Part shown: positions 1 through 64,000 of the stretch, in pieces
Position numbering within the stretch: position 1 is the first letter of the stretch
Layout of the letters: each line of letters begins with the position of its first letter
DNA from: Limnoperna fortunei
Lineage: Eukaryota; Mollusca; Bivalvia; Mytilida; Modiolidae
Direction of reading: 5' to 3'
DNA: 64,000 nt
Assembly (NCBI GenBank): GCA_944474755.1
Contig: OX104123.1
Location: 17,860,275 to 17,924,274 of the forward strand
The notes under the pieces: model-generated
Told to the model about the DNA's origin: nothing
The model's database searches: none
Seen by the model: only the letters and a program-made list of their open reading frames with translations
Position numbers and translations under genes: made by a program

Positions 1-2330
1 ATTGGCTAAAAAAACTAAACATATTAAGATGACAGAAGAGACCTTATTGGTGCATTCATCAAATATTCGGGCCGTAAATAATCAAGTTTGCTGCATAAAA
101 AGCATTCCTTCCATGCTGCAGGTAACACACTTTCATATTCGAATGTATTAATTCAATGAGGCATGCAATGATTTCTCTTATTTTCAGTTAAATAACACTT
201 ATACCGTTATTTTATTATCTAAAAACTTTAAACAATATTTTATGAATCATATTAAAATGTGTCCAGTGGCTAAATTTAATCTGCAGAATGAAGATATTAA
301 CATGATTAATGAAATACAAAAGTGTAGGTCTGACAGTGTGCAATATAAAGCAGATTGTTACCATGAAGACTTTATTAGAAATAGAATATGCTATTTTGGA
401 ATTTAAAGAATATATGTAAAATTTCATGTAAACCGAATCGTTGTCATGGTTGTGCGAACATAGTACATTGTTTCCAGTCTAATCTAAAAATAGCAATGCA
501 ATCTGACCGACTTTCACGCTTTTTTTAAAACATGTTTAAACCTACAACTAACTAAACGTTGTATTTCCGATATTTTAGTATTCTCAAAGTACATTTTACA
601 TAGATCTAAATGTATTGCCAGTATGACATATATCAACAAATGTACGTAGACGTGATCTAGACAACATGTTCTAAAAAAAAATCGTCAACAAAATGCGACC
701 GACTTTTGCTGACTCGTAATTAACTAAAAATATCACATTAATCTCAAATTATCTATATATTATGCTTTTAGTAATAACACCGCTGCAACTCTAATAATAA
801 TTTTTTTAACTATAATTTAACAGCATTTAATTAATCCAACCTCCGCAACAAATCATGAAACGTTTTCAAACTCGTATCATATGACTGACCGGCTTAGTGC
901 CGGCCCGTTATCAAAATGATGTTTGGGCTTCAGTATCATTTGTTTAAACAAAGCTGTATGACCAATAAAAATGTGGATTGAATTCAAAGTTTTGCTGGTG
1001 ATATAAGCCAGATCTTAATTTTCTTAAAATTAAATACACTGTTATATTTTTTGTGCTCATTGAATAATACAATAATCAAACTCGGTATACTGAAAGCTCA
1101 TATCATTTTTTTCGCCCTGGTACATATAGACAGGACTACCTTTGTATTCTTCAACTCTTTATAACCTTCAATTATATACTGCTCTTTGTTCTGCTCTTGT
1201 TTCTGATCTACTTGTATACCAAATTTCGTCTAATTCTGGTTGGTGTTCGGAATGCGGCCATTTTGAAAATTTCAAAACTAATATGCATAACTAGGAAACC
1301 TAATTATTCACTATGCCAAGTATCATAATGGTCGTATGAACCTTTGTCGGTGAAAAATTCCGGACAAAGTAGTGATCATTAAAAAAGATTAATAATAAAT
1401 ATAAGTTCATTCTACCGAAAAAATTATAGGCTTTCCACATTTTGCAAAAATGATCTTGGTTCTATTGAAATTGAATCTTCTGTTCAAAATTAACAAACTA
1501 AAGAAAACAACCATTAGGATATTTGTCGAAATAAAAAAGTCACAATTGACATAAATGATAATGATCACTGACATTTTGATATTTACATATTTTATGCATA
1601 AAAAAGAAACCATTTATTAGGATTAACAATTTTATATACAAGAAAAAGCAAAATTTCACAAAAAAATATGACCTGGACCTCTTGCATTGTGATCTATACC
1701 TTGATCGAAATTTTCGTTAGAGCAATTCAAAGCGTATTTGTTTAAATGCTTATTTGTTACTGTTGTGCATTTCTGTCTTTTACATTTTTCTTGTGCTATT
1801 TAGAATGTACCATTTAAAGTTTTACTACTATTTACCAACAATATTCAAACATGTTCTTTTAGTAGGGCCAAGTGTTATTGCCATAGCCTCCCTAGAAGAT
1901 CAAATATTTTATATCATGACTTGTATAAATTTATCTTTTATTATGTTACCTCAATTGATGTCGCTCCTGACTGAGGAGTTAAATTTCAAGTTTCTATGAT
2001 CGCTTAGTTCAATGTTGGTGATGGTTATAACAGATGGTGGCGGTAGAGCCAATTCAGCCTTGTCGTTCCATAGACACAACGTTGCTTCAGCTGTTTTCCT
2101 CGCATATCACAATTTCTTGCAAAACGTAATGCACATCCATTTTTTTAGCCAGCCTGAAACGATATGGAAAATGAGGATGCGAATTGATATGCAATATAAG
2201 AAATGTGAACAGAATGTTAACCTGATAAACAAATATAAAAAACAATTTAATACAATTGCAATTTTATAATTGAATTATGTGTGACAATTAAGAAAAGTAC
2301 ACAATGAAATTATGGATACCTTTACAAAGG
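1..2330. other. AT-rich stretch without a recognisable gene
   Basis: I see only short open frames of AT-rich composition, without splice-flanked coding blocks, conserved motifs or clear inverted repeats. The two plus-strand frames at 1,754-2,269 are low-complexity and not supported as genes. The 3' end of the minus-strand gene that follows begins at 2,331. Confidence 0.5.
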
Positions 2331-4658
2331 TTACATTGCTCTTGTGCTCAAGTGCCTTCGTTGGAACTTGTCTGCTGCTCCAAATGTGGAGAGGGATTTC
2401 GTAATGGGAAATACAAATTTCTGTATCCTGGCTTCATCCTCAGGAACAATAAGTGCTGAGTCATTAATCTGTAAAGAAATGAAATTGAATTACAGAAACC
2501 AAATTTGCATATGAGTTGTGACATCGAAACCAACATTTTTAAATGAGCTATTTTCTAGGCGGATTTAAGATACAGATTTGCAAACATTAATACAGCATTA
2601 TAAAATGAATATAAGGAGCAGAAACCTAAAGCACTTCACTTACCAGAGATTTTGTTCTTATTTCAATTCCATATTCATTGGTAACATAAAACAACGTTTG
2701 TTTATATCCATCTTTTTGATCATTTCTTCATTGAATGATTGTGCTTGTATTATCTCTCCATCTTCCATGTGAAAATCCATTACAAAATACTTTTTAGTTT
2801 TTCCTGACCTAGTGTTGATTCCCCTGAATGAATATGGTTCTAGAATCTTGCTTGTGGCCTGGGAAAAAAATGGATATAAATTGGTTTGTGGTTAAAAACC
2901 ATTTTGGCCTAACCCGACCCTTCAGGTTAGCTATTGCCATCATTAAACATTACATGCTTTATGTACAAACAATACAAAAGCAGAACTCACAAATCTATCA
3001 TTTATTTAGATTGGTGTAACATGATGACATATTTTGTCAAAGAACTATTTTAGAGCCTTTAGGTTTCTGAAATTTCTAACGCTCCTGCAGATAAAACATA
3101 ACTTAACCGCAGGAGGCACTACAACTGGCTGGTCCATTTTCTTTGCTGTTACTACATTTTCATTTTCTTGTAGCTCTTTGCTGTTACTACATTTTCATTT
3201 TCTTTTAGCCTGACATTGAACCGTAGTGGGTAACGTGTTTGGAGAGTGCCACGCTCCTTGCACGATAGACCCCCTTTTATAGATTTCGAATAAGAGTAGG
3301 CTCATTGTAGCCGCTACAAAAGGCTAAATTTTCCGCCCCTAGCCAAAACTTCATTCTTTTCCAGTGGCAGTCAAAATTGTATTCCCTGTGACCCATCCCA
3401 CCCCCAACTATATATTTGTAATAAAAGAAGAATATAATTGAATAATTCTTGTTATCATTTTATTTGGGCTCCTTCCTGATATGTTAATTATAGGTATCAG
3501 ATTTTGGAAAGTGGAATGATTATTTCTTTTCATCTGAAAAAGGGGCGCGAGAACAGAAATAAAATATAATAACTCCTTCAGATCCTAAAAACACTTTTTT
3601 ATGAATGTAGCTACAGATTAGAATAGTCTTAGTGTACTGTTGGAGTCTTTGGGGTGCTATTATGTGGTGTTCTTTCTTCATCTTGTTGTTTTGAACTTGA
3701 TTGCATTTCGGTTGATCCTTTATAGCTTATAGGAGTGCTCTGTTCTGTGTGAGATGTAACTCTCCTATTTGAAAAGTGTGTCTTTGGTTCAGCTGGTACT
3801 GGTGAAATGCTTCTAGGATGTATCTAGACAGTATAAGACAACATGATATCAGTATTTATGTTTCGTTTCAGAGTTCACCAAAAGTACAAATTTTACAGTC
3901 ATGCTCTGAAATTATTTAAAAGAAGACTTAATTTTGATTCACGACTGCAAAGCCACACTTCAAAATACACTGTGCCTATTCTTCATGATATTTATAATTA
4001 TTTATCAAACCCCCCCCCCCCCCAAAAAAAAACCACAAACACACCATAATGCTAAGTACAATATTGGATAACAAACTTTTTTCTAGTAGCGCTGACAATT
4101 CAAAGTTTATATATATAACATGAAATAAAAGCCATTGCTATATAATATAAAATTTCTTTGAAAAAACTATTCTCTATGAAACAAGACAGGAGAAGCCCGT
4201 AAAATCCTTAAAACCCGATGTCAGATCTAAGCTCAGCAAGTGCTCCTCAGAGAGAGGAGGAAGATACCCGCACAGATCAGTATCATTATGTCCCCTTTCA
4301 ATTTGGCGGATAACATGTGTTTTGGGTGTGAATTTTCCATTACTCGAAAGCGGTCGACAAACTTTAAGATAAAACAGAATTGGATGTTTTTCTTAATATA
4401 TACCTGGCGTAAAGTACCGTCATCTTCAGATTCAACACTGTTGGGTATAAGAGAAATATGTGTAGAGTCATCTGTATCTTTTGTAACCATTACTGGCAGG
4501 TCTGGAATGTTCTTTAGAATTTCATCATCTGATATGTCTGATAATTCGCTAGACATAATGGTTCTAATATGGAACTTATCTGATATGTCTGATAATTCGC
4601 TAGATATAATGGTTCTAATGTGGAACTTATCTGATATGTCTGATAATTCGCTAGACAT
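2331..4658 (-). CDS. small four-exon gene of unknown function, one frameshift
   Basis: Not a family I recognise. Four minus-strand blocks join in a consistent frame: 4,404-4,658, 3,638-3,823, 2,644-2,858 and 2,331-2,468, the last ending in TAA. Each junction has an AG acceptor and a GT donor (GTATAT, GTACAC, GTAAGT) and all introns are phase 0. Exon lengths 255, 186 and 138 are multiples of three; the 215-nt third exon is one base short, with the frame switching at an A5 run near its middle. So it is either a recent pseudogene or carries a sequence error. The product is about 215 residues: an acidic Ser/Asp-rich N-terminus with a 17-residue unit repeated (MSSELSDISD...), a Ser/Thr/Pro-rich linker containing HPRSISP and KTPT, a more globular part, and a basic end (FQRRHLSTRAM). 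The donor after exon 2 is weak. The start could be any of three in-frame repeat ATGs; 4,658 is the most upstream. Confidence 0.5.
3232..3430. repeat. dispersed repeat fragment shared with 54,170-54,350
   Basis: The stretch AAGAGTAGGCTC, followed by GCTAAATTTTC, recurs with similar spacing near 54,206-54,250. It resembles tails of abundant mollusc interspersed repeats. Boundaries are not clear, and it lies in an intron of the small gene at 2.3-4.7 kb. Confidence 0.35.
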
Positions 4659-4681
4659 AATGGTTCTAATATGGAACTTTA
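4529..4681. repeat. three tandem 51-bp units (coding repeat)
   Basis: Three nearly identical 51-bp units start at 4,529, 4,580 and 4,631. Because 51 is a multiple of three, the minus-strand frame is kept and yields repeats of MSSELSDISDKFHIRTI, each beginning with ATG. The opposite strand is also open, a by-product of the repeat. Confidence 0.85.
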
Positions 4682-4734
4682 ACTGGAAACACTACATGAA
4701 TGGTGATGTGACATCAATCGATCTTTAAAAAAAG

Positions 4735-6370
4735 GCGCCGAGGCTTGACACTGATGCAAGATAAGAAATATAGATGTCTATTGGATGATGTCCTTAATTG
4801 GATTCCAGATAAAGCGTGCACGTGATAAATTCAAACTGCGCGGAATGCCGATAAAAACCAAAATGTGTAAGTATATTATGTTTTAAAGTTATTCTAATTT
4901 ATTTTGTTTAATTTTGGATGACATTCTTTCATCATAATGAAATAATTCATAAATAATAATATAAATTAATAAATATAATTGTCTATTTCCTAACATTTTT
5001 TCTCAGTATTAAAACTGATAAACGATAGTTTATCTTTTATTCAACCATAATTTGGTAACTGGGTTGGGAAAAGGGGGGGGGGGTTTGTGAGTATTAATGA
5101 ATGATAAAGTAAACCAAATTTTATCCTAATGAGAAAATCGGAAAATATTACTATGTTTACTAGAAAACATAGTAAATCAGGAGGTTCCTATGTCCAATAC
5201 TTAACTGTGAAAACCTTAACCTTACAGAATGTAAAAGGGGCTGGGGAAATATAACTTTATTATTGTTTCATCAGGTGACAAACTTTAACAGAATTCTGAA
5301 TAAATAGAAAACTATAAGTACAGAATTACATAAATTGATTCATAATTTAGCGCTGACCAAAATCTTAATTCAGATTTAGAATTGTCAGTGAAAGTCCGAA
5401 AATCTGTGTAACAATTTTGACTATTCTCTAAGAAAACGTCAAAGCATAGACAAAATTCCTAATCTGTTCTCTGTTGTATACAGCTAAGACAAAACTAGCG
5501 AAAGGACTCTTGGCAATCGGAAAAATATCTGCTTTTATAGTGCCAGAGATCGTCGGGTGAACGATCGGGGGTTCAGCCAATTCGCCGGGACAACCATCGG
5601 GCGAAAGATCAATGGGTTATAAAAAGTCCCCGATAATAATAATATTACGTCTTACTGCAAAAATATTATCTCTACGGAACTTCAAAATGTTCCATTAAAA
5701 GTTTTCAATTCATTTCTATAATCTTTTAATTTACAAAATATATAAAATTCCAGTTACAAACGAGTAGGTATTCCTACTCCAGCGTTCGTAGTTGAAAAAA
5801 TACACTGTCACATTAGGTCACACACGGTACCAAATTCCATATATGCGTATATATAACATAACAAATATGTCGACATGCAGTACACAAAAGTAGACAGTGG
5901 CATATCGAAATCAAAATACTCTTGTATGGGTTGAACACCGGGAACACTAAAATAAACTACCGAAAGCTAGTATTATTTGACCAAAACAATTGGTAAGCGT
6001 GACATTTATAAAATGATGTAAAAATTGACTTGTCACGAGAAGTGAATGTAAAACGCGAAAACCACGTGTATATAGAGCAGCCATAGTGTTACAATATCAT
6101 TGACATAGCAAATTTACAATTATATATATTTTTTGCATGCCCGACTTCAATGCATATCGCACGGTGTGTATTTATAAGATGAAAGAAATGTGAAACAGTG
6201 TTTTAAGTCACATAAAATTAAAGATCGACACTGTGATGGTAAATTGATATGCAATTTGGACGAGAAGTAGAAAAAAGGTTTTTCATCCCGTCAAACACTA
6301 CGGTGCACAGTATCCAGATACAAATCAAAGCTGTACAGCCTGTACGAAGAAATAGAAACTAGAAAGCCAG
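4735..6370. other. intergenic, no gene seen
   Basis: AT-rich sequence with homopolymer runs (a G9-10 run near 5,075). The segment at 5,545-5,625 is GC-richer with several ATCG(T)CGGG-like words, but I could not resolve an element boundary. Confidence 0.45.
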
Positions 6371-6379
6371 GAAGAAAAC

Positions 6380-7206
6380 CTTCAAAATTTCATACAGGAG
6401 GACATGTCGGCCTGAGTCAGACTCCCCAATAGCTGCTGCAAGTAAGCGCAAAATCATCCTCAGTGGTAACATGCAGGCACCAGCAGCCTCCAGTCTACAA
6501 AGAAGATCAAATGAATTGTTGAGTAACATTGTAAATATTAAAAAAATGGACATGAAAACCCAAGCCATCTACACCGCAACTGAAAATATAACAACATAAA
6601 ATAACATTTTAACCATATAACCATAAATGATAAAAACAAGCTCTGTTCACAACAGTTCAGTCTTACAGTGGACCTTGACTCAGGCCGACCACATGTAGAG
6701 TACTCAGAAGAATGCAGTGCTAACATTCCTATGGTAAAAAGCATAGGAGAAGAGTACACTTGGGCCAGGGAATGCCTTTTAGACTTCAAGCAAGACAACA
6801 TTGAGGTAGAATACCTGGTAACAGAATGTCAGTAAACCTATTCTTGTGCCGTTCAATTAGTAGCAGTCGACAATTCTAAATATGGCTTAACTTCAGAATC
6901 TTCTCCACGTACATATCTTGACTTGTCTACACCAATCTTATTCAAGTCGGTAGCATCTTCACAGCATGGATCACCTCATTTGCCTGAATATTCATATCCA
7001 TTTTCGCATGAAAATTTCTACGCAGGCGTGAGGATTCATTTTCCCCGAATTATTTTCAGTCTTTAACGGATTCTTATTCATCTAACATGTCTTACTACAG
7101 CCCAATGAATGGTTATAGACCATGTACTGATCCTCCAACTAGTTCCTTTATAAACAGTGCTCACGACTCTATTTTAAACCGTGCTGCCAGGAGGTTGAAG
7201 TTATAA
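6380..7206 (+). pseudogene. decayed exons of an unidentified plus-strand gene
   Basis: Three coding-looking blocks lie on the plus strand. The first, from about 6,395 after an acceptor-like ...TTTCATACAG, reads RPESDSPIAAASKRK and then a Gln/Arg/Ser-rich stretch with LQRRSNELLSN. The second, from about 6,655 after CACAACAG, reads VEYSEECSANIP, GEEYTWARECL and DFKQDNIEVEYL. The third spans 6,830-7,206 in two frames, with NSKYGLTSESSPRTYLDLST and SYYSPMNGYRPCTDPP, ending LNRAARRLKL and a stop. Codon use and composition look coding, but the frame changes inside the third block. I do not recognise the family. Confidence 0.35.
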
Positions 7207-7261
7207 AGTAAAGATTGGATGCCTTCGAAAAAGAAAACCCAGAGGAAAATGAGGAATTATA

Positions 7262-7375
7262 GGATAATTAATTGGGCGGAGTGAATATCCAAAATATGAT
7301 CACGAGTGCCGCATAACGCATCTGATTAAACGAGTGCGCATATTTTGGATATTCACGATGCCCAATTGATTATCC
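7262..7375. mobile_element. 114-bp near-perfect palindrome (MITE-like)
   Basis: The left arm starts GGATAATTAATTGGGC and continues TGAATATCCAAAATATG. The right arm is its inverse, ending CCCAATTGATTATCC. Arms of about 37 bp with few mismatches flank a short loop. AATTAT-like sequence lies on both sides, so a short target duplication is possible. Confidence 0.65.
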
Positions 7376-8054
7376 AAATTATTATGTAGATCAAAATTGT
7401 TTTCGTAAAATTGTAATGCTTAATCCTAAATTTTGTGAACGGCGGATGAATATCTGTCTAGTACAAAACCAACTGCAACATGGCCGCCCTTATCTGGATC
7501 AGGACGCCAGCTAACTAATATTTCGTTCTGAAATAACAAATAAGGATATTGTCACGCTAAATGACATGTTATAGGATATTGTTCTAGCAGGTTCCGGTCT
7601 ATTAGTGAACAATTATTTTAGCTTTTGTGTTTTGATCATCGAAAGACACTCACATGTGACCTGATGTGTAATCGATTGTGTTGTGTAGTCACGCAACGTA
7701 TGTGTAGTAATGGACAATTTGGTTGAGAGCCCAATTATTTGTTATTAGCAAAACCATTATGATGATAAGAGCCGTAAACATCACCAAATGTAATTCAACC
7801 TCGAGAATTCTATTTTAAATTGAAATGGTAAGTTATCGTTGAAATTGTGCAAAACATTGCAAAATAAAAGCATGGCAGACATTCATTTTCTATTTGGAAT
7901 TTTTGTCATAACTTGCATCGATTCTTTTTCAAATTTAGAATTTAGTTTTATTACCCCCCTCCCCCCAAAAAAAAAATTACAATAAAATTAAAAAAAAAAA
8001 TTGAGATTTCAAAAAATGAGATATTTTACTGTACTTGGAAATCAAAGATGGCTT

Positions 8055-8230
8055 GTTTGTTTGTTTGAACTGTGTTTAACGCCACTCTCAGAAATTTTTC
8101 AGGTATATTGTGGCGTCAAGTTTATATCGCGGGAGGAAGTTGGAGTAGCCGGAGAAATCCCAGACCTTTGGTAGAAAAACTGACAATCCTGTTCAAAGAT
8201 GACAATTGCCAGTGTAGTTTTTACCAAAAG
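8055..8230 (-). repeat. SINE/LINE-tail-like dispersed repeat
   Basis: On the minus strand this reads as a mollusc-type repeat: a part with CCGG and TACTCC-like words, then GCTGAAA-like and GGCGTTAAAC motifs and an AAAC/AAAC-rich tail (the plus strand begins TTTGTTTGTTTG). Related tails occur at 36,030-36,150 and 53,565-53,640, both plus strand. Confidence 0.5.
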
Positions 8231-8418
8231 ATAATCGCATGTTCTGAAAAATAAAGTATAAAAGAAGATCTTTAACAATTTTAATATTTGTTACATGTAT
8301 CAACTCAATTTCATGAAATTATAGAGTTTTATCTAAACTCAATTAGAAATGGTATATCGCACTTAAGTCTTGGTTATACAGTCAAGAAAGATTCAGTCCG
8401 ATTCAGAGTCACTGAAAT

Positions 8419-9886
8419 TCAACGGTAAAATACGTTTATAAATTTTTTCCTTGAAGGTTCCATTGCCATAGGATTATGATGTTCACCACTGCCCGTGTAT
8501 GTGATGAAATTGAATGTTGTAGTTCCTTGGAAACAGGAGGACATTTTGATTTGTGTTGACATTTGAGTTGATGACGGTGCATTAACAGCAGCAAGATTTT
8601 GTTGACATTTTGGAGATTGAAGTGCCAAAGGAACTGACGACTGAGAAGAAACTGTTTCGTTTGACATTTTTTTTATTATAACATATGTTACCAGAAGTGT
8701 CACTCAAAACATTGGAGATACTTTTTTGATGGTTTTCATTCATCCGGGAATAGCTATTGATGCATGCTACATTCCTGTGTCCACTAATCTGCATGATTTT
8801 TGCATTTTCAACACCTTTATCTTGCAGTTTTTGAACCATATGTTTTCGTGCGCTGTGATTGGTCAATTTACGATTTGGAGCAATATCAGGGCAGGATTTT
8901 ACAATTTCTTTAACAAGACCATAAATATGATTAATTCCCATTGCTTGCTCCTTAAATCAAGCTCTGTTTAGCTACACATTTGCAATGTGATTTATAGAAA
9001 GGAAAAAAGGAGATTCATCAGTGTTCATTTTATCAGGCCTTTTGCTTCTAAATATGCGGTAAGCATTTACAGGACAGCGGGATGAATCAATGTGGGCCCA
9101 GGCTTTTGCTGTAACTTTTCGAAGGTCATTAGGATTGTGCCCTTGCCTTGTTTTTGTTTGTCTTTCTTTTTTATGGTATAGGAATTAATGACCAGTTGAA
9201 TCTTTCCCAATGCTGATATCCCCTAGCTTAAGATCCTTCTGTTCTTTACCACTCTCATACCAAAATGTAAACTGAATGTTAACTGCAATAAATTAACCAG
9301 GGGAAGGGGGCATGTACACCAAGTAATTTATTTTCATACAGTTTGTCAATATCTGTTAATTCATCAGAAGCATTTGTTTCCTAGCCCCATGCATTTCAGT
9401 TGTTTTTGTTTTGCTTCAAGGACACGTACACATTTTTCAAATTCAGATCCAGAACTTAATCTAAATTTTGAGTTCTTCTCTTTCAAATAACGGTCAATGC
9501 TACACATGAAACACTTTAAAGTTGAAGGCTCGTACTCTGTACCATCACGCTTTTTAACTGACAAGAGGAATGTGCTAAATTGCTCATTTAATTCTTTAGC
9601 AGACAGATGTTTCTGTATTCTCCTCGATTTTCCAGATAGCTTTTAAATAATGAGACATTTGACTGAGTTTTCTGTTTTGTATTAATATTTTGGTTCTGCT
9701 CTAGAAAAGTGTCAATGTCATAAGATATAGATTGGAATCTGGAATTTCCTAAAGCCTGGGCACCTGCTGATTCTGTGGAATGTATTAAGCCAAATTCGGT
9801 AATTCAATTTCCTCCAATTCATATTCCTTATTCTCCAAAATTTGGCTAACAATAGCACTGTTATATGTATCAAGGTAATCAGACAT
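8419..9886 (-). pseudogene. Crypton-type tyrosine recombinase, frameshifted
   Basis: Pieces in order along the minus strand match a full-length tyrosine recombinase of the Crypton-derived type. They are a start at 9,886 (MSDYLDTYNS), an N-terminal helical part with KELNEQFSTFLLSVKKRDGTEYEPSTL and KQLKCMGLGNK, and a block with HFGMR (the first catalytic Arg). A later block has RCPVNAYRIF and SPFFLSINHIAN. The catalytic core follows: LTNHSARKHMVQKL (His-x-x-Arg), QISGHRN (His) and NSYSRM (Tyr nucleophile). The tail SSCFQGTTTFNF ends at 8,419. These enzymes recombine DNA through a phosphotyrosine link. At least five frame changes or stops interrupt it (for example near 9,790, 9,600, 9,370, 8,960 and 8,640), so it cannot encode an active protein as it stands. 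Family assignment is by remembered motif order, not by a search. Confidence 0.75.
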
Positions 9887-9889
9887 TTT

Positions 9890-10600
9890 TGTAGTTTTGG
9901 AAAGCAGACCTCCTTTTTTTTAATGTAAAAAGGGGGATTTCATTTGTATTTATTGGAGGCCTGAATATGTTTGAATATACGTTATTGGAAAGAATTCTTT
10001 GACAAGTGGTAACAGGAATGTAGCAGCATTTATGAATTGTTAATGTATTTGTTTTCTATCACAATAATAAACTTATCGGCGAAAGATCGCGGACTATTCA
10101 TCTACTTTTTTATTCATTCCGTTTTGTTGTATGAAATGTTTCTCCATTAAAGGAGAACAATATTTATTAAAATACCATGGGTCATCTACGACTTCCTGTA
10201 CAATTTCTTTGTTATAAAATTATTGAAACAGGAAATTAATTTAAAGGGCTCAAGTACACAGTCACACGCTTTAGTTAAGTTATTTAGGTCAATTGTACAA
10301 TCTACGTGTGTGAAAAAAGTAGTCCCAAGTGACATTTTGGAGGGAAAAAACTCGAGAGTGAAAATAAACGATAATTTTCACATGTGATTTACCGTGACTT
10401 CTGTCACTCGGAAAATTCAATATATCATCTCTCTATCTATATAATAAGGTAATTTATTTAATGTTTTGTTTTTAAAGATCAAGAACGGTCATTATATGCA
10501 AAACATTCATTTTACTATAATTACAAATATTTTACACTCGACAGTGTTAAAAAAATATGAAAGCCACATATACATCAATCTTGTAAACATATGTGTAAGG
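9890..10600. other. no gene seen
   Basis: AT-rich sequence upstream of the recombinase pseudogene; no coding block or repeat boundary could be supported. Confidence 0.4.
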
Positions 10601-10790
10601 GTTTTTCCAGAATTCAATATGAGGGTCAGAGGAGGGGGGAAGGTTAGGAGGTACTTCTATTACATATATGTGTTTAAACAATTTTGGTAAGAATCAGTAG
10701 TGAAAAATCAATTATTATTTCTTGGGCGGTCAATGATTCTTAATTTTCATGGTAATTGGCGGATAAGTTGAAAACCACATCTTTTACACT
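10600..10790 (+). repeat. diverged copy of the TTCCAGAATT element
   Basis: Contains GGGTTTTTCCAGAATTCAAT near its left end, then a G-rich stretch with GAGGTACTTCT and later AAAAATCAATTATTATTTCTTGG. The same order of motifs occurs in the better preserved element at 11,511-11,826, so this looks like an older copy. Confidence 0.5.
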
Positions 10791-11447
10791 TTAATTTAGA
10801 TTACAAGTGTTAATAGGATAGTTTATTCAGAACAATTAGACTCATTTAACTAAAGATTGGTAAACAAAATTATCATCATTTACAGAGTAAAAAGATCATT
10901 TGTATTATGGACTTCTATTACTGCCAAGGTTATCCAGATTTGCTCTGTCATTTACTAGACATCCGGATTGTGTTTTCTTAAATAACAGTTTAAAAACCAT
11001 GGTTTATAACAACAAGGGATACATGTATTTACATACATACCTCATCCATTCAGGCATGATTTTTTGCCACTTTTGTCAATCCAAATTTTATCATTGTAAG
11101 TACGGGCTTTTAAAGTGAACATAAATGATTTTCACTTTTTTAATGACCTGGCAAAATTATGTAATATCAAGTACATGTGTATTTTTTTTAGGTCCAGAAG
11201 ACTGACTGTCAAAAACTGACAGTCCTAATGCATGTAATGACGAGAATTTAGTCCATAGAAAAACCATGGTATGTTGCAAATATATCTGTATGACTGAAAA
11301 AAATTGACATCTAAAAAAGTTTCGTTTTAGAAATGTGTTAGGAACAACAAAGCACTTGCTAACATTATGCAATGTTACTTGCAGTGCTTAGAAAAGCACT
11401 GGATGAAACAGTACATCGATATCTTGATATGATACATATCGATTTTT

Positions 11448-11698
11448 TGACAACGATACCACTACACAGACAAAAATAAAATAACAAAGTTCCAAATGGT
11501 TTGGTGTGAGGGCTGTTCCAGAATTAATTTTGCAAAAGGGGAGGGGGGTCATGAGGCACTTCTTAATATATTTGACAACGATACCAATACACAGACAAAA
11601 GTAAAATAACAAAGTTCCAAATGGTTTGGTGTGAGGGCTGTTCCAGAATTAATTTTGCAAAAGGGGAGGGGGTCATGAGGCACTTCTTAATATATTGT
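11448..11698. repeat. 125-bp tandem duplication
   Basis: TGACAACGATACC at 11,448 recurs at 11,573, and the following ~110 bases, including TCCAAATGGTTTGGTGTGAG, GGCTGTTCCAGAATTAA and GGTCATGAGGCACTTC, are repeated almost without change. The copies differ by a base or two, so the duplication is recent. It includes the left end of a small inverted-repeat element. Confidence 0.9.
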
Positions 11699-11826
11699 TA
11701 TGGTAGGTGGTGGGTATTTGAGATATATTTTGGAAAGAAATAATAGTAAAAAATCAATTATTATTTCATGGTTGGTGGGGAAATGGTGCCTCCAGACCAT
11801 CCCAGACATTTAATTCTGGAACAACC
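11511..11826. mobile_element. small non-autonomous TIR element (MITE-like)
   Basis: The left end GGCTGTTCCAGAATTAA (11,511 and its duplicate at 11,636) pairs with TTAATTCTGGAACAACC at the right end (11,810-11,826). That gives about 14 bp of terminal inverted repeat. No coding content. The true left end of the original insertion is ambiguous because of the tandem duplication. Confidence 0.6.
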
Positions 11827-11829
11827 GTG

Positions 11830-12270
11830 ATGGGCATAGAAAATGAATAGAACAAGTGAGCAAAGTGTTTTAAAGCACGGATCCATCATTCCGAAACTGT
11901 TAATTTGTCTTTAATCTTGATGTTGACACATTTTGTGATCTTATCAGAAATCATTTCTATGTCATTACGCAGATGCACTTCAAATAATGTTAAAGACCAC
12001 TATCCCTTACTGGATCGAAACCTCGTTAAATTGCACAATGCACCTAAATTGAGGTATGTATGTAAATGTCAATCGTAATCAATAATAAAGGGAACAGTTT
12101 GACTCCTATTCAAAACTATTTAAGATCTTTCTAAAATGTCGGAGGTTTATTAAATTTTTTCATGGTAATATTACAAAACCTTTCCAAGTTAGGTCCTCGC
12201 GATTTTACCTCATTTCCACTTTGATTGATATGTTTATTGTTTTCCATCATTGAAAAAAGTCTTGATATTA
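11830..12270. other. no gene seen
   Basis: AT-rich sequence; no coding block could be supported. Confidence 0.4.
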
Positions 12271-12272
12271 TA

Positions 12273-12446
12273 GGCTGAATGGGAGCAGACAACTAAGGCA
12301 TCATCGATTTCGGAAGCTGCCAACGATTGCTAAAATAAACCTTTACAATCGATGAACTTACTAAATGTTCAGTTACGGGATCTAAAAGTGTTAAGGCAGA
12401 AAATAAATCTGGACTTAATGAAGGAACAAGGGCCCATATTGAAGGT
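12273..12446 (+). pseudogene. possible isolated exon, unidentified
   Basis: After an acceptor-like TATTATAG, a short block reads in part DELTKCSVTGSKS and NKSGLNEGTRAHIEG before a donor-like GGTAATAA. The frame changes inside it. It may be a leftover of a transposon gene; weak evidence. Confidence 0.25.
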
Positions 12447-14053
12447 AATAAACCATTAATACTTGTAATTACATTTAATTTTTCTTTTGCATTTCCATCT
12501 TGTTTTTTATTTTGAACATAAGATACATTTAGCTTAATGGTATTTTAAAGTACTATCCAGTGTAAATCAAGTAATTTTTGTTTTACAATAAAAATATAAT
12601 TTAAAAAATAAGAAAACTTATGCAAAAACTCCGATTTTAATCGATTGTGTAATAATTGCACATGCCTTTTCTGAATTTTATATTTGCACCTACGACAATT
12701 ACCGACTGCAAGTTCCGATGACTTCCGGTATTTACCAAAAACAAAGTGTGACGTCACAACAGGGACACATTAAGATAACACTAGTAGAAATAGCCTGTGC
12801 GATATTCATGGAAATTCAACCAGAAACACAATTTAGTTCCGATTCTGAAGAAAGCCAAAACTCTGTCATGTGGCTCATCGTCTTTTGAGTCATTTGAAGA
12901 AGGCTTAGATTTTTTTCCGAAGAATACGAAGAAAATTTGAATAAAGTGGACGAGACTGCTGCTGCCGCAGGCATGGCCGAAGTTAGCAACACACCGTACC
13001 CAGTTTGAGCCGTACAATTTAGATTCCACCAATTCGACATCGGACAATGAAAGTTTAGAAAACGAAAACAGAATGGCTGATAACTTGTGGTAAATTTGCT
13101 ATAAAATATTTCGATCTATAATAACAGCATCCCCCTTTTCCAAAATTCTAAGTGACTTTGCTGATAAAAGAGCTTTCATTTTAAAATTACAAACGATCAG
13201 TTTAAATTAAAAGAGTTACTTACAAGAATCTTGAAACATGAACGGTAAAATGTGTAAATACATTATTTTTCTTTTAAGGATGCTGCATGCATCTAAAATT
13301 AACCAAAGACAAATGTACGTTTATAGGTGCGAGTGTGGTAATTGTCAGGTTATGCCAACGGCAAGAGAATGTGTTTATTGCGATGAAATTCAGAAGGTCT
13401 GTGATGCAAGGGATGAATATCCAGACAAAAAATGTATTACAGACCATCCTGGATTCCAAACAGTGTGTTTACATGAACATGTTCTTCAGGTACCATACTA
13501 CCAATACAGGCAAGAAAAGAAAGACCAGAACAAGGAAATTAGTAGGCATTTAATACATTTTCTAATGCAAATATGCAAACTATTATTCAGCAATATGTAC
13601 AAGTTAACATAGATCTTTTAACCGAATAAAAATAATATAATCTATAAATCATCAATAATTTTCCAAGAATCGTCTGCAGGTTCACTTTTAAAAAGGGGCT
13701 ATTCAATATGTGTGGCTCTCAAAGAGGAATGGAATGTAATAATATACTGCGCTGATTCTACATGCATAATAGAATCTGTAAAATATGCAGTGTAACATTT
13801 TAATGTATAACTTATATTTCACATCACAAAAAATACAGAGTAGTTGAAAACAATACCATGTTATCAACTAGTTTCCACTGAATCATCAGCATATACCATG
13901 ACCAGCATTACACACTATATATTATAATTCAATTACACTTGTGCAATTTTAAAGTAATTATTTTGATTGCCTTTATTTTTATGAATATTTCAGACAAAAA
14001 CGATATACAGCCTATAGACAGTTTGTGCGTTGGTGTAAGAGTTGTTATTCCTT

Positions 14054-14065
14054 CTTGTGCTGTCA
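14054..14065. repeat. 12-bp target-site duplication, 5' side of LINE copy 1
   Basis: CTTGTGCTGTCA occurs here and again at 20,161-20,172 immediately after the ATCA tail. Both copies code for the same residues (SCAV) of the interrupted P2X7-like exon, fixing the insertion point. Confidence 0.95.
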
Positions 14066-14079
14066 ACCCCGTGTGGGAC

Positions 14080-14700
14080 CCGGGGCACAGGAGAATAGGC
14101 CCACGGCTTCCTCAGCCTGCAGTAAGAGTCTGCTAACAGAGGCAACACTTGCCGTGTGTTGCGACCCGTGTCGATTACAGGACGGGATTTCAGTAGGCCG
14201 GGTAAACGGTCCCGATAACTTACTGAACCCTTACTTTTTCTAGACGGGAAATCGAGTTAGCCCTGACTTCGATGAATCGGCATGTCACGTCTTGCCCTTT
14301 GTGAATCCTTATCATTTAAGCTACTCTATTACATTTTTTTCCTTCAAACTGCTCCATGAAATGATAGACGGCTTCCTTATAGGATTTGCAAAGAAGGCGG
14401 TGGCTGAAGGGCAAAGCTTCCTCAGCTTTATAGAGGCGACATGTTTGCCGTGTGTTGCAACCCGTGATGGTGGAGGAAGGGATCCTGGTGGTTGAGAGAT
14501 CACTCTCTGCTGCATCCATTAGTGCGGGTCAGCGGGTTTCGATCGTCAATACACCACTTTGGCCCTGACTTCAACTAGACGGGAGACCGGATGGACCCGG
14601 TTCGGTCAATCGGCTGGTCATGCCGAGCCCTTAACAAGCTTGTCTTATTTTTCTTATCACTTGATCATATCTTGTGAATTTCAGTCTCAAAGTTGTTCAG
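14080..14700 (+). promoter_or_regulatory. LINE 5' UTR with repeated promoter-like monomers
   Basis: Two or three degenerate monomers follow one another. Each contains a GCTTCCTCAGC..GCAACA-type block, TGCCGTGTGTTGC and ACCCGTG, then a CTAGACGGGA..CGG..CATG block. They start near 14,096 and 14,392, with a partial AAGAAGGCGGTGGCT repeat near 14,715. Monomer arrays in LINE 5' UTRs commonly act as internal promoters; that role is inference here. Confidence 0.5.
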
Positions 14701-14941
14701 TTACAAGCTGTTAAGAAGGCGGTGGCTCATGGGTCAATCGAGTAGATAGAGTTTCGAACGGTTGTTTCGCCAGTTAACTCTGGCACGAAGCTTGCGTTCA
14801 TTAAGAAATTCATCTATTTGAGTATACCACCCTTGGAACACCTGATGCTTTCTGCTGGTGATCCGCAGAGACCAAGCATCGCCCCTGTTGGCACTCCGTG
14901 GAGGGTGGGTGACAAGGGTGGTGAACCGCATTTTTCTCATC

Positions 14942-16279
14942 ATGGCTACTGAAAAACAAATAAAAAATGGTCCAAAAAAAAGAAAAAATGACTTACCGCT
15001 TGAAGAAATGGTTGATGAAGACTTCTGGTCAAGATTTATTGTATTATCCAGCAAAGATCCTAGTAAACCAATAACTAAAATCTCTCCATTCGTTATTGAA
15101 AAAGTGATAAAAGGTTGTGCAGGAGATGTTAAGAACGTCACCAAGATGAAATCTGGTGGTCTTCTCATTGAATGCAACAAAAAACACCAATCCTTGAACT
15201 TGCTAAAACTTACAAAAATTATAGAAATTTCGGCCTCCCCCCATAGAACATTAAACTCAAGTCAAGGAATTATTCATTATCGCGACGATGATCTCGCCGA
15301 GCTTACAGACGACGAGATCTGTACAGAATTACAACCCCAGGGTATTACAAAAGTTAAAAGATTTATTGCCAACAGACAAGGTGTTCAGGTTAAACTGAAC
15401 ACCTTCCTTCTAAATTTTAACTCTCCAACTGTCCCCCAATCAATCAAAATAGGTCTCCAAAATATTAAAGTCAGCGCATATATTCCCAATCCTGTGCGCT
15501 GCTTTAAATGTCAAAAGTTCGGCCACGGAAAGGGACAGTGCAGAGGTCACCAGATTTGTTTTAAGTGTGCAGAGGAAGGACATGAGGGCTTCACCTGCAC
15601 TAAAACTCCAAAGTGTGCTAATTGTGGTGAAGCCCACATGTCCTCATCTAAGGACTGTCAGCACTTTAAAAAAGAAAAAGAAATTCAAAAAATAAAAACT
15701 GAAAAAAACATCCCTTACCCTGAGGCTCGTCGTCTGTATAATACAACGAATAATCCCTCATCTCCTGCATCAACGTCATACGCCAGTGTAGCCAAACGCG
15801 TTCTCACGTCAGTTGAAACGCAGACAATTATCACCTGGCCTATTGACAAACAGGAACCTTCAAAATTAACAGTTACAACAACAGACAAAATCATTACATC
15901 TTCACGAAAATCTTCATCTTCACAAACTGCTACGTCTTCAGCACCCTCTCAAACTGCTACGTCTTCAGTACCCTCTCAATCCTCAACCAATTCTTCAAGC
16001 AGCCAAAAAAAAAATTCAAAAAATATCAACTCCAATTTAAATTCTTCTAACTCAAATAAAAACTCGAATCAAAAAGGAGATCGTACTCCAAAACTGCTGA
16101 GGGATCCCATAAAGGTCCACAACAGGTTTGGAAGTCTAGATCATCTAGACACTACTATCTGGGGCGATCCCATGGATACACTACCCCCAGATACTGGATC
16201 TAAAAGTAGATCCCCCAGCAGAAACCGGCGGAATAGCCCCAAAAAAACTGTCAACTATTCCCCTATTCGCAGACCATAA
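14942..16279 (+). CDS. LINE copy 1 ORF1: gag-like nucleic-acid-binding protein
   Basis: A 445-residue protein. The N-terminal half has a conserved block (FPLEEMVD-like, then ISPFVIEK and GCAGDVKNVTK) that resembles the RNA-recognition-type fold of gag-like ORF1s. Three zinc knuckles follow at about residues 185-240: CFKCQKFGHGKGQC, CFKCAEEGHEGFTC and CANCGEAHMSSSKDC. The C-terminal third is Ser/Thr/Asn/Lys-rich and ends with a basic SRSPSRNRR stretch. It should coat the retrotransposon RNA. I choose 14,942 rather than the upstream in-frame ATG at 14,858 because the nucleotides just upstream are conserved in copy 2 but in a different frame, so they are UTR. The stop overlaps the ORF2 start as TAATG. 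Confidence 0.88.
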   Translation: MATEKQIKNGPKKRKNDLPLEEMVDEDFWSRFIVLSSKDPSKPITKISPFVIEKVIKGCAGDVKNVTKMKSGGLLIECNKKHQSLNLLKLTKIIEISASPHRTLNSSQGIIHYRDDDLAELTDDEICTELQPQGITKVKRFIANRQGVQVKLNTFLLNFNSPTVPQSIKIGLQNIKVSAYIPNPVRCFKCQKFGHGKGQCRGHQICFKCAEEGHEGFTCTKTPKCANCGEAHMSSSKDCQHFKKEKEIQKIKTEKNIPYPEARRLYNTTNNPSSPASTSYASVAKRVLTSVETQTIITWPIDKQEPSKLTVTTTDKIITSSRKSSSSQTATSSAPSQTATSSVPSQSSTNSSSSQKKNSKNINSNLNSSNSNKNSNQKGDRTPKLLRDPIKVHNRFGSLDHLDTTIWGDPMDTLPPDTGSKSRSPSRNRRNSPKKTVNYSPIRRP

Positions 16280-19200
16280 TGGGTACAATAATACAATGGA
16301 ATTGTCGAGGTCTTAAGATAAATTTCCTTGAAATTACTTTATTAGTTCAAGCCTTTCTTCCTGTTGCATTTTGCCTCCAAGAATCTCACATAAAACGAAG
16401 TGATAACATATCCTTAAAAAACTACTCTATATACAGCACATATGTAGACGAGAATGATAGAGCTGCTGGCGGCTCTACCATTCTTGTAAAAGATCAAATT
16501 CTACATAGCCCTGTAGATCTCAACACTGATCTTCAGGCGGTTGCTGTTAGAATATCTTTAGACAAAACAATTACTTTATGCTCTGTGTATATCCCTCCGA
16601 ATTCTTCATTAAATTTAAATCAGTTGAAACATCTTACTGATCAGCTACCGGCCCCTTATATATTATTTGGGGACTTCAACGCACACAACCCTCTATGGGG
16701 TAGTAACACAATAAACGAAAAAGGTAAAATTATTGAAGGCTTAATGAATCAGGAAGATCTGTGTATTTTTAATGATGGAACCAATACATATTTACATCCT
16801 GGGAATGGATCATATTCGGCTATTGATCTTACAATAGCAGATCCTTCTCTGTTGCCCGATTTCTCATGGAAAGTCCATGACGATCTCTGTGGCAGTGATC
16901 ATTTTCCCATTATCTTGGAATCTTTACACTCTTCACACACAGAACGAGTCGCTCGGTATAAATTTGGCAAGGCCAATTGGCCTCTATTTGAACAACTCTG
17001 TATAGAGCGACTTAACTCGGATACTTTTGAAGCTGTTTCTGATCCAATTTTAAAATTCAATGAAACAATTATTTCAATTGCTGATGAAACAATTCCTAAG
17101 ACCTCGACAAATCCAAAACATCCTAGTAAACCATGGTTCGATGACAGCTGTGAGGACGCTATTAAAGACCGGAAAAAAGCCGAACGACGCTTTAATAAAC
17201 AACCAACTCAAAATAATCTTAACCATTTCCGAATTTTTCGAGCGAAAGCTCGCAGGGTAACGAAACAAAGACGACGCACTTCTTGGCGTAACTTTGTTTC
17301 TAAATTGAATAACCATACCCCCATGAATAAAATTTGGAACATGATTCGTAAAATTAAAGGTAAAAACAGTAAAGCAAATGTCCATCATTTAAAGGATGGA
17401 CAAGACTTGTTAACATCAGAGTCGGAAATATCTAACAAATTGGCCGAAACATTTGCAAAACACTCGTCCGCTGAAAATTATCATCCGGATTTTCAGCGTA
17501 TCAAAACTCAAAAAGAAAAATCAAAACTTAATTTCCAGTCAAAAAATCTAGAAGATTACAATACACCGTTTTCTTTGGAAGAGCTAAAAACCTCTTTGAA
17601 CAAATCTCACGATACAGCATGTGGTCCAGATGACATCCATTATCAACTTTTCAAACATCTGCCACAATCTTCTCTCCAATGCCTTTTGAATCTTCTTAAC
17701 AACATTTGGGAAACGGGTGACTTACCATCTATTTGGAAAATGGCCACTGTTGTGCCTATTCCAAAACCAGGAAAAGATCACTCGGAAGCGTCAAACTATC
17801 GGCCTATAGCCCTCACAAGCTGTCTTTGTAAAACCATGGAAAGGATGATCAACGATCGCCTTGTCTGGTTTTTAGAATCCAACAATCTACTTTCTAATAT
17901 TCAATGTGGTTTCAGACAAGGGCGAAGTACCCTAGATCATCTTGTACGTTTCGAAACGTATATTCGAAACGCCTTTGCAAAAAATGAGCATGTTGTGTCT
18001 ATCTTTTTCGATTTAGAAAAAGCATATGACACAACATGGAAATATGGTATTTTAAAAGATCTTTTTGATATGGGGTTGAAAGGTAGACTTCCTACCTTTA
18101 TTTCAAACTTTTTATCTGACAGAGAGTTTAAAGTTAGGGTCAATTCTACTTTATCTGACCCTTTTGAACAGGAAATGGGTGTTCCTCAGGGAAGCATCCT
18201 TTCTGTCACTTTATTTAGTATCAAAATTAATAGCCTTGCTCAAGTTTTAAAAGATAATATTGATGGTTCTCTTTATGTTGACGACTTCCTCATATGTTAC
18301 CGAGGAAAAAACATGAATAATATTGAACGTCAACTGCAGTTATGTTTAAATAGAATAGAGAAATGGGCAATGGAGAATGGTTTTAAATTCTCCACTGCAA
18401 AAACCGTTGGGATGCATTTTTGTAATAAACGAAAGATGCATCCTGACCCTGAATTAAAATTACATAATAATCCTATAAAAATTGTTAAAGAAACTACTTT
18501 TCTTGGTCTCATATTTGATTCAAGGCTAACCTTTCTACCCCATATCAAAATGTTAAAAAATAAATGCCTAAAGGCATTAGATATTTTAAAAGTTGTAGCC
18601 AACACCGACTGGGGTGCTGAGTGCGACGTTTTACTTAATCTATATAGATCGCTGGTTCGATCTAAATTGGATTATGGTTGTTTTATTTATGGTTCTGCTC
18701 GCAAGTCATATGTCAAAATCCTTGATACTATACACCATCAAGGATTGCGACTATGCCTTGGAGCTTTCAGAACCACACCTGTTGAAAGTTTATATGTAGA
18801 AGCAGGCGAGCCTTCTTTGTATCAAAGAAGAATAAAGCTCGCTTTGCAATATGCAACCAAATTAAAGGCATATCCTGGCAACCCCGCCCACGACTGTGTT
18901 TTCAAACCTCTTTATCAAAACATTTTCGAAAAACATCCAAACAAAATTCAACCTTTTGGCCTCCGAATTAAATCTCAGTTGGAAAATTCCGGTATAAATT
19001 TAGATGAAATTGCTGCAATCGAAATTCCGCATAATCCTCCGTGGTTAAACCCCAAACCGATATTTATTTATGATCTAAGAAAACATAAAAAATCCGACAC
19101 AAACCATTTATTAATACAACAATATTATGCAGAAATTAAATCTTATTACCCTGACTATGGTACTATTTACACAGATGGGTCAAAAGACGGTGATAAAGTC

Positions 19201-19959
19201 GCCTCGGCCGCTGTCTTCGGAGAGCGTGTTGAAACTCGCCGCCTTCCGTCTGCCTCATCTGTATTTACAGCAGAGGCGCAAGCTATTCTTCTTGCGATGA
19301 AAATAGTTGCTTCGTCAGACGAATGCAAATTTATTGTCTGCTCCGATTCCCTGTCTTGTCTACTGGCTATTGAAAATTTCAAAATTAAAAATCCTTACAT
19401 TTTAAAAATTATTCAAATCTACAAATCACTTGTTGCTTTGGGAAAAGAAATTATTTTCTTCTGGATTCCCAGTCATGTCGGAATCCGTGGAAACACAGTC
19501 GTGGATCAGGAGGCTAAAAATGCACTAAAGGATACCATCATTAACTGCAGTATTCCTTTTACCGATTTTAAACCGTTAATTTTTAAATATATTTCTAATT
19601 TGTGGCAGAGTGGTTGGGATCTCCAAGTTCATAATAAACTTCATGAGATCCAGCCACTACTGCACACAAATAATTTTAAATGTTTTAGAGGTCGAAGAGA
19701 CCAAGTTGTTTTAACAAGATGTCGTCTTGGTCATACCAGGACGACACATAGTTATATTTTAAACAATGAGCCACGACCCGAATGTGTGCCATGCAACAGT
19801 CCATACACCATTAAGCATGTCTTGATGGACTGTGTGGACGTGGCACACATTCGGGAACGTTTCTATAGTGCAGATACGTATTCCAATTTATTTAAAACTG
19901 TCGCAGGCGACACAATTTTAAAGTTCTTAAAGGAAATTAATTTATTTAATGAAATTTAA
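16279..19959 (+). CDS. LINE copy 1 ORF2: endonuclease, reverse transcriptase, RNase H
   Basis: Intact, 1,226 residues. Residues 1 to about 215 are an apurinic-type endonuclease that nicks the target: WNCRGL, CLQESH, GDFNAHNPLWG, SAIDLTI, GSDHFPI. The reverse transcriptase lies at about 440-760, with NYRPIALTS, GFRQGRSTLDHL, FFDLEKAYDT, GVPQGSIL and the catalytic YVDD near 665. RNase H is at about 955-1,085, with TDGSKDG, TAEAQAI, CSDSLS and WIPSHVGIRGN. A C-terminal Cys/His stretch (CRLGHTRT...CVPCN...HVLMDC) is usual for this group. The start codon shares its A with the ORF1 stop, suggesting stop-restart translation from one RNA. All catalytic motifs are present, so it is potentially active. 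Confidence 0.95.
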   Translation: MGTIIQWNCRGLKINFLEITLLVQAFLPVAFCLQESHIKRSDNISLKNYSIYSTYVDENDRAAGGSTILVKDQILHSPVDLNTDLQAVAVRISLDKTITLCSVYIPPNSSLNLNQLKHLTDQLPAPYILFGDFNAHNPLWGSNTINEKGKIIEGLMNQEDLCIFNDGTNTYLHPGNGSYSAIDLTIADPSLLPDFSWKVHDDLCGSDHFPIILESLHSSHTERVARYKFGKANWPLFEQLCIERLNSDTFEAVSDPILKFNETIISIADETIPKTSTNPKHPSKPWFDDSCEDAIKDRKKAERRFNKQPTQNNLNHFRIFRAKARRVTKQRRRTSWRNFVSKLNNHTPMNKIWNMIRKIKGKNSKANVHHLKDGQDLLTSESEISNKLAETFAKHSSAENYHPDFQRIKTQKEKSKLNFQSKNLEDYNTPFSLEELKTSLNKSHDTACGPDDIHYQLFKHLPQSSLQCLLNLLNNIWETGDLPSIWKMATVVPIPKPGKDHSEASNYRPIALTSCLCKTMERMINDRLVWFLESNNLLSNIQCGFRQGRSTLDHLVRFETYIRNAFAKNEHVVSIFFDLEKAYDTTWKYGILKDLFDMGLKGRLPTFISNFLSDREFKVRVNSTLSDPFEQEMGVPQGSILSVTLFSIKINSLAQVLKDNIDGSLYVDDFLICYRGKNMNNIERQLQLCLNRIEKWAMENGFKFSTAKTVGMHFCNKRKMHPDPELKLHNNPIKIVKETTFLGLIFDSRLTFLPHIKMLKNKCLKALDILKVVANTDWGAECDVLLNLYRSLVRSKLDYGCFIYGSARKSYVKILDTIHHQGLRLCLGAFRTTPVESLYVEAGEPSLYQRRIKLALQYATKLKAYPGNPAHDCVFKPLYQNIFEKHPNKIQPFGLRIKSQLENSGINLDEIAAIEIPHNPPWLNPKPIFIYDLRKHKKSDTNHLLIQQYYAEIKSYYPDYGTIYTDGSKDGDKVASAAVFGERVETRRLPSASSVFTAEAQAILLAMKIVASSDECKFIVCSDSLSCLLAIENFKIKNPYILKIIQIYKSLVALGKEIIFFWIPSHVGIRGNTVVDQEAKNALKDTIINCSIPFTDFKPLIFKYISNLWQSGWDLQVHNKLHEIQPLLHTNNFKCFRGRRDQVVLTRCRLGHTRTTHSYILNNEPRPECVPCNSPYTIKHVLMDCVDVAHIRERFYSADTYSNLFKTVAGDTILKFLKEINLFNEI

Positions 19960-20160
19960 TTCCACTATTAATTGTGATACTTCATATTTTTTATTGTTTT
20001 AACTACCATTTTTATCTGTGTATATTCTCATTATTGTATGAGATCACGTTTTAGTATAAGGAGGCATGACGTTCTACTAATTTAAAAATTATGGTTTTCA
20101 CGTCCTGAATATAGCTGAAATATTGCTTGCTGGACGTTAAACATCAATCAATCAATCAAT

Positions 20161-20172
20161 CTTGTGCTGTCA
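20161..20172. repeat. 12-bp target-site duplication, 3' side of LINE copy 1
   Basis: CTTGTGCTGTCA, identical to 14,054-14,065. After it the P2X7-like exon continues in frame to its stop. Confidence 0.95.
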
Positions 20173-20604
20173 TGAAAATCCGGACTGTCTTCCCTGATAT
20201 GAACTACACTAGCTTCTACCAGGCTGACATCGATTAAACCAGGTTAGCAAATTTTGTACTACTATGTCTTTGTCTGGTCTTTCATAATTTTTACATAATG
20301 GCGGTGTAATGTCAACGTACAGTTTGAGACACCATCCTCATTCATACTTGACACCTCAGCAATGGCAAATGTGGTGGTCATCAAACAATTTACATAGTCT
20401 AAAAACAAAAACAAAAAATTAATTAGTGAAACAGCTGTTAATTTGAAACCAGCCATTTATAACCGGTAAAGTGGTGTATTATATGTTCTTGTTTTTATAT
20501 TTGCATTTCTTAGACAATATAATTAAAGATCTATTTTTAACAAATTTATACTTACCAAAAGTACTGTCAACTAAGATTTTCTTCACAGTGTGACCTCCTT
20601 TTTT

Positions 20605-21977
20605 AGCTCACCTGACCCAAAGGGTCAGTGTGAGCTATTCTCATCACTTTGCGTCCGTCGTCGGCCGTAAACTTTTTACATTTCAATCTTCTTCTCTACA
20701 ACCACTTGGCCATTTGGAACCAATTTTGGCAGGAATGTTTATTGGGTGGTTCTTAACAAAGTTTGAGTTTTTGGTGCTGATCAATATGAAACATGGCTTC
20801 CAGGGTCATTAATGCGTTCTGATTGGCTGAATTTCAAAAATCTTCTTCTCATAAACTGCTTTTCAGATTGATTTGAAATATTGCAGAAATGTACCTTAGA
20901 TAGTCCTCTACATAGTATAAGTTTTTTGTGCCGATCCAAAATCCAAGATGGCCGCCATTAAGACCCTATGTACTAAGACCCTATGGGAAAAGCATATAAA
21001 CAACGTCTCTGAAACTGTTCCACACAATGAAGCCAAATTAATAAGGAAATGAAGGTTGGATAATTATCTTATTATTTTAGGTTTTTCGAGTTAATTGCAA
21101 ATTCAACATGGCTTCCAGTGCCATTAATGCGTCCTGATTGGCTGAAATTCAAAAATCTTCTCATAAACTGCTTGGCAGATTGATTTGAAATACTGCAGAA
21201 ATGTACCTTAGATGGTCTTATACAAAGTTTGAGTTTTTAGTGCCGATCCAAAATCCAAGATGGCCACCATCGCAGGACATAGTTTAACATAGGACCCTAT
21301 GGGAAAAACATACAAACAACTTCTTCTCTGAAACTGTTCCACACAATGAAGCCAAATTATGAAGAAATGATTAATGGATATTTTTCTTATTATTTTGAGT
21401 TTTTTGAGCCAATTGCAAATTGAACATGGCTTCCAGGACAAATAATGGGTTCTAATTGGCTGAAAGTTCAAAAATCTTTTTTTTACAAACCGCTTAGCAG
21501 ATTGATTTGAAATATTGCACAAATGTACCTTAGATGGTCCTCTACAAAATATGAGTTTTTGTGGCGATCCAAAATCCAAGATGGCCGCCACGGTGGAACA
21601 CAGCTTAACATAGGACCCTATAGGACTGGCTGAGATTTCGAAATGCGTTTTCTCACAAACCGCTTGGCAGATTTTAGGATATGTGATATTGTATGGTCCT
21701 CTACCAATTTTGAGTTTTTTGTTTCGATCCAAATACAAGATTGCTGCCACCATGCAACATCTCTTAACATACTAACCTATGAAAGAACATAAAAACCGCT
21801 TCTTCTCAGAAACTGTCCTACTGCTGATTGGAAATCCAACATGGCAACATTCATAGAAACAGCATCTTCACATAAACTCTTTAGCATTTAATATCAAAAT
21901 TTGCAAGAAAAGTCTTGTCTTTTAAACAGTTTTTTTTGTAAGTCAGGTGAGCGATACAGGCTCTTAAGAGCCTCTAG
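20605..21977. mobile_element. non-autonomous TIR element (AGCTCACCTG family)
   Basis: Begins AGCTCACCTGACCCAAAGGG and ends with CAGGTGAGCGATACAGG followed by CTCTTAAGAGCCTCTAG; the outer 10 bp are inverted repeats. The inside is built from three or four degraded ~270-bp units, each with GATCCAAAATCCAAGATGGC and CCTATGGGA-type words. This is a very common element type in bivalve genomes. It has no real ORF; the long open frame is a by-product. It lies in an intron of the THAP transposase pseudogene. Confidence 0.8.
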
Positions 21978-22398
21978 TTATACCCCCGCTAGACAGAGTC
22001 GGGGGTATATAGTGGTCCTCATGTCCGTCCGTCCACATTTGGTTTCCGGATGATAATTCAAAAAGTTTACATCCGATTTGAATGAAACTTTGGGATATTG
22101 TTATATATCAGGTTAGTAAGCAGCCTATCGATTTGGGGGGAAAAGCGTCTAATTTCTAGGTCGCAGTCCGCAAAAACTTTACAAATTTTTAGAAAAAAAG
22201 TTGTTTCTGGACAATAACTCAAAACGTTTGCATCCGATTTGAATGAAACTGTGGAGTATTGTTATATATTATGTTGGTAAGAAGCCTATCAATTTTGGGG
22301 GGAAATTCGTCAAATTTCAAGGTCCGAGTCCACGAAAAACGTTAGAAATTTTTACAAAAGCGGGGGTATCAGTGATCGCTAGATCGACTTTGTCTAGT
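21978..22398. mobile_element. non-autonomous TIR element (TATACCCCCGC family)
   Basis: Begins TTATACCCCCGCTAGAC and ends AAAGCGGGGGTATCAG plus a short flank. Inside, a ~150-bp unit occurs twice (CATCCGATTTGAATGAAAC, GAAGCCTATC, TTTGGGGGGAAA). Directly abuts the preceding element. A familiar bivalve repeat; no coding content. Confidence 0.75.
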
Positions 22399-25300
22399 TG
22401 TACACAATGTTGAATCTGGCTTTCCCCTCACGAGTGGTAGCTTGTTCTCTTTTACAGCTTTCATTGAAATGTAGTCCTGCTAACCACGACCTGTGTACAA
22501 AATTTTTTTACACAAATCAAATGAAACGTGCTGGCTGTAATCAAAATAAGAAAGAATTTAAACACAATTCTTTCCTGTAATTTTATATTTAAGAACATAA
22601 TCATGACAATTACAGCAATAAATTAACACGTGCATTGTTTCTGATTTATACCTGCATAGCTGTCCATGGAAGGCGAAACCATGCATTTTCGGTGCAAAGT
22701 GGTTGAAAACGGAATGAAACCCTTCCAGGTCAGAGGTTTGCTGCCATGGCGATAACATAGGGGCGTGCTTCTTCATTCTTGTACTATATAATATCTCCTG
22801 CAGCGTCTCATATACTTTGGTGCCGGAAAAAAATTATATAATAATATGATGGTGTGTATATATTTTTACTTTATCCAAAATAAACAAATTTATAGACATT
22901 AATGCAGTTCCATTAGCACCTATAAGTGTCTGCCTGTCTTGTGCAATTGTAGGACAGTTTTTATTTTTTGCCCTTTGCCAGACCAAGCCAAATTGAAAAC
23001 ACATGGTTTTAGTTACCTGATTCAGCCATTTTGTTTAGATCTGGAGAGGATGCTGCAGTCCAATATAAAGGATAACTTGGACTTTTTATCCATGGTTGTA
23101 GCTCAGCACAGTCCTTTTTCTTTGATAAACTGAATAATATCTTTTTTAAACCTGTAACCAAAAACTGTGTTTTTGTTGTCTGTATGTTTTCTTAAGAATA
23201 GTGAGAATTATTTACTAATTTGCGGAATGCATTCTATAAATTATTATCACCCTTGCTGTCATACATGACAGATTACTGAAAAGGGGGATTGCTTTTTTGT
23301 AACACAACATCTACATACATTTCTCCTGAGTGACCATGTTTATCAAGCTCGTTAAGTATAATAAATTTACCTTTTGCAACATGCCAGACATCATCACAAT
23401 TCCATCGTATTCTCCTTTATCCATTTTGCAATCTGTGTATGTCTGTCTGTCACTATTGTTTTATTTTTGATTCCATTGTGCTTGAAGAACCCCACACTTC
23501 TGATCAAACCCTCTTTCTCCATATGGCAACTGCTTTTGACTGCATTGCTATGTAAAAAGAAGTTAATAAATATTTGGCCGTCCAAATGAGACAACAACAA
23601 AAAGTATACACACAGTATGATTATAGTAGTAAATATACTTATCAGCTGTTGCAATAATGAGTCAAGTTTTTTAGCAACTCGGTGATCTTGCCAATAAAAC
23701 CAACCAAAATATTATTGAAAGTGTTGGAACAAGCTTAGTTATTTAGATCTGTACAAATATGATGGACAACACAAATCAGGTTAATATTTCTACATACATT
23801 AATTTTTTTGAAACTTTTTTGCTATCATATTAAACAGAATTTTAACGCTGGGAATACTGTACATGAACTAACTTAATATCCACTACAACACAGCATCTAA
23901 ATCTAGCATACTGTAAATACCATATTTTGCAATATACCCTGGACTGTCAGCTCTACCATCTCCTCCCAGTACAACTGATTTTCCCTGTTGTTTAACATCA
24001 CTGACATAATCCTTCTGATTGTTATGCCAGACATGCCCAATAGCTGGATAAAGTTACAACTTCTGATGATTCATGTAAGTGCTGATACATGAATATTCAT
24101 AAATTTATACATCCTCAAAATTTTAGATAGACCTGATCCAGAGAATAAAATTCCTGAAGAAATTGCTTAACTTCCTGATGGCTTTTCTCCAACAAATTGA
24201 CTAAACCAAAGACGGCAGCTTTGCAGCTTTTACAATCTTGTTTAATTTTGACCATAGAACCATTTACATAAACTATGCTGCCAGTTGTTGGTGAGCAGCA
24301 TTTAATGCAAATTTCAAATAGCTCCATCAAATTTATTTCAAATACCAAAAATTTGGTTTTTTCGTGAGGTGGCACATTCCTGTTAAATACAACAATGAAT
24401 ATCAACATTAAGTCTTGGTGGTAAAGTGTTCCATTTGTATGAGAAGACAGTGTTCTGTCTTTATAGCTGTGAACGTGTTGGAGAAATCTATGAACAGTCT
24501 CAGTATATATTTATTAAAACTGAAATAATCTTGAACTATTTAGCTGTGTATTTATGACCATACTTATTCAAAATATGAACCTTTTCTTGTTGATTACAAT
24601 ATCCTCAGTATTACTGCAATCATATGACTGTGGAGAAAGGGGTGGCTCATATGATGGGTCCAGTTGATCATCTTGAAAGGTGATGACATTGGTTCATCAA
24701 CACTACTGATGGATTCAATCGAATATCTTTGTCTAAAATGAGGTTCAAGGTTTTCTAGACGGACAAGTTGAAATGCGTCCTTCATTAATGGTTTTTCAGC
24801 AATATAATCTCTCTGTATACCTGTGTTTGTAAATAAAACCATTTATAATTGTTTTCGTAATTGATTTTAAGAAAGAATTGATCTTAAAAAATGAATTAAA
24901 ATATATTAACAATTGTATGATCAATGTGTGATTATTCAGTATCCGCTTAAAAACATTTTGTAGAAATAGTCATTATTATGTACCTATAATCTTCATTTTG
25001 ACTGTTTGTTCAGTAGCTGTTGGTTTTTTAATCTTCATATTTGTTTGACAGTATTTTGACCTCTGTTTCACTTTCCTTTTCACTTGACAACCAATGGATG
25101 TTGATGATGGTTTAATTTCATCTATTTCAAATTCATAGCCCAGAAAACAATATTTAAATCAATTAACATATTGACATTTATTTATGTAAACATAATCAGT
25201 TTTTAACTAAACCCTATTTTTAATTCCATATAAAAATTGATATTTTAAGATTTCCTTTCATTTGCGTCAATATAAGAATAGTCTTACTTTATGAAATTGA

Positions 25301-26369
25301 AACAAAATCATAAAATGTTCAAAATGTGTGTAGTATCCTAGAAACAAAAGCATTAATAGCCTTGATAGAGAATTTACCTCATCCATGTCAAGTGGAATTG
25401 ACAAGTTTTCATTCTGTCTAGATTTGTTGGCATTTAAATCAACTATTTTTTGCTGGACATTATGTTCAGGAATAATCTGTAAAATTTAGAAAGAAAGCAT
25501 TAACTTTTCCGAGTCACATGTGTAAGCTAGAGATATCACTGCCGCAAAATGATCATAAGCCAAATGTATTCACGTTATATGTTAAAATGAAAAATACACG
25601 GCTAATATACATGTACATTTAACTAAAATTCAATGAGAATACAATGTGGGAGGAAGTTAGTTTTCTTTCATGAACATTGGTTATAAAACGAACTTGCTCA
25701 AGAGTTATTTGGGGGGGGGGGGTTGTCTTATTTTAATGCCACCTTTTTACTTACTCTTTGAATAACCCCTTCTTATCTTTCTGAGTGGAGCGTTGGCATG
25801 TCACTTATTCTGATGGTGACAGCATCACAAGCCCCGTGAAACTACATGTAGAAAACGAATCCTGACGTATTGGAGTCGTCGATGTCACCCATTCTTCTGC
25901 TCTGTGTGTTCCAGTACTACTAGTACTGGCAGTAGCATGGATACTCGGGAAAGCATCGTCGTTTAGCTTAACTTTCTTAGGTTTTCTGCCTATTTGTGCG
26001 ACCTCAAAGCAAAGTATAAATGGAAAGCATTCTGCAGAAAAATGAAACGAGCAAAGAGCTGAAAATTCCGATGGACCTGGCCAATTTGCACGTTTTTACT
26101 TTCACTAAGTCTATCCTCTTACGTCGCAGACCTGGCTCCTTTGGGAAAGTATGCATTGAATGCCAAAGTTCACAGGTACGTCTTTCTTGTCAGTTTCCGT
26201 CTGTCCCTGATCTTATGTCTTATCTCACCCCTGTTGGTACTTAATAGAAGACCTGAAAAGGAAAAAAAATCATGTAATATTAACTTCATCTACATGTTTA
26301 CAGTGCTGTTCTGGCTTAAGGATTTACTTTGGCAGCAAATTTGCAAGGTTGATCATTTTTTTCCAAAAT

Positions 26370-26565
26370 TGTTGGGAATTCCTGAATTCCTGAAAAGTAC
26401 CAAGAAGTCTCAGGAATTACAGTCTTGAAAATTCAGGAGATTTCTCAGGGAATTATTCCCAGACAAACTCAGAAAATATCATGAATTTAAATGAAGCCAA
26501 AATCATGGGATATTCCTGAGATTTTCTCCAGATATCTCAAGAATTCCTGGAACCATTTCGCAAGG
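26370..26565. repeat. degenerate CAGGAATT-rich repeat
   Basis: Words such as GGAATTCCTG, TCAGGAATT and CTCAGGGAATT recur in both orientations over about 190 bp. Probably a decayed palindromic repeat. Confidence 0.4.
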
Positions 26566-26885
26566 TCAATCTCGAGACTTTAGCAATGCAACTAGAAACC
26601 ATATTTCACATATAAAATCATTCCTGAAGCCTTGGTAATGCCATAAAAACAATATCACATATAAAATCACTCTGGAGACCTAAGCGATGCAATTAAAATC
26701 CATATTTAAATCAATCTCGAGACTTTAGCAATGCAACTAGAAACCATATTTCACATATAAAATCATCCCTGAAGCCTTGGTTATGACATAAAAAAAAACA
26801 ATATCTCATATAAAATCACTCTTGAGACCTAAGCGATGCAATGCAATTAAAATCCAAATTTAACATAAAAAATCAATTTCGATAC
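26566..26885. repeat. two tandem copies of a ~155-bp unit
   Basis: TCTCGAGACTTTAGCAATGC, ACTAGAAACCATATTTCAC and CCTGAAGCCTTGG occur near 26,570 and again near 26,718, with an inner AATATC(A/T)CATATAAAATCAC. The two units differ by small indels. Confidence 0.75.
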
Positions 26886-26889
26886 TTCC

Positions 26890-27280
26890 CAAGTCAAAGT
26901 GGAAGGCAGTTTTTAAGCCTAAACAGTTTTCAAAATTAGGCAGTTCTCAGACAGTTTTTAACCCTTCAGAAAATAGCCAGTTCAATTTGCAGTAAGTTTA
27001 AAATAAGCAGTTTTGCTAAGCCTTCACAATTCATAGGCAGTTCTTAAGTAGTTCATAAGCAGTTTTGAGGCAGTTCTTAAGTAGTTGTTAGGCAGTTCGT
27101 AAGCAGTTATATTTACGAAAAATTTAAATGAGGTATCTAAATTTGCATACTGCTTCATAAATATTCATAAATAACTGCCTAATGGCCAATGAATATTTAT
27201 AAAACTGTTAGCAAACTGCCTATAACCTAATGAATATTCATGATTAACTGCTAACAACTGTTTGTATTTAAATGAGTATA
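26890..27280. repeat. GGCAGTT-rich array with inverted halves
   Basis: The left half repeats GGCAGTTCTTAAG-like words; the right half repeats their complement (AACTGCCTA, AATATTCAT). The whole could fold as one long imperfect hairpin, like an old MITE. Confidence 0.45.
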
Positions 27281-27299
27281 TTATGTAAATTAATTATTT

Positions 27300-27387
27300 A
27301 GGTGTTACATTATTTTCTCAGAATGTAAACAGATAACAAAATCGGTGTTACATTATTTTCTCAGAATGTAAACTGATAACAAAATCA
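27300..27387. repeat. 44-bp direct duplication
   Basis: GGTGTTACATTATTTTCTCA and the following bases up to AACAAAATC occur twice in a row with one base difference. Confidence 0.85.
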
Positions 27388-27389
27388 TA

Positions 27390-28200
27390 TATATGCATTT
27401 AAAATTGTGAAGATTTATTTACATACTGTACATGTTAACATAAACATACAATAAAGTCGAACCATTCTGTGAAAGTACAGGAACATGCTTATGAATATCT
27501 TAACAGTGAATGATAATTATAAAGCAATTAATTGTTCATGAATAAAAATAATATACCATAGCATGTTCTAATAATGATTCTTTTCAATAGTATTGCAATA
27601 TATCTATACATATCTGTACCTTCAGTAATCTAGTTTATAACTGAAATACATTCATCAATTGGCAAATGTATATATTTATTGTCAAAATAGTCTAATTTAG
27701 CAACATACCAATTTCCATTATTTAATTAATATTTAATTTATTTAAGGTGTTGACATCTTTGAGAATGTATATCCAATTGTATCCATATAATACAAAATAT
27801 ACATATTTACAAATAGGGCTACAAAACTGATATAACTAACATACAATTTGCTTCTTGGTAGTAAAATACATTTATCATTATCTGATTTATTATTGAAAAT
27901 GCACAGAATTCAGCGGGTTAATTAATTAATTAATCCAATTAATGTAATATATAATTACATGTACATCATTAAATTATTTTAAAACAGATAAAATACATCT
28001 AGTATGTTGTTTGGTGCAATATCAGAATTTGCTTCAACTTCAGCCATGCAAAAAAATTTACCCTTACCTTATAACCTGTGATAATGATTATAAGCACCCA
28101 CCTTATATTCCAGTACACTAAATAATTCCACAGAATATATATATGAACTTTTAAAGTAATTGCAACACAATTACACATCATACTTAAAGTATAATTCATA
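27390..28200. other. no gene seen
   Basis: Very AT-rich sequence with TTAATTAATTAA runs near 27,915; no coding block. It is the 3' flank of the BEN-domain gene. Confidence 0.4.
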
Positions 28201-28207
28201 GACTTAA

Positions 28208-31200
28208 TTATACTGGACACATTTTAAGGTCTGGATGTTTAAATAGTTTTCTGCGGATGTTTGTCACTTTGTTTGTTACTGTTCCAATAAATTCTTTCTT
28301 AGTTGGTATTGGCCACGATTTCTGGTTACAATGAAATACGATGTACTCTGAAAAAAAGCAATGGTATACAGCACGCCAGTCATTACTTTTATCATCTTAA
28401 ATCCTTCTTTAAGGTTTTGTACAATAGTTTTCAATGTATCATGATTTACTTACCACGAATTGCCTCTATCTTTAAAGGACTGAGTGGCTGTCCTATACTG
28501 CCATCCATTTTATTTTGTCTGAGGCCAAGTCCAGAGGAGGACCCAAGTTCTTCAATACTGAAGACACATGATAGAATTGCATTTAATAAACAGATTGCTG
28601 TTTTTTTCGCAGCAGCCGCCTGCACCAAAACCTCGTTGTATTTTTCTGAATTTAATAGATCCTTTATTAGAACTGCAAGCTGCAATATAACAAAAATAAC
28701 AAAATAATAACACTTAAAAAATTTATTTGTTTAATTTACAAACTGTTGAATTTTCAATATAAGACACCACACATACAGTTCTAAGAAGAAATGACGTTTT
28801 TTAACCCCTTTGCTGCCAGTATTTTTACAGAAAAGGCTTGCATGTATAATGGCTTTTCAGGGCATATTTCCGTATTATTTTAATTAATGTCTTTATACAG
28901 TTGACAACCAAACCAAATTTATACAATATGGGTGCTAAGGTTAGCACAAATAAACTTATTATGCATCTGAAATTTTATCCAACATTGCAGAGAATTTCAG
29001 AAAAAATATACACTCACCAAAGAAAATGCTTCATTTTTGAAACTTTATCTGTCCAGTTTATTAGAAACATGCAAATAAAAAAACATGCATAACCAAATTT
29101 AAATCGCAAATGAACCAAAGCCATAAAAAAGTATCTAAAAATGATCTTGTTTTTATTAAATAAAAACTGTACCAGCTTTTACATATATATCTTTATAAAG
29201 TATAGTTTTAATAAATTAATCATATAACTTGCCTCCATAAAATAAAAGCAAATTTATATAAATTCTCTATCATGGTAATTAAATCAGATTTGGTTATCAA
29301 ATTAATTTGCTGTTGAAACTGAAACAGTAAAACAAGTTACTGATAAATATTGGAATATATACATTAAATATACAACCCCGGGGCACAGGAGAATAGGCCC
29401 ACGGCTTCCTCAGCCTGCAGTAAGAGTCTGCTAACAGAGGCAACACTTGCCGTGTGTTGCGACCCGTGTCGATTACAGGACGGGATTTCAGTAGGCCGGG
29501 TAAACGGTCCCGATAACCTACTGAACCCTTACTTTTTCTAGACGGGAAATCGAGTTAGCCCTGACTTCGATGAATCGGCATGTCACGTCTTGCCCTTTGT
29601 GAATCCTTCTCATTTTAGCTTTTCTATTACATTTATTTCTTTTCAAACTATTCCATGAAATGTATTAACCACTTGATAGACAGCTTCCTTTAAGGATTCA
29701 CAAAGAAGGCGGTGGCTGAAGGGCAAAGCTTCCTCAGCTTTATAGAGGCGACATGTTTGCCGTGTGTTGCTACCCGTGATGGTGGAGGAAGGGATCCTGG
29801 TGGTTGAGAGATCACTCTCTGCTGCATCCATTAGTGCGGGTCAGCGGGTTTGATTTTCAATACACCACTTTGGCCCTGACTTCATCTAGACGGGAGACCG
29901 GATGGACCCGGTTCGGTCAACCGGCTGGTCATGCCGAGCCCTTAACAAGCTTGTCTTATTTTTCTTGTCACTTCATCATATCTTGTGAATTTCACTTCCA
30001 AAGTTGTTCAGTTACAAGCTGTTAAGAAGGCGGTGGCTCATGGGTCAATCGAGTAGATAGAGTTTCGAACGGTTGTTTCGCCAGTTAATTCTGGCACGAA
30101 GCTTGCGTTCGTAAAGAAATTCATCTATTTGAGTATACCACCCTTGGAACACCTGATGCTTTCTGGTGGTGATCCGCAGAGATAAGCATCGCCCCTGTTG
30201 GCACTCCGTGGCGGGTGGGTGACAAGGGTGGTGAACCGTATTCTTTCAACATGGCTTCTACAACTAATAGTATAATGGGTTCAAAAAAAAGAAAAAATGA
30301 ATTTCCTCTTGAAGAAATGGTTGATGATGAGCAGTGGTACAGATTTATTGTTCTAACAAGTACTGACCAAACTAAACCTTTATCTAAAATTTCTCCATTT
30401 GTAATTGAAAAAACTATTAAGGGTTGTGCAGGAGATGTAAAAAATGTAACAAAACTGAAATCAGGCTCATTGTTAATTGAATGCTCAAAGAAACAACAAT
30501 CCTTCAATTTGTTAAAATTAAACAAAATTCTCGATTTAAACATCTCTTCTTCTCCCCATAGAACTTTAAATTCCAGCCAAGGTATTATTCGTTACAGAGA
30601 CCAAGATCTCTCTGAGCTTACAGATGACGAAATTTGTGAAGAACTTAAACCTCAGGGTATTACAAAAGTAAAAAGATTCGTAGCCAACAGAGAAGGTGTT
30701 CAGGTTAAACTGAATACCTTCCTTCTGCACTTTAATACTCCATCTGTCCCTTCATCAATAAAAATCGGTCTCTACAATGTTAAAGTAAGCGCATACATCT
30801 CCAACCCTGTGCGCTGCTTTAAGTGTCAAAAGTTCGGCCATGGGAAGGGACAATGCAGAGGTCACTTGACCTGTTTCAAGTGTGCAGAAGAAGGACATGA
30901 GGGATTTACCTGCACCAAAACTCCAAAGTGTGCCAATTGTGGTGAAGCCCACATGTCCTCATCCAAGGATTGTCATCATTTTAAAAAGGAAAAAGATATA
31001 CAAAAGTTAAAAACTGAAATAAACATCTCTTACCCTGAAGCTCGTCGTCTGTATAATACAACGAATAATCCTTCGTCTCCTGCATCAACGTCATATGCCA
31101 GTGTGGCCAAACGCGTTCTAACTTCAGTTGAAACGCAGACAATCATCACCTGGCCTATTGACAAACAAGAACCTTCCAAATTATCAGTTACAACAACAGA

Positions 31201-34200
31201 CAAAATCATTGAATCTTCAAGAAAATCTTCATCTTCTCAAACTGCTGCGTCTTCAGCACCCTCTCAAACTGCTACGTCTTCAGCACCCTCTCAATCCACA
31301 ACCAATTCTTCAAGAAGCCCCAAAAAAATTTTTAAAAATACCAAGTCCAATGTAAATTCTAACTCAAATCAAAAAGGAGATCGTACTCCAAAACTGCTGC
31401 GGGATCCCATTAAGGTCCACAACAGGTTTGGAAGTCTAGATCATCTAGACACTACTATCTGGGGCGATCCCATGGATACACTACCCCCAGATACTGGATC
31501 TAAAAGTAGATCCCCCAGCAGAAACCGGCGGAATAGCCCTAAAAAAACTGTCAACTATTCCCCTATTCGAAGACCATAATGGGTACAATAATACAATGGA
31601 ATTGTCGAGGTCTTAAGATTAATTTTCTTGAAATCACATTATTAGTTCAAGCCTTTCTTCCTGTTGCATTTTGCCTCCAAGAGTCCCACCTAAAACGAAG
31701 TGATAACATATCTTTAAAAAATTACTCTATATACAGCACATATGTAGACGAGAATGATAGAGCTGCTGGCGGCTCTACCATTCTTGTAAAAGACCAAGTT
31801 CTACATAGCCCTGTAGATCTCAACACTGATCTTCAGGCGGTTGCTGTTAGAATATCATTAGACAAAACAATTACTTTATGTTCTGTGTATATCCCTCCAA
31901 ATTCTTCATTAAATTTAAATCAGTTGAAACATCTTACTGATCAGCTTCCGGCCCCTTATATATTACTTGGGGACTTCAACGGACACAACCCTTTATGGGG
32001 CAGTAACACAATAAGCGATAAAGGTAAAATTATTGAAAGCTTAATGAATCAGGAAGATCTGTGCATTTTTAATGATGGAACTAATACATATTTACATCCT
32101 GGGAATGGATCATACTCGGCTATTGATCTAACAATAGCAGATCCTTCTCTGTTGCCCGATTTCTCATGGAAAGTCCATGACGATCTCTGTGGCAGTGATC
32201 ACTTTCCCATTATCTTGCAATCTTTACACTCGTCAAACAAAGAACGAGTCGCTCGGTATAAATTTGGCAAGGCCAATTGGCCTCTATTTGAACAACTCTG
32301 TATAGAGCGACTTAACTCGGATACTTTTGAAACTTTCTGATCCAATTTTAAAATTCAATGAAACACTTATTTCAATTGCTGACGAAACTATTCCTAAGAC
32401 CTCGACAAATCCAAAACATCCTAGTAAACCATGGTTCGATGACAGCTGTGAGGACGCTATTAAAGACCGGAAAAAGGCCGAACGACGCTTTAATAAACAT
32501 CCAACTCAAAATAATCTTAACCATTTCCGAATTTTTCGAGCGAAAGCTCGCAGGGTAACGAAACAAAGACGACGCACCTCTTGGCGTAACTTTGTTTCTA
32601 AACTAAATAACCATACCCCTATGAATAAAATTTGGAACATGATTCGTAAAATTAAAGGTAAAAACAGTAAAGCAAATGTCCATCATTTAAAGGATGGACA
32701 AGACTTGTTAACATCAGAGTCAGATATATCTAACAAATTGGCCGAAACATTTGCAAAACACTCGTCCGCTGGAAATTATCATCCGGATTTTCAGCGTATC
32801 AAAACTCAAAAAGAAAAATCAAAACTTAATTTCCAGTCAAAAAATTTGGAAGATTACAATACACCTTTTTCTTTGGAAGAGCTAAAAACTTCTTTGAACA
32901 AATCTCACGACACAGCATGTGGTCCAGATGACATCCATTACCAACTTCTCAAACATCTGCCACAATCTTCTCTCCAATGCCTTCTGAGTCTTCTTAACAA
33001 CATTTGGGAAACGGGTGACTTACCATCTATATGGAAAATGGCCACTGTTGTGCCTATTCCAAAGCCAGGAAAAGATCACTCGGAAGCGTCCAACTATCGG
33101 CCTATAGCACTCACAAGCTGTCTTTGTAAAACCATGGAAAGGATGATCAATGATCGCCTTGTCTGGTTTTTAGAATCCAACAATCTACTTTCTAATATTC
33201 AGTGCGGTTTTAGACAAGGGCGAAGTACCCTAGATCATCTTGTACGTTTCGAAACGTATATTCGAAACGCCTTTGCAAAAAATGAGCATGTTGTGTCTAT
33301 CTTTTTCGATTTAGAAAAAGCGTATGACACAACATGGAAATATGGTATTTTAAAAGATCTTTTTGATATGGGGTTGAAAGGTAGACTTCCTACCTTTATT
33401 TCAAACTTTTTATCTGACAGAGAATTTAAAGTTAGGGTCAATTCTACTTTATCGGACCCTTTTGAACAGGAAATGGGTGTTCCACAGGGAGGCATCCTTT
33501 CTGTCACTTTATTTAGTATCAAAATTAATAGCCTTGCTCAAGTTTTAAAAGATAATATTGATGGTTCTCTTTATGTTGACGACTTCCTCATATGTTACCG
33601 AGGAAAAAACATGAATAATATTGAACGTCAACTGCAGTTATGTTTAAATAGAATAGAGAAATGGGCAATGGAGAATGGTTTTAAATTCTCCACTGCAAAA
33701 ACCGTTGGGATGCATTTTTGTAATAAACGAAAGATGCATCCTGACCCCGAATTAAAATTATATAATAATCCTATCAAAATTGTAAAAGAAACTACTTTTC
33801 TTGGTCTCATATTTGATTCAAGGCTAACCTTTCTTCCCCATATCAAAATGTTAAAAAATAAATGCCTAAAGGCATTAGATATTTTAAAAGTCGTTGCCAG
33901 CACCGACTGGGGTGCTGAATGTGATGTTTTACTCAATCTATATAGATCGCTGGTTCGATCGAAGTTGGATTACGGTTGTTTTATTTATGGTTCTGCTCGC
34001 AAGTCATATGTCAAAATCCTTGATACTATACACCATCAAGGATTGCGACTATGCCTTGGAGCTTTCAGAACCACACCTGTTGAGAGTTTATATGTAGAAG
34101 CAGGCGAGCCTTCTTTGTATCAAAGAAGAATAAAGCTCGCTTTGCAATATGCAACCAAATTAAAGGCATATCCTGGCAACCCCGCCCACGACTGTGTTTT

Positions 34201-37200
34201 CAAACCTCTTTATCAAAACATTTTCGAAAAACATCCAAACAAAATTCAACCTTTTGGCCTCCGAATTAAATCTCATTTGGAAAATTCTGGTATATATTTA
34301 GATGAAATCGCTGCAATCGAAATTCCGCATAATCCCCCGTGGTTAAACCCCAAACCGATATTTATTTATGATCTAAGAAAACATAAAAAGTCCGACACAA
34401 ACCATTTAATAATACAACAACATTATGCAGAAATTAAATCTTGTTACCCTGACTATAGTACTATTTACACAGATGGGTCAAAAGACGGTGATAAAGTCGC
34501 CTCGGCCGCTGTCTTCGGAGAGCGTGTTGAAACTCGCCGCCTTCCGTCTGCCTCATCTGTATTTACAGCAGAGGCGCAAGCTATTCTTCTTGCGATGAAA
34601 ATAGTTGCTTCGTCAGAAGAATGCAAATTTATTGTCTGCTCCGATTCCCTGTCTTGTCTACTGGCTATTGAAAATTTCAAAATTAAAAATCCTTACATTT
34701 TAAAAATTATTCAAATCTACAAATCTCTTGTTGCTTTGGGAAAAGAGATTATCTTCTTCTGGATTCCCAGTCATGTCGGAATCCATGGAAACACAGTCGT
34801 GGATCAGGAGGCTAAAAATGCATTAAATGATACCATCATTAACTGTAATATTCCTTTTACCGATTTTAAAGCGTTGATTTTTAAATATATTTCTAATTTG
34901 CGGCAGAGTGGTTGGGATCTCCAAGTTCATAATAAACTTCATGAGATCCAGCCACTACTGCACACAAATAATTTTAAATGTTTTAGAGGTCGAAGAGACC
35001 AAGTTGTTTTAACAAGATGTCGTCTTGGTCATACCAGGACGACACATAGTTATATTTTAAACAATGAGCCACGACCCGAATGTGTGCCATGCAACAGTCC
35101 ATACACCATTAAGCATGTCTTGATGGACTGTGTGGACGTGGCCCACATTCGGGAACGTTTCTATAGTGCAGATACGTATTTTAATTTATTTCAAACTGTC
35201 GCAGGCGACACAATTTTAAAGTTCTTAAAGGAAATTAATTTATTTAATAAAATTTAATTTCACTATTAATTGTGATACTTCATATTTTTTATTGTTTTAA
35301 CTACCATTTTTATCTGTGTATATTCTCATATTATTGTATGAGATCACGTTTTAGTATAAGAAGGAGGCATGACGTTCTACTAATTTAAAAATTATGGTTT
35401 TCACGTCCTGAATATAGCTGAAATATTGCTTGCTGGACGTTAAACATCAATCAATCAATCAATCATTAAATATGCATCTTGTATATTGCTACATGTAGGT
35501 TTCATTTTTTATGGCATAAGGTGTCGATTTAATATGACAATATTAGTAAATGCATTAAAGTTATTTTCTAATAGAAATTAAAAAAATTAATGCATGCAGT
35601 GCTCACTTTTCTAACTATTGGTGTTCATTTGTCATTATAACACTTATCAAAATCTGATAATGCCTGGTTTCTTGCAATGCCGAAGGTTAATAAAATCATT
35701 ACCAGAAAAAAGGAAATATACATGTATACTCTATTTACACGTTATAGGGGAAAACAAGCATAATGTTTTTGTTGGAAAAGGATAAATTATGCATTCTTGG
35801 ATATGTCACACTGTAATTAACATGTTACATTACTCTGTTAAAACGAACACCAATAATTTATGATACTATGTATTTAGTTTCTTCATGCATTTCCTAATAA
35901 ACTTGGTTCTAATGGTTTTACACATAACATAAAATGTTTAACTAATGTCTTGTTTTCTTTCTTTTCAATCCTTGTTTACTTTACTCAAACTGTAAATTGC
36001 AAAGTTGACGCTTAATAGTAAAGAACTGAAGGTTCAGGGGTTTTCTCCGGGTACTCCGGCCCCCCCCCCCCCAATAAAAACTGGACGCCATGATACAGCT
36101 GAAAAATTGCTGAAAGTGGCGTTAAACACTATTAAAACAAACAAAAAATAAAAGTAAAGAACAGTTTTCAGTAATTTAATGTTAGTTTCTTATAAATTTT
36201 GATTTATGTATAGTCCAATCAATATAACTTAATGAAGGTTATTTATATTTGATTTAATTAAAATTTCTGAATCTTATTGTTTGTTTAGTTGTTGTTTTTT
36301 TTTTTTTGGAGGGGGGGGGATTCATGCAATAAGATTTGCAAGCAAATAGGACCATACAAATAACTTAAAAACCATAAGTACTCATATATTTCGCACCTTG
36401 TCATCTGGTCTTTCTGAATCATTTTTTGGGCTGTTTATTGATTGACTCTGTGGCTGTGATGTATGGCTGCTCAGTACAGTTGAACATGCGTTATGGTTTC
36501 TCTTAACTGGAGTATTGTCTAGGGTTTTTGATGCTGCTAGTAATCCATTACTATTTCTGACTGTGATTTTTCTGGTTTTGTGGCATTAATTAGGTTATTG
36601 ATGTCTTTACTTGGACATTTTTTGGTTTAAGTTGCTAGATGTCTGTAGGTATTTTGATTCATCATTCTCATCATTGAAACTAAAGCTCTCAAGTTCGGTA
36701 GCTGCATCATGGACAATATGTTCTGCTTTAGTCTCGAGTAAGTCTGCAAGTCTCCTTAGGACTTTGCTGGTTGTTTCTGCCTCTTCAGATGTAATACCAA
36801 GAACTAAAATTAAGAGCTCAAACAATAACTAAGCAGTAAAAAACAATGTACAGTAACTACAACACTAAGTACTCCAGGTCTTAAAATAAAATGATGTAAC
36901 TGCATCTTTCAAGGATAGTTCTTGGCTAATATTTTAGCGGGAAACTGTTTGAACCTAAGCCATATTTACTTAATACCATTAACAAGAAACATGTCTGAAA
37001 ATTTATATAGCTAGCTGTGAATCAATGGTATTATATGTACACACACACATATATAAGAAAGACAGGTATTTAACAATTATATATAAAGCCATAAGAAAAA
37101 ATTTTTTTTGTAAAGCTATCTTGCAAAATACATCTCAACTATTTCCAGTAATAACATTTCATCTAAAAGCTACTTACGCTGAAGCAATGGTGGCTGTCTT

Positions 37201-38779
37201 TGATATGAGGAACTTGTTCCACCATTTGAATGTTCTATTTCTTCATGAATGTTTTGGCCCATGTCCATGTCATAAAGAACTTTTACTGCATTTACTAATG
37301 TTCCATCCCATTTGGACTTGGTTGGTGTTACTGGTGGCTCTGTCCGTTTCCCTCTGTTTAGTCTGGGAGAACGTCTTATATTGGTGACAGTAATTGAATC
37401 TTTTTTCTTTGGAGTTAAATGGAACGGTTTTGACTTTGTAGATTCTAGACTGACTAAAAAGTTTATTTTAATGCTTGGATCATCTTTTTTTTCAATTTCA
37501 GTCACAGAAAGTTCCGGAACCTGCATTTCTATCATATTATCGCCAAGCAACTCTTCAATTTCTGTCAATTTCACTACATCAATAACTGCAGTCTCTGGCT
37601 TTTTAGATTCAGGCACAGAAGAATTGTTCGTGTCTGTGATAATTTTTTTTCTTTTTCTTAACTTCTTTTCCTTTGCACTCCTCTGGTTTTTTTGTCGTGT
37701 TTAGCAACTACCCTATTGTCCTCTTGGAGCTGCCTAATAGCGTCAGCAACTTTTGCTGAAACTTTTAAAAAAATTTTCTTTGCATGATTTTATTACATCC
37801 TCCAACTGTAACCCCTTTAATGGCATATCTGAGCATTCTTTGACGAGTTCAGGAGCTCTTTTACCACGGCACACCAGTCAAAGAAATTAAGATTTGAATC
37901 TACGGGTTAGTCGGACCTGTAGATCCAAAATTTTTACAGGTCCGAAAAAAGTAAAATATGGGTCAACTATGGCATGTAAATGTCATTTATAATTAACTGT
38001 TTTAATTCATTTCAATAAATTCACGGAAAGTTCGTTCCCTTTTTTATTCATATTTTTTCTTTCTTTCCCTTTTATTTATTGAATTATCTGCCGGTCTTTT
38101 TAAAGGCTCTCCTTGTATTGCTCTGGCGTACCTCAACCATTTTGAGAAAAAATCCGGAACTGCGCATGCGTACGACATTATATGTAAATTTTTTTTATAA
38201 ATAGAAAGCAAATGTTTACAATTATTTTATTACCGATGATAGACCATGGCCAATTAAATCAGAAAATTACGACACAACGAGGTAATCAAACCCGATATAC
38301 ACGACTTGTTTAATAGCTACAATTTGAGAGTTAAATGACATTAGAAACATAAAGGTAGAGTTTTTCATGAGGATAATTCAATTCGGAACAGAAATAATTA
38401 CAAACTTGTGTAGATAAGGGTAAATTAATATTTTTTTAAAAATTTTGAAAGTTGGCGGGTATAGACTCTGTTTCTTCTCTCCCACGCTATAACAAAATCG
38501 ACCCAGTATCAAAAGCGCAAGTAAATCTATTTTTACAAGCCCCTGTGCTCGCCCCCCTTCGTTTAACAAAAATAAATGAACTTGGAGCGTGCAAGACCTG
38601 ATCGTTTTATTATTGTTAAAATGGTCGATGGAGTACTAGCACTACTTTATACTAATATCTTTACCTTGTCCAACACAAATCACTCTGCCGACATACAATT
38701 TGGTTTCGATTTCTTCCCTGCCATCTTCGTTAATAATTTCAAATAATAAAAAGGCATCTTGCATTTGATTCCAGGACAT
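28208..38779 (-). CDS. BEN-domain protein gene, some frame breaks
   Basis: BEN domains bind DNA and chromatin proteins. The clearest part is the 3' end. Exon 28,454-28,679 reads LIKDLLNSEKYNEVLV, CLLNAILSCVFSIEEL and GQPLSPLKIEAIR. It is spliced in frame to the last exon, 28,208-28,347, with EYIVFHCNQKSW and EFIGTVTNKVTNIRRKL, the typical BEN C-terminus. Upstream candidates are a first exon at 38,665-38,779 (MSWNQMQDAFLLFEIINEDG, donor GTAAAG), blocks at about 37,170-37,850 (PELVKECSDMPLKGLQLEDV, AKVADAIRQLQEDN and a Ser/Pro/Lys-rich part with RRSPRLNRGKR), and blocks at about 36,400-36,815 (LRRLADLLETKAEHIVHDA, Ser/Gln-rich end). Frame changes near 37,660, 37,780 and 36,600 suggest damage or unresolved introns. 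LINE copy 2 lies in the intron between 28.7 and 36.4 kb. Exon order is inferred from motifs and splice signals. Confidence 0.62.
28720..29360. other. intronic AT-rich sequence
   Basis: No coding block or repeat boundary seen between the BEN exon and LINE copy 2. Confidence 0.4.
29363..29374. repeat. target-site duplication, 5' side of LINE copy 2
   Basis: ATTAAATATACA here and ATTAAATATGCA at 35,465-35,476, after the ATCA tail; one mismatch in 12. Confidence 0.85.
30251..31579 (+). CDS. LINE copy 2 ORF1: gag-like nucleic-acid-binding protein
   Basis: 442 residues, open. Same plan as in copy 1: N-terminal block with FPLEEMVDDE and ISPFVIEK, three CCHC knuckles (CFKCQKFGHGKGQC, CFKCAEEGHEGFTC, CANCGEAHMSSSKDC), a Ser-rich spacer with two ATSSAPSQ-like repeats, and a basic end. 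Before the knuckles it differs from copy 1 in roughly one residue in four or five; after them it is nearly identical. The stop overlaps the next start as TAATG. Confidence 0.85.
   Translation: MASTTNSIMGSKKRKNEFPLEEMVDDEQWYRFIVLTSTDQTKPLSKISPFVIEKTIKGCAGDVKNVTKLKSGSLLIECSKKQQSFNLLKLNKILDLNISSSPHRTLNSSQGIIRYRDQDLSELTDDEICEELKPQGITKVKRFVANREGVQVKLNTFLLHFNTPSVPSSIKIGLYNVKVSAYISNPVRCFKCQKFGHGKGQCRGHLTCFKCAEEGHEGFTCTKTPKCANCGEAHMSSSKDCHHFKKEKDIQKLKTEINISYPEARRLYNTTNNPSSPASTSYASVAKRVLTSVETQTIITWPIDKQEPSKLSVTTTDKIIESSRKSSSSQTAASSAPSQTATSSAPSQSTTNSSRSPKKIFKNTKSNVNSNSNQKGDRTPKLLRDPIKVHNRFGSLDHLDTTIWGDPMDTLPPDTGSKSRSPSRNRRNSPKKTVNYSPIRRP
31579..35257 (+). pseudogene. LINE copy 2 ORF2, one frameshift between endonuclease and RT
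   Basis: The endonuclease part (31,579-32,340) and the RT-RNase H part (32,327-35,257) are in different frames. At about 32,330 copy 2 has two bases fewer than copy 1, putting a stop right after the endonuclease. All other motifs are kept: GDFNGHNPLWG, GVPQGGIL (copy 1 has GSIL), YVDD, TDGSKDG, WIPSHVGIHGN. With no other break seen, the frameshift is recent or a sequence error. Confidence 0.9.
35465..36029. other. AT-rich intron sequence, no gene seen
   Basis: Begins with the 3' target-site duplication of LINE copy 2 (35,465-35,476). The rest is AT-rich without coding blocks. Confidence 0.4.
36030..36150 (+). repeat. SINE/LINE-tail-like dispersed repeat
   Basis: Has TCTCCGGGTACTCCGG, a long C run, then ACGCCATGATACAGCTG, TTGCTGAAAGTGGCGTTAAA and an AAAC/AAAT tail. 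Same family as 8,055-8,230 and 53,565-53,640. Confidence 0.55.
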
Positions 38780-39191
38780 CAATCTGATTCTCCGTCAAAT
38801 TTTATGTTTGTCTTCTTCACTGCTTAGAATATTTGGTCGTAATAAACATAAATCACAACAAAATCCTTTTTTTCTCCCAATTATTCGAACTCCGTATACA
38901 CCGCGTTAAATTTAAAAGTAAGATGGCTGACAACAGACGACTGCTGATTGGTCGGTAACATAAACTTATAATACGATACAAATAATTTTAAGAATAATAA
39001 TTTGAAACTTTAATTGATTGAAATAAAAGAAAATATTTTTTAATCTTTTATAATTTGCAAAATACCAAATTGCTTCTAGGACAAGAACTGTATCTTGTAA
39101 CGAAAGGATTATTGGTTTAAACCGGGAACCAGAGTATTTGCTTTTATCAGCAGGATATAAATTTAAAATTTGCGCTCAGTGGTAAAATACA
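38780..39191. promoter_or_regulatory. possible shared promoter between two divergent genes
   Basis: Only about 410 bp separate the candidate first ATG of the BEN gene (minus, 38,779) from that of the TNP2-like gene (plus, 39,192). No clear TATA or initiator can be singled out by eye; the role is inferred from the head-to-head arrangement. Confidence 0.35.
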
Positions 39192-40779
39192 ATGTTTGGA
39201 CAGAAATCCAGCGCTAGAAAGAAAAGAGGACCATACAAGAAACAGAAACTTTGTGTAAATAAAAAAACTATCTATACTGACAGACTAGTACGTAGTGGCA
39301 TGGGCTTATAAATTCTGCGTTCAAACTTCAGGATTAGAAGTTATTAATATTATTGGGAAATAAGAAACCCAAGCCCAACTGGTTGGTTACCATTACGTCG
39401 TCATCTGATAAAACCCATGTCCTGTTCGTGGTCGATATGTATATCATGTAGATGGATTTTTTAATGCTGAATAATGTACTTTATAGTTATTTTTGCAATT
39501 ATCTATCATTTTTTATTTCCATTCTACAAATGATGCAGCAAATTCTACTACCTCAGTTAAGGAAGATGCACTTGCATGTCACGAGGATAATGGCCTTGAA
39601 CAAGAAGAAACTGCTTTTGTAATGACACAAAATACAGAAAACATCAACTATGACTGTGAACCAGAAGAAACTGCTTTTGTAATGGCACAAAATATGGAAA
39701 ACTACTGTGAGCATGCATTAAGAAACTGCAATTGTAGAACAAAAAACACCAGAACTCTTGTCTGATGATGAAACAGAAATTAATGTAAGTTAATATTAGA
39801 AATCCAATTTAATTAGTATGCATGCATATATGCAAATTATATGACAATCACAATGCACATTTTGTAGTTGACATGTGCACAATGACATGTATATTAGTTA
39901 CTAAATATTGCAAACTAAAATTTATGTTTGATATAAAAGTGTAAAAAAAAATTTAAACTGCTTACAACACATGCCGAATGGCTTAACAAATTTTACCCAA
40001 TGAAAAAAAAAAGAATTTTTTAAAATATATTTAGAAAAAGGTTGAAATATACACGTACACATGTCAAGATAACGTTATTTACTAATGCTATTTATTTTTA
40101 TATTCTATCATGTAGAAACACCACCTTTCCATCAAAGAAACTGCGCTGAAGTTCAAAATACATGTCAGTATAAAACTGAAGCTGATGGTGGATTTGTAAT
40201 ATAATGATAGATGAAACTCCTTCAATTATATATGATGAATCTCCTTTACTGACAAGATTAAATCCGGTAGAAGTAAATTTTCAGTATGATGAGCAAGAGA
40301 ATGAAGACGATGTTGATTTAGAACAAATGGAGCACATGCAATCTGATGAAAAAGAATATACTGATGAAGAAGTGGCTGCTGTGTTGACAGATCCTGTTTT
40401 TCTCGTTGATGATGCTATTCCAGAAGTTTTAAAAGCAAAACAAAATATTAAAGCAGATTGTGATTTAAACCAACCATTGCACAGTGCTTGTTCAAAATCC
40501 CTTTGATTTATTATGCTAATGATATGCAGTTTAAGCATAAGGTTCAAATTATCATACGAAGCTTTGCGCTATATGTAACCATGTTAAATTTGATTATTCC
40601 AGCTGAAAGTAATATGGTTAAAAGCGTGTATGCTTTGAAAGAATATTTAACGAAAGGATGAGTGGCATTAAGGGCCATTTTTGGCCCAATCTCGAAAGCT
40701 TTTATTTTTGTGACCATGCCATGCATATGTCATCGCTCTGGCATGGAAAGACATTTTTAATTATTTTTGTGCATTTTCA

Positions 40780-41690
40780 CCATTTTGGGGCAAAATATAT
40801 AAAAATAATATAAAAACTAAGAATTTCTGGGAATAGTTTATTAAAAACACATCAACCAATATATAATTGATTATAATTGTGATTTTAATGTCAAATGGTA
40901 CATATAACAATTCTAGTATGTCACTTAGCACTAACATCAAGTTTGAAGCTGTTTTTTAGGGCAAAAAATATAAAAATATCACAAAAAGTGTGGATTTCTG
41001 GAAATATTTTGTAAAAAATCCATCAAGCAATATATAATTGATTAAATGTGTGATTATAATGTCAAATGCTACGTTTTACAACTCTAGTACATAACTTAGC
41101 ACGAACATCTACTGGAAAGCTGTTTTTGGGGCAAAAATATGAAAATGTCACAAAAACTGAGGATTTCTGGAAATATTTTTTTTTAAATCCATCAAGCAAT
41201 ATCTAATTGATTGAATGTGTAATTATAATGTCAAATGCTATGTTTACAATTCTACTACACAACTTAGCACCAACATTTACTTAAAATGCTGTTTTGGGGG
41301 CAAAAATATGAAAATATCACAAAAACTGAGGATTTCTGGAAATATTTTTTTTTTAACCCATCAAGCAATATATAATTGATTGAATGTGTAATTATAATGT
41401 CAAATGCTATGTTTTACAATTCTAGTACACAACCAACATTTACTTAAAATTGCGTTTTGGGGGCAAAAATATTAAAATATCATGAAAACTGAGAATTTCT
41501 AGAAATATATTTTTTTAAAAGTTAAGCAATATATAATTGATTGAATATGTGATTATAATATCAAGTGCTTTGTTTTACAATTCTAGTACACAACATCTAC
41601 TTTAAATGCTGTTTTGGGGTAAAAATATGAAAATATCACAAAACTGAGGATTTCTGACATTACATTTGACTATTGCCAAAACTATTGACA
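40780..41690. repeat. tandem array of ~170-bp units, five or more copies
   Basis: Each unit contains GAGGATTTCTGGAAATATTT, CATCAAGCAATATATAATTG, ATTATAATGTCAAATGCTA and GCTGTTTTGGGGGCAAAAAT. Copies start roughly every 165-175 bases and differ by point changes and small indels. Confidence 0.85.
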
Positions 41691-41945
41691 TTTCACTTTA
41701 TCTATGACCACTTATTTCCCCTGAACTATGACCACTGACATTTCACTTGACCTGTGAGGACTAACATTTCACTTGACCTCCATGTGTACAACTAGTGACA
41801 TTTCATTTTATCTATGACATTTCACTTGAACCATGACTACTGACATTTCACTTTATCAATTACTACTGACATTTCAGTTTATCTATGACTACTGACATTA
41901 CACTTGACCTATGACTAATGACATTTCTCTCGAACCATGACACTC
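41655..41945. repeat. minisatellite of ~30-bp TGACATTTCACTT units
   Basis: CTGACATTTCACTTGACCTA-like units recur about nine times with CATGACTAC or TATGACTAC between them. It directly follows the ~170-bp array. Confidence 0.8.
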
Positions 41946-42083
41946 TTTTTGCTATGTTATCATGATTATAAGACCTGACATTTTTTATTTTTTACTTTGA
42001 AAACTGTAATTAAATGTAAAAATAAAATTCCAAAATAACTGAAAGGTAGAAAACCAAAAGTATTGACAGAGAAAAACTTGTAA

Positions 42084-42385
42084 CTCTGAAGTAATAGTTT
42101 CTTTGGTGGTGGAAAGTAGTCCTGGTCATTATCAGTATCATCATCGTCATGTTCATCATTCTTGGGAACATCAATTATGTTACTGCTTTCAACTTGATAC
42201 TTCTTTAAACAGTAAAATTGTGAATAACAGTTGGTACAAGTTACATCTATGTCTTGATATGAAGCAAGCTTAAGGTATGTCCTAAATTCTGCATATGCAT
42301 CTCCACCTATGTCCCTACGATTGTCTTTTTTTTGTCCTTTTGCTACATCTCACACAAGGAAATTCTTTGGTCCTGTTCCAGGCAT
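42084..42385 (-). pseudogene. broken coding block of the 3.6-kb element
   Basis: Minus strand from an ATG near 42,385: MPGTGPKNFLV, then basic RTKKRQS-like residues, DAYAEFRTYLKLASYQ, VTCTNCYSQFYCLKKYQ (possible zinc-binding Cys pairs) and an acidic DEHDDDDTDNDQDYFPPPKK. One stop or frame change near 42,350. It looks like the N-terminal part of a transposon protein; the family is not certain. Confidence 0.45.
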
Positions 42386-44220
42386 TCTATAAAAAAAAAT
42401 AATTTAAATAGATTGGTTCTAACTGTTCCTACATTGAATGACTTGCATACATATTTTTTAATATTATATAAAATTTACATTCAGGTGGGAAAGTCCCGTT
42501 TTTTTTTTAAATTCGAAACTGGGAGTCGATCCAACAACCTGAAGGGGTCATTGACTAGTGACTGAGAGTTTAACGTCGTGACTATACCTAGATATAGGTT
42601 TGCAGCAAGGTGCTCCACCTCGAGCATTTTATAATTTATAGAATGATGCGAAATTGAGTAATATTTAGTTTAACGTCAAAGAAAAGTGGTCCAAGGCCCT
42701 GGTTAATAGGACCACCAAAATTATTTTTGGTGTAGTTCACTTTTTTTGCAGGCCCAAATGTTAAGTCCATTTTATTCCTAATATCTTTGACTGAATTGAC
42801 CACAACATTTTTTCTGTCTATTCGAAATAACATAAAAAAAAATGTGGCACACACTTTTGAATGTTATTTCTGCAGAAAAAATATTGTGGTCATTCCTTAA
42901 ATAATTTAGCTGAGCAGAGACATGGTTTTTGATGTAGTAGGGTAAATATAGATTGACAAATATTTTTTTTACAAATTCAAATTTGTGGCCAGATTTCACG
43001 AATTGAAAAATCTGGGTTATAAAATGGTGAATGTCGGGCAGGCAGCGGACGGGCGGAGAAGAAATTTTCGTAACAGTTTTCTCAGCAACTAATAATCACA
43101 GCCACTTGATATTTGGTATACAGCATCAGGGTGGGGTCCCGTATTATTATATTAATTTTCAAAACAAAAAATCAATCATTATGAAAAAATGAGTTTCAAG
43201 TTTTATCGAATTTAAAAAACGGTTTGATAGGACTGGAATCTATTTTAATGACAAAGTATATGCACTGACTACGACTATTTTAAAAATAAACACAAAAAAT
43301 TTTATCCTTACTGTTTGCTTGACGAATAAAAAATTTCCGTTTTCATTATCTATCGATTCTATATAAAGGTTCTTTTTTAAAGCAGAAAACTAGAGGTATA
43401 GTTTAATTAAGCCCAAAACACATCACCCACCCTTTTACAGATCAAATGGTCTAAGCCTCAGGTCATTCAAGTAATTTCATGCAACAGTAGTTTGTAAAAA
43501 TGAGGTCTAAACAAAAAAATCTACTTGGCTAACCTCTACAAGTACAGAGTGCAACTGCATGCAAACAATACATTACTGTTCTAATTTGATGAATCACAGG
43601 GTTCATTATTATATGTTCAGTTGTACTATATAAGATGTCTCTGAGTTTGAGTTATACTATATGTTGTGTTTGGTATTTTCTGCCAGGTCAAACTTGTTGC
43701 GGATTAAAAGTTTTGTATCAATTTACATTGCAAGTGTTAATTGGGTGTTTCTACAACTGTACAAGTAAAATATCCGTGTTTTTCTGTGGGGATTGTGGAC
43801 AATAAGGGACAAAAATGTAGTTTTGTCATAGTTGTGGTTATTGGATATTTACGGTCAATTTAAATACCTGTTTTCGGCTTTAAATTCTGTTTGTACCAGT
43901 TTAAAATAGTTTACACATTACGATCAAAACACAATTGTCTCATAGATACTCTTGACACTTACCATTCGCTCATAAATCAAAACGATTTTCCAGAGCAAGT
44001 CTTTTTTGACTCAACTATCCTCAGTTTTGCTGTCGTCTGGAACGCTGTGTTTACTTCCGGCGAGTAATAACGAAACCACGGACGGTTTATTTCCACACAA
44101 ATGTAGGAATTCCGGCAAATTTGCGATAGTTCAGACAAAGTTATCTCTCTTATCCCATTGATCTATTGTACAATTCAGAACGAAAATCGAAAGACGTATG
44201 TCTTATTTGATTTTTATTTA
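42380..44220. other. non-coding interior of the 3.6-kb element
   Basis: AT-rich sequence without coding blocks. Around 43,030-43,140 there is a repeat-like GC-richer segment (GTCGGGCAGGCAGCGGACGG, then TTCTCAGCAACTAATAATCA) that resembles dispersed bivalve repeats. Confidence 0.4.
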
Positions 44221-46109
44221 CCATTGAGAGCGGATACTTCATTTTAATTTTATAGAAAATTTGGGCCTACAGACCCCCTTAATGCCACTCATTCTTTGTC
44301 AGTTTTCCCACCATTCATTACCTCTGTGTTCAACTTGTGGAATTCATGTTACAAAAGATGCCATGACATGCGTCAACAGACATTGCAGGCAAAATTTTTC
44401 TCTTCCAGGATCTGTGGGATACTTTATCCAACATTCTGTTATTGAGCAATTGAAACTAATCAGCAAAAGAAAATCTTTTTTGCAAATGGTACGCTCACAT
44501 AGATTCTTGCATTATTCAAAGAACACTGATAATAATTTATCTGATATTTATGATGGCTCAAATTATCGAAGCTTGTGTGAAAATGGATTTTAAAAAACCC
44601 AAATTCAGTGTCATTTTCTTTAAACACAGATGGAGTTCAAGTTTTTAAAAGTTCAAGCATTTCCCTGTGGCTAGTTTACATGATTATAAATGGGTTGCCT
44701 CCAACAGAGTGAAAATTGAAAGAAAACATTGCTTACTATGTTTTATGGATAGCTGCCGAAAAACCTATGGTGTGGAGTTATTTAAAACCATTACACAAGT
44801 AACTCCTTATACTGGAAGAAGGCGTAGAAATGGAAGACAACATAGGACAAAGTTTTTTAATGAAAGCAACCCTTCTGAACTGTGCATTTGACTTGCTTGC
44901 TAGATGTTTAGTTAGCAACAGTATGCAGTTTAATGGAAAATTTGGTTGTTGGTTCTGCTTACAGTCTGGTGAAACTTTCACAACTAACAAAGGAGGCCAT
45001 GTGCATATTTTTCCATTTCAAAAGAATGATCCAAAAGAACCAACAAGAACTGTGCAGAACTTGCAAGTAGATGTGAATGAGGTTGTGAAAAAGATTCAAG
45101 CAAATGAGAAAAATTATATGGTTCTAGGAATAAAAGGTCCTTTCTGGTTTACGTTCTTGAAACATTTTAATGTAATTCATGATTTTGTTATTTATTATAT
45201 ACACTGTGTGTGTGCAGGTATTATGAAATTGCTTCTAACTCTGTGGTTTGATAAACAATATAAAAATGAACAATTTTCAGTTTTTAGTCTGAAGTAAACT
45301 GTCAGTTCAAGGTTAAAACAGATTAATCCAACCATAAATATAACAAGACCACCAAGAAGCTTAGATGACTTGAGTCACTGGAAATCTGCAGAATACAGGA
45401 ACTTGTTGTTTCTTTGGAGTTTGCCTGTGCTGAATGGTGTCCTAACTGATGAGTACTACAAACATTTCAGTTTATTTGCACGTGGGATTTATAATCTTTC
45501 ACGGGAAAGTATTTCAGAAGATGAACTGTAAAATGCTGAAAAATGTTTGTTATTTTGTAGAAAATTTCGCTTTGATGTATTCTCCAAGGTTCATGACGAT
45601 GAACTGTCATCAATTGTTGCACATAACAGATTGTGTTAGGTCAAATGGTCCATTATTTGCGAACAACTGCTTCGTTTTTGAAGATTTAAATGGTTATATT
45701 TTGAAGCATATCCATGGTACAACTGGAATTGAAACACAAATTATAAATTTTATAACAAAAATGCAAGCTGCGCCTACTCATAAAGAGTTACATGTTGCAG
45801 AAGGATCTGTTGATGAATGTCTTATTGATGAAATTATGGGACCAAATTATCTTGGTAACCACGGGGTTGTGGAAAATGATATATTTTTATTGGAACAGAC
45901 ATTTAAAAGAACATTAGATGATACTGAATATTCAGCAGTTAGCGATTTTTAAAAATATTAGTTCACCTGAAATTGTTGAATTTCCAAAATTATTTGTCAA
46001 AAGAATTCTAGTGCCGTAAATGGATCATCATATCGAAGGCTACAGAAGCGCAACCAAAGCATACAAATTTTTGAAAACAGTGTTGGTTCTGTTCAATTTG
46101 GAAATGTGA

Positions 46110-47277
46110 ATATAATTTTACCTTTATCGTTTATTGTGTTACTGCCCCATAAAGGGTTGTGTCCGTTGAAGTCCCCAAGTAATATATAAGGGGCCGGAAG
46201 CTGATCAGTAAGAGGTGTCAACTGATTAAAATTTAATGAAGAATTCGGAGGGATATACACAGAGCATAAAGTAATTGTTTTGTCTAAAGATATTCTAACA
46301 GGAACCGCATGAAGATCAGTGTTGAGATATACAGGGCTATGTAGAACTTGATCTTTTACAAGAATGGTAGAGCCGCCAGCAGTTCTATCATTCTCGTCTA
46401 CATATGTGCTAGGGGATCTACTTTTTGATCCGGTATCTGGGGGTAATGTATATGGGATCGCCCCAGATAGTAGTGTCTAGATGATCTAGACTACCAAACC
46501 TGTTGTGGACCTTAATGGCATCCCCAAGCAGTTTTGGAGTACGATCTCCTTTTTGATTTGAGTTTTTTTTTTTTAAATTGAATTGGAGTTAGAAGATTTT
46601 ATATTTGAATTGGACTTAATATTTGAATATTTTTTTGGGCTGCTTGAAGAATTAGTTGAGGATTGAGTGAGTGTTGAAGACGTAGTAGATGCGGAAGTCG
46701 TAGAAGTTTGAGATGCTGAAGATTTTCGAGATGATGTAATTATTTTATCAGTGGTTTGAGCCGGTAGTCTTGTTGGGTCTTTTCGATCTATATGCCAGGT
46801 GATCATGGTTTGCGTTTCAAATGTAACATAAACGCGTTTGTCACACTGACATATGACATTACAGAAGACGACGGATTACTCACTGAACTAAAGAGACGAC
46901 GAGCCTCAGGGTAAGTGATGTTCTTTTCTGTTTTCAATTTTTGTATGTCCTTTTCTTTTTTAAAATGATGACAGTCTTTTGAGGACGACATGTGGGCTTC
47001 ACCGCAATTGGCACACTTTGGGTTGTTTGTGCAGGTAAAGCCCTCATGCCCTACCTCTGCACAGTTAAAGCATACGAAGGAGCCTCTAAATTGTTCCTTG
47101 CCATGACCAACCTTTTGGCATTTAAAACAGCGCACAGGATTTGGGATATATGCGCTGACTTTAACGCTGTATAGTCCAATTTTGATAGACTGAGGGACAG
47201 ATGGAGAATTAAAGTTGAGCAGAAAGGTATTCAGTTTTACCTGAATATCTTGTCTCTTGGCAACGAATCTTTTGACC
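46110..47277 (-). pseudogene. LINE copy 3, downstream fragment (ORF1 end plus endonuclease piece)
   Basis: A minus-strand fragment of the same LINE family. 46,412-47,277 encodes the middle and end of ORF1, with three knuckles (CFKCQKVGHGKEQF has lost its final Cys; CFNCAEVGHEGFTC and CANCGEAHMSSSKDC are intact). 46,110-46,411 encodes endonuclease residues (AGGSTILVKDQ to the GDFN block). Between them about 220 bases present in copy 1 (16,213-16,436) are missing. The reverse transcriptase and 3' end are absent. The 5' side continues at 63,874. Confidence 0.88.
47274..47277. repeat. 4-bp target-site duplication, left
   Basis: GACC, repeated at 63,874-63,877. Removing one copy plus the intervening 16,596 bp restores a gap-free match to LINE ORF1 in copies 1 and 2. 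Confidence 0.9.
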
Positions 47278-47294
47278 GCGGGTATGTTTTAAGG
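47278..47294 (+). repeat. left terminal inverted repeat of the 16.6-kb element
   Basis: GCGGGTATGTTTTAAGG; pairs with 63,859-63,873. Confidence 0.88.
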
Positions 47295-47559
47295 GGAGAT
47301 CACCGTGTATTCAACTCATTATTATGCATGTCATGGCGGCTACGATCAACTGAGCGTCTATGTAAAAAGTGACGCACTTCTGAATTTTCCAAGAAACCCA
47401 TCAGAAAAGAATGTTGCTATATGATGAAATAGTTTATAAAATGCAAATATCTGTATTTATTTTTAATAAAACGGTGTTTTTGAACGTAACTTTGTTAAAA
47501 ATTACCGCTTCAACAACTGCCACTGATCAGCCAATCAACATCGAGCTTTGCTTTTCAAC

Positions 47560-47672
47560 GTCCCCGAGAAGCTTAAGCGCAGCCGAGCGAGCACCTGTCC
47601 AAATTATCCACTAATATTAGTTGCTTTCCGTAGCTGTAAAGAAGTTGCCGCAAATCATATTCAAAATTTGGT
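47560..47672 (+). promoter_or_regulatory. possible promoter and 5' non-coding exon for the SGNH gene
   Basis: A GC-richer stretch (CCGAGAAGCTTAAGCGCAGCC) is followed at about 47,671 by a consensus splice donor GGTAAGT. This could be an untranslated first exon spliced to just before 48,680, where a TTGTAAG-type acceptor after a pyrimidine run is seen at about 48,662. Weak evidence. Confidence 0.3.
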
Positions 47673-47679
47673 AAGTTTA

Positions 47680-48660
47680 ATTTACTTATTTTAATTTCTA
47701 GCAAACAAAATCATCAAACACTGTTTAGATTTGGTAGAACTTGAAATATTCGATTCACCATGTGTTGATGGGACGGAGCACGTGGTATATAAAAAAATTA
47801 ATATTTGACTTTTTAGTAAATGCAATCAATGGATTTCATGAAATTATTTCATTATTGTCATATTGATGTTATGTCTCTCCCGAAATAAGTTTACTACAGA
47901 TTTAATTAGAAACAATGCACAACACGTGATTGATTGTGTTTAACTTTAAGTTTCTGCTATAGCCTATATCATATTATCAGGAGCATTTTATAATAGTATG
48001 GTCTCGTCCCTGGCAATATTCAGGACAAAGACAATTTAGCAAACTATAAAACAATTTGGGGAAAATGCACCAAAGGGGTAAAAATGTATAAAGCCAAAGG
48101 AAAAGTATGGGGTAATGGGCAGACTATGCTTGGCGAAAAGATAGCCTTTTGTAGTGCCTACAACAGTCCTGCTCTTGGAAACATCTAAAAAAGGGGGTTC
48201 TAACGGAAGGAGTGTAGCCAAACATGTAACCCACTGTGCACTGTGGTCCGTTTTTAGTCTTTCAGGTGTATTACTATTACCCCCCCTTTCCCCACACACA
48301 TACTGAGACGGTAGCATCCCTTAAAGTTATTGGCCACCTAGCAGGGAAACGCGCTATGTAGCTCTGCTTTGAGTTGACCAATATGAACACGCACACACAG
48401 CATGGTCCCAGTGGTTGAAGATTAAAAGCCTTCTTTATACATCCATGCAAATCATATTGCCTTTATTGGTTCTAATCAATATTGTTTTATATGTGACCAG
48501 GATATTTTTGTTCAAAATTTGGTAATTATACATTGTTTAATAACTAAATTACTAAAAAAATGTCCTTTTTTGACAAACAAAAACAAACAGTACTGCAGAT
48601 GTATTATGTAAGTAATTTTGTGGTACATTCAAAACTTTTTTTTCTGATAAAGTATTTGTA
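47680..48660. other. no gene seen
   Basis: Possible intron of the SGNH gene. The segment at 48,000-48,350 is GC-richer and may be a repeat, but no boundary or coding motif was found. Confidence 0.4.
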
Positions 48661-48679
48661 AGTTTATTTAACTTGAAAT

Positions 48680-49295
48680 TTGAAAATGCCAGCTGTTAAT
48701 GTGTTGGTCTTGGGCCATAGCTTTGTCAACAGATTGTGGCAAGACATTAGATGTTTAAGGGACCCTGCTCTTGTGCCTCATTTGAATTTAAGAAATTCTA
48801 ATGTTCGCGTTAGATTTCTTGGTTTAAGTGGGGGTAATATCAACACCCTCCTAAATGATGCACAGGGCAGGGTCAGACAGGAGTTGGATAATTTCCCTCC
48901 TCGTGTCGTCATTTTGCAGATAGGTGGTAATGATATAGACACGCAGTGTTTCAATACTGAACTCTATAAGATAAAATTGAAAGAATTCATTGCAAAATTA
49001 CGCAATGAATTTTCGGTCGAAAAGGTCGTGGTTTGTGAAGTTTTTGGTAGGCTCCGCCTTCGTAATTCTGAACTAGATACCTACCAAAAAAATAGGAGAC
49101 AGGTTAATTTGGACTTGTGTTTGGAGTTTTCCAGAGAGGAGCACGTCCGTTTTTTGGCATCACAAAGGTGGCCTTATGTGTAAGGAGGAAGAGCTGTTTT
49201 TAGCCGATGGGGTCCACCTTAACCTGACAGGAACCAAAAAGTTTTTCAGAAGTTTAAGGGGTGCAGCAATGTCAGTGGTTAAATCTCTGCCTTAA
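48680..49295 (+). CDS. SGNH/GDSL-type hydrolase-like gene, one homopolymer frameshift
   Basis: SGNH hydrolases are Ser-His esterases; the reaction of this one is unknown. Blocks visible: VLVLGHSFVNRL near the start (nucleophile Ser in GHS), FLGLSGGNI (block II Gly), ILQIGGNDID (block III Asn) and ADGVHLNLTGTKKF near the end (Asp and His of the triad). The frame is open from 48,680 to about 49,150. An extra T in a run of six (49,150-49,155) then shifts it, and the catalytic DGVH block lies in the next frame, ending with TAA at 49,293-49,295. Everything else is intact, so this is either a very young mutation or a sequencing error. The ATG at 48,680 places the nucleophile motif at about residues 9-15, normal for small SGNH proteins (about 200 residues). 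It converges with the transposase gene of the same element. SGNH domains are known as passengers in several eukaryotic transposons. Confidence 0.75.
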
Positions 49296-49376
49296 ATTGC
49301 TGTTTTTCATCTTGCCATTATAACAAATTCTGAAAACTGTTTCAGTCAGTTAGCACATAAATTGTTCCTGTCACCA

Positions 49377-49563
49377 CAGTGTTCTCCCCAGAAATTTTTA
49401 ATAGCATCCTGGTATTTTCAGTTTTCACAATAGCATCATTTGCTTTGAAATTATAGCATCACATTTCTTATGAAATATATTAAGGATGTTTTCAGAAAGC
49501 ATCATATTTGAACCAGATAGCATCACATTGCCAGGATGCTAAAAGGGCCTGGGGAGAACACTG
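49377..49563. mobile_element. 187-bp MITE with 15-bp TIRs and 5-bp duplication
   Basis: Ends CAGTGTTCTCCCCAG and CTGGGGAGAACACTG are perfect inverted repeats. CACCA flanks both sides (49,372-49,376 and 49,564-49,568). The inside has several ATAGCATCA words. It inserted into the 3' flank of the SGNH gene. Confidence 0.88.
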
Positions 49564-49863
49564 CACCAATGTTGCTTCAATGATTTGGTACTTGTATTGT
49601 CCTCCTCTCAATATCGATCCCCTCGATGTTGCTTCAATTACCTAGCACTATAATATTAATGTTCAGTATGTTTCGAGTTGCTTCTGTGAGTTAGCATATA
49701 ATTTTAGTAGGAATTATATAAACCTCTGTGTTTATATCATTACCACAATATTAGCATTTTAAATGTAGCACAATCAAGTTTGTATATACAGTAGTTGGCA
49801 GGACTATTTATTCTGGTAGCAATTTTTTTAAAAAAATTAGTTTACCTTTGTTAAACCCGTATT

Positions 49864-49910
49864 GTATCCTGATAGGTGGTCCACAGGGGTGGCAATGTCT
49901 TTCAGGATAC
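49864..49910 (+). promoter_or_regulatory. hairpin motif in the 3' flank of the SGNH gene
   Basis: Arms GTATCCTGA and TCAGGATAC enclose GGTGGTCCACAGGGGTGGCA. The same motif lies at 54,783-54,832 on the other strand, just after the transposase stop, so both convergent genes carry it in sense orientation. Confidence 0.6.
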
Positions 49911-50159
49911 GAGGTTTTGTAATGTTTGATCAATTAACATTTCAATGACTCCCTGCTTTTTGAAAATTAATTTACTGCATTAAAAAAAACACAATTTAAC
50001 TTAATATGACTGCTCACTTTAATTTTGCTAGTATATCCCAGGTGCTTTTTTTTTAATTTGGACAGGCCTGTTCGCTCAAAATATTCTAGACTGTAATTTA
50101 CGAATTCTTTTATATTTAGTCTATGAGTTCTGTTTTGCATTCAAATAAAATAAGAGATG

Positions 50160-50460
50160 TTTTTGTCTGATCTCTGTCTTGTTCATTTGGTTCTTGTTCT
50201 TTTTCTTCTCATTCTTGTTATTTATCTGTTTATTATGTTCTGTTGATGCGTTATCAAATAATAATAGATGTTTTGTGAGATGTTTTTTGTTCTTGTTCAT
50301 CATGTTTTTGTTCTTGTTCTTCTTGTTCTCAATCTGTTTGTTACGTTCTGTTGGTGTTCTCAAAAGATATGTTTTGTCAGATTCTTTTTTTAATTCTTGT
50401 TCTCTCTCTGTTTACTATATTTTCCTGTTGTTGCATTCTCAAATATTGTCTCATTCTATA
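50160..50460. repeat. TTCTTG-type low-complexity tract
   Basis: Many TTGTTC and TTCTTGT words with two longer echoes (TGTTCTGTTGATGCG and TGTTCTGTTGGTG). The open frames here on both strands come from the repeat and are not genes. Confidence 0.7.
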
Positions 50461-50754
50461 GAAGTTATCGATTAGAAATATATACATATACAATTGTATT
50501 TACTATTTAAAATCATTCAACGACTCCACTTGATATTGATTCTCAAATTCAATGTACATCTTAATAAATTTCTGTTTAAAATTAGCAAATTTAGAATTTA
50601 AATTTACAGCCCTTTAAATTTTAGTTAACCATTAGTCATGATATGTTTTACACTTACCATTATTATGGTTTTTTTTACTATATATTGCAAATAATAAGTT
50701 ACATTTTTTATTTAAAATGTATGAATGTCATTTGGTTGTAAGTATAAGTATTAT

Positions 50755-50755
<1 letters not shown>

Positions 50756-50785
<30 letters not shown>

Positions 50786-50798
50786 GTTTTGTTTTGTT
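50756..50798. repeat. (GTTTT)n microsatellite
   Basis: About eight perfect GTTTT units. Confidence 0.95.
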
Positions 50799-51267
50799 GT
50801 TTTCTATGTTTCCATTGTATTACTTTCTTGTGTTTGTTTAAAATCACTTTCTGGCTTAGTGATATTGTGTTGTTAGTTTTCTTAAGCCAGGAGTAGAACT
50901 GTGTTTTCAAGTTGTCATCGGTATTCACACTTTGTTGTTTTCTGATTATAATTTACCAGTAAGTTCAGTCGATTTCTTTGCAAAACTCTTTGATCATGTG
51001 TTTCAGTTTGATCTTTTGATTTTTACCAAATATCCTGCATTTTTATTGGCAAAACTTAACAGTCTGGGATTAAAGCACATTTTTGTTTATTGTTATTGAA
51101 TAGTTTAGAATACATGCTAACGCAAAGAGTTTCAATTTAAAAATTTTTTTTAAGTATTGCTTGTCTTTTTAAAATTAACACGAGTTCTGCTCAAGATTCA
51201 GTACGAGACCATGAGCAATAGTACAGAATCCTTACGTAACCTTTTTAAATGGATTCATCTACTCCAG

Positions 51268-51692
51268 GGTTTGACACTAGCACTGGGCGGCATAATCATT
51301 TGAGGGCTAGTTGATAGTTAAATACAGTACCTGAGATGGGCTAGTGGTTTTGCAAGTTGCTGTTCAACTCCACTTTGTTTCAATTAAAAAGCGATGTTGA
51401 ATTTAACCTGTATATTTGACTTTTTCCCATTTTGGTAAGAAATATTCGTAATTTTGTCACTGTGTCTAGCTAATCGTGTTTACGCACCATTAACAATATA
51501 AAAGCAGTTAAAGCTTGTTCCAATCTGAATTTTACTTTGTACAAAAGTTAATGGTGCGTAAACGCGATTTGAGCATATTGTGAAAATGTGGCCCCTGGTT
51601 GGTACTAGTAGTAAATCTTGCTGAGGGCTATTTATTTTTAAAAGGACACTAGCCCTGTAGACTTTCACTTTAACAGATAGTGTCCAACCCTT
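51268..51692. mobile_element. MITE-like element with GGGTT(T/G)GACACTA ends
   Basis: The left end GGGTTTGACACTAGCAC and right end TAGTGTCCAACCC are inverted copies with one mismatch in 13. Inner GGGCTAG/CTAGCCCT words are also inverted. A second, smaller palindrome sits inside it at 51,471-51,569. Confidence 0.6.
51471..51569. repeat. 99-bp palindrome nested in the MITE-like element
   Basis: Arms TAATCGTGTTTACGCACCAT and ATGGTGCGTAAACGCGATT pair over about 23 bp with one mismatch. Likely a later small insertion. Confidence 0.65.
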
Positions 51693-52734
51693 TTCTCGTA
51701 CTGGGTTGCTAGAGGGCCTGATGATTTGGTCATTAATTAGATTCAGTATACTTTTATATAGTTCTAAAAAAAATCAAATAATGAATTTAATATTTGTAAA
51801 GTGAAGACCAAGTGATCAGTGTATTCGCCAATAAAACCGGTGGACGTGTTAGAAATAAAAGTGCAAAATTTTTGTCTTTACAAGATTTTTTTTTTTATTG
51901 TAGCTGGCACCGCTTGATATTTTTAACATATTCTGATTCAAGCTTAGAACAAACATTTTCGAATTGTATTCATATATAACACCAACATTTCTAACATTTT
52001 TAAAAAAGGGTGTAAATTACATTTAAAAAATAATGGGTCTAGTAAATGGGACAGATTTGAAAGTAATGTATGCTATGCATGTACATATAATGGTGATGAT
52101 AAGTGTTTCCTTTTTTTTTCCATCTAGTGTTGGATGTTGAAACCAGTTCAAAACAGATTTTAAATATGAAGACCAGTTGATGATGGATTCTGGTATTTTT
52201 ATATGTAAGTGATTTAGAAAACAATTTTTATGTTGCATGGAATTTAATGTCATCACAAACAAAAGTTTTATGTTTATACAGTAGGATTTCTGAGACTTTT
52301 TTATGAACTCTTAAATCACTAAATGAATATGAGCTATTTCAGCTTGTGGTCACTCTGCATTTTAAAGCCACATTAATACATTTTATTTATATATTGAAAG
52401 GTACAATGTCTTTAACAATCTTAATTTTTTTTTGTTGGTTTGAATAAAACAATTCAGACTGTACTATCGGAACGTATTTTACTAATTTAAACTATAATTT
52501 GGTAAATCTGCTTTTGCAAATTGTAGAAAGACCAAACAGAAACTATGCTGCAGTGTAAACTTTTCTCTTTGTATTAATTAATGTGGCTTTTTCTTCCAGG
52601 CTTGTGACTGGCAAGATTTTGTATATCTTGGCTGCATTCCCCACCTCCCACCACACTTTTAATCAGTCCAGGTTAGGCTGCATTAAACCACACCTTTGCA
52701 ATAAGCAAGATGTATTCAGTGCAAAAGACAGGTT

Positions 52735-52925
52735 AAAAAGTTTCTCTTCTGAAACTACATGTACTCTTACTTTATAATACATTTTCTCCTCCTAAACTAC
52801 TCTTACTTTAAAATACATGTTCTCCTCTGAAACTACTCTTACTTTATAATACATTTTCTCCTCTGAAACTACTCTTCCTTTATAATACATTTTCTCCTCT
52901 GAAACTACTCTTACTTTATAATACA
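52735..52925. repeat. tandem ~38-bp repeat, about five units
   Basis: GAAACTACTCTTACTTTATA followed by ATACATTTTCTCCTCT repeats about five times, with one diverged first unit. Confidence 0.9.
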
Positions 52926-53564
52926 TTAATAAACATGTACATGTAAATAAAAATCTGAAGTTTCTTTCTGAAATTAGTGCCAATTGAACCAAACCTTAAT
53001 TAAGTGCAAGTTTCACTAGTAATTGAGCATTACAAAGAAAAGCTTTACTTTAGTATATACATGTAGTATGCTGATATTTTAATTAACTTGTGAAACTTGA
53101 ATTAAATATTATCCATGTGCCTAATATTTTTTCATGGATTGACTTTCCAAAATAACATTATTCATTGCCTATTAAATCCTGTGTATTAAAACAATGCTCG
53201 TCTCAAGATATACATGCATTTGTATAGGCAGACATTCCTGGACCGATTTAATTGTAAACACAAAGCATAATTTTTGTTTATGTCTTCTTGTGCTTTGTTT
53301 ATATTATGTGGCCATATCAAGTACAGCAGCACATATTTTCTAGTCTTGACTTGCACTTAATTCAGCATACTAGTACAGTATTGATAAAATGTTGTTGTTC
53401 AGTAGTCCAAGTCTCTTGTGTCCTTCATACTTGCACCTGTAATAATATTGGTAATTGTTGCATTAAGTTTGATAAAACTGTTAATTCATGCTTGTAGGAA
53501 AATTGGAGTACTATTTTCAGTGTAAATTTATTTTAAAAAAATATTATTGGGTAGTTGATTAAAA

Positions 53565-53640
53565 ACTGGATGCCATAATAGAGCTTAGAAATTGCTGATA
53601 GTGGCATAAAACACAACTCAAACCAAACAAACATTTTTTA
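53565..53640 (+). repeat. SINE/LINE-tail-like dispersed repeat
   Basis: ACTGGATGCCATAATAGAGC, then AAATTGCTGATAGTGGC and an ACAAACAT tail; same family as 8,055-8,230 and 36,030-36,150. Confidence 0.5.
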
Positions 53641-54169
53641 TTTTATTCAAGTTTTTTATTTTTATATTTTTTTTTTATTATTTTTTTTTTTGCAAAGTAT
53701 AACCAACTTTTCATGTGTAGAAAAAAATTGAATGAACTTAAAGTGTATCTACATACGTCATATAAAATTTTAATACTTAATATAACTAATACTGCTACAT
53801 GTCGCTTGACAACAAGCAATCAATTTATTTTAAAACCTACAGCTACTTTACAGCTATGTCATATTTTGACTTTTCCCTTCATTCACAGTGGCATTCCACC
53901 ACTTGGACTATTAACCTGATTTTCTTACCATATATATTACATTAAGCTCGTCTACTTTAAGGGTAGTGTGAACAATTGACAATCTGCTTTGAAACCACAA
54001 GGTCAATTTATAAACTAGACATTTATGTCTTTTATTCCATTAGAAATTCAAGATGTTGCAGCCACTGCAGAACAGATGGGACGCCATAGAATATGTCAAA
54101 CTGTTGAGCACATCTGCAGGTGATGCAAAGCAAGGTAGTGGACCTTAATAGGTGATATGCTTGTAGAAT

Positions 54170-54350
54170 GTCACTATAGTTGCATGCTGAAGACTTCTTG
54201 ATGTAGGTAAGAGTAGGCTCCTTGCATTCACTACAAATGCTAAATTTTCTGCACATCTTTTTCCTTTTCCCAATCTGTGATTTGTTAACTTGCGCTGAAT
54301 ATAGCTGAAAAACTGTTCGTTAAACGTTACGAAGGCATCCAATCATTTGG
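54170..54350. repeat. dispersed repeat fragment
   Basis: Shares AAGAGTAGGCTC and GCTAAATTTTC with 3,232-3,430 and ends with GCTGAAAAACTGTTCGTTAA, similar to mollusc repeat tails. Confidence 0.4.
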
Positions 54351-54782
54351 TAATGCATAAAATTGTAATGGAGTATTATGTTAAATTACATTTTTTTCTA
54401 TGTCTGATTACTTTTTAACCAGCAGCCAGGTTTTTATTAGACTTCTATTCAGAAACATTTAACAAACTTAAACAAACTTAAAAGCGCTATGCAATATATG
54501 GCCCTTTTTTAAGTCGGTATACATATGGTTTTTATGCTAGTTTGTAATTTAACCTGTAACCCTTAAATGAAGCATGAAGTCCCCCTTCCCACAATGAATG
54601 GTTGAAAAAATCAAAATACATCCGAGCTGCAGTATACTTATCTGTCCTTAGAGGTACTGTGGGTCCAATGGATATCCTTTATTGCCAGTAGTCCAGTCCT
54701 CTGTGCCCACAAATTTTATACAATAACTTTACAAAGTGTTATTTAAATTGATATGGTAGTAGATAAAAAAATCAGCAGACTC

Positions 54783-54832
54783 TTGTATCATGAAAGGCAT
54801 TGCCACCCCTGTGGACCACCAATCAAGATATC
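54783..54832 (-). promoter_or_regulatory. hairpin motif in the 3' flank of the transposase gene
   Basis: Minus strand: GATATCTTGATTGGTGGTCC, then ACAGGGGTGGCAATGCC and TTTCATGATAC. It matches the motif at 49,864-49,910 in almost every position of the core, and starts about 75 bases after the stop codon. Confidence 0.6.
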
Positions 54833-54905
54833 ATGAGTTCTACTGCTTTTCAGGCGTAAAATTTTAAAACCAGAATTGTAAGGTTTTGAGATTTGTGAGA
54901 ACATG

Positions 54906-57900
54906 TTAAAGCCGAAGATGATCTATGCTGATGTTCCAACGTTTAAGTAAGGCTTCTATTTGTTGTTGCAGGTTGGTATTGCTATCCTTATTTATCTTCA
55001 TTTGACTGTGCTGGTGGAGTATTTTGAAACCAACTACTGCCTTGGCTTTATCATATTTTGTGCGGATGGAGTCGTCCCATGGATGTTGCGTTAGAATTCT
55101 TCTGTACTTTTGGTATGTTTTAACCTCGTCAGTTGAACCTAGCAGTTTTTCTATTAACTCTGTTGTGGACAGTTTGGCTGCAAAGAGTTAAATGTATATA
55201 TCAGCTGAAATTTGTAAAAGGCTTCGGACATTTGAGATTAATTCTTATTTCATTGATTTGATCTCACATGTGCAGGTAGAAAAACATCAGAAATTGCAAT
55301 TTACCTGGACTACTTATTTCTTTAATATGTGTCTGCTCTGGTTGGTGGTCTTCGGAATCTGGGATAAACGGGTTGTCATCTGATTCCTCGTCGCTGTCTC
55401 TTTTGTCTAGAAATGCCATACAATAGAATTTATACAAACTGTATATTTTCCATTTCAATTTCATCACATCATTTGTGCATGCTGTGTCATATATTTAAGC
55501 AAATGGGTACTACAGTGTCGCAACTGTGCTTGTGTAATTTGAATACCACAAAAGGGTAAGCAAAAATTTGACATTATTAAAATCTAATTTGTAGACACAT
55601 ATATACATGATATATACGGTATATGATGTAAGGGAAATGGAGAAATGCTGGGATTTTTGATGAGTTAAAGAGTAAATGTAGGATAAAGAAAGTTATAATT
55701 TCAGAATATGGATGTACACATGTATTTCCAACATGCAGCATACATGTGTGTTGTTTAAGTACCTTTTTTCTGTCTTTGGTTGTTTTCATCAAAGGTGAGC
55801 CTCCTTTTTGATGGTTTAGGGCGGTTGTCTTGTGCCAATTTGGTATTCGATACAAATTGTGTCATGCACCATGCAGCTGTTCTGATCTCCTGGAGCACTG
55901 GTGCTTCATCTGTTGACTTCTCTGCATTGTTTGTATAAAGATTATTTACATATATATTTTTCAATAAAGATTAATAAATGAATTAATAAGTAAGATTACA
56001 TTTTCGACCAACTGATGACCTTCTTCAGTGTCAATTATAAATCTATTCTCATACAGTAAATTTGTTATTTTTACCATGTTCTGTTTAGCCAGTGATAGTG
56101 TTTAGAACTATTGACTGGCAAGATCATTTATTTTATAATTAATGAATAATAAAAATACAAAAGTTAAAACCCGAGTATTAAGCATTGGTAAAAGTTGTTC
56201 ATATGTATCGGGCAATTTTTCAGAAATAAACAGCACATTAAAATCATTTTCTCAATATTTATTGTCTTTTCTGGATGTATGTAAAAGTTTTGGACTATGT
56301 ATGTTGCCATATTTATTATTGGTTAAATGTATTGCTAAAAATGATTATTCACCAATAATAAACAACTTTTCCAATTAGTTTTCCAACCATTTACATTTAT
56401 ATCTGATTCTCATTTGCTGATAGTGAGACTTTGCATGCAATACTTTTTTACATTGTTTTTAATGTACATCATTAAATTTGAAACGCACCAGGAATGATGG
56501 GATCTGTAGCCTGGCTGGAATTTTGTGATAATGGGTCATCTGTAAATAAATATAAACTATGTTATGTCTTACAGCTTCTGAGTTGTATTGACATTTATGT
56601 TGTTTTTTTTTATTCCAGAAGAAAGAATAACGGTATAAAAACATCCACAGAGAAATGTGAGTACAAAATATGCTGATAAAGTATACCAAACTATTTATTG
56701 AAAATTTCTTATATTTTGATAGCTAAGTTAAAAAACAACTAGTCATATTTATTTGAAAGACCTCTTGTGAAAAAAGTGATCTCGTAGTAAATGTTCTATA
56801 TTTTTCACAGACTCTTAGTTTATAGTTTCTATAATTTCTGGTTTTTAGTTATTTTACCCAATTTATGCTGTAAGTGTAAGAAAACCAGTTTTCCATCCTT
56901 CTTTATCTTTAATTTTGAAATTGGTAGTTCAAGTTTATTATCTTTGATATGGTCAAGACACTGTTCCCAAAGAATGTTTATTTTAGATATTTCTTTTTTC
57001 AGGGTAGTTAAACGGAAGTTTGAAAGGAAAGGTCCATCAGGTCTGGAACTTGGCTCCTGTAAACTGTCGTGAAAAACAACATTATCGCCATCGAAGTGCC
57101 ACCAAATATTGCATCCTGGAAGAAGAAAATCAGCAATCCTTGATAAATGAGCTTGAAGAACGGATGACTTTTCCTGTAGCATTTTTTTGGAGATGATGGT
57201 GTTAGCACGTTGTGGTAGCAATTTAGCTTGTCGGCTTATAATAGAGTCTTGCTTGTGGAAAGAATTGGTATGGTTATCATTGGACTGTTGAGCATTGTAA
57301 CGTAGAATGGATTGGTCTATAATCCAGCCAGGTTTTCTGTTAGTTGTTGTTTCTGCTAGTTTTCTTAAAGTTCCAAATGATCTTTCTTCCTGTTCCGTTA
57401 ATATGGATTTGGTGTTAATAATTCGGTAAATTTCTGGTAGGTGTGTGACTAGACTGTGAAAGTGATTACCATACAGTTTCCGGGAAGTCATTTTGATCGG
57501 TGTTCCTATTACAGATTTGGTTAAGATGCCAAAAAGAAATGTAAGATTGTAAAGACGAAGTATTTGTTTTGGTGATCTCTTGTCCTCAGAACTGTACGCA
57601 ATGTTAATAATTTCGACCAGGGCATAAATCAAATCTTTAACGTCTGTTGAAACCTTGTTTTCTTCATGCAAATTTCCAATAAATTTGGCCAATTTAATTG
57701 CGAAAAGCCTGGCGTCGGATCCCTTTATTTGGTTTTTATCTCCGATGGTACTGGAGCAGAACTTCTCTAATTCGGTTGTTGCCTGCCTGTTGTCTACATG
57801 GTATGGAAGTTCAGTTATGATGTTTTGAACAACATTACAAATATCATGTAGGGGTTCACATGACATTATCTCGTAACTGTCAAGATTCATTTCAGCTGCT

Positions 57901-60900
57901 GTTTTATCTGGAGAATTAATAAATAATGCTGGTGGTCTGCATACCCCATGAAGAGTAGATGTCAATTCTTCCTGTAAATCCGATTTAGAGTTAAGCTGGA
58001 AAGTATCAATACCTCGATCTTCAAGCTCATCTATCAGCTGATCTTTCTTTAAATTTTGAAATGGATTGATGTTGCCATCCTTTATTGTGTTAAAAGCTGA
58101 TCCTTTAATGACAAGTTGTCTACGGTCTTCTATGTCAAGTGGTATTATTTTAAAGCAGGCCTCCAAATTAACGTGATTTTTGGCCTCTATGCCACATATA
58201 CAGCTGTAATTCCCTCCGCGCTGTTGGCCTGCTTCAAACTGTCTTGCTGGTCCATCGCCGCTAAAGAGTCGCAATTTGAATTCAAGTTGTATGTCCTGGA
58301 AACAGATTTTGTCAATTAACTGTCTAATGTCCTCTGTCCTGGTTTCTGTGTATGTCACTTGTTCTTTGTCCTTGCTGGCTGTGAATAGAAAAATGAAAAT
58401 ATGACACTATTGTATAAAAGAATTTATGTTTGAAGAATTTCATTTTGGTAATATGGAAGGCCATAATAAATTTAAAAAAAACTACATTGCTCTAATTTGG
58501 GGAAGGGGTGCATTATATTTTTTTAAGTTTTGGGTCATTTTTACAGGGAGTAATTGCTACCATGTTTTCCTTTTATAAATCTTGAATCTAAAGTTGCCCG
58601 TAAATTGATTATCACAGAACTGAATTCAGATTAGATATGAGATATATCCTGAATTAACATGGACAGTATCTTTCCAAAAATGATTTTAGAAATTTAAAAA
58701 AAGTATGGGTTGAAATTGGAGCAAGATTTTTTTTTATTATGGCCTAAGATTGTGCATTCCATCAGTATCAAATTTCTAAATATTAGTTATAGTATACAAC
58801 TAATGACTTTGATATAGGTCGCTATCGGGATATATCATCTAGAGAAAATGTAATATTGAATAAACATTTTTGAGGGCCGAGAAATCCTGATAGCAACCGT
58901 ATATCAGTCAGTAATTGTTTTATTACATGAATAAAATTACCATATTTCTTTATCAGAAAAAACAGGCTGCTTACATTTTGTAATTGTTGTAATGCTGGTT
59001 ACTCTGAATATTTTCTGTTAACACTTTATTTTGATTTTGTTTTGCTGATATTCCTGAAAGTTCAGTTTCATCAGATTTCAAAATATATGGAAAACAGTAT
59101 AAAAAATCGGTTATTTTATTCTAACATCTCTTAGCAGTATACATTTGTGTATTTTATTATAGCAGATGATTAAATGACCACTAAAATTGAAATTTATAGT
59201 TGTGTCATCCTCACAAGTACATGTAAGGGTTTCTGTGTCAACGAAACCCTGACAAACTTAACTAGGAAATTCCCGATCTAGAAGGCGCTATTTTGATTAG
59301 CTACATCATACCTTAATGTAGCCAATCAAAAGCTCGCTTTCATTCACGACTTGGTTAGGGGATATCCCGATGTCGATTGTAAATAAACCAAACATGTGTT
59401 GCATAGACCATGTGCAAATCTGTGTATTTTGTAAAGTAGTGTAAATAGCTTGTTATTACAGCATTATTTATTAGTTGTGTTACATTTTCTTCCAACTCAA
59501 GAATGAGTAAGAATGACTACTGCGAAACACTTGCTTCTTTCAAGCAATTTCATTGATTGACATTTTGAAGGATTGACGCCATACGAAAATCTTCTTGCCC
59601 AGGAATGTCTTAGCTAAGTTTGTCAGGGTTTTGTGGACAAAGAAACCCTGACTTGTGAGGATGTTGTGTTGGAACAGTAATAAAAGACAGGCTTAAACTG
59701 GTAAATATCAGGTCAATATTGAATTCTGCTGCACAGTAGTCAAGCTGAATCTAATATTCACCTGGTTGTGACCAGTTGATGCCCGTTTTTATGTAATTTT
59801 ACTACTGTTGTGTTCAAACGTGACCCAAAAGTTTTTTTTAGACCAATTAAAAACACTCGAAATTCTATTTATGTAATAATGTTATAATTCAGTATATTTT
59901 GTTAATGTTAGTGTCAGTACATATGTCATATGTTTTATTTACTTTGTACAATACAATTGTAATTGAAAAAGCCTAAATTTTGTAACAGTTTTTTATCCAA
60001 TTTTTATAGGATTTGAAATTGTACAATGAGAGTATATTTACAAAGAAATTTTATCGATTCGACTGTTGTGTGTTGATAATATTAATTCTTTATATTTAAC
60101 AGATGTATTCATTTGCAAGTCAACATAGTTAAACAGTTTAATGTACCCAAGGGACTGGCAATTGTATTGGCAGAATGAATATATTAAAATACAAACCATA
60201 TATTAGATCCACACAATGCATGGAATTGTGTATACATGTATTATTAAGGAATTCGTATTTTCTTCCCACACTCACCAGAGTGGGGTTGAAAAGGGGGGGG
60301 GGGTGTATATAGTGGTCCTACGGTTGATGTCCAATCATCAATCAAAATTTATATATGTAACTACTATGTAGATGGTAGAGTTTAACACAAATGTTAGCCC
60401 TTTATAAAACATGAATTGTTGTGGATGCTGATAGGTGGAGTTATAAACTTGCAACAAAAATGTCATTTTATTATTTTTATGCAATGTCATCATTTTTATA
60501 CTTTTATGCAGTTGACAATCTCTGGTTTCTTGTCCAAGAGAAAGATGTATCTAATGTTAAAACTTTGTAGCCATTCAAATATGTTAGTTGTATAGGGCCA
60601 GGTTGTGCCATCACTTGTCGTCTCTCTGAAAGAATTTAAATTAGAATATATATTTACATGGCTTATGGTTGTTATGTTAATACATGTATTATAAACATAT
60701 ATTATATTAGTCATAAAATTGTATACCTGATTGTCCAAATATGTACAGTTGAGGCTTTTCAACTATTGATTGGACACTGATCTTTTTTGCCAACTTTTTG
60801 CTGGTCTGGTACTCCTCGTCAGTCAGAAAGTTTGCATGGTCATACAAGATGTTTGTCATAAAGTTGATGTATGTGTGGTTGAGAATATCGGAATGGTCAT

Positions 60901-61978
60901 GCCACATTTTTAGATGGAATGTTCTTTCAAATTTCTTTAACTTCTCTCGCATGTCATTGGACGGTAGAGTTATATTTTCTCCTAAAGTCATTAAACGTGA
61001 TTTGACCTGTTCGTCAGAAAGGGTGTCGTAGTGCATGTCGTCATGAAGAAGAAGAACTCCGGCTTGATGCAATCGGGATAATTCAGATAAAATTATTCTT
61101 CGTAGGTTGATTTTTCTGCCATGTACTTCGGTCCGTTTTTCAATTAAGCTGCCGTCCGTACCCAAAATGTTGGCAATAACTGTTTTTGGTGCTATTTTTG
61201 TGCCAAGATAAAATGTTCCGTCGGATATTTTTTGTTGGACTACTTCTTTTATTTTCTTCGAAGATCTGGGAGTTGGGATTGTAATTCTTTTCATTACCCT
61301 TTTTTTAGAACGTCGTATACGGTGAAGAATATCTCTACCTGAAACTATCTTGTGCTTGTTTACAGATGTGACGTCAATTCCATTGGACTTTGCAAACATA
61401 AAAAGTATCTGGCCAGCGTTGTGTGGGGAGTTTCCTGTAACCTTATGTGTGACGTTATATTTCTTACCTAGTCGGGTCCAATTAACTATGCCGTTTGGAA
61501 TTAATGATTGAATTTCAAGAAGAAAATCTTCCTTGTTGAAACTGTAGTTCTCGAATTTTCCATGGTGTTTCTTAGGGGCAAGCATTCCCATTTTTTCCTT
61601 TTCTAATTGCTCATTTTTTTGTTGCTCTGCTTCATTACGGGTGTTAAATAGTAGCATTCTCTCGCGGTCGTGTTGTTGGTATGATTTTCCAGAGGATAGA
61701 AAGTTTTCAATGTCGGCGTTGTTGATTGTTGATGCTTCACAGATCTTGTTTTTATTTTCTTTTAACAGTGTAACTATTTGTTTGTTCTTATCTGATGGTG
61801 TTTCTCTTGGTGTTAAGTGAAGAGAATCGGCCACACATTTTTCAAATGATTTTTTGAATTCCTTTTCGAAAAGTGGATTCAAGACATTGATCAATGCTGT
61901 TGCTGTCCGGTTAGCTTTCACATTGGCTGTTGATGGTTGTATCAGAGTTGACATGTTTTGAACTAATACCTCGCTCAT
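54906..61978 (-). CDS. DDE-transposase-like protein of the 16.6-kb element, intact, six exons
   Basis: Exons 60,727-61,978, 56,858-58,378, 56,489-56,539, 55,763-55,921, 55,305-55,406 and 54,906-55,177 total 3,357 nt. They read without a stop for 1,118 residues; every intron is GT-AG and phase 1. The N-terminal ~420 residues carry a helix-turn-helix-like stretch (VNWTRLGKKYNVTHK), KRITIPTPRSSKK, and then LKMWHDHSDILNHTYINFM and EKPQLYIFG. The catalytic-type core follows: FSGDGPARQFEAGQQRGGNY plus CIC (Asp about 459), a SAP-like insertion (NLKKDQLIDELEDRGIDTFQ), SCEPLHDI (about 592-597, like the D-x-x-H block of CACTA-type enzymes), then RLYNLTFLFGIL, RKLYGNHFHSLVTHLPEIYR and TEQEERSFGTLRK (acidic residues about 746-749). 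The C-terminus is acidic. I know similar uncharacterised multi-copy proteins in cnidarians and molluscs but cannot name a superfamily. A 130-nt block near 60,625 could be an alternative exon. Confidence 0.82.
58810..58906. repeat. 97-bp palindrome
   Basis: TGATATAGGTCGCTATCGGG pairs with CCTGATAGCAACCGTATATC; about 22-bp arms with few mismatches. Confidence 0.6.
59206..59663. mobile_element. 458-bp MITE with long TIRs and 6-bp duplication
   Basis: The left end CATCCTCACAAGT, then GGGTTTC and AAACCCTGACAAACTTA, is mirrored at the right: TTTGTCAGGGTTT, then GAAACCCTGACTTGTGAGGA. Arms are about 60 bp, imperfect. TTGTGT flanks both sides (59,200-59,205 and 59,664-59,669). It lies in the transposase intron. 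Confidence 0.82.
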
Positions 61979-62427
61979 GTTTGCAACTTGAACTGAACTC
62001 TTGGCAATGGATTGGTGAATTTAGATGTTTCTAGATGTACTGTGTTGCATGGGAGGCAGTTTTCAAATGTATGTTGTTTTCTTTCATTTCCTGGGAGTTG
62101 CAACCATTTTACTAGGTTGAAATGGGACAAGAAAACTTCTCTCTCACCAGTTTTACCTGCATTTTTGTAGTACTTTTTGTTGTACACATAGTCCTGTATC
62201 TTGTCTACCTTTTTACAAAATGTTTTGAAATCCTGAATTTGCAGAGATGGATAATTTTGCATGAATGTTGAATAGTTGTCAAAACGCTGCTTTAAAGATA
62301 GGGATGAATTATACATTGGTGTTTGTTCTTGTGCACTGCTAGATGGTGGATTGTTGAAATAGTTAATAGCAGTGGTATCTTTTGTCGACCTTGAAATTAT
62401 TACTTTCACAAAGTTGCAGATATTCAT
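61975..62427 (-). CDS. upstream ORF overlapping the transposase start (ATGA)
   Basis: A 150-residue frame just upstream of the transposase gene. Its TGA overlaps the downstream ATG as ATGA (61,975-61,978). It looks coding: KQRFDNYSTFMQNYPSLQIQ, CKKVDKIQDYVYNKKYYKN, FLSHFNLVKWLQLPGNERKQ, TFENCLPCNTVHL. Similar segments sit at the N-terminus of related proteins as I remember them, so it may be the first part of the transposase, shifted by one base, or a separate small protein translated by re-initiation. An intron that would join the frames was not evident. Confidence 0.55.
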   Translation of the reverse strand: MNICNFVKVIISRSTKDTTAINYFNNPPSSSAQEQTPMYNSSLSLKQRFDNYSTFMQNYPSLQIQDFKTFCKKVDKIQDYVYNKKYYKNAGKTGEREVFLSHFNLVKWLQLPGNERKQHTFENCLPCNTVHLETSKFTNPLPRVQFKLQT

Positions 62428-62429
62428 TG

Positions 62430-63160
62430 TATGTTTGTAAAATTAGCTTTAAACAATAGAAATTAATTTTTATGTTGTTTGATGATGATGTTGATGTTTC
62501 CAATAAAGACTGATAAAAGTGGATTGTTCTTGTTGTTCTTCTTGCACAGATTATCTAGCATGGAGGAACATAAATGTTCTGCAGTAAATGCAGAATAAAT
62601 TGGAATAAATAAATGTAATTGTGAAGTTGGTAGTTATAAGATCAGTGGTAAGATACATTATAAAATAAACTTATTCTATACGTAAAAGTGTTTAAAAGGT
62701 AAGTAAAAATCTTGTTTGTGCATTTTTATGTAGGTGACCAACATAAATGAGTTAAGCCAAAACACAAATAAAAGCATAATTAGAAATAAAATGGCATGTA
62801 TGCAACTGTTTCCTATCCTAGAAATTTAGTGGACAATTTATTATATTTTTGAGTGGAAGGGGTTCTGAACCAGATAAATATGTCGTGGTGTGCATTATGT
62901 AGATGTTATTCTTTTATAATAAAAGCTATATATGGATTGACAAAAGGAATAACTAAAACCTTTAATTCATATGATTTTATTTTCTTGTTATGGACCCCTT
63001 ACCAAGTGAACTGGAATCATAACAGTATACTAAACGGCAAAACAATGTCGATGTGTAACCCTACCCCCCTTTTTCTGCAAGGCTCTTGTGTAAGGAAACT
63101 TATGGAGTACATATAAATTGGAATGTATTTAAAGCACCATATACATAATTATGAGAAAAT
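62430..63160. other. no gene seen
   Basis: AT-rich sequence between the upstream ORF and the ORF at 63.2-63.5 kb; could be an intron of a longer transposase transcript. Confidence 0.4.
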
Positions 63161-63541
63161 TTATTTCATAAAATACACATAAATGCAAGACAAAAATTTT
63201 ACAATGACGAAAAACAATGGTTCTTCACTGTTCAAAATTGGCGCGCTATGAACTAGAGCAGTTATCTTCCCTGACACTGAATCGCAAAAACGTTTGTAAA
63301 CAATGGTCGGGATTTGTCGCCCTGTAGACGTCAACATAAATTGGCTTGGCCCTACCTTTTGTCCGGGTAATTTTGAATGCACCATTATATCATTCTGTTC
63401 GGAAAACCACCAGGAATAATTTTTTACGTGGCGATAGAGCCTTGTAGGTATTTGTACTGTAATATTTTGTTGAAGAATGCGAGGTTCCCAACGTACTGTT
63501 TTGGTACTATAAATTTTAACAGATTTCCTTCTTTTAAGCAT
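63161..63541 (-). CDS. unidentified ORF near the right end of the 16.6-kb element
   Basis: 126 residues, basic N-terminus (MLKRRKSVKIYSTKTVRWEP), then QIPTRLYRHVKNYSWWFSEQ and STGRQIPTIVYKRFCDS. The segment is GC-richer than its surroundings and shares strand with the transposase gene, so it may be a 5' exon or a small accessory gene. A GTAAAATT donor-like site lies before its hydrophobic end. No family recognised. Confidence 0.35.
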   Translation of the reverse strand: MLKRRKSVKIYSTKTVRWEPRILQQNITVQIPTRLYRHVKNYSWWFSEQNDIMVHSKLPGQKVGPSQFMLTSTGRQIPTIVYKRFCDSVSGKITALVHSAPILNSEEPLFFVIVKFLSCIYVYFMK

Positions 63542-63858
63542 CCCATGTGACTATCGCCAGTGTTTATCTGAAAAAAGACACATATATACATATATTGGCA
63601 AAATTTCGTGCAGCAGAAATGTGCATAAAAGGTAGGGCCATTGCGTTTAAAATACAGAGAAGCTATAAATAAAACCTTGTCACGTGATCATCAAGGGAAA
63701 TCCTTGCAAAATGAAAGTAGGTCAAAATCCATAAAAAAAGTACCACCCTTTAAGCTGTTATTGTCAAAATCGAAAATATTCTCGTTGTTTGAATGTTTTG
63801 TGTCTTGGAAGATTGATTTCTTTAATGCATGTATTTGTTGTATATTTCTCGTAGGCAG

Positions 63859-63873
63859 CCTTAACATACCCGC
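63859..63873 (-). repeat. right terminal inverted repeat of the 16.6-kb element
   Basis: CCTTAACATACCCGC, the inverse of the left end except for two missing bases. Confidence 0.88.
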
Positions 63874-64000
63874 GACCTTTGTTACACCCTGAGGTTTGAG
63901 TTCTTCACAAATTTCGTCGTCCGTTAGTTCAGAGAGATCGTCGTCTCTGTAACGAATGATCCCTTGACAAGAATTTAATGTTCTGTGAGGAGTGGAAGAT
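63874..64000 (-). pseudogene. LINE copy 3, upstream fragment (ORF1), runs off the window
   Basis: Minus strand: SSTPHRTLNSCQGIIRYRDD, then LSELTDDEICEELKPQG, matching ORF1 of copies 1 and 2 just before the point where the fragment at 47,277 resumes. It opens with the GACC duplication. The element's 5' UTR would lie beyond the window. Confidence 0.92.

Follow-up and report, generated by a model that had tools for sequence, protein, structure and literature searches.

The 64,000-nucleotide stretch of Limnoperna fortunei DNA analysed here (the window) contains a DNA transposon of 16.6 kb, very probably a class II cut-and-paste element whose DDE transposase, as modelled, would have the RAG1/Transib core architecture. 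Its predicted fold and motifs make it, with the same degree of confidence, a likely member of the CMCT clade, in a lineage for which we found no named counterpart. As part of this best overall explanation, we consider the window copy to be, in all likelihood, a dead, near-full-length member of its family. The element, its terminal inverted repeats (TIRs) and its flanks are positioned as follows:

47,277–63,874: whole element, CGCGGG...CCCGCG, 16,598 bp (from paired-copy comparison and LINE continuity)
46,407–47,276, minus strand: LINE half to the left of the element, ORF1 with zinc knuckles (from junction alignment)
63,875–64,000, minus strand: remainder of the LINE, continuing past the window end (from junction alignment)
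47,275–47,276: target duplication AC, left copy (from LINE alignment and paired copies)
63,875–63,876: target duplication AC, right copy (from LINE alignment and paired copies)
47,277–47,288, plus strand: left TIR, reduced to CGCGGGTATGTT, with 22 bp of its relatives absent just inside (from copy comparison)
63,856–63,874, minus strand: right TIR, complete 19 bp CGCGGGTATGTTAAGGCTG (from copy comparison)

When the LINE flanks were rejoined without the element, they aligned through the junction to two further copies of the LINE within the window, with 225/272 and 208/263 identical positions and no gaps near the junction. Since the LINE is continuous once the element is omitted, the element is younger than the LINE copy it split. 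An earlier sequence-only reading had described a DNA transposon interrupting and delimited by this LINE, which LINE continuity and the recurrence of the ends both support. Its claim that the two LINE halves align without a gap holds around the junction, but the longer matches are gapped elsewhere, away from it. The boundaries it had drawn (47,278–63,873) fall one base short at each end, because the ends of the copies read CGCGGG..CCCGCG. That the LINE-half match and the end match are both fortuitous has a vanishingly small probability, contradicted as it is by the LINE alignments, the recurring ends and the paired copies of a multi-copy family. The genome-wide recurrence of both ends and of a 16-bp terminus rules out chance or rearrangement as the origin of the arrangement; a chance match of the LINE halves was a concern that the sequence-only reading had itself raised.

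The source genome (1.335 Gb) was searched with a left-end query of 83 bases and a right-end query of 170 bases. This yielded at least 38 left-end and at least 28 right-end matches, the window copy counted in each, with five of the 28 right-end matches lacking a recognisable terminus. When left ends were matched by eye with right ends on the same strand, 16 pairs resulted, including the window copy, and 22 left ends and 12 right ends had no partner. The search for the termini as inverted pairs thus showed that they are not unique in the genome, and the inverted-repeat ends proposed from the window alone were confirmed as CGCGGG...CCCGCG. CG..CG ends were present in 15 of the 16 pairs; the left end of the remaining pair, on contig 15, is damaged, and we scored this pair as a failure. 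The full-length TIR of the family is CGCGGGTATGTTAAGGCTG, of which only 11 bases had been recognised before because the window copy lacks 22 bp inside its left end.

Identical dinucleotides directly flanked CGCGGG...CCCGCG in 15 of the 16 pairs (TA in six, AA in three, CA in two, and AC, TT, GA and TC in one each), and flank identity over 3 bp was seen in none of the 15 resolved pairs. Two copies on contig 13, at 1.44 and 4.41 Mb, have their flanks in common and represent one insertion that was later duplicated; the 15 pairs therefore correspond to 14 independent sites. These tabulated flanks rule out the 4-bp target duplication GACC of the sequence-only reading: the resolved pairs have 2 bp in common and never 3. 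GACC decomposes on the left into a G of the LINE, then the duplicated AC, then the element's first C, and on the right into the last G of the element, AC and a LINE C. The comparison with Academ, Chapaev, Sola and Ginger by duplication length, which relied on the 4-bp lengths given in that reading, falls away for an element that makes 2 bp.

The same termini also occur in a second family. With at most one mismatch allowed, the 16-bp terminus matched the genome 262 times, compared with 3 matches for a reversed-pattern control. Among the matches listed, at least 19 inverted pairs, most of them with a spacing of about 6 kb, lay outside the left/right-end match set. We read ten of these 19 pairs over 80 bp per end: the terminal 17 bases are common to the second family and the element, the interior sequence differs, and the duplications are 2 bp in nine of the ten pairs and 3 bp in none. 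The CG..CG ends of this family were fixed by the search pattern and hence do not constitute independent evidence. One 6.05-kb copy appears non-autonomous, judged from 2.9 kb of its middle, in which there was no ORF longer than 110 codons and no significant transposase or SGNH match (best E 0.17).

The transposase gene runs from right to left, and both its N- and C-terminus are backed by homologs:

60,727–62,427, minus strand: first transposase exon(s), encoding the N-terminus and WHDHSD with the first catalytic Asp; frame interrupted near 62,020
58,379–60,726, minus strand: putative intron, donor CAG/GT and acceptor CAG, with a nested 457-bp repeat inside (from homologs)
about 56,829–58,378 (lower end alternatively placed near 56,850), minus strand: main catalytic exon, open, with the GDGP Asp, CxC, EPLHD, HFHSLVTH and EQEER
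54,906–55,970, minus strand: C-terminal exons with approximate boundaries, the last ending at 54,906 (from by-eye likeness to homologs P0001 and P0002)

An extra exon at 60,635–60,507, between the main exons, was dropped, as homologs join the flanking exons directly. The gene had been described as intact and spliced; it is indeed multi-exon, but near 62,020 the reading frame is interrupted. Among the 15 other paired copies, 11 were read in sequence, and ten of these continue in one frame at this site. The contig-15 copy is open there, yet its catalytic exon is broken, and in a contig-12 copy at 27.19 Mb some of the first exon is missing; no whole copy was found among those read.

Across 58 homologs, D367 is present in all 58, D465 in 57 and E751 in all 55 that have letters at this position. 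The window copy has D51 and the candidate catalytic glutamates E338/E341 in the catalytic exon, and WHDHSD in the upstream exon. Both cysteines following the second D are conserved (58/58 and 57/58 homologs), and a script count of their spacing showed that 30 homologs have C(2)C, 27 have C(1)C and one has neither. The window copy and the inspected bivalve rows have C(1)C, and the inspected cnidarian rows have C(2)C. Histidines occupy position 600 in 57/58, position 730 in 54/55 and position 735 in 55/55 homologs. Among hits with organism names, relatives of the transposase came from bivalves and sea anemones, Mytilus, oyster, scallop and Nematostella among them. A search with the homolog alignment for links to named families returned, for the most part, unnamed proteins already seen or similar to these, each protein search scoring only the roughly 8,000 candidates that shared the most words with the query. 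Two hits of this search (P0055, chromo; P0117, SWIM-type) and one of another (P0094, Pol poly protein) are named after other domains and probably owe these names to fused gene predictions. A viral origin was also considered and rejected, as BFVD gave no match at the 0.001 E-value threshold.

RAG1, which cuts antibody genes, is itself derived from a transposase, and its relatives provide the principal clues to the origin of RSS recognition and hairpin cutting. We compared predicted structure models, including that of the window ORF at 56,832–58,406, with known structures using Foldseek and VIA, a comparison to which the tool's caution about helical models applies. For these predicted models, the best solved folds by VIA were RAG1, Transib and BbRAGL, and the P element and the hAT transposase Hermes followed at lower Z (10.7 and 6.3); CACTA, Mirage and Chapaev structures were absent from the VIA listing. 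Foldseek at E 0.001 listed Transib for neither model and did not list BbRAGL for the window exon. The transposase is accordingly predicted to have a RAG1/Transib core fold, and its D/D/E residues and zinc ligands are conserved. No similarity to RAG1 could be detected in the transposase sequence, including by hhalign against a single RAG1 sequence; as a yardstick, plain phmmer with mouse RAG1 gave 1.5e-68 for BbRAGL and just 0.0029 for HzTransib.

A true Transib/RAGL member that has lost its usual ends would share the fold ranking and also the arrangement of two convergent genes, which in RAGL transposons are RAG1L and RAG2L (PMC7204232). We consider this origin highly improbable. According to the same source, RAGL transposons of protostomes make 5-bp duplications, a length also given for Transib, and start with CACT in a TIR resembling the RSS heptamer, whereas this element duplicates 2 bp (3 bp in 0/15 pairs) and has CGCGGG ends, its TIR reading CGCGGGTATGTT on the left. 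Its partner gene is SGNH-like, and no kelch-like ORF was seen among six window ORFs scanned with Pfam. Furthermore, similarity to RAG1 went undetected here, although mouse RAG1 picks up BbRAGL strongly and HzTransib weakly.

The CMCT clade, as published, comprises EnSpm/CACTA, Mirage, Chapaev, Transib, Plavaka, ESTA, Lanisha and RAG1; its traits are a DDE triad, C(2)C behind the second D, H(3-4)H with a third His ahead of the E, duplications of 2–5 bp and 5'-CA..TG-3' ends "in most cases" (PMC12730594). The element matches this pattern in its D/D/E residues, in a pair of Cys behind the second D, in H(4)H and in another His ahead of the E. Its 2-bp duplication (15/16 pairs; 9/10 in the second family) lies within the clade's range, and the RAG1-like fold known for Transib/RAG1 members is predicted for its transposase. 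It differs in its CG..CG ends and in the C(1)C spacing of the window copy and of the bivalve rows inspected. A sequence match to a curated family was not detected for this transposase. By its predicted fold and motifs we would file the element under CMCT and not under Transib/RAGL proper, from which its ends and duplication length set it apart, or EnSpm proper, from which its ends and the absence of Transposase_21 do.

A possible reading, though one we doubt more than we believe, is that the element is an animal EnSpm/CACTA (or Mirage/Chapaev) with divergent ends that already stands under that name in Repbase. Both have the motifs of the clade, with a Cys pair, H(4)H and the third His, and 2-bp duplications are also reported from the animal CACTA-related SmTRC1 and its kin; for SmTRC1, 2-bp direct repeats are counted in 7 of 14 copies (PMC1636069). 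The same report describes a Transposase_21 domain and CCC.. ends for SmTRC1 and animal CACTA-related elements, neither of which was found here, and the CG..CG ends are not the CAC..GTG expected of EnSpm/CACTA. PF02992 matched none of 18 homologs at E 0.01, none of six homologs at E 10 (four of them among the 18) and none of the window ORFs; it was found at 60 loci of the source genome, none of them in the 16 paired copies when coordinates were compared by eye. ESTA resembles the element in its 2-bp duplication and in its RAG1 similarity by remote comparison, but it is reported from fungi, with a TET/JBP partner and TA-only duplications (PMC12730594). TA is fixed there and accounts here for six of 15 pairs, next to AA, CA, AC, TT, GA and TC.

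The absence of a named superfamily with such a gene pair and ends, as asserted from the window alone, was borne out in that none could be matched. The broader claim of an undescribed system stands in part: the ends and genes are unmatched, and no description of the lineage was found in the open-licence literature (most subscription papers and Repbase Reports being outside the scope of this search), but the kind of element is a known one by its predicted RAG1/Transib fold and CMCT motifs.

The second gene lies in a block near the left end:

48,686–49,295, plus strand: SGNH/GDSL-hydrolase-like gene, overlapping frames 48,677–49,183 and 49,077–49,295, broken
48,642–51,292: block with the SGNH gene, element positions 1366–4016, missing from 9 of the 11 other copies

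The SGNH-like ORF matches PF13472 (E 4.3e-10) and is convergent to the multi-exon transposase gene, in agreement with the sequence-only reading; it retains the Ser, Gly-Asn-Asp and Asp-x-x-His motifs. A two-gene transposon describes the long copies, but not the family as a whole. Besides the window copy, two of the 11 copies read are long, one on contig 15 (98% identity to the window copy across 14.4 kb) and one on contig 13 at 1.44 Mb (87–94%, piece by piece). The other nine lack the SGNH block, eight of them with an identical breakpoint (element positions 1365/4017) and the ninth with different ones, and they also lack the stretch encoding the second catalytic aspartate. The SGNH frame is whole in none of the three carriers, being broken at a different place in each. 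Its breakage in the three long copies and its absence from the spreading short ones argue that the gene is not needed in cis.

That exactly element positions 1366–4016 are missing from eight of the 11 other copies could also point to a separate insertion into some copies, foreign to the transposon. We regard this as unlikely: the block edges show no visible terminal repeat or target duplication, the junction in the short copies resembles a deletion, and the same copies lack other blocks, including that of the second catalytic aspartate. Because its edges show neither repeats nor duplication, the block was most likely lost from the ancestor of the short copies. A transposon-borne SGNH hydrolase gene is also on record from platyfish, where a Helitron captured it (PMC4021074); this carrier is not a DDE element.

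Contigs 12 and 13 hold further copies of this catalytic exon of the transposase that are 97–99% identical and open over 521–525 codons, which would fit recent movement, with duplication as the alternative. More distant relatives in the source genome have 46–54% identity and open frames of up to 970 codons. As a separate observation, the internally deleted derivatives have breakpoints and ends in common.

In the mechanism we propose, the transposase would bind and pair two 19-bp TIRs and excise the element, probably by nick-and-hairpin cutting as in RAG and Transib. The 3' ends would then be joined to target strands 2 bp apart, and repair would give rise to the 2-bp duplication. By analogy with RAG and Transib, full-length copies may mobilise both the deletion derivatives and the ~6-kb family in trans. 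The SGNH gene would be carried by the long form as a passenger or as an accessory gene.

We tentatively suggest, at somewhat less than an even chance, that the element represents a new superfamily-level RAG1-core lineage of Cnidaria and Bivalvia with CG..CG ends and 2-bp duplications, one that is separate from Transib/RAGL and EnSpm, has acquired an SGNH hydrolase and drives more than one family of non-autonomous elements, several in all. If this is true, the RAG1 catalytic architecture would be more widespread, and its target spacing more variable, than Transib/RAGL suggest, and the lineage would serve as an additional outgroup in tracing how V(D)J recombination originated. Its other ends and its 2-bp instead of 5-bp joining would make the RAG1-core determinants of spacing and end recognition testable, and a likely function could be assigned to "uncharacterized" proteins of mussel, oyster, scallop and anemone genomes.

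Comparison of the copies of the element in the source genome, Limnoperna fortunei, revealed two repeats nested within the window copy, each flanked by a direct repeat:

49377-49563, nested repeat of 187 bp, ends CAGTGTTCTCCCC, direct repeat CACCA
59206-59662, nested repeat of 457 bp within the transposase intron, ends ATCCTCACAAGTCAGGGTTTC, direct repeat GTTGTGT

The 187-bp repeat is missing from both of the long copies read (contigs 15 and 13), and the 457-bp repeat from all nine of the short copies read, which lack the SGNH block. The element also contains a tandem array at 52762-52927, with a 36-bp unit and a copy number of 4.6.

A SAP domain was matched in two distant homologs of the transposase (P0092 and P0095), and the match in the catalytic exon of the window copy is weak (E 0.043). 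Loci with the CACTA-type domain PF02992 occur at 60 places in the source genome, with longest open frames of up to 1,014 codons.

The terminus of the element is shared with a second family of ~6 kb (terminus matches L089-L110; contigs 2, 3, 5, 7, 9, 10, 11 and 12), which has only the terminal 17 bases in common with the element. Its members carry 2-bp duplications at nine of the ten pairs read, and the half that was read of one copy is apparently non-coding.

At 61.786 Mb on contig 10, the right-end sequence of one copy of the element harbours the left end of another (terminus matches L008 and L029); here, the element family is inserted into itself. The outer flank is identical or almost identical among four left ends on contig 13 (L037-L040), and likewise among four on contig 4 (L061 and L063-L065; 60.39-60.44 Mb). 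Each group goes back to a single insertion that apparently spread via segmental duplication.
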